Source: a virus. From it: a stretch of 24,005 bases of DNA. The stretch is taken from positions 1 to 24,005 of the IMG/VR virus record IMGVR_UViG_3300041809_000503; one strand, written 5' to 3'. The first letter of the stretch is position 1; each line of letters opens with the position of its first letter. The position numbers and the translations under genes were made by a program. Below, in pieces: positions 1 through 24,005 of this stretch. The notes under the pieces are model-generated. The model saw only the letters and a list, made by a program, of their open reading frames with translations. It searched no databases and had not been told where the DNA came from.

Positions 1-407
1 GCTGGGAGCCCATATGCATAGGTCGTATCCGAAGTTATATAACCAACAATATATGAAACACCCGCCGTAAGTGTAATGGGCGTAATTGGAATATCAACCC
101 AAGAGGCGGTTCCGGCATAACCACAAGCGTTAGCGACCCAAGTGCTTGTATTGTAGTTATCAATGTAACCCTGAATAGTTTGGGAGGAATAGGCATTGTA
201 AATACGAATAACGTTCACAGTCGTATTTGTTACAGGTACAGCAACATCTCCATTATAAAAAGGAGTGCCACCTGGAGAAGCACACCCATCGCAAGAAGGG
301 CCTGGATATCCAACAGCAACAGTATAGGGAGTGATAGCGGGGATAACTTGCGTCCAAGCTGAGAAGGGAATCAATAAAAAAAGGATTAAAAATAAAAGTT
401 TTTTCAT
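1..407 (-). CDS. Secreted protein of unknown function (partial, C-terminus beyond left edge)
   Basis: The reading frame opens at ATG 407 and runs without a stop through base 1, so at least 135 residues are encoded and the C-terminus lies outside the window. The N-terminus MKKLLFLILFLLIPFSAW is a textbook Sec signal peptide (two Lys, a long Leu/Ile/Phe core), with cleavage probably near residues 17-20. The mature part is rich in Thr, Val, Tyr and Gly and looks like beta structure. It contains a CDGC pair near residue 53 and another Cys near residue 100, possibly disulfide-bonded outside the cytoplasm. The start overlaps the stop of the upstream gene (ATGA), so translation is probably coupled. 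I do not recognise the family. It is the last visible member of the promoter-led group that contains the tail fibre. Confidence 0.75.
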   Translation of the reverse strand, partial: MKKLLFLILFLLIPFSAWTQVIPAITPYTVAVGYPGPSCDGCASPGGTPFYNGDVAVPVTNTTVNVIRIYNAYSSQTIQGYIDNYNTSTWVANACGYAGTASWVDIPITPITLTAGVSYIVGYITSDTTYAYGLP

Positions 408-757
408 TTATCAACCAAACTCGGAATGATGTTGTTGACGATAAAGTCACACGATGCAATTTCTTGACCCAATGATGTGAGAGAGTACTTGTAAGTTGTG
501 ACGGAATTTGCGTCATCATCATTTTGAAGTTGAGCGTATTCTAATTTGAGTTGGGCGAGAGAATTTTCAAAAACGGAGACTGATACCGGATTACTTAATG
601 CGCTCTCGTTAATAAACCAACTATTGTGTGCCGAATCATACGAAGCAACTGTTCCCTTGCAATAAACATAATCTGTCCACGCTTGATTCAGCGCATCGGA
701 TTCAGTCTGCGCCCACATCGGAACCGTCAGGAAGAAGGCTAGAAGAAAGTATTTCAC
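404..757 (-). CDS. Small secreted/periplasmic protein of unknown function
   Basis: This 117-aa protein starts at a GTG codon (757) 11 bases after the stop of the upstream gene. The GTG is preferred because later Met codons would remove the signal peptide. The first 17 residues (MKYFLLAFFLTVPMWAQ) form a short Sec signal peptide ending in a plausible A-Q cleavage site. The mature part of about 100 residues is acidic and mostly helical by eye (a segment rich in Leu, Gln, Glu and Asp around residues 65-85). It has two Cys residues (about 33 and 103) that could form a disulfide. The stop overlaps the ATG of the next gene in an ATGA arrangement. A spanin or other lysis accessory was considered but there is no lipobox or proline-rich signature. 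Function unknown. Confidence 0.7.
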   Translation of the reverse strand: MKYFLLAFFLTVPMWAQTESDALNQAWTDYVYCKGTVASYDSAHNSWFINESALSNPVSVSVFENSLAQLKLEYAQLQNDDDANSVTTYKYSLTSLGQEIASCDFIVNNIIPSLVDK

Positions 758-768
758 GCTTCGCCGCC

Positions 769-1128
769 TTATTTGGTATTTCCCGGACTCTGAAATAATT
801 CAAAATTATAATCAATTTCGGTAACACCAGACGTGTTGTAAAGAATAATTGCGTTATTGGTTGATGGATTTTGAAAAATATAGGGTGTAATAAATCCATT
901 AGATGAAACATCCGTTTTAATGACCGTTGTTCCACCAGAAGTAACAATAATAGGTGCGCTCGTTTTGTTCGTTGAGGTTATCATGCACTCAAACGAATAT
1001 GCCTTATTCGTCCCTGGTGCAATCGCTATTGTTACTGGAGTTGAAGAACTGGACGAATTAACCACAAATGTTGTTAGCGCATTGGCTGTTCCTGTCATTA
1101 GAATTAAAGCAAAAATTATTTTTTTCAT
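769..1128 (-). CDS. Small secreted beta-rich protein of unknown function
   Basis: This 119-aa protein has a strong ribosome binding site (AAAGGAG, 7 bases before ATG 1128). The N-terminus MKKIIFALILMTGTANA is a classic signal peptide with an A-N-A cleavage box at residue 17. The mature part is Ser/Thr/Val/Ile-rich (an SSSSS stretch follows the cleavage site), has no long helices and a single Cys (about residue 48), consistent with a small beta-sandwich. It directly follows the tail-fibre gene, whose stop lies only 12 bases upstream so that the Shine-Dalgarno overlaps the end of that gene. It could be a cell-surface protein or a fibre partner; a secretion signal argues against ordinary cytoplasmic assembly into the virion. 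No family recognised. Confidence 0.75.
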   Translation of the reverse strand: MKKIIFALILMTGTANALTTFVVNSSSSSTPVTIAIAPGTNKAYSFECMITSTNKTSAPIIVTSGGTTVIKTDVSSNGFITPYIFQNPSTNNAIILYNTSGVTEIDYNFELFQSPGNTK

Positions 1129-1140
1129 CGCAAAACTCCT

Positions 1141-2091
1141 TTAAGAAATTACCAACCAAGCCGAACCGGGTGAACTAAATTGTTTAGCATAAATTAAATC
1201 AACACCAGTATTTGCGGCCAATACAAAATCAATTGCACCGGGACAAAAAAACCGATTACTTGTCGCTGATTGTCCATCATTGTGTTTCAAGGTTATTGTA
1301 TATGAAGATTCGTTAAAAATTGTTGTCCTTTGTGTTCCAAATGTTGATATTCCATAGGGAATATACATTCCAGTTAAAACTATATTTCCGCCTTGTGGGA
1401 TAATATTAATTAAACCATATTTTGAATATGATCCGCCAGGGTTGTAATCATTAAATGGGGAATTGACTGAATTTAAGTTTGACTCTTGAAATTCTTGTGT
1501 GGGGATGTGCAAAAATGTGGTTAATGAAAATTCATTGGTAAATGCCAATAACGTTGCCCAAAATGAATTTATGACCGTATTTATGACACCCGACAAAGAA
1601 ACATTTCCCAAAACATCAAATCCCAAAAACTTTGATGCTCTATTGATTATGGATGGAAGAGTTAAATTAACTGTTCCGGCAGGTTCGCTATCTGGTGCTT
1701 TAATGCTTTTGTTTATCTGTTCTTGTTGCTGTAAATCTTTGGTTGCCAACGTATCAAATTCAGCCTCATGCACATAAGCATAATATCGCTGATTGTCTTT
1801 AATGGATGTGTCTTGTGTCCCATCCACATTAGAAATTATCGCCAAATGCTCACCAGCTAAGAGCGCATTTATTAGAGTAATATTGGCACCTTGCGAATAA
1901 TCACCTGGCGATAAAATCCCAACAATCGTATAACCCGTATTCAAAGATAGGATTGTGTCATTTCCATAAGTGTCAGTTTGAATAACTTCAAGTGAATTTA
2001 TGCCTGAACAGTTGAAATTAAAACCGAAAGGGCCGGTAGTCGGGGAGGTTGCCGAATAATCAGCCCTTATGGTTGTTGACGAGATAGTCAT
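1141..2091 (-). CDS. Tail fibre / receptor-binding protein with T7-fibre-like N-terminal adaptor
   Basis: This 316-aa protein has two recognisable parts. Residues 1-135 match the general pattern of the podovirus tail-fibre N-terminal adaptor: a start near TTIRADYSATSPTTGPF, an LxVxxxxxxG strand, an L..NTGYTI turn, GTQDTS near 91-96, and the HEAEFDTLATKDLQQQEQ helix at 108-125 that in relatives leads into a trimeric shaft. The middle (135-190) is a short shaft-like segment. The last ~120 residues are beta-rich, with ITLKHNDG, NRFFCPG and a final SAWLVIS, a pattern seen at phage fibre C-termini. There is no signal peptide. The start overlaps the upstream stop by one base (TGATG). At 316 aa it is short for a complete fibre, so other receptor-binding proteins may exist. 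Fibre identity is fairly sure; receptor unknown. Confidence 0.8.
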   Translation of the reverse strand: MTISSTTIRADYSATSPTTGPFGFNFNCSGINSLEVIQTDTYGNDTILSLNTGYTIVGILSPGDYSQGANITLINALLAGEHLAIISNVDGTQDTSIKDNQRYYAYVHEAEFDTLATKDLQQQEQINKSIKAPDSEPAGTVNLTLPSIINRASKFLGFDVLGNVSLSGVINTVINSFWATLLAFTNEFSLTTFLHIPTQEFQESNLNSVNSPFNDYNPGGSYSKYGLINIIPQGGNIVLTGMYIPYGISTFGTQRTTIFNESSYTITLKHNDGQSATSNRFFCPGAIDFVLAANTGVDLIYAKQFSSPGSAWLVIS

Positions 2092-2261
2092 CAGTTACTC
2101 GGTGTTGGTGTATTGGTGGGTGTTGGGGTGATGGTGGGCGTTAAAGTTATAGTTGGTGTATTGGTTGCTACCGCAGGAGTTCTGGTTCCCGTCATGGTTG
2201 CAGTGTTAGTCATTGTATTAGTCGGAGTTTTAGTTATTGTCGGAGTAGCCGTGGGGGTTAA
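2091..2261 (-). repeat. Thr/Pro linker-coding imperfect tandem repeat (first copy)
   Basis: About 56 codons encode a degenerate TPTxTPTNT array built on a 6- to 12-base DNA period (plus strand words such as ggtgttggtg and gtgggtgtt). The same kind of array occurs at 14407-14610, giving two similar low-complexity tracts in one genome where length change or recombination could occur. Confidence 0.8.
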
Positions 2262-2906
2262 TGTCGCATAGCCATATACTGCCCAAATTACAGACTTAGT
2301 TAATCCACCATAAGAATTAGGAGTAGGAGCATAAGTAGATGGTGTTCTTACTCCAATTATAAAAGGATATTGAGCTTTACTGTCGGTAACATTATAAACA
2401 CTTCGATGAATCTTGGCACGATAACCACGTTGCGCCCTAGCCACAACAATTTGATTAGTGTATAAACTGACGTATGAACCCGTAGATAAAGCAAATGGGG
2501 TTGGGGTTGGATGACCTTTGGCCAAAATAACCACCGACTCTAAACTGGGATCACGATTATTAGGTGACACAAAAGCACTTGAGGTTTTACCATAAGAAAA
2601 AATCCAAACATGATATTGACCTACATTAGCTGGATCAGGTATTAGTGTTGCTTGATATGTGGGAACATTCAAAACTACTTGATCTTTACTTACTGAACCC
2701 AAAATAACAGCCGTAGTGAATGGAGTGGGAGTATAAGTGGCTGTGGCCGTATAACCAGCGACAGCAGTTTTCCATACCGATATAGTGCCCGTATAAGTAG
2801 CTGTAGGAGTAAAGGTGGCCGTTGGTGTCCACAACCCAGGATTCATACTACCTGTAGCATTAGCCACGCTTGCCATCAACATCAAAGCAATCAAAATTTT
2901 CTTCAT
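2091..2906 (-). CDS. Secreted Thr/Pro-rich surface-type protein
   Basis: This 271-aa protein starts at ATG 2906 with AAGGGGAAG just upstream. Residues 1-17 (MKKILIALMLMASVANA) are a signal peptide with an A-N-A box. Residues 27-40 and 53-63 carry short TPTAT-type repeats. Residues 65-215 form a globular, Val/Tyr/Ser-rich region with no family I recognise. Residues 216-271 are almost entirely Thr, Pro, Asn and Ala in a TPTxT register and end the protein. Such stretches usually act as extended, often glycosylated spacers in exported bacterial proteins. It is the first gene behind the promoter at 2940-2967 and precedes the tail-fibre gene with a one-base overlap, so the two should be made together. 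It may be a host-surface or fibre-associated protein; function is not known. Confidence 0.75.
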   Translation of the reverse strand: MKKILIALMLMASVANATGSMNPGLWTPTATFTPTATYTGTISVWKTAVAGYTATATYTPTPFTTAVILGSVSKDQVVLNVPTYQATLIPDPANVGQYHVWIFSYGKTSSAFVSPNNRDPSLESVVILAKGHPTPTPFALSTGSYVSLYTNQIVVARAQRGYRAKIHRSVYNVTDSKAQYPFIIGVRTPSTYAPTPNSYGGLTKSVIWAVYGYATLTPTATPTITKTPTNTMTNTATMTGTRTPAVATNTPTITLTPTITPTPTNTPTPSN

Positions 2907-2939
2907 AATCTTCCCCTTACGAATTTTAAAGTCTTAAAC

Positions 2940-2967
2940 ATTATACCCAAAGCATTAAAGTAAGCAA
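2940..2967 (-). promoter_or_regulatory. Sigma70-type promoter for the fibre / secreted-protein group
   Basis: On the minus strand a perfect -10 box TATAAT (2945-2940) follows a TTGCTT -35-like box (2967-2962, three of six consensus bases) at a 16-base spacing. It lies in the only real gap (2907-2968) in this part of the window, just after the stop of the 1680-aa gene. A start site about 7 bases beyond the -10 would give a ~27-base leader that carries the AAGGGGA ribosome binding site of the 271-aa gene. This suggests separate control of the fibre and secreted genes. Confidence 0.6.
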
Positions 2968-2968
2968 C

Positions 2969-5900
2969 CTATTTTTGGGGAGTTCCGGATACCAATCCCC
3001 TAGCAAAATCCAAAGCCCCACGTGATCTATATTCGTGTGATCGTAATCCCGCAAGATAAGACGTTGGACGAGCCAACCATGTGGCTGGTCTAACACCAAA
3101 AGTGGCTAATGTATTCATAAAATCTCTTGTAGCAATTCGGGCCGATCCCTCGTGATGTAAGGCGTGGTTTATTTCAAATGGGGTTTTCATGGCCGTTTCT
3201 AAAGCGTCAAACGCCGGACTTATTTGCATATCTGACCCAAATTTACCATGCGTCATTTGATGACTAATAAACTCTTGAGCCTGACTTGTCCAAGGAATAA
3301 CACCCGCCGCATTTCTTAATTGGGAACCAAATAGCCAATCCAAATATGCCTTTGGCATTGTTTCATCTGGTGTTTTACCAATCAAACCTCTTCCGCCCAC
3401 CTCATTGTGATAAGTTTTCCACAAGATTGCTGTGGCCGCCCCCCCCATCATATAAACCAAAAATAATCTTGCGACCCGCCTTGAAAGTCCAGCCCCATCC
3501 ACCAATTTATTTAATGCGTATTGTTTTGCACCCAATGGTGCGGGTGGTCCAATTTGGGGTTGTTCTTTATATTCGATACCCTTAACACCACGTTCAATTC
3601 CATATCCACGGCTAGCCTTAACAAATTCAGTTTCCGCCAAATTATATTGAGTGTTAAAAAATCCATAAAACATTATCATCATTTTTTTAAATGGAGTTCC
3701 AGTCATAACAGGAGAAACTTCTTCTGGATTAAATGATCCCTGAGTCTTAATGACGGTATCTTCGGCGTGTCTTATGGCATCTTGCATTGAATAACCCAAT
3801 CCCCCCTCTTCTTTGGGCGTTAGTGCCTCTTCTTTAGCTCCATGATAAACAACATGATCCATCATGTGATGAATCATCATTTGTAAACAATAAGCGTGTT
3901 TATCTAAAAAATCATTGGACTTATTGTAAAAATTTTTATTGAAAATAATGTTGTTAATGAGTTGTTGGGTTTCCAGTCCGGAAATCACACCTGGGCGAGT
4001 TGCCATAAATTTAGATTCCGCTCTGTTGGCTTCGGCTAGTTCAAACGGGTGATGTGTGTATTCTACAAAAGCGTTGGCCATGTGAGTTGGACTTACCTTT
4101 AAAGAGGCCAAAGATAAGCTCATGGTTCTTGAAAGAACATCTGCTATGTTAGCCGTTAAATATGCTTGTCCTACATTTCGCCTCAATAAATGAAAAGCAT
4201 TATCTAAAAACGGATAATCTGTAGATTCTTCCGTACGTTGCCTGGCGGCAGTTCTTAGCCAGGGTAATAAAATTGACCTTGCGGCAATCGGATCGGTTTG
4301 TCCTAAAGAGGCTCTAAAATCTTTATTAAATACTAATCTGCTTATTTCTTGAACTCTTGGTTGAAGGTGAATATATCTCAAGGCCCAATCAACATGGTGC
4401 ATGGCGAGAGAAATATCCATTTTAAGCGGTTCGGCATAAAATTCGTTTCTAGCCAAAGTTGAACCTTTGCCCACGGTTGGGAAAATCGTATTATCGTATT
4501 GAGCTTCTATTTCAGCCTTGGCTTCTCTGTTGTGTGCATCTTCATTTTTCCAAGGGTCAACTTTTGCAGGAAAATACCCCCCCTTCACGTCTCCATAAAG
4601 AGTGTGAAGTGTTCTGGGTAAAATTTCAGGAAAATTAAAACCATTCATTTCTTTGTGAGAATCTTGAAGGCGTGGCCTTAATTCCTCCATAATATCCCAA
4701 ATTCCCTTAACCGCCTTGTAATGCGCTTTGGTTAATTTACCACTATGTTCCAGTTCTTTTATAAACGCATCCCATCGAGATGTGTTTAATAACCGCTTTC
4801 CCGTTTCATCTGTTTGAATTTTTCCGTTTTCATCTTTGAAAAAATCACCCCAAGGATTGCCGTCTATATCCCTATTTCCCCTCAGCAACTTTTGAAGATT
4901 ACTGTCGTTTCCGGTATGAAGCAGGGCACCCATAACTTCATTCATTCCGCCAAATTCATATTTTAAATCTTTCGATTTAATCGATTTATTATCCAATGTG
5001 TCTTTAATTGGGTCTAAAGCATCCAATAATTTGTGATAATATTTATCACTCTCAATTCTATAATCATTCGAGGCGTCTCTAATTGGTTGAATTAGTTTGG
5101 TTTGATATGGTCTTTCTGGGTCATTGGCATCCATAACTTCGGCCCAAGAAGAAGCCATCCTTAAACTGGCCTTTAATTGCAAAAATCCTATTTGAAATTT
5201 TTGAAAATCAGATAAAGCCTTGCGAGTGGTATCATATAAATTTGATTTTGGCAAATCCTGATTATGTGTAACAAATTGATTTTTAACATCTTGTAAATTT
5301 TCGTATTTGCCCTTAATTTTGATTTTATTAACACTTCCAGCCTTATCCCATAATGCTTGAACCGTGTCACGAACTTCTTTGAAATCACCCAAGGCAAGTT
5401 CTTTAAATTTACCCTGGATAGACATGGCTGAAATAAGTTTATCTCTTAAACCCATATAAGAATCTAGGTCTTGTGGAGATTGTTTTAATCCCTCCAATAA
5501 ATCAAGTGGACTATCTCCGGCCTTGCCATTCTTAAATTGTTCCAAAATTCTGCGTCCCGCATTAATCAAATCTATATCCCTTCCCTTGGCGAGAGCAGAG
5601 TCTTTTTTTGAAAAATTACTAAACAAATCATAGGCACCATTTATTGTATCTTTAACCTTTGTGGCCTCTACGGCCAAAGCGTGATTTAGGATTGCTTTCT
5701 CAAAATATTTTTGTGATTTTTTCTGATCATCGGTCAATGCCGATTTTAATGCGGCCATCTTTTCTTTTTTGGCAAACGCAAGAATGTTCTTAGCGTTTTT
5801 CCAGGGTAGATTATCAATAATTTCTTTGGCCTTTTCGGTGGCCACTCTGGCTTGTTCTTGATGTATTCTTAATGCTTCTGGTTGATTGGTTGTGGTTTTA

Positions 5901-8011
5901 GATTCATTATTGTTCAATCTCATATTATCTATTGATTTTTTTTGAGACTCCAACCAAATAGATGTTGATTCAACGGTGGGATCAATTTTCTCTGGTTCAC
6001 TAACAACTTTAGGTTCAAACCAATCAACATATTTTTGAATTTTATCGGCAGAAAGTTCATCCCTTTTTTCTAATAAATTTAAGTGCTTTTTAACCAAATC
6101 ATCAAATTTCATCGGTACTTCTTCAGCAACACTTGATCGGTGTTCGGCTTCTAAGTGAAGTCGATTAACATTTATTTTATCTAACGGAGATGTTTCTTTT
6201 TTCTCTTTTTTCACCAACAAATCTTTTACTTTTTCTATAATTCCCTTAGCGGGTTCGGTGGCACTATTAATACTATCAATTTTAGCTTGCGCCTCAAATT
6301 TCTTTGTCTCCATTAATTTATCAATATCTTGACGAGATTTAATATCGTCTTTCATTTCCGAAACGGTGCGCTGATCAGAATCAAATTTAACGTGATCCGC
6401 AAGTCCCGCATATTCTGGCGTTCCCGATTTTTCGGAAATCCACTTAGCCATTTGCAAAGAAACTTCGTCTCCGCCATCGAGTGCGTTTTTATAACTTTTT
6501 CCAGCACCCATTTTTTCAAAATCTTTTTGGGGGTTTTTCCCAAGAGATTGATAAAGTTTTTCAACTTCATCCACGGGAAAGCTAATTAATTGGGATGATT
6601 TGTTATCTCTCAATGGTTCTGTAATTGTTTTATGAACATCTTTGGATATAGATTTTGTTTTAGATTCTTGTGCGTCTTTTTCCATTTGTAAATAAGCTGT
6701 TTTATTTACATTGGCGATAACAAAATTCTTGTTTAATTCTGTCATGCCAGCTTTTTCTAATTCGGGTATTTTTTTAGTCTCCGAAACCTCATTTCCGGCC
6801 AAGTGTGGCGCACCCAATAGGGTTCCGCCTATGTATCCAGAGGCAAAACGTTCTTTACTTTTTTCAATCTCATTATCAGTGGCATGTGGATTTACACCCG
6901 TGGCTTTATCAATTAAATCTTGAGCATATCCACCAATTTCGCTATATCCCACCATAATGGCTTGACTCTTGAAAATTTTACCTAAAACTCCCGATAAAAT
7001 TGCTTTTGCGCCCGATGGGCCCAACTTGTTTGCCCACCCATCAATAATTTTCAATGGGCCGGCGGACATTGTTGCCGCAGTTGCTATTCCACTAAATAAA
7101 GCATCGGCATTTTGTTGTGTATCAGAAGCCCCAACCGATTGAGCTTTCTTCATGTTTTCTGTGGCAGATTCAGTCCCCAATATTCCGGCTGTTAGTGGTG
7201 GAAACAATAAAGCGGTTCCAAGAGTCGGAAAATTACTTAAAAATTGAGCGGTACCCAATCTAACCGCACCCACCTGATCTCCCGATTCCCACCGATCAGT
7301 AATTTTTCCGTCTATTGATGCGGGATGCCACCAAGCCTCCGCACTTTCGGCCTCTTTACTTAATGCGTTTTCAATGGGTAAATTACTATTTGGCTGGTGA
7401 GATATTCCCGCTTCGCCCTCGCCCAACTCACCCAAAATATTAATCAAAGCGGCGGGAGCTTCTGTCATCGTTTCGCCTATTTTGGCAAAATTTTCCATCA
7501 TACCAGAAAGAACATCATTCATTGGATTGTTAGCAGTCGGTTTAATTCCATTTAAAAGTGAATTGGTTTTGTCAAAATTTAATATAGATGTGGCTTCGTG
7601 ATGATCGTTAATGGTTTGAGATGTTTGAATTAAGTTGGGAATATCGTTGTGCGAAACCGCCATATTCTTGGGATCGCTCAATATTTCTGCTAACTTAGGA
7701 TGGTTTTGTGAAATATCGTTCAATATGTTTTGTTGTGGAATATTTTTTGATTTATTTATATCTTCCAAATTGTTTTCAACAAAAGATGGGTCTAATCCGG
7801 TTTTTTGAACGCCATCCATAATCATAGTGTTTTTTGTGGCATCTGTATTTTTAACAGCATCCATAGACTTTTGAATTGGATTGGCTTCATCTGGAACACC
7901 GGATAATAATTTATCTTTTAAATCTTCATTATTATTGGTTATTGGTTGATTGTGAATATCATCCACACCAGCCATTAATTTGCTTTGAATGTCTTGATCG
8001 TTATTGGGCAT
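2969..8011 (-). CDS. Very large internal (ejected) virion protein
   Basis: This 1680-aa protein occupies the place of the largest internal core protein of podoviruses (T7 gp16-like position). Residues 1-170 are Asn/Asp-rich and helical. Gly/Ala-rich hydrophobic segments near 258-280, 303-320 and 390-405 could insert into membranes. The long middle (about 420-1000) is Lys/Glu-rich and helical or coiled-coil-like. The C-terminal third resembles the region shared by large injected phage and polyvalent proteins (VIKTQGSFNPEE, then a MFYGFFNTQYN segment), with another hydrophobic stretch near 1516-1532 (LFLVYMMGGAATAILW). I see no clear lytic transglycosylase motif. The start overlaps the upstream gene by 11 bases. 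Role as a DNA-ejection protein is inferred from size, context and architecture; the exact domain family (possibly LPD38-like) is uncertain. Confidence 0.75.
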   Translation of the reverse strand: MPNNDQDIQSKLMAGVDDIHNQPITNNNEDLKDKLLSGVPDEANPIQKSMDAVKNTDATKNTMIMDGVQKTGLDPSFVENNLEDINKSKNIPQQNILNDISQNHPKLAEILSDPKNMAVSHNDIPNLIQTSQTINDHHEATSILNFDKTNSLLNGIKPTANNPMNDVLSGMMENFAKIGETMTEAPAALINILGELGEGEAGISHQPNSNLPIENALSKEAESAEAWWHPASIDGKITDRWESGDQVGAVRLGTAQFLSNFPTLGTALLFPPLTAGILGTESATENMKKAQSVGASDTQQNADALFSGIATAATMSAGPLKIIDGWANKLGPSGAKAILSGVLGKIFKSQAIMVGYSEIGGYAQDLIDKATGVNPHATDNEIEKSKERFASGYIGGTLLGAPHLAGNEVSETKKIPELEKAGMTELNKNFVIANVNKTAYLQMEKDAQESKTKSISKDVHKTITEPLRDNKSSQLISFPVDEVEKLYQSLGKNPQKDFEKMGAGKSYKNALDGGDEVSLQMAKWISEKSGTPEYAGLADHVKFDSDQRTVSEMKDDIKSRQDIDKLMETKKFEAQAKIDSINSATEPAKGIIEKVKDLLVKKEKKETSPLDKINVNRLHLEAEHRSSVAEEVPMKFDDLVKKHLNLLEKRDELSADKIQKYVDWFEPKVVSEPEKIDPTVESTSIWLESQKKSIDNMRLNNNESKTTTNQPEALRIHQEQARVATEKAKEIIDNLPWKNAKNILAFAKKEKMAALKSALTDDQKKSQKYFEKAILNHALAVEATKVKDTINGAYDLFSNFSKKDSALAKGRDIDLINAGRRILEQFKNGKAGDSPLDLLEGLKQSPQDLDSYMGLRDKLISAMSIQGKFKELALGDFKEVRDTVQALWDKAGSVNKIKIKGKYENLQDVKNQFVTHNQDLPKSNLYDTTRKALSDFQKFQIGFLQLKASLRMASSWAEVMDANDPERPYQTKLIQPIRDASNDYRIESDKYYHKLLDALDPIKDTLDNKSIKSKDLKYEFGGMNEVMGALLHTGNDSNLQKLLRGNRDIDGNPWGDFFKDENGKIQTDETGKRLLNTSRWDAFIKELEHSGKLTKAHYKAVKGIWDIMEELRPRLQDSHKEMNGFNFPEILPRTLHTLYGDVKGGYFPAKVDPWKNEDAHNREAKAEIEAQYDNTIFPTVGKGSTLARNEFYAEPLKMDISLAMHHVDWALRYIHLQPRVQEISRLVFNKDFRASLGQTDPIAARSILLPWLRTAARQRTEESTDYPFLDNAFHLLRRNVGQAYLTANIADVLSRTMSLSLASLKVSPTHMANAFVEYTHHPFELAEANRAESKFMATRPGVISGLETQQLINNIIFNKNFYNKSNDFLDKHAYCLQMMIHHMMDHVVYHGAKEEALTPKEEGGLGYSMQDAIRHAEDTVIKTQGSFNPEEVSPVMTGTPFKKMMIMFYGFFNTQYNLAETEFVKASRGYGIERGVKGIEYKEQPQIGPPAPLGAKQYALNKLVDGAGLSRRVARLFLVYMMGGAATAILWKTYHNEVGGRGLIGKTPDETMPKAYLDWLFGSQLRNAAGVIPWTSQAQEFISHQMTHGKFGSDMQISPAFDALETAMKTPFEINHALHHEGSARIATRDFMNTLATFGVRPATWLARPTSYLAGLRSHEYRSRGALDFARGLVSGTPQK

Positions 8012-9902
8012 TTAGATCAATCCCATAGGCACGGGCATTATCAATGATTTTATTTATTTTTTCAGCATCAAGTGTTTGTCCCGGCCTCGTTTTCATAAAA
8101 TACTTAATTGCCGCATTACCAATAGTTCCGCTCTTTATTCTTCCCGTCCCAGAAACACTTGCGTCATCACATTTAATTTTATTTCCAAAATCATAAACAT
8201 CAAGCGGAGAAACCTGGCTATATATTTTCCCTTGCTCTAATGACTTTGAATCAACAATTTTATTAACAACATCGTCACCAATATCTTTGTTATATGTGTC
8301 CCATTTATCTTTATCTAATTTATAATTTTCATAATCCTTTTCAAAATTAAATGTCCCCTTCCAATCGGCGGAATCTAGTGATTTTTTAGCATAATCCAAT
8401 AATTCTGTCGGATTCATATCAACGGAATGTTGATTTAACATTTGATTAAATTCTTCTAATTCATCTGGGTCTTTCGTTTGTCTTTTTGCCAAAGACATGG
8501 CAGAATCTTTAGCTTGTTTAATGGCCGGATTTAAACCGGCACTATTGGGGCCATTAACATATTTAGCCCAATATCTTCCGGCATCATTGGCTTGTTGGAG
8601 TGTTATATCTCCGTTTGTTAATTCATCGGTAATATTTTTATAAGAAAAATCCTTATTTCCCATTGATTCAATTAAACCATTAAAATTCTTAATGTTACTG
8701 GGATTGATATTCAAGTCACGATTATAAATGTAATCCAAAACCTTAGAACCCAATGCTCTTTCATCTGTATTAAATTTTGTACCCAATGTGGTATTTAACT
8801 TTTGTGCGTCAGCGTAGCTAATTCCTTTATCGTGTGCTTGTTGGAAATGATTAAAATATGTATCAAACGTTTCTTTTTTATTGGTATCGGAAACCAATCT
8901 TTGATTTCTAGCATATTCAATCATTTTTCCAACCCACTTATCTCTCATTTCATCTGTCCAGTGGGGATTGTCTTTTTGAACATTTCTGCCATCCGCCTCA
9001 ATCGCCGCAAAGTTATAAGTTCCATCACCATATTGATATTGTTTTAAGCTAGCCGAATCTCGTAATGCCGTGTTCACCACATCCACTTCTTGAACGTGTT
9101 GCAAAAGTTGTGGCATACGTTTTTCATTAATTGCATCTGGATTGTCATCGATGATTTTATAAGCTAAATCAGAATTTCCGTTTCTGGCCTCAAGCATAAC
9201 CCTTGTTCCCAGTGCGGTGCTAAAATTATCCAATTTCTGTTTTTGTGTTATTTCGTGATCTGGCCCATATCCATAAACACCACTCATTGTTTTTTCGGTT
9301 AAATCATCCATGTTTTTCTTGGCTAAATTTCTATCGGCATCTGTTTGAGCTTTGGCATATTGATTTTGATAAATATCAACTAATGCCCCATAATCTTCTT
9401 TTTGTTTTTGTTTTAAAGCCTCGCCCGCATGAGATTGCAATTCACTTTGTAGGCTGTTTTTTAACTCAGTTGATCTATTATTAAATAGCTGACTTTGGTA
9501 TTCACCATTAACATTCTTGTTTAAGTCCGCAACATATTTCTCGTAAGCATCTTGCGTGGGCTGTATTTGAGAAAGTGCTTTATCACCCTCGGCTTGTTTA
9601 GCGGTAGCCAATAATTGATCTTTATAATTTGCCGCCTTAAGAGTTAAATCATTAACACGCACCTCATCGGCATTTTTACGTAATTTTTCCATTAAACCAG
9701 ATGCTTCTTCGGTGACACCTCGCACAGCTCTGTTGGCGGCTTCGGCTTCGGGGCCACCACCAAACGCCTCAATGGGAGCTTGGGTTGTAAATTCCTCATT
9801 GGGTATTATTCCGGGAGGAACTTCTCGTTGTGCGCTTGGTGATTCAACCGTTGGAACTCTCACTTTATACCCCCCCGAATGCACCAATGGCTTTAATGCC
9901 AC
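8001..9902 (-). CDS. Internal virion protein (T7 gp15-like position)
   Basis: This protein (633 aa from GTG 9902) is largely alpha-helical, rich in Lys, Asp, Asn and Gln with few hydrophobic clusters, and lies between the small Gly-rich internal protein and the giant one, as the middle ejection protein does in podoviruses. The N-terminal part contains RVPTVESPSAQ and, around residues 30-55, PIEAFGGGPEAEAANRAV, like the start of related internal proteins. The start is ambiguous. GTG 9902 has an AGGA 10 bases upstream but overlaps the previous gene by 38 bases. GTG 9863 (giving MRVPTVESP, 620 aa) begins one base after the previous stop and is preceded by a G-tract, and I find it at least as likely. 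Function is inferred from order and composition. Confidence 0.7.
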   Translation of the reverse strand: MALKPLVHSGGYKVRVPTVESPSAQREVPPGIIPNEEFTTQAPIEAFGGGPEAEAANRAVRGVTEEASGLMEKLRKNADEVRVNDLTLKAANYKDQLLATAKQAEGDKALSQIQPTQDAYEKYVADLNKNVNGEYQSQLFNNRSTELKNSLQSELQSHAGEALKQKQKEDYGALVDIYQNQYAKAQTDADRNLAKKNMDDLTEKTMSGVYGYGPDHEITQKQKLDNFSTALGTRVMLEARNGNSDLAYKIIDDNPDAINEKRMPQLLQHVQEVDVVNTALRDSASLKQYQYGDGTYNFAAIEADGRNVQKDNPHWTDEMRDKWVGKMIEYARNQRLVSDTNKKETFDTYFNHFQQAHDKGISYADAQKLNTTLGTKFNTDERALGSKVLDYIYNRDLNINPSNIKNFNGLIESMGNKDFSYKNITDELTNGDITLQQANDAGRYWAKYVNGPNSAGLNPAIKQAKDSAMSLAKRQTKDPDELEEFNQMLNQHSVDMNPTELLDYAKKSLDSADWKGTFNFEKDYENYKLDKDKWDTYNKDIGDDVVNKIVDSKSLEQGKIYSQVSPLDVYDFGNKIKCDDASVSGTGRIKSGTIGNAAIKYFMKTRPGQTLDAEKINKIIDNARAYGIDLNAQ

Positions 9903-10482
9903 TGGTTATAAATCCTGCTGTACCACCCAGCATGGTTTGATTAGCTTTATTTTCTGCCGCTATTGTAGTTTCTGCGGCTTCGGTTTCTTCATTTTGTGCC
10001 TTAATCTTATATCCCCACGCTTCCATGTTGGCGTTATGGGCTATGGTAGCAGAATCCATGCCGCCAAGATTAGATGTTTCTTGTTGTACGGCCCTGGCCG
10101 AACCAAAATTAGAATTAACATTTTCAGAGGCATAACTCGTTTTTTGTTGCCCTTCAATGCCTGCTGTTTTTGCATTTTCCAATTCCGACTCAAATTGTCC
10201 CTTTTCACCAGCCTCTTTACCCTGCAAATCGGCTAACTGAGCATTTAATTCAAGTTGTTGGGACTGAAATTGTCCCTGTTTTATGTCGGCATTTGCTTGC
10301 TGTCCAGCACCATTCAAATCAATTAAACCACTTAAAATGTCCCCAACACCACCCAAATTTTTTAACAAAGACGATGTGCTATTAGATGGAATAACTGTTT
10401 GGTCTGGAATTGGAATGGACGGATCGGTCAAACCAATATCGGGTAATGGCGGGGGTGTCGGATTTAGAATATCTAAAGGCAT
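9865..10482 (-). CDS. Small internal virion protein (T7 gp14-like position)
   Basis: This 205-aa protein has a Pro-rich N-terminus (residues 1-35), a Gly/Leu segment (41-57), a Gln/Ala/Glu-rich helical middle with an N..AWGYKIKAQNEE motif near 150-167, and a Gly/Ile/Ala C-terminal tail (183-205) able to enter a membrane. This layout is typical of the smallest ejected core protein of podoviruses, which inserts in the host outer membrane. Its ATG overlaps the stop of the tail nozzle gene by one base (TAATG), with GGGAGG a few bases upstream. It is followed immediately by the other two internal protein genes, forming the usual trio. Confidence 0.7.
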   Translation of the reverse strand: MPLDILNPTPPPLPDIGLTDPSIPIPDQTVIPSNSTSSLLKNLGGVGDILSGLIDLNGAGQQANADIKQGQFQSQQLELNAQLADLQGKEAGEKGQFESELENAKTAGIEGQQKTSYASENVNSNFGSARAVQQETSNLGGMDSATIAHNANMEAWGYKIKAQNEETEAAETTIAAENKANQTMLGGTAGFITSGIKAIGAFGGV

Positions 10483-13400
10483 TATTTTCCTCCCGTTTGA
10501 AAATCAGCCTGAACACCAATGGCCTCTAAATTGCAAGGCATTGGGTCAATACTTCTGATAAAAATTGACGCACCATAATCAAACGATGATGGTACTTGTG
10601 TTAATATTCTACCAGTTTTTAAAGCTGTTGGATTATCATAATTCTCATCTTTTCGTTTACCGGACTCAATTAACCCATAAACCAGATTCGTTGTGCCTGG
10701 AACTGGCTGATTTTGGGGAGACCTTGGATTAGTATCTGGGTTCTTATGGCCTACATAAAAATCTTGTGTGTTTTTAACATAAGAAAGAAAACGATTAGCT
10801 TTCATTTTTTTATCTATAAAGGTTTCTCCCTTAGGATCGTCAATATCTAGTGTTTCGAGGTCAGCTAAATAGGGCAACCCAACATGAATAACCGCATAGT
10901 TTTCTGGCAACGTTAAAGCCCCACCAGAAACCGTTAATGTGAGATAATCATTATTTTGGGGATTAGCAACCAATGTTCCGTCCGCATAAACAGCTACTTT
11001 ATAGCCATTGAGATAATCAAGTCCCGTTAAAGAAGAAACCGCTTGCGACCACTTGGTTATTGCTACACTACGCATATTGGAATTAATGGTGCCATCTGTT
11101 TGATATGAATTTGCGCCATCGGGTACGGTTTCTCGCACGGTTCCGGTAACAACGGTTGTACTAGTATATCCCTCAATAACAAAACGCAATAAATAGCCAT
11201 CTGTGCCATAAAGAAATATCTCATCACCAACCATTGAATTTGCAAAAAATGGAGCGGATGCTGTAAGCGTTAAGTTTTGTGTACCGTCCCATAAAGTGCT
11301 TCCCGCTGTCAGCGATAAGGTCATCGTTGTGGGTGTGGTATTTCGACCATCAAACGAAGTCATGCAATCAAGATAATTGGCATTCAAGATATTTGTCCAT
11401 TGGTCGCTTGACATTCTCTCGATAAACCTTGTTCCATTACGATTAACACAAAAATAAGGAACACACTCCAAACCTTCTGGAACCACACACACATTTTCAA
11501 AATTACCATTGGTATCGTGTTGGTGCCACCCACAAATTTGCTGTTCTTTTATGTAAGTTAAACCCAAAAGTTTTCCATCTTCACGAACGGCCCAAATTGT
11601 TGAATCCATTAACTTTTGAAAATCCCATTCAACAATTGAATGTCCCTGAACAAGGTGTTCTGCAAACATGGTTAATTCATCAGAACCGGAAAGATAAGTA
11701 AATCCATAGGGAGATATAGTTACCGATATATCCCGTACCAGGCTGGATTGAGCCTGCACATAAATAACATTTTGATTAGTAACAATGGGTGACAAGAATG
11801 ACGATCCATTAAAAGTTTGTGGCCTATTGTTTGCGGCAAGCGGGGTGAATGTACCCGTGCCGTCACCGGCCACAACGGTTTCTCCGGTGTCCAATAAAAG
11901 TATAAGAAATCCAAAACTAATGGCGTTTTGAAGCGTGCCTCCGTGTTTTGCCTCAAGAACCACATCAATGGCATCATCGGCCTGGATGTTGTAGTGATCC
12001 GTAAAATTGGTATAAAAACCAACCCTTGAAGCTAACAATTCAAGCGGATTCTTTTGAGGGGCTCCCAAAATCAATCGTTGCTGAAATAACTCAATAACGG
12101 TTGGATAATCATCGGACGTAACGAATCTTTGGGCATTATTAGGTGGATCAAAATTAACATCGGGAACAATGCCTGTATCAGCAAAATTAACACCCTGTGT
12201 AGTTCCAATAAATCCAAATACTCCACCAGCACCCTTATAAATATTATAGGTTACATTTTGGGGATATGAGCCACCTATATTATCTGGATTATATGACCAA
12301 CTCAACATATTAGGATTTGAAAGAGTGGGTTGCGCACAATTTGCCAAATATATTTGTATAGCTTGCATCCTAGATTTTGTTGTTATCGCATTTTCAGTGT
12401 ATTCACTTCCATCAACATATATATAAACCTCATTTTCAGAAACAACAAATACATTAAAAATACGATTATCTAATTGAGGCCAATTAGTATTGTAAAGCAA
12501 AACTTGATCTCCGCTATTTAAGTTGTGATTTCCATTTACAATAATATCAATGGCTTTTTGTCCAGAATTCCAATTCAAATATGTTATTTGTGTTGCCCCT
12601 AAATATTGAGATTGTCCAGGAGTTATTTCAGAAGCCACGGGATCAGGAACACCAGACGGATAATTAACACAAGTAAAGGTATTATTTGAAAGAGTAATCA
12701 TTGGCTGTGGTTCGTTTGCCAAACTACCCGCAAATTCTATTTTTATGGGATTGGCGGGAAGCGCACTCCCAAAATAAAACAAAGCCAACCACGCAGAACC
12801 GCTTATCATATCTCCATTAACAACAACACTTCCGCCCACGCCACCAATAGAACTTAAAGCATTTAATCCCGCCTGTATTTGGGCAATCGAATCACTCCCG
12901 GAGCTTGTATAATATTGTCCATTAAAATTTATTGTAATTGATCCGTTTATTGGATTTGCGGGATCAACGGGTGCATTTGTGCCAGTTATACCCTGAACTT
13001 CATTTTGGGGGGTTTGCGCCACACCAACTGGCATAGGAAAACTCTCTTCTCCGGTAGATAAATCTTCAATAGTTACTTTATATTGATAATTATTTGTTCC
13101 GCTGGCACCCGCCACCGCCGTAACAATAGCGGTATCCGATAACACACTCGGTACAAAATTAATCGGACTCCACGCCCATCCAGTATTTATATCTGTTCCC
13201 GTCCAAACTAATTGTTGCGGAGGATGATCGCCTTGCACAAAATACATGGTTTGTCCCGGTGGTTGTCTATGTTTTATATTCGTTAAATCATCAGACAAAT
13301 AAGGCGTTGTTAAATATCCATTACCCGTTCCATCTGGATCGGTAATCAACGTACCGTTATACCAAAGCCTTAATTTGCCATTAGTAAACTCAAGCAAAAC

Positions 13401-13625
13401 ACCTTGAGACTGAGTAACATAAAACGTGATAAGTTTAACTGGATTGTTCGATGGTGTAGTGCCACACATGGTTGTGCCAGTGCGTTTATTGGGATTGCCA
13501 AAACGATCAATAAAGAAATTCCTTACCGTTTTAAGGCTCATGCCATATTTAGGTAGATCATGTTTGGCATAGAAATCTGGCGAGATTTCTCCGCCAGAAA
13601 AATTACGTTGTAAAAATGAAAACAT
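10482..13625 (-). CDS. Tail nozzle / tail tubular protein B-like
   Basis: This 1047-aa protein begins with a pattern typical of podovirus tail nozzle or stabilisation proteins: residues about 8-20 FSGGEISPDFYAK, then KTVRNFFIDRFG and NKRTGTTMCG, then a LITFYV...LLEFTNGKLRLWYNG strand pair. The middle is beta-rich. A segment near residue 500 (PTVIELFQQRLILGAPQ) and the following VGFYTNF match the wheel-like core of this family. It is longer than T7 gp12 (about 790 aa) because of extra beta domains near 200-330. A good AGAGGA site precedes ATG 13625. It would form the distal tail tube below the adaptor. There is no signal peptide. Confidence 0.85.
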   Translation of the reverse strand: MFSFLQRNFSGGEISPDFYAKHDLPKYGMSLKTVRNFFIDRFGNPNKRTGTTMCGTTPSNNPVKLITFYVTQSQGVLLEFTNGKLRLWYNGTLITDPDGTGNGYLTTPYLSDDLTNIKHRQPPGQTMYFVQGDHPPQQLVWTGTDINTGWAWSPINFVPSVLSDTAIVTAVAGASGTNNYQYKVTIEDLSTGEESFPMPVGVAQTPQNEVQGITGTNAPVDPANPINGSITINFNGQYYTSSGSDSIAQIQAGLNALSSIGGVGGSVVVNGDMISGSAWLALFYFGSALPANPIKIEFAGSLANEPQPMITLSNNTFTCVNYPSGVPDPVASEITPGQSQYLGATQITYLNWNSGQKAIDIIVNGNHNLNSGDQVLLYNTNWPQLDNRIFNVFVVSENEVYIYVDGSEYTENAITTKSRMQAIQIYLANCAQPTLSNPNMLSWSYNPDNIGGSYPQNVTYNIYKGAGGVFGFIGTTQGVNFADTGIVPDVNFDPPNNAQRFVTSDDYPTVIELFQQRLILGAPQKNPLELLASRVGFYTNFTDHYNIQADDAIDVVLEAKHGGTLQNAISFGFLILLLDTGETVVAGDGTGTFTPLAANNRPQTFNGSSFLSPIVTNQNVIYVQAQSSLVRDISVTISPYGFTYLSGSDELTMFAEHLVQGHSIVEWDFQKLMDSTIWAVREDGKLLGLTYIKEQQICGWHQHDTNGNFENVCVVPEGLECVPYFCVNRNGTRFIERMSSDQWTNILNANYLDCMTSFDGRNTTPTTMTLSLTAGSTLWDGTQNLTLTASAPFFANSMVGDEIFLYGTDGYLLRFVIEGYTSTTVVTGTVRETVPDGANSYQTDGTINSNMRSVAITKWSQAVSSLTGLDYLNGYKVAVYADGTLVANPQNNDYLTLTVSGGALTLPENYAVIHVGLPYLADLETLDIDDPKGETFIDKKMKANRFLSYVKNTQDFYVGHKNPDTNPRSPQNQPVPGTTNLVYGLIESGKRKDENYDNPTALKTGRILTQVPSSFDYGASIFIRSIDPMPCNLEAIGVQADFQTGGK

Positions 13626-13647
13626 AGTTTCCTCTATTCATAAACAA

Positions 13648-14880
13648 TTAGGGCGTTGTTACATATCCCTGAATTAGGGTATTGGATTCTGTGTTAGCAG
13701 AACCTTTAACAGTTATCTTCCAATCGGTCTTTTGTGGAAAAATCAACGGCGAATCCATTGGGATGGGAATTGCACCCCCTGATAAAGACGAGACTGCATA
13801 CGGAAAATACTGTCCTACCGTGGTTACTGGCCCGTTGCCTGAATATGTTGAGTCAATCCTCATTCTTAATGTTCCAATATTTGCGGAATCCCTAGCGGAT
13901 GTGTATGTGATGTTTGTAATGTGGAGTGTAGTTCCATTGGCCACGCTCGAAAATCCACTTTCGTCTTTTGTTAGTTGAGCGAGAATTTCTCCATAGGTAA
14001 CTGCGCCGCCCAAAGACGTAATCACAATGTTCCCAACCGCCTCACCAACCGAACCAGTGGTTATTGCTGACATGTTTTTTATTCTGAATATCGCACCCGC
14101 TCCCACCGTTACCGGCGTTGTACCATTCATTGTCACTGTTAGTGCTTGGCTATTCCACGAACCATCAAGATACATTATGAAAAGTGTTCTAATTCCAACT
14201 CCAGCCGAAGTATCGCTAACACTAGAGGACGAAACCGACATTGATTGTGCGGTAACAGGAAATACATAAGTCCCTCCTGGTGCCCATTGGGTTTCATAAT
14301 CGTAAGAACCAAGAACCGAAATCGGCATGTAACCTTCTTTTTTAAATTCCGAATAACCAGGTATTAATCCTTGTGAAATTGCATCGTAAAAAGGAAGATA
14401 GGGAATTATTGTTGGGGTTGGAGTTGATGTATTTGTATAAGATGGTGTAATTGTTGCCGTATTTGTAGCTGTGCTGGTTGTCGTAGTAGTAGATGTTATG
14501 GTGGTTGTGTTTGTAGCTGTATTTGTAACTGTGATAGTTGGTGTGTTCGTGGGGGTATTTGTAGGTGTGTTAGTGGCTGTTGCTGTTGGTGTTCCAGTAG
14601 GCGTGTTTGTTATATAAGTAAAGGTTAAAGCATTAGAAGCATTAACATAAACATTAACCGTGCCGGCTGAATTGCTTGGGGCATTAACAACAAAAACATA
14701 AGATGAATGAGAATAAATATTAACACGCATTGACCCAAAATAAACATTGTCATTTCCAAATAGCCCATTACCATTTATGGTTACGGGCGTTCCAACGACA
14801 CCGGATGATGGGGATATTGAGCTAAGTGTTTGCCCCATACAAGGAATGGTTATTAAGAAAAAAAATAACCATTTATACAT
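13648..14880 (-). CDS. Signal peptide + IPT/TIG + Thr-rich linker + phage-type beta domain protein
   Basis: From ATG 14880 the product is 410 aa. Residues 1-17 (MYKWLFFFLITIPCMGQ) look like a Sec signal peptide. Residues 20-90 are an IPT/TIG immunoglobulin-like domain (SISPSSGVVGTPVTINGNGL, then VYFGSMRV). Residues 91-158 are a Thr/Asn/Pro linker. Residues 160-410 are a Ser/Thr/Gly-rich beta region (AISQGLIPGYSEFKKEGY, WAPGGTYVFPV, VTMNGTTPVTV) resembling virion-associated domains I have seen in environmental phages. ATG 14880 is preferred to ATG 14925 because it starts the signal peptide; it overlaps the adaptor gene by 8 bases. A GGGAGG lies about 18 bases upstream, rather far. It sits between adaptor and nozzle genes, so a tail or surface role is likely, yet the signal peptide is unexpected for a virion protein. 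Function unproven. Confidence 0.75.
   Translation of the reverse strand: MYKWLFFFLITIPCMGQTLSSISPSSGVVGTPVTINGNGLFGNDNVYFGSMRVNIYSHSSYVFVVNAPSNSAGTVNVYVNASNALTFTYITNTPTGTPTATATNTPTNTPTNTPTITVTNTATNTTTITSTTTTTSTATNTATITPSYTNTSTPTPTIIPYLPFYDAISQGLIPGYSEFKKEGYMPISVLGSYDYETQWAPGGTYVFPVTAQSMSVSSSSVSDTSAGVGIRTLFIMYLDGSWNSQALTVTMNGTTPVTVGAGAIFRIKNMSAITTGSVGEAVGNIVITSLGGAVTYGEILAQLTKDESGFSSVANGTTLHITNITYTSARDSANIGTLRMRIDSTYSGNGPVTTVGQYFPYAVSSLSGGAIPIPMDSPLIFPQKTDWKITVKGSANTESNTLIQGYVTTP
14407..14610 (-). repeat. Thr/Pro linker-coding imperfect tandem repeat (second copy)
   Basis: About 68 codons encode a linker dominated by Thr, Asn and Pro (TNTPTNTPT units shading into TTTTTST). The plus strand shows repeated gtgtttgtagg/gtatttgta words. 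It joins the IPT/TIG domain to the C-terminal beta region and resembles the array at 2091-2261 in composition and register. Confidence 0.8.
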
Positions 14881-15634
14881 TGTAATTATTCGGTAGAGCC
14901 TCCCACCGCCCTCCGTTCCTACCAACCATAGACGGAATCCCCCCCATTTGATGAGCTTTAGCTATATCCGAAATATATTCTTCGTCTGGCCTAATTTCAT
15001 TGGCATCACGCACAACCGCAAGCGACCATAATTGATCCGCCAAAAGCATATTCTTTTCACGTTGATTGGATGCCCCTGGCCCACCATATTTAACGGCTAT
15101 CTCACAAGAAAGAATCATAGCAAAAGCATCTACAAACATCGGTGGCATATCTGCTTCGGTGAACGATTTAGTGGTATAAACCCCAAGTGGAGAAAAGTGT
15201 TTAGATTCAAATTCAATTTCTTGCGGAGTTAAAATTGTTCCCGGCGGATGTTCACAGTGTCTACCGTGATTGGTATAAATAACTTGACCTTGCGGTGTTT
15301 TGCCCTTAACAAATCGAATGGTGTCATACTTTGTGTCAACATGCCTTCCATTCCAAATTCGCCTAAAGAATAAGCAATCAGAGGGTACTTTGTAAGCATA
15401 TTTCCACTCATCATTGGGGTGAAGTTGCGCTAGTTGAAGATGAGCATAAACCGTGGCCCAATTCCAATCATATCGTTGAAGCATGGCATTAAGCGTGTGG
15501 GTATAAAAAAGTTTTATACCTCTAGCCTCATCGCTGGCATCGGTTTCTAAATTTTGAATTTCGTCCGTAGACCCCAGATACCACAAAGCCATATTGGCTA
15601 TGCTCGTAGACGAGTTGGACTCATCAGGAAGCAT
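14873..15634 (-). CDS. Tail adaptor / tail tubular protein A-like
   Basis: This 253-aa protein matches the pattern of podovirus adaptor proteins that sit under the portal (T7 gp11 type): an N-terminal IANMALWYLGSTDEIQNL helix-loop, an EARGIKLFYTHTLNAMLQRYDWNWA segment (read as overlapping motifs around residues 35-60), the KYAYKVPSDCLFFRRIW strand near 79-95, and a late helix with MFVDAFAMILSCEIAVKY. About 250 residues is close to the usual family size of roughly 200-250. The start has no Shine-Dalgarno of its own but overlaps the stop of the 38-aa gene (TAATG), so translation is probably coupled. It would bind the portal on one side and the nozzle on the other. Confidence 0.8.
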   Translation of the reverse strand: MLPDESNSSTSIANMALWYLGSTDEIQNLETDASDEARGIKLFYTHTLNAMLQRYDWNWATVYAHLQLAQLHPNDEWKYAYKVPSDCLFFRRIWNGRHVDTKYDTIRFVKGKTPQGQVIYTNHGRHCEHPPGTILTPQEIEFESKHFSPLGVYTTKSFTEADMPPMFVDAFAMILSCEIAVKYGGPGASNQREKNMLLADQLWSLAVVRDANEIRPDEEYISDIAKAHQMGGIPSMVGRNGGRWEALPNNYNV

Positions 15635-15750
15635 TATTTTTTAACCGTAGGCTTAATCACAAGCCTGTTAAATTTTTTACCAATAACATAAGTGGGCTTG
15701 TCTTGTTTAATAACCACTTTCTTTTTTTTGAACAAATCAATTACGGCCAT
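15634..15750 (-). CDS. Very small Lys-rich protein (38 aa)
   Basis: A short reading frame starts at ATG 15750 behind a strong ribosome binding site (AAAGGGGGA, 3-4 bases before the start) and ends with TAA sharing one base with the adaptor ATG (TAATG). The product of 38 residues begins MAVIDLFKKKKVVIKQ and ends KPTVKK; about a third is Lys or Arg. The strong site, coupled stop/start and exact fit in the 15635-15770 gap support a real gene. A basic peptide could bind DNA or a capsid/tail interface, or may mainly serve to bring ribosomes to the adaptor gene. No family recognised. Confidence 0.65.
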   Translation of the reverse strand: MAVIDLFKKKKVVIKQDKPTYVIGKKFNRLVIKPTVKK

Positions 15751-15770
15751 AAATCCCCCTTTAAGTGGCA

Positions 15771-15956
15771 TTAATTCCCTTCGGTAGCATCATATCCACA
15801 ATCGGAATGATTGGTAATTGTTTCAGGAACCTTCTCCGAAATATCGTGGTGAGTAACCACAAATTGAGAATTTTGAACCGGATTAACCGGTTTGGGTGTT
15901 CCCTGAATCGTAGTTGCCGAATGATCTTTTTCTGATTCCATCTTCAATTTTCGCAT
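15771..15956 (-). CDS. Small hydrophilic protein of unknown function (61 aa)
   Basis: Starts at ATG 15956 with AAGGAG 7 bases upstream. The 61-aa product has a basic start (MRKLKMESEKDH), then a Thr/Pro/Val/Asn-rich polar region with several His and a C-terminal SDCGYDATEGN. No hydrophobic segment, so soluble. The gene sits right after the terminator at 15970-15997 and 20 bases before the 38-aa gene, in the slot between head and tail genes where podoviruses often keep small unconserved genes. Function unknown. Confidence 0.6.
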   Translation of the reverse strand: MRKLKMESEKDHSATTIQGTPKPVNPVQNSQFVVTHHDISEKVPETITNHSDCGYDATEGN

Positions 15957-15969
15957 TTTATTACTCCTT

Positions 15970-15997
15970 AAAAAAAATGCCCCGATACGGTCGGGGC
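15970..15997 (-). terminator. Rho-independent terminator between head and tail genes
   Basis: On the minus strand a perfect 7-bp GC-rich stem (GCCCCGA / TCGGGGC, 5-base loop CCGTA) is followed after one A by eight T. It begins 11 bases after the stop of the 199-aa gene. The T-tract runs straight into the AAGGAG ribosome binding site of the 61-aa gene, so read-through would be needed to express the tail genes unless another promoter serves them. Confidence 0.85.
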
Positions 15998-16007
15998 TAC
16001 CGTTTAA

Positions 16008-16607
16008 TTATCTACCCGAAGCGTTCTTGAGTTGAGCGTGAATCGCACCCAAAACACCTTCCCGCTTTTGTCCCTCTTCTTCCACTTCTAACCAACGTTT
16101 TAGAACTGGAATGGCTAATGTCTTGTTAATTAACGAAACAGCATCCTGAATCCCCAATTTATTAATATCGGATTCAGGCGAACTAACTTCTTTGTTAATG
16201 GTTGGAACAGCCTTAGAAGGAGCCGGTTTCATCCAAACCGGAGAATACTCCAAATACTTCAAATACAATTTTTTGTCCTCGGCAGTCAATCCCTTAATGG
16301 CGTTCTTAGCCAAGATTAATTGCCGTCTTTCCAACTCACTATATTCCCTTAAAACCCCACCATTTCGTGCGCCAACAGAAACAGCGGCCTGCTTAACAGG
16401 CTTCATGGTGGGTTTGCCTTTTTCATCCGTCAAAGGAACACCATCAGAAGTAAAAGCCTGCTCTTCCGAAACCTTTCCATCCTTGTCAGTCATAAAATGC
16501 GGAACAAGCGTATCAGGAATTTCAAAAATTTCTCCCGCCTTAATCATCCGATCAAAATAATAACCCGATGGATGTCCTTCCAACATCTGTTTGGCTTGTA
16601 CGAGCAT
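16008..16607 (-). CDS. Head-gene-cluster protein of unknown function (199 aa)
   Basis: ATG 16607 is chosen because AAAGGAG lies 5 bases upstream; a longer frame from GTG at 16658 would begin inside a strong hairpin and is rejected. The 199-aa product begins MLVQAKQMLEGHPSGYYFDR and looks mixed alpha/beta, with short segments such as AGEIFEIPDTLVPHF like small phage assembly proteins. The C-terminal part (about 160-199, NKTLAIPVLKRWLEVEEEGQ and then VLGAIHAQLK) is an amphipathic helical motif of Leu/Glu/Arg character that I have seen near capsid genes in other phages. It lies right after the decoration gene and before the terminator. It may be a head-completion or head-associated protein; not assigned. 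Confidence 0.6.
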   Translation of the reverse strand: MLVQAKQMLEGHPSGYYFDRMIKAGEIFEIPDTLVPHFMTDKDGKVSEEQAFTSDGVPLTDEKGKPTMKPVKQAAVSVGARNGGVLREYSELERRQLILAKNAIKGLTAEDKKLYLKYLEYSPVWMKPAPSKAVPTINKEVSSPESDINKLGIQDAVSLINKTLAIPVLKRWLEVEEEGQKREGVLGAIHAQLKNASGR

Positions 16608-16633
16608 AAACACTCCTTTAAAAATTTGTGAAA

Positions 16634-16664
16634 GCGTAGGTGGGTAAAAAATACCCACCCACGC
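16634..16664 (-). terminator. Strong hairpin after the decoration gene (terminator or mRNA end stabiliser)
   Basis: Two 13-base arms (16634-16646 and 16652-16664) with a 5-base loop pair completely in minus-strand RNA with one G-U pair; in the plus strand the same position is an A-C mismatch, so it fits minus-strand transcription. The tail after the stem is TTTCACAAATTTTT, a broken U-tract, so it may be a partial terminator or protect the 3' end of abundant capsid mRNA. It is 35 bases past the stop of the decoration gene. Confidence 0.65.
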
Positions 16665-16698
16665 CTTCTTAAACTTAACAACTTTCCCAACAAAACAA

Positions 16699-17166
16699 TT
16701 ACAGAGTGTAATTGGCCGGTTGAGGAACGTTCTGGCTGAAATCCGCTTCCAGCATTAAATAAGCCGACAGGGTAATTGTCCCCGGAGTGTTGGAAATATC
16801 CAACTCCCCACTTATATATTGCTGATTAATCGTATTCGGCCCGATAGCCAAGAAAAAGGATCCTGGCCCACCATTTGTCGTCAACAACGCCGTAACCTGA
16901 GCCGCCGTCAAAGTCATGGTGGCAACAGTCGCTGGCGATGAGGGCGATGCCGGAGTACCCACGCTATCCGAAATTACCTTAAACGTATAAGCGTCACTGG
17001 TTCCCGCCGTAAACGCACTAACGTAAACAGCCATACCCATCTCTTCGCTGTTTTCAATGTGACGCCCGGCAGTAGCCTGATCGTAAGCGTTGGTTGAATA
17101 GTTAGTTACACTATTCAGCGCACCAGAAGCCCAAAGCTGTAATTCACCATCTATTCCCATACCCAT
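16699..17166 (-). CDS. Capsid decoration / cement protein (Bbp16-like)
   Basis: This 155-aa protein immediately follows the capsid gene in transcription order. Its pattern (GELQLWASGALNS, then ENSEEMGMAVYVSAF, a Ser/Pro spacer, TVATMTLTAAQV, FLAIGP, and a final strand TITLSAYLMLEADF) matches the short beta-sandwich proteins next to GP7-type capsids, such as Bordetella BPP-1 Bbp16, which cement the capsid surface. Start ATG 17166 follows AAGGAA by 7 bases; a second in-frame ATG two codons later is possible. It is compositionally more GC-rich than the tail genes, like the capsid gene. Role inferred from position and fold-like pattern, not from a catalytic motif. Confidence 0.75.
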   Translation of the reverse strand: MGMGIDGELQLWASGALNSVTNYSTNAYDQATAGRHIENSEEMGMAVYVSAFTAGTSDAYTFKVISDSVGTPASPSSPATVATMTLTAAQVTALLTTNGGPGSFFLAIGPNTINQQYISGELDISNTPGTITLSAYLMLEADFSQNVPQPANYTL

Positions 17167-17210
17167 AATAAAATTCCTTTCTTTAATTGGACTTTCGCCC
17201 GGTTATTTAA

Positions 17211-18287
17211 TTAAACAAACGCAACGTTGCCTTCGGTAGTCAAAAGCTGATCGCAAATCCCAATGGGATGACCATCATACTCCCACATCCATTGAGGATT
17301 GTAAGCTCTCTCATAACCGTCTTTAGCAAGTCCCGCACCCTGAATAACCGTATTCTTAATCTGGTGTCTTAAACCTTTTTGCATAGCACGGTTCATGAAC
17401 CAATAGTAAGTCGGCTTGATCTGCTCAACACCCGGCTCCGGGGGAACGTTCGTTTCAAACGGCAGACGGGCTTTCATCTCATCCAAGAAGTAAGCCAAAT
17501 CAGCATCATTTTGAAGAACTTCCACAGAAGGCGTGTCAATGTTAGCGGTACGGACAGCATGACGCCAATCGGCGACACACAATCCCAACTCCCAAGTGAA
17601 CTGGTCTTTATAGACCGACATGGAAGCATTGGTATTGCCACTAATATCAACGGCGGTTTCTTTGTCTTTCAATCCCCAGTTACGGTGACGGAAACCAGAA
17701 ACCCCACCCTTGGGGTAAATACCAGTAATCGCACGAGGCCCCATGCCAACCAACCAGATGGACGAATTGGTGTTGTTACGACCACCACCATCCAAAATGT
17801 TGATAGCATTAGACCCAGCGTTTACGTTGGTCCCACCAGCGGAATAACGCATGGACAGCCCGTTAAAATCAGACGGGGTAGTTCCACGATTTCCGTAGAA
17901 GAACAAGTAAGTAGCTTTACGGCCAAACGCTTCCATCTTCGAGAAAGACTGTTCGACACGATAGCTTTCGGCATCACCACCACGCAACGCAACCTGTTCA
18001 TCAACTTCCAGCCAGTCCTCAAGGATAGCAACTTCCTCTTCGAGCTGAGCCGCTTTTGCGTAAGACGGGATAGTACCACGGTTCATAATGCGGGTAGACG
18101 GCAGAGGCGAACTGGTTTCCACTGTAATTTCATGGGAACGAGCTTGATTACATTCCTCAAACATCCACCAATAAATCAAAGCGTTGGCTTGTGACAACGC
18201 ACGGATAAAGGGAAGGGTTTTACCTTCTTTATCCTGAAACTTTGCCCGATCAATGATCGTAGCGTATTTGTCTCCGATAATAGCCAT
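17211..18287 (-). CDS. Major capsid protein, GP7 family (epsilon15/BPP-1 type)
   Basis: This 358-aa protein builds the phage head. It shows the family pattern in order: LPSTRIMNRGTIPSYAK at 62-78, AILEDWLEVDEQVA at 87-100, FFYGNRGTTPSDFNGL at 129-144, SSIWLVGMGP at 175-184, IYPKG at 190-194 and WELGLCVADWRHAVRTANI at 232-250. The length is within the usual 330-370 aa. AAAGGA lies 7 bases before ATG 18287. Scaffold lies just upstream and decoration just downstream, as expected. The gene is clearly richer in G+C than most of the window (two sampled 60-base lines give 52-57%), as is common for very highly expressed genes. A large open frame antisense to it on the plus strand is a by-product of this composition. 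Confidence 0.93.
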   Translation of the reverse strand: MAIIGDKYATIIDRAKFQDKEGKTLPFIRALSQANALIYWWMFEECNQARSHEITVETSSPLPSTRIMNRGTIPSYAKAAQLEEEVAILEDWLEVDEQVALRGGDAESYRVEQSFSKMEAFGRKATYLFFYGNRGTTPSDFNGLSMRYSAGGTNVNAGSNAINILDGGGRNNTNSSIWLVGMGPRAITGIYPKGGVSGFRHRNWGLKDKETAVDISGNTNASMSVYKDQFTWELGLCVADWRHAVRTANIDTPSVEVLQNDADLAYFLDEMKARLPFETNVPPEPGVEQIKPTYYWFMNRAMQKGLRHQIKNTVIQGAGLAKDGYERAYNPQWMWEYDGHPIGICDQLLTTEGNVAFV

Positions 18288-18331
18288 TTTCTTTTCCTTT
18301 CAATTCTTCAAGAGGATAAAGAGATTTCGGA

Positions 18332-19078
18332 TTACCTTGAGGCCATCACTTCGTGGTCGGCAATATCACCCTTGCCGCCATAAACCGCCTGGCCCCACGT
18401 TTTCTTTTCGCTCACACCGGCTGTGGGTGGCATTCGATCTGGAACCAATCGACCTTCACCCAACATCTTACCCAATTTAGCGAGTCCCTTAACTATTCCC
18501 GGTTTCTTTGCCCACGATGTAGCGGCAAACTCTTTAAATTCATCTTCACCAAAAACCGTTTTGAATGTTCGGGTGGCCAACTGATCGGTTTCATTGAGGT
18601 GTGTTCCCCCATAAACCGGATCATTGGTTATATCCGCAATCCATTTATCCCCTTGAGATTTTTCTGCTGTAATAGCAATCGCCTTAGCCCGCTCCATGGC
18701 GGCGTGTTCAAAATTCGCCTTGGTTTGAGCTTCTTCGATTGTTTTTGATTCTTTAACGATTTCGTCGAGGTAGGACTTCGGCACTAATGAGTTTTCAGGT
18801 AATTTCAACTTATCAGCGGAAACAACCTGAGCTTGGACAGGTTCCGGGGATTTCGTTGTAGCCAACAAAGATTCTGCGGGCTTAACTTCCGGCTTAGCAG
18901 GTTGTACGGCCTGTTCGGTCGGTTTTTCGGTCGGAGTCTGGATAACCGGAGTTGCAACGGCAGTCGCACCGCTTTCGACTGCGGGTGCTGGTGTCGCTAC
19001 TTTTGCTCCTGAATCGCTCTTGTTGTCTGCGCTTACTTGGGTGTTCGGCGTTGAGACAGCTTGTACTTCATCTGACAT
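18332..19078 (-). CDS. Capsid scaffold / head assembly protein
   Basis: ATG 19078 (MSDEVQAVST) is preferred because AAAGGAG lies 8 bases upstream; the longer frame from 19105 includes that site and overlaps the previous gene. The 248-aa product has a Pro/Ala/Val/Thr-rich disordered N-terminal half (to about residue 90), a helical middle with many Glu/Lys/Ala, and a C-terminal part with SQGDKWIADITNDPVYGGT near 141-159, FKTVFGEDEFKEF and PGIVKGLAKLGKMLGEGRL. This order is typical of scaffold proteins located before GP7 capsid genes in BPP-1/Bcep22-like phages. It would guide procapsid assembly and leave before packaging. No protease motif seen. Confidence 0.75.
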   Translation of the reverse strand: MSDEVQAVSTPNTQVSADNKSDSGAKVATPAPAVESGATAVATPVIQTPTEKPTEQAVQPAKPEVKPAESLLATTKSPEPVQAQVVSADKLKLPENSLVPKSYLDEIVKESKTIEEAQTKANFEHAAMERAKAIAITAEKSQGDKWIADITNDPVYGGTHLNETDQLATRTFKTVFGEDEFKEFAATSWAKKPGIVKGLAKLGKMLGEGRLVPDRMPPTAGVSEKKTWGQAVYGGKGDIADHEVMASR

Positions 19079-19091
19079 ATTAAACTCTCCT

Positions 19092-19451
19092 TTATTTTTT
19101 TTCAACCTCTTTTTTTATTAACAACTGTTTGTATTCTTCCTCACCTAATTGCCGTTCAATATCTTCTTTTTCCATTGTTGAATACAAATCAAATCCAGCA
19201 CATTTAACAATTAATGTTTTAAGATACAAATAATCCTCATATTCCCCAACATTATAAGCCATTTGTAAGCCATTGGTATCAAATAATTTTTTGGTCTGAC
19301 CCAAATCAGTTAGTACTTGAGAGACAAATCTGCGACCACGCTTATCACTCATCACAAATTTAATCGCGTCCGTATTGGCTTTTACTCTTTTATCAAACAC
19401 CACCTGATCTATTTTATTAGCTAAAACGTCATTGGTTTTTTGATTTATCAC
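19092..19451 (-). CDS. Bbp19-like small phage protein
   Basis: This 119-aa protein starts at GTG 19451, sharing four bases (GTGA) with the portal stop. Residues about 36-82 (DKRGRRFVSQVLTDLG, LFDTNGLQMAYNVGEYEDYLYL) follow the pattern of the Bbp19-like domain, a short helical module found between portal and scaffold genes in BPP-1-type phages (grr.l..lL..cg...sf......ta..eG.R...l.l). The N- and C-termini are charged helices. Its molecular role is not known; a head-assembly or portal-associated part is likely from position. Confidence 0.7.
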   Translation of the reverse strand: MINQKTNDVLANKIDQVVFDKRVKANTDAIKFVMSDKRGRRFVSQVLTDLGQTKKLFDTNGLQMAYNVGEYEDYLYLKTLIVKCAGFDLYSTMEKEDIERQLGEEEYKQLLIKKEVEKK

Positions 19452-21175
19452 TGTTGGGGTTGTCCTTGTCCTTGGGGTAACAATCCGGCTGAGTTCAAGT
19501 CTTTAGCGGCCCCCGCCACGGCAGGCAAACGCTCCGCAGTTTGTTGTTGCTTTTGTTGTTGTGCCCTGGTCTGTCTGATTTTCTGAACCTTATCCTCGGC
19601 ATTAAAGAATTTGGGTGACAAGTTGGACAAAACACCATAACTTCTTAACATCTCATCGTCATTAATCACATCACTTATATTGGGGTTGCGTTGAAACACA
19701 GCTTGAACTTGCGCCCAAACTTTTTCGTATGACGTGGTTTCAGCTAACTTCAATGCCATCGCCACACGGGAAACAAATGTTACTTTTAAAACTTTACCTT
19801 GTAATTGTTTGGGTATGGGAGGCATAACCCCTTGACGAACAAATAAATCCCACATCCAATCAAACATAGGTTGTAGCCACTCATATTCCAACGCACCATA
19901 AACCGGGCCAAGTATGTTATACATCTCTTGAATTTTCTGCAAAACTTCTGTGGCTGTGCGTGGTTGAAGTTTTTGATCGTCCGTGAACATCCTAAACAAA
20001 TCAGATAAACAAGTTTTTTTAATATTCTGAATTAATTCTTGTATATCTTCACGAATAGCTTTTAAGTCTGGTTGAATCTGATAAGCTGGCTTAAATCCAT
20101 CATTCTTCTGCCCTTCCGGTAACATTGTGAAAAATCCAGGCGTAGTTCCACGAGGATAACCGGCCAAGGAAGCGGGGCCGGTCATGGGTGGTTCAATAAC
20201 TTTTTGCAAAGCCGTAAGTTTTAATTTTACTTCCTCATAAACCTGATTGGTGTCACCAACGGCTTTAAAACCTGGGCCATCCACACCATAAGCATCGGTG
20301 GGTTGTCTAAACCAACGAACAACCCATATTGGAAATTTATCAAATCCCCTCAACTCCAAAATCTTTTTATTACCCGCATCACGAATATAATACACGCACA
20401 AATATTTCTTCTTGGCCGGATTATATTTCGCTTCCGATGGATTGTGATCTGGATTTGGTTTAATCACCAAAACCATATTCTTTGGCAATTCTTTTTGTGT
20501 TTCCGATTTCCATTGGCTTTGGAGTGTTTCGTCCAATAAACTTACATCCACATTACCTTCTTCGTCAGTACAAAACTCCTCAACGATCTGACGTAACTTC
20601 CAACGGAATTCATAAACAAACGTATCAACTACACCTTTGTTGTTATTTGAAATATAAAACGATCCAATGGGAAAACAGGTAAAACGACAATGGGTGTCGA
20701 AATCTTCCTCTGACATAATCGCCCCAGTTAAAAACCGAGAGAACGACCTATAAAGCATTGGGGTTGTTTGATAGAAATTAGATTTCTGAAAAACCTGTTT
20801 ATACAACGAATTAACTTTCTGGCAAAACTCCATCACCTCTTCGTCATCTCTCAAATCCTCATCCTGTGGTTCAATCTGATGCCACTCTTGAGAAGCGGGT
20901 GTAATGCCACTCTGTAAATTCGTCATTAAATCATCAAACGCTTGGAATGGAGGACTAAACTTTAAAATATCAATGATGAATGACGGGAACCCCGACATTG
21001 ATGGGTCCCAAATCGTGAATTGGGGATCAAGACAATCGCGTACCGCATACCAAAGTGGTTCGTATGGCGCGCGGTCGGTTAGCAACCGCCCACGCAAATT
21101 TTCCATATCGGAATACATCTGACGCATATCGTTGTCGTTTAATTTGTATGGAATTAGACTTGGTTGAGTTTTCAT
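19448..21175 (-). CDS. Portal protein (head-to-tail connector, podovirus type)
   Basis: This 575-aa protein has the pattern of the bacteriophage head-to-tail connecting family (T7 gp8 type): a Tyr/Arg-rich helical N-terminus, then LMTNLQSGITPASQEW at 83-98, followed by FLTGAIMSEEDF and FPIGSFYISNNNKG (wing-like region), a middle IRDAGNKKILELRGFDKFPIWVVRW (given as short overlapping motifs), GFKAVGDTNQVYEE helix, PPMTGPASLAG and a GFFTMLPEGQ loop. The C-terminus is Gln-rich. The length is near the family's 500-600 aa. The start overlaps the stop of the preceding 104-aa gene by one base (TAATG), with AAGGG six bases upstream. It forms the dodecameric ring through which terminase pumps DNA. Confidence 0.9.
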   Translation of the reverse strand: MKTQPSLIPYKLNDNDMRQMYSDMENLRGRLLTDRAPYEPLWYAVRDCLDPQFTIWDPSMSGFPSFIIDILKFSPPFQAFDDLMTNLQSGITPASQEWHQIEPQDEDLRDDEEVMEFCQKVNSLYKQVFQKSNFYQTTPMLYRSFSRFLTGAIMSEEDFDTHCRFTCFPIGSFYISNNNKGVVDTFVYEFRWKLRQIVEEFCTDEEGNVDVSLLDETLQSQWKSETQKELPKNMVLVIKPNPDHNPSEAKYNPAKKKYLCVYYIRDAGNKKILELRGFDKFPIWVVRWFRQPTDAYGVDGPGFKAVGDTNQVYEEVKLKLTALQKVIEPPMTGPASLAGYPRGTTPGFFTMLPEGQKNDGFKPAYQIQPDLKAIREDIQELIQNIKKTCLSDLFRMFTDDQKLQPRTATEVLQKIQEMYNILGPVYGALEYEWLQPMFDWMWDLFVRQGVMPPIPKQLQGKVLKVTFVSRVAMALKLAETTSYEKVWAQVQAVFQRNPNISDVINDDEMLRSYGVLSNLSPKFFNAEDKVQKIRQTRAQQQKQQQTAERLPAVAGAAKDLNSAGLLPQGQGQPQQ

Positions 21176-21489
21176 TATTTACCCTTCAATGATGCCAATG
21201 GCAATAGTGGATTGGGGGCCATCTTTAACATCTGACCAGGCAAAACAGGATTAGTTTTAAGTGTTTGCTGAATATTATTAAGAGAATTTTCTTGTTGGTT
21301 ACGTGTATTAATTAAACTTTGTTGTTGTTGGTAATTTTCATCTTCTTGTTGGGCATTAGACAACAATGTGGTTTCCGCCGTGTTAGAAGCATTTAATTGT
21401 AGCTGTGCCTCTTGTGCCGCTGGTGATGGTGACGGGCTACCCACAATCTGTTGTGTCACACTGCCCAATGCCGAAAACGCATTACCCAA
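21175..21489 (-). CDS. Small Gln/Asn-rich protein between large terminase and portal
   Basis: The frame starts at a TTG codon (21489) behind an AGGGGGGA Shine-Dalgarno-like tract five bases upstream; no upstream ATG is available. The 104-aa product begins MGNAFSALGSVTQQIVG, then a Ser/Pro/Ala patch, then a Gln/Asn/Glu-rich helix (QQQQS, NNIQQ) that could be coiled coil, and ends in a Pro/Leu segment. It lies exactly between the terminase and portal genes and its stop overlaps the portal start. This slot often holds a short helical protein in related phages, but I cannot assign a function. Confidence 0.65.
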   Translation of the reverse strand: MGNAFSALGSVTQQIVGSPSPSPAAQEAQLQLNASNTAETTLLSNAQQEDENYQQQQSLINTRNQQENSLNNIQQTLKTNPVLPGQMLKMAPNPLLPLASLKGK

Positions 21490-21509
21490 GTGATCCCCCC
21501 TACTTTAAT

Positions 21510-21523
21510 GACTTCCCCAAGTC
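21510..21523 (-). other. Small hairpin in the terminase-portal gap
   Basis: A perfect 5-bp stem (GACTT/AAGTC) with a GGGG loop on the minus strand lies in the 43-base gap between the large terminase stop and the TTG start. It has no U-tract, so it is not a terminator; it may be chance or a minor mRNA processing feature. Confidence 0.3.
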
Positions 21524-21532
21524 GTAAACATT

Positions 21533-23041
21533 TTAATGTTTTAATAGCCTATGAGCAAGTGGATTATAGTCCTTTAGCGTATTTTTCATCTGTATGTTTT
21601 TATGTGTTGAAACCATCACATTCTTGTTTGGCACGGGCGATGAAAACGTGAGCCATAAAGCATCTGAAATATCGGGCGAACTAAGGCCACGTTTTTTCAT
21701 GTCTTTTTTCGACTCCAAAAACAACGTTGAACCATCGGGCATGTAATCAAATTCACGCATACAGAGATCATCCTCAAGCCGAGGATCATCCCATATTGCG
21801 CCGCCCGTTTTAAGCCAATCCTTGAACTCTGAACCCATATACGCTGTCATATTGTGATAACAATCTTTTGGACTGCTACCGCCAAAATTTATGTGAAATA
21901 TATTATATCCAAGTTTTTTCCAGTGGTCTAATATCGGGGCACCCAAACCACCGGCATCACCAAATATATAGTCTGGTTGATATCGGTTAAATAAATCAAT
22001 ACCAATGGCTTCTAGGCGAGTGGAATCAGCCACCTCAGAGCCTGGTATAATTATGGGTTTAATACTTTTCGCGTCCCTGCCCCTGCGGAAATAAAACACA
22101 CAGTTATCGTCACCACCACGGGCGAGGTCTATTCCAAGAATCAGCGGTTCATTATTGGTTGATGTCGCGTCTTTCATTCTAGCTTCTTTTACCAAATCCG
22201 TTGGAATAAACTGCATGGATGATGTATTACTAAACTCTCCCAAAATCCTTGTTTTAACCCAATTCGAGTCTATGCCATGAAGTTCAATTTGTTTCGCGAT
22301 TTCCTCTTGGTTAGCACCCTCGACGGTACGGCTATCAATTTGTTTGGTAATCCATGCCGCTTTATTTTTATGAAAAATATCATAAAACGGCCCAGAATTT
22401 CGTGTGGGGTTTCCGAATACCAAAATAATAATTTCTGTAGATTCCTCGAATGTAAACGAATCAATAACATCAAAAACAGCTTGGGGTACACCCGAAGCCT
22501 CATCAACCTCAATGATAATTCTGCGACCCTTGTTGTGTAATCCCGCAAACCCTTCCGTTGAGTTTTCCCGCCATACCACGGCATCAGTGCGCCAGTTAAG
22601 ATTATGATCCGGCACGTTAGAATAAAATCCGGTAGCCGTAACCGTAAACCAATCTTTATTCAGCATCCTAGCCCACCACTTCGACAATTCAGCCCACGTA
22701 GTACTCTTTAACTGGTTTCCTGTATTCGCCGTCACACGTCCACGGCAATCTTCAAGCGTGGAAAGCCCCCAACAATTAACCAGAGCCATCAAACAGCTTT
22801 TTCCGATACCGTGGCCGCTGGCTATCGCAATCTTAACCACCTGGTTTTTCTTTCCCTGATTCTTCCTCAACTCCTCACCAATCGTTTTTAATATATCCTT
22901 CTGCCAGGTTCTTGGCCCCGGAGAATACTCAAGCTCCCCTTTTCCCCAATCAAACGCCCAATTCACATATCCAAGTGGATCGTGTGTAAACGTTGCCACC
23001 TCGTTGATTATCTTTTCGTCTATGCTGTTCATATCACGCAT
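21533..23041 (-). CDS. terL: Terminase large subunit (ATPase and nuclease)
   Basis: This 502-aa protein is the DNA packaging motor. Visible motifs: Walker A SGHGIGKS at 75-82, Walker B IIIEVDEA at 175-182 with the catalytic Glu, the coupling motif FGNPT at 209-213, and an RNase H-like nuclease with Asp 305 (GIDLARGGDD), Asp 362 (IFGDAGGLGAP) and Asp 457/460 (SSPDISDAL). The full set of ATPase and nuclease residues appears intact, so the gene should be functional. Length is standard. The start could be ATG 23041 or ATG 23032; a GGGGA about 13 bases before 23041 is the only Shine-Dalgarno-like sequence. Unusually, about 600 non-coding bases separate it from the small terminase gene. Confidence 0.93.
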   Translation of the reverse strand: MRDMNSIDEKIINEVATFTHDPLGYVNWAFDWGKGELEYSPGPRTWQKDILKTIGEELRKNQGKKNQVVKIAIASGHGIGKSCLMALVNCWGLSTLEDCRGRVTANTGNQLKSTTWAELSKWWARMLNKDWFTVTATGFYSNVPDHNLNWRTDAVVWRENSTEGFAGLHNKGRRIIIEVDEASGVPQAVFDVIDSFTFEESTEIIILVFGNPTRNSGPFYDIFHKNKAAWITKQIDSRTVEGANQEEIAKQIELHGIDSNWVKTRILGEFSNTSSMQFIPTDLVKEARMKDATSTNNEPLILGIDLARGGDDNCVFYFRRGRDAKSIKPIIIPGSEVADSTRLEAIGIDLFNRYQPDYIFGDAGGLGAPILDHWKKLGYNIFHINFGGSSPKDCYHNMTAYMGSEFKDWLKTGGAIWDDPRLEDDLCMREFDYMPDGSTLFLESKKDMKKRGLSSPDISDALWLTFSSPVPNKNVMVSTHKNIQMKNTLKDYNPLAHRLLKH

Positions 23042-23107
23042 ACTAACACATCATCCCCAACACTTCAAACCCTTTATATCTGTTATCATTTCACCGCATA
23101 ACAAAAA

Positions 23108-23248
23108 CGTAACGCAACATTCCCTTATTATTTTTTTAAAACCCATTTTTTATATAGCAAAAAACCATCACGTTACGCCTTTATAACGTGTGTAACGCCT
23201 CCATTTTTATCTACAGGTAACAAGAAAACTGATTTTCACTCTGTTACG
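23108..23248. repeat. Cluster of GTAACG/CGTTAC words upstream of the large terminase
   Basis: The 6-mer GTAACG or its complement occurs at 23109-23114, 23172-23177 (CGTTAC at 23171-23176), 23192-23197 and 23243-23248, with near copies TAACG at 23184-23188 and GGTAAC at 23216-23221. Two of them make an inverted repeat CACGTTA (23169-23175) / TAACGTG (23184-23190) with an 8-base spacer. The words lie on both strands in an otherwise AT-rich non-coding stretch, which fits a protein-binding site array (regulator or terminase/packaging recognition), but chance cannot be excluded by eye. Confidence 0.5.
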
Positions 23249-23290
23249 AAATCCCAAAATACCAACACACCCCCACCTATATCCTCTCAC
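23207..23290 (-). other. Possible 27-aa peptide ORF with strong ribosome binding site
   Basis: A GTG at 23290 follows AAGGAG by 8 bases and opens a 27-codon frame (MRGYRWGCVGILGFRNR...). The product is basic and lacks resemblance to anything I know. The site is as good as those of real genes here, but the length and the GTG start leave it doubtful. It could be a leader peptide in the terminase intergenic region or coincidence. Confidence 0.25.
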
Positions 23291-23608
23291 TGATTTTTCT
23301 CCTTAGGGGGGTATATATATATATTTTTTTTATTACTACTACTACACTACCCCCCAAATCCCTTACTGGCTATAGATTTTCATGCGTTATGCTTTTGTTA
23401 TTTTTTCGTTATTTTGTAATGGAATCTTCTTTTCCTATTACTGGTAAACGGTTTTACGACATAACACATTTTAAATCCATAAAAATTAGAACCACTCGTT
23501 TTGGGGGGATATATCTTTACCACCCCCCGTCAAACCCGGAGGTAGGGGGGTCTGGTGGTGAATTGGGGGATTTTTTTAACCAGGAAAAACAACGATGGGT
23601 TTAGGGGG
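23270..23608. repeat. Alternating C/G homopolymer tracts with TA/T-rich core in the terminase intergenic region
   Basis: Plus-strand tracts: C5 23270-23274, G6 23306-23311, C6 23350-23355, G6 23503-23508, C6 23523-23528, G6 23545-23550, G5 23565-23569, G5 23604-23608. The G6 at 23306 and C6 at 23350 extend to an 8-bp inverted repeat GGGGGGTA/TACCCCCC around a (TA)n-T8 and ACT-triplet core (23312-23347). The tracts can pair in several mutually exclusive ways. No gene of convincing size lies in 23042-23639 on either strand; a lone TATAAA at 23073-23078 (minus strand) lacks a good -35. Confidence 0.6.
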
Positions 23609-23639
23609 TGGGCGGATATGGCGGCATGGCTTGTTCAAT

Positions 23640-24005
23640 CTATGCGTTTGGTGGATCGGCGGAAGGTGAGTCAACCGGCTTATCATCTATGGCCGTAAAC
23701 TCTGCTTCAATGGGCCGCGTAGTGGCTTTGATGACACGCTCTCTGGCGTCTCGCAATCTATCGGCAAGGTTATTGATTGTTACTTCAGTTTTTTGTACGG
23801 TGGGCCGTCTACGTTCCAACATCTTTATGAGTAATGTATGATCGTACTCTGTATACTCATCGGTGACCCTTCCTTGCCAGGTAATCGGTTTTTTTACCCC
23901 GTTTATCGCGTGGTCTAGAGCCACTGATTCTAATTTATCTGAACCAGGGCCAGCGATAATTGATTCCATTTGTTGCTGAAACTCTGGCTCATCCCGTCTC
24001 CAATT
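23640..24005 (-). CDS. terS: Terminase small subunit (partial, N-terminus beyond right edge)
   Basis: The frame is open to the last base of the window: 12 codons (NWRRDEPEFQQQ) precede the first internal ATG (23969), so that ATG is not the start and the visible 121 residues are the C-terminal part. The pattern RRDEPEFQQQME, LESVALDHAINGVKKP, ITWQGRV, YTEYDHTLLIKMLERRRP is typical of phage small terminase-like proteins, where a DNA-binding helix-turn-helix (here missing, beyond the edge) precedes this region. A disordered Asp/Pro/Ala tail ends the protein. It would recognise the packaging site and load the large terminase. The next gene downstream is the large terminase, after a 600-base gap. 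Confidence 0.8.
   Translation of the reverse strand, partial: NWRRDEPEFQQQMESIIAGPGSDKLESVALDHAINGVKKPITWQGRVTDEYTEYDHTLLIKMLERRRPTVQKTEVTINNLADRLRDARERVIKATTRPIEAEFTAIDDKPVDSPSADPPNA

Follow-up and report, generated by a model that had tools for sequence, protein, structure and literature searches.

Gene content of the five-gene module

The window analyzed here is a genome fragment of 24,005 bases, the whole of IMG/VR record IMGVR_UViG_3300041809_000503. Its minus strand carries a podovirus virion operon encoding TerL, the portal, the scaffold/protease, the major capsid protein, gp11 and gp12, then internal virion proteins, a 1680-aa gp16-like protein and, at positions 1-2906, a module of five genes. 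The gp16-like product (2969..8011, minus strand), probably so judging by its position, matches PHROG_9880 (1.3e-136) and, by tblastn, 33 phage records, and its gene was used as the anchor for finding relatives. One of the records recovered, G001, represents the same phage (99.99% identity over window positions 5554-24005) and ends short of the module. No viral contig was found to contain the last gene of the module, and this truncated gene could not be extended.

All five open reading frames, which the initial annotation had described as coupled, are present on the minus strand and are separated by -1, 12, 11 and -4 nt, that is, they are tightly coupled. The first, P0001 (2091..2906, minus strand), encodes a signal-peptide protein of 271 aa consisting, after the signal peptide (SP), of a middle part and a Thr/Pro-rich C-terminal tract. 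Its gene lies between the gp16-like gene and the adapter gene, while in most relatives the adapter directly follows the gp16-like gene. That adapter, P0002 (1141..2091, minus strand; 316 aa), is a short tail-fiber adapter of the T7 type, with no SP and a small C-terminal knob. Over its N-terminal 115-164 aa it resembles the PHROG tail proteins 13893 (2.9e-15) and 1640 (5.5e-13), the adapter N-terminal domain of the T7-type module being present, and tblastn aligns it with Pelagibacter phage tail fibers and, over nearly its full length, with Manatee Spring podoviruses. P0002 is flanked by SP genes at gaps of -1 to 12 nt. P0003 (769..1128, minus strand; 119 aa) has an SP similar by eye to that of P0001 and is predicted, with low confidence, to be all-beta. 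P0004 (404..757, minus strand; 117 aa) has a GTG start and two cysteines in its mature part. P0005 (3..407, minus strand; at least 135 aa), rightly described earlier as open-ended, runs off the contig; it has three cysteines, is beta-rich in a low-confidence model and shows a weak match to DUF4082 (E=0.07). P0001 contains no cysteine and P0003 a single one.

As for homologues of the four SP proteins, P0001 matched no family at the cut-off, and searches of phages and of viral contigs gave no relatives for it; none were found in phages for P0003 and P0005. The only match of P0004, to L195, was dismissed as spurious, since it is a short chance match that falls on a gene from an unrelated tail module. 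No homology to a distal fiber segment was detected for P0001, P0003, P0004 or P0005. Single-sequence AlphaFold models were poor (pLDDT of 49 for P0003 and 54 for P0005), and the weak fold matches were left unused.

The module had also been thought to stand behind one good promoter, a claim that we could not uphold. The 62-nt gap before P0001 does contain a promoter-like TTGCTT-16-TATAAT (2940..2968, minus strand), in which the TATAAT at 2945-2940 is perfect and the -35 box is poor. Its score is reached by 22% of shuffles, TATAAT occurs 13 times on the minus strand, and the element is no better than chance.

Signal peptides on the non-adapter genes

Signal peptides were called with a rule-based predictor that scores a charged n-region, a hydrophobic h-region and the -3/-1 cleavage rule. 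It predicts Sec/SPI signal peptides on all four non-adapter genes of the module (P0001, P0003, P0004 and P0005) and none on P0002, in agreement with the initial annotation, which had described four secreted proteins beside a cytoplasmic fiber. The likely cleavage sites, placed by the predictor and by eye, fall between MKKILIALMLMASVANA and TG, MKKIIFALILMTGTANA and LT, MKYFLLAFFLTVPMWA and QT, and MKKLLFLILFLLIPFSA and WTQ. False positives are rare with this predictor: 3 of 495 core virion genes (~0.6%), 77 of 12,135 internal-Met controls (0.6%) and 1.1% of reverse-strand spurious ORFs. No lipobox was called in any of the four proteins and no further transmembrane stretch is found in their mature parts, on which grounds we rejected a holin or spanin reading.

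Among the other genes of the window, none gave an SP call except one encoding a 410-aa protein between gp11 and gp12 (13648..14880, minus strand), provided that ATG 14880 is taken as the start. The SP of this further protein is hidden otherwise because the longest-ORF start is TTG 14925. By eye, its N-terminal part is IPT/TIG-like; it also resembles P0001 in having a Thr/Pro tract, and its gene overlaps gp11 by 8 nt.

Recurrence in relatives

Relatives were collected from alignments of the gp16-like protein and of gp12, yielding 160 viral loci, some of them on the same contig, to which a genome scan added two. The scan was rejected as a guide to the host, as it gave only two phage-like contigs in MAGs, whose binning is not trustworthy. 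Extended fiber modules were obtained for 20 records, and clustering of the adapters at 90% identity left 48 non-redundant modules with at least 1 kb downstream.

A convincing SP gene lies directly after the adapter in seven of these 48 modules (L020, L028, L174, L175, L177, L185 and L188), while in L176 and L119 an SP gene is found three or four genes past it. The automatic count was eight, including the first gene of L119; this 117-aa call is taken, by eye, to be a false positive, a similar L176 protein having no SP, and it was counted out. A call in L127 was likewise discarded, as it looks like a wrong start. Two more cases lie outside the 48-module set, MW202898 and L171 (different tail-fiber type). 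The frequency directly after the adapter, 7/48, compares with 3/495 for core virion genes (Fisher p=3e-6), a test which, like the two reported below, was made after seeing the data on an SP set hand-picked from hits, proteins of one phage not being independent. SP genes may also stand in a row, with four in L175 and six, the largest such array seen, after the fiber of L174 (1376-8513), on a contig binned with a Pelotomaculum MAG. Outside the fiber region, the major capsid proteins of L134 (4276-5409) and L160 (3483-4634) are extended at the N terminus by ~45 aa that look like an SP or a membrane segment and are absent in the other aligned relatives.

About 39 of the 48 relatives have no such SP gene, and in a few of them there are short genes for SP proteins or lipoproteins that resemble lysis proteins. 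Encoding a fiber together with several Sec-exported proteins is unusual, as had been supposed. The initial annotation would have been refuted by unlinking of its genes from fibers in relatives, and this is not what the relatives show: SP genes as such adjoin fibers in seven to nine of the 48 modules, although the window's own SP families were not found in the SP-bearing relatives, most relatives being without genes of this kind.

Resemblance of relatives' signal-peptide proteins to fiber parts

The clearest case is the 657-aa SP protein of L177. Its counterpart is the stretch of residues 501-1051 in the single-chain fiber of L181 (595 aligned columns, 34% identity, E=4e-59), a 1105-aa protein that has the adapter and no SP. 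The distal fiber part thus belongs to one chain in L181 and is a separate SP-bearing chain behind a shorter adapter in L177. The same protein as in L177, again with an SP, is encoded in GenBank record MW202898 directly after a 305-aa adapter. There, the GenBank start (L194:5131-7884, UOF83102.1) lies upstream of the likely ATG 5164, which stands behind AAGGAG, and hides the SP.

In L143/L175, it is the adapter itself that begins with a putative SP, MFRLLLILCLLTFTAPVHA, followed by TISSTT; the gene has its own RBS and offers no alternative start upstream of the adapter domain. A cleaved product would begin with TISSTT, as mature adapters usually do, and L095 has an SP-less adapter with which it shares 72% identity. 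No SP was called from any in-frame start in the 96 other adapters. For the SP spike of L143 (743 aa, pectin-lyase-like), SP-less homologues begin near the expected end of the SP, and the same is true of a 120-aa SP family of L121/L147. The latter, encoded before gp11 and recognizable by an AASQT motif (L121:4913-5275, L147:8023-8385), has an SP in two phages and none in at least eight. Other SP proteins also resemble fiber or virion components. That of L188, a glycine-rich fiber protein, has hits to Gly_rich_2 and to PHROG_863, a family annotated as tail fiber assembly, and a 710-aa SP protein of L174 matches a virion structural family. Those of L020 and L171 have a common C-terminal part (79% identity) and different N-terminal parts, both with SPs. 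The premise of the initial annotation that podovirus virion proteins are without Sec signals is contradicted by these relatives, whose fiber proteins themselves carry predicted SPs.

The SP proteins might alternatively be secreted adhesins or enzymes captured from a host, acting as soluble or surface factors and not as virion parts. Their Thr/Pro tracts and style of SP look host-like to us, the L143 spike is pectin-lyase-like, and there is a precedent in the Bdellovibrio MAT fibers, which are SP-bearing, phage-fiber-like host proteins with exchangeable tips (PMC10769870). However, the MAT fibers are host-encoded, ~1,000 aa long and share a conserved N-terminal domain, whereas the window proteins are phage-encoded beside a virion adapter. 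The complete SP proteins of the window measure 117-410 aa and revealed, by blastp, no common domain after the SP comparable to the ~130-aa MAT domain. Moreover, the SP-less homologues in relatives are phage fiber proteins, and no host homologue was found, a weak negative because gp12 was the sole query in the scan of host genomes. We consider host capture improbable.

Adapter length and cysteine content

Modules with SP genes have shorter adapters than the others, with medians of 381 and 722 aa, respectively (p=9e-5, read with the reservation given above), and the window adapter measures 316 aa. It is as if the distal part had been moved to the SP gene, the virion chain being without the segment that the SP gene would supply. 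The SP proteins are also richer in cysteine, with 0.87 Cys per 100 aa versus 0.34 in SP-less fiber proteins, or 2.5 times more (p=8e-4, with the same reservation), and there are six cysteines in the SP protein of L177 and one in L181. Shorter adapters and cysteine enrichment both fit real export.

These features bear on whether the N-terminal segments are used for export at all. Cleavage is predicted from sequence, and the hydrophobic N-terminal extensions on the major capsid proteins of L134 and L160 would be compatible with such segments acting as an uncleaved membrane tether or assembly element, or with the genes being unrelated passengers. Canonical cleavage sites, an L143 SP that ends exactly at the mature adapter start and the abundance of cysteines all argue against this, and we regard it as very improbable.

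A tentative model for the module

Our preferred reading, which we advance tentatively as having a fair measure of doubt attached, is that the window contains a podovirus tail-fiber module in which a cytoplasmic adapter is served by Sec-exported partners, namely distal or receptor-binding parts and small accessory subunits. Escorting the fiber or coating virions had been among the options listed in the initial annotation. The adapter fiber would be made in the cytoplasm, while its partners, bearing cleavable Sec signal peptides, would be exported by the host. They would fold outside the cytoplasm under oxidizing conditions, with formation of disulfides and, possibly, attachment of glycans to the Thr/Pro tracts. 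Contact between the exported parts and virions bearing the adapter would come at lysis. Fibers can join particles in lysates, which is classical for T4 and for P22 tailspikes. For a virion part exported before lysis, we know of no evidence in tailed phages of such a later joining step. The scarcity of cysteine in P0001 and P0003 and the many relatives without an SP gene of this kind also speak against the model.

For the window, this reading draws on an operon that combines a short adapter with SPs. The sequences show SPs, tight gene coupling and a short adapter in the window and, in relatives, SP proteins that correspond to distal fiber segments or to an adapter; from this we infer actual export, joining to virions and the same role for the window's orphan SP proteins. 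As these have no homologue tying them to a fiber, the assignment follows from position and analogy, and we file the window as working like an SP-bearing distal fiber, not as a proven one.

For the same reason, namely that the SP proteins of the window have no detectable homologues, masking of the cell surface, also listed in the initial annotation and neither supported nor contradicted by the analysis, stays a serious rival. The SP proteins would then remain at the surface or in the periplasm of the infected cell, where, by blocking the receptor, they would prevent both superinfection and the loss of progeny on debris, much like Llp of T5. Llp blocks FhuA (PMC9586334), and Lom of lambda, encoded between spike and fiber genes, carries a signal peptide (PMC12309495); both are precedents for masking. 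The small size of P0003 and P0004 would suit such a role, as would the lectin-like Laminin_G_3 domains that L174 and L176 have in SP proteins. Llp, a small exported phage protein, is a functional model here; however, it is an early lipoprotein, whereas the window proteins have no lipobox, match no beta-barrel family and are encoded in the late virion operon. Masking, furthermore, needs neither SP proteins that are fiber segments nor an adapter with an SP, and both are indicated in relatives. While we judge masking unlikely, one protein set could both mask the receptor and serve the fiber.

If the exported-partner reading extends to the relatives, receptor-binding fiber ends made of Sec-exported, disulfide-stabilized subunits added at or after lysis may form a widespread podovirus variant, a generalization that we find possible although rather doubtful. 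By analogy, the window itself is a likely but unproven case. Tailed-phage virions are taught as built wholly in the cytoplasm; were the variant real, the last step of their assembly would be extracytoplasmic. Passage of fiber parts through Sec would provide host-range proteins with a separate maturation route, with disulfides and perhaps host glycans, and exported fibers could also shield infected cells. It would also follow that genes with SPs in phage fiber regions ought to be treated as more than passengers, and that some receptor-binding proteins escape any search from which secreted proteins are left out.

Relation to known systems

In the open-access literature searched, we found no report of SP-bearing tail fibers, which does not prove their absence. 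The SP-bearing fiber module is best described as a variant of the T7-type fiber module, its nearest precedents being Llp, Lom and the Bdellovibrio MAT fibers. It resembles the T7-type gp17 module in its adapter domain and in the order of its virion genes, which runs from the head genes through gp11, gp12 and the internal proteins to the gp16-like gene and then the fiber. It differs in that the fiber partners carry predicted Sec SPs, the adapter is short and, in the window, an SP gene stands between the gp16-like gene and the adapter. LtfA/LtfB of the T5-like phage DT57C are similar in making a fiber of two polypeptides instead of one; to our knowledge, neither has an SP. Among the relatives, Limnohabitans phage DC33 (L003, PQ492659.1) is filed under Inoviridae, yet has podovirus gp16-like and fiber genes.
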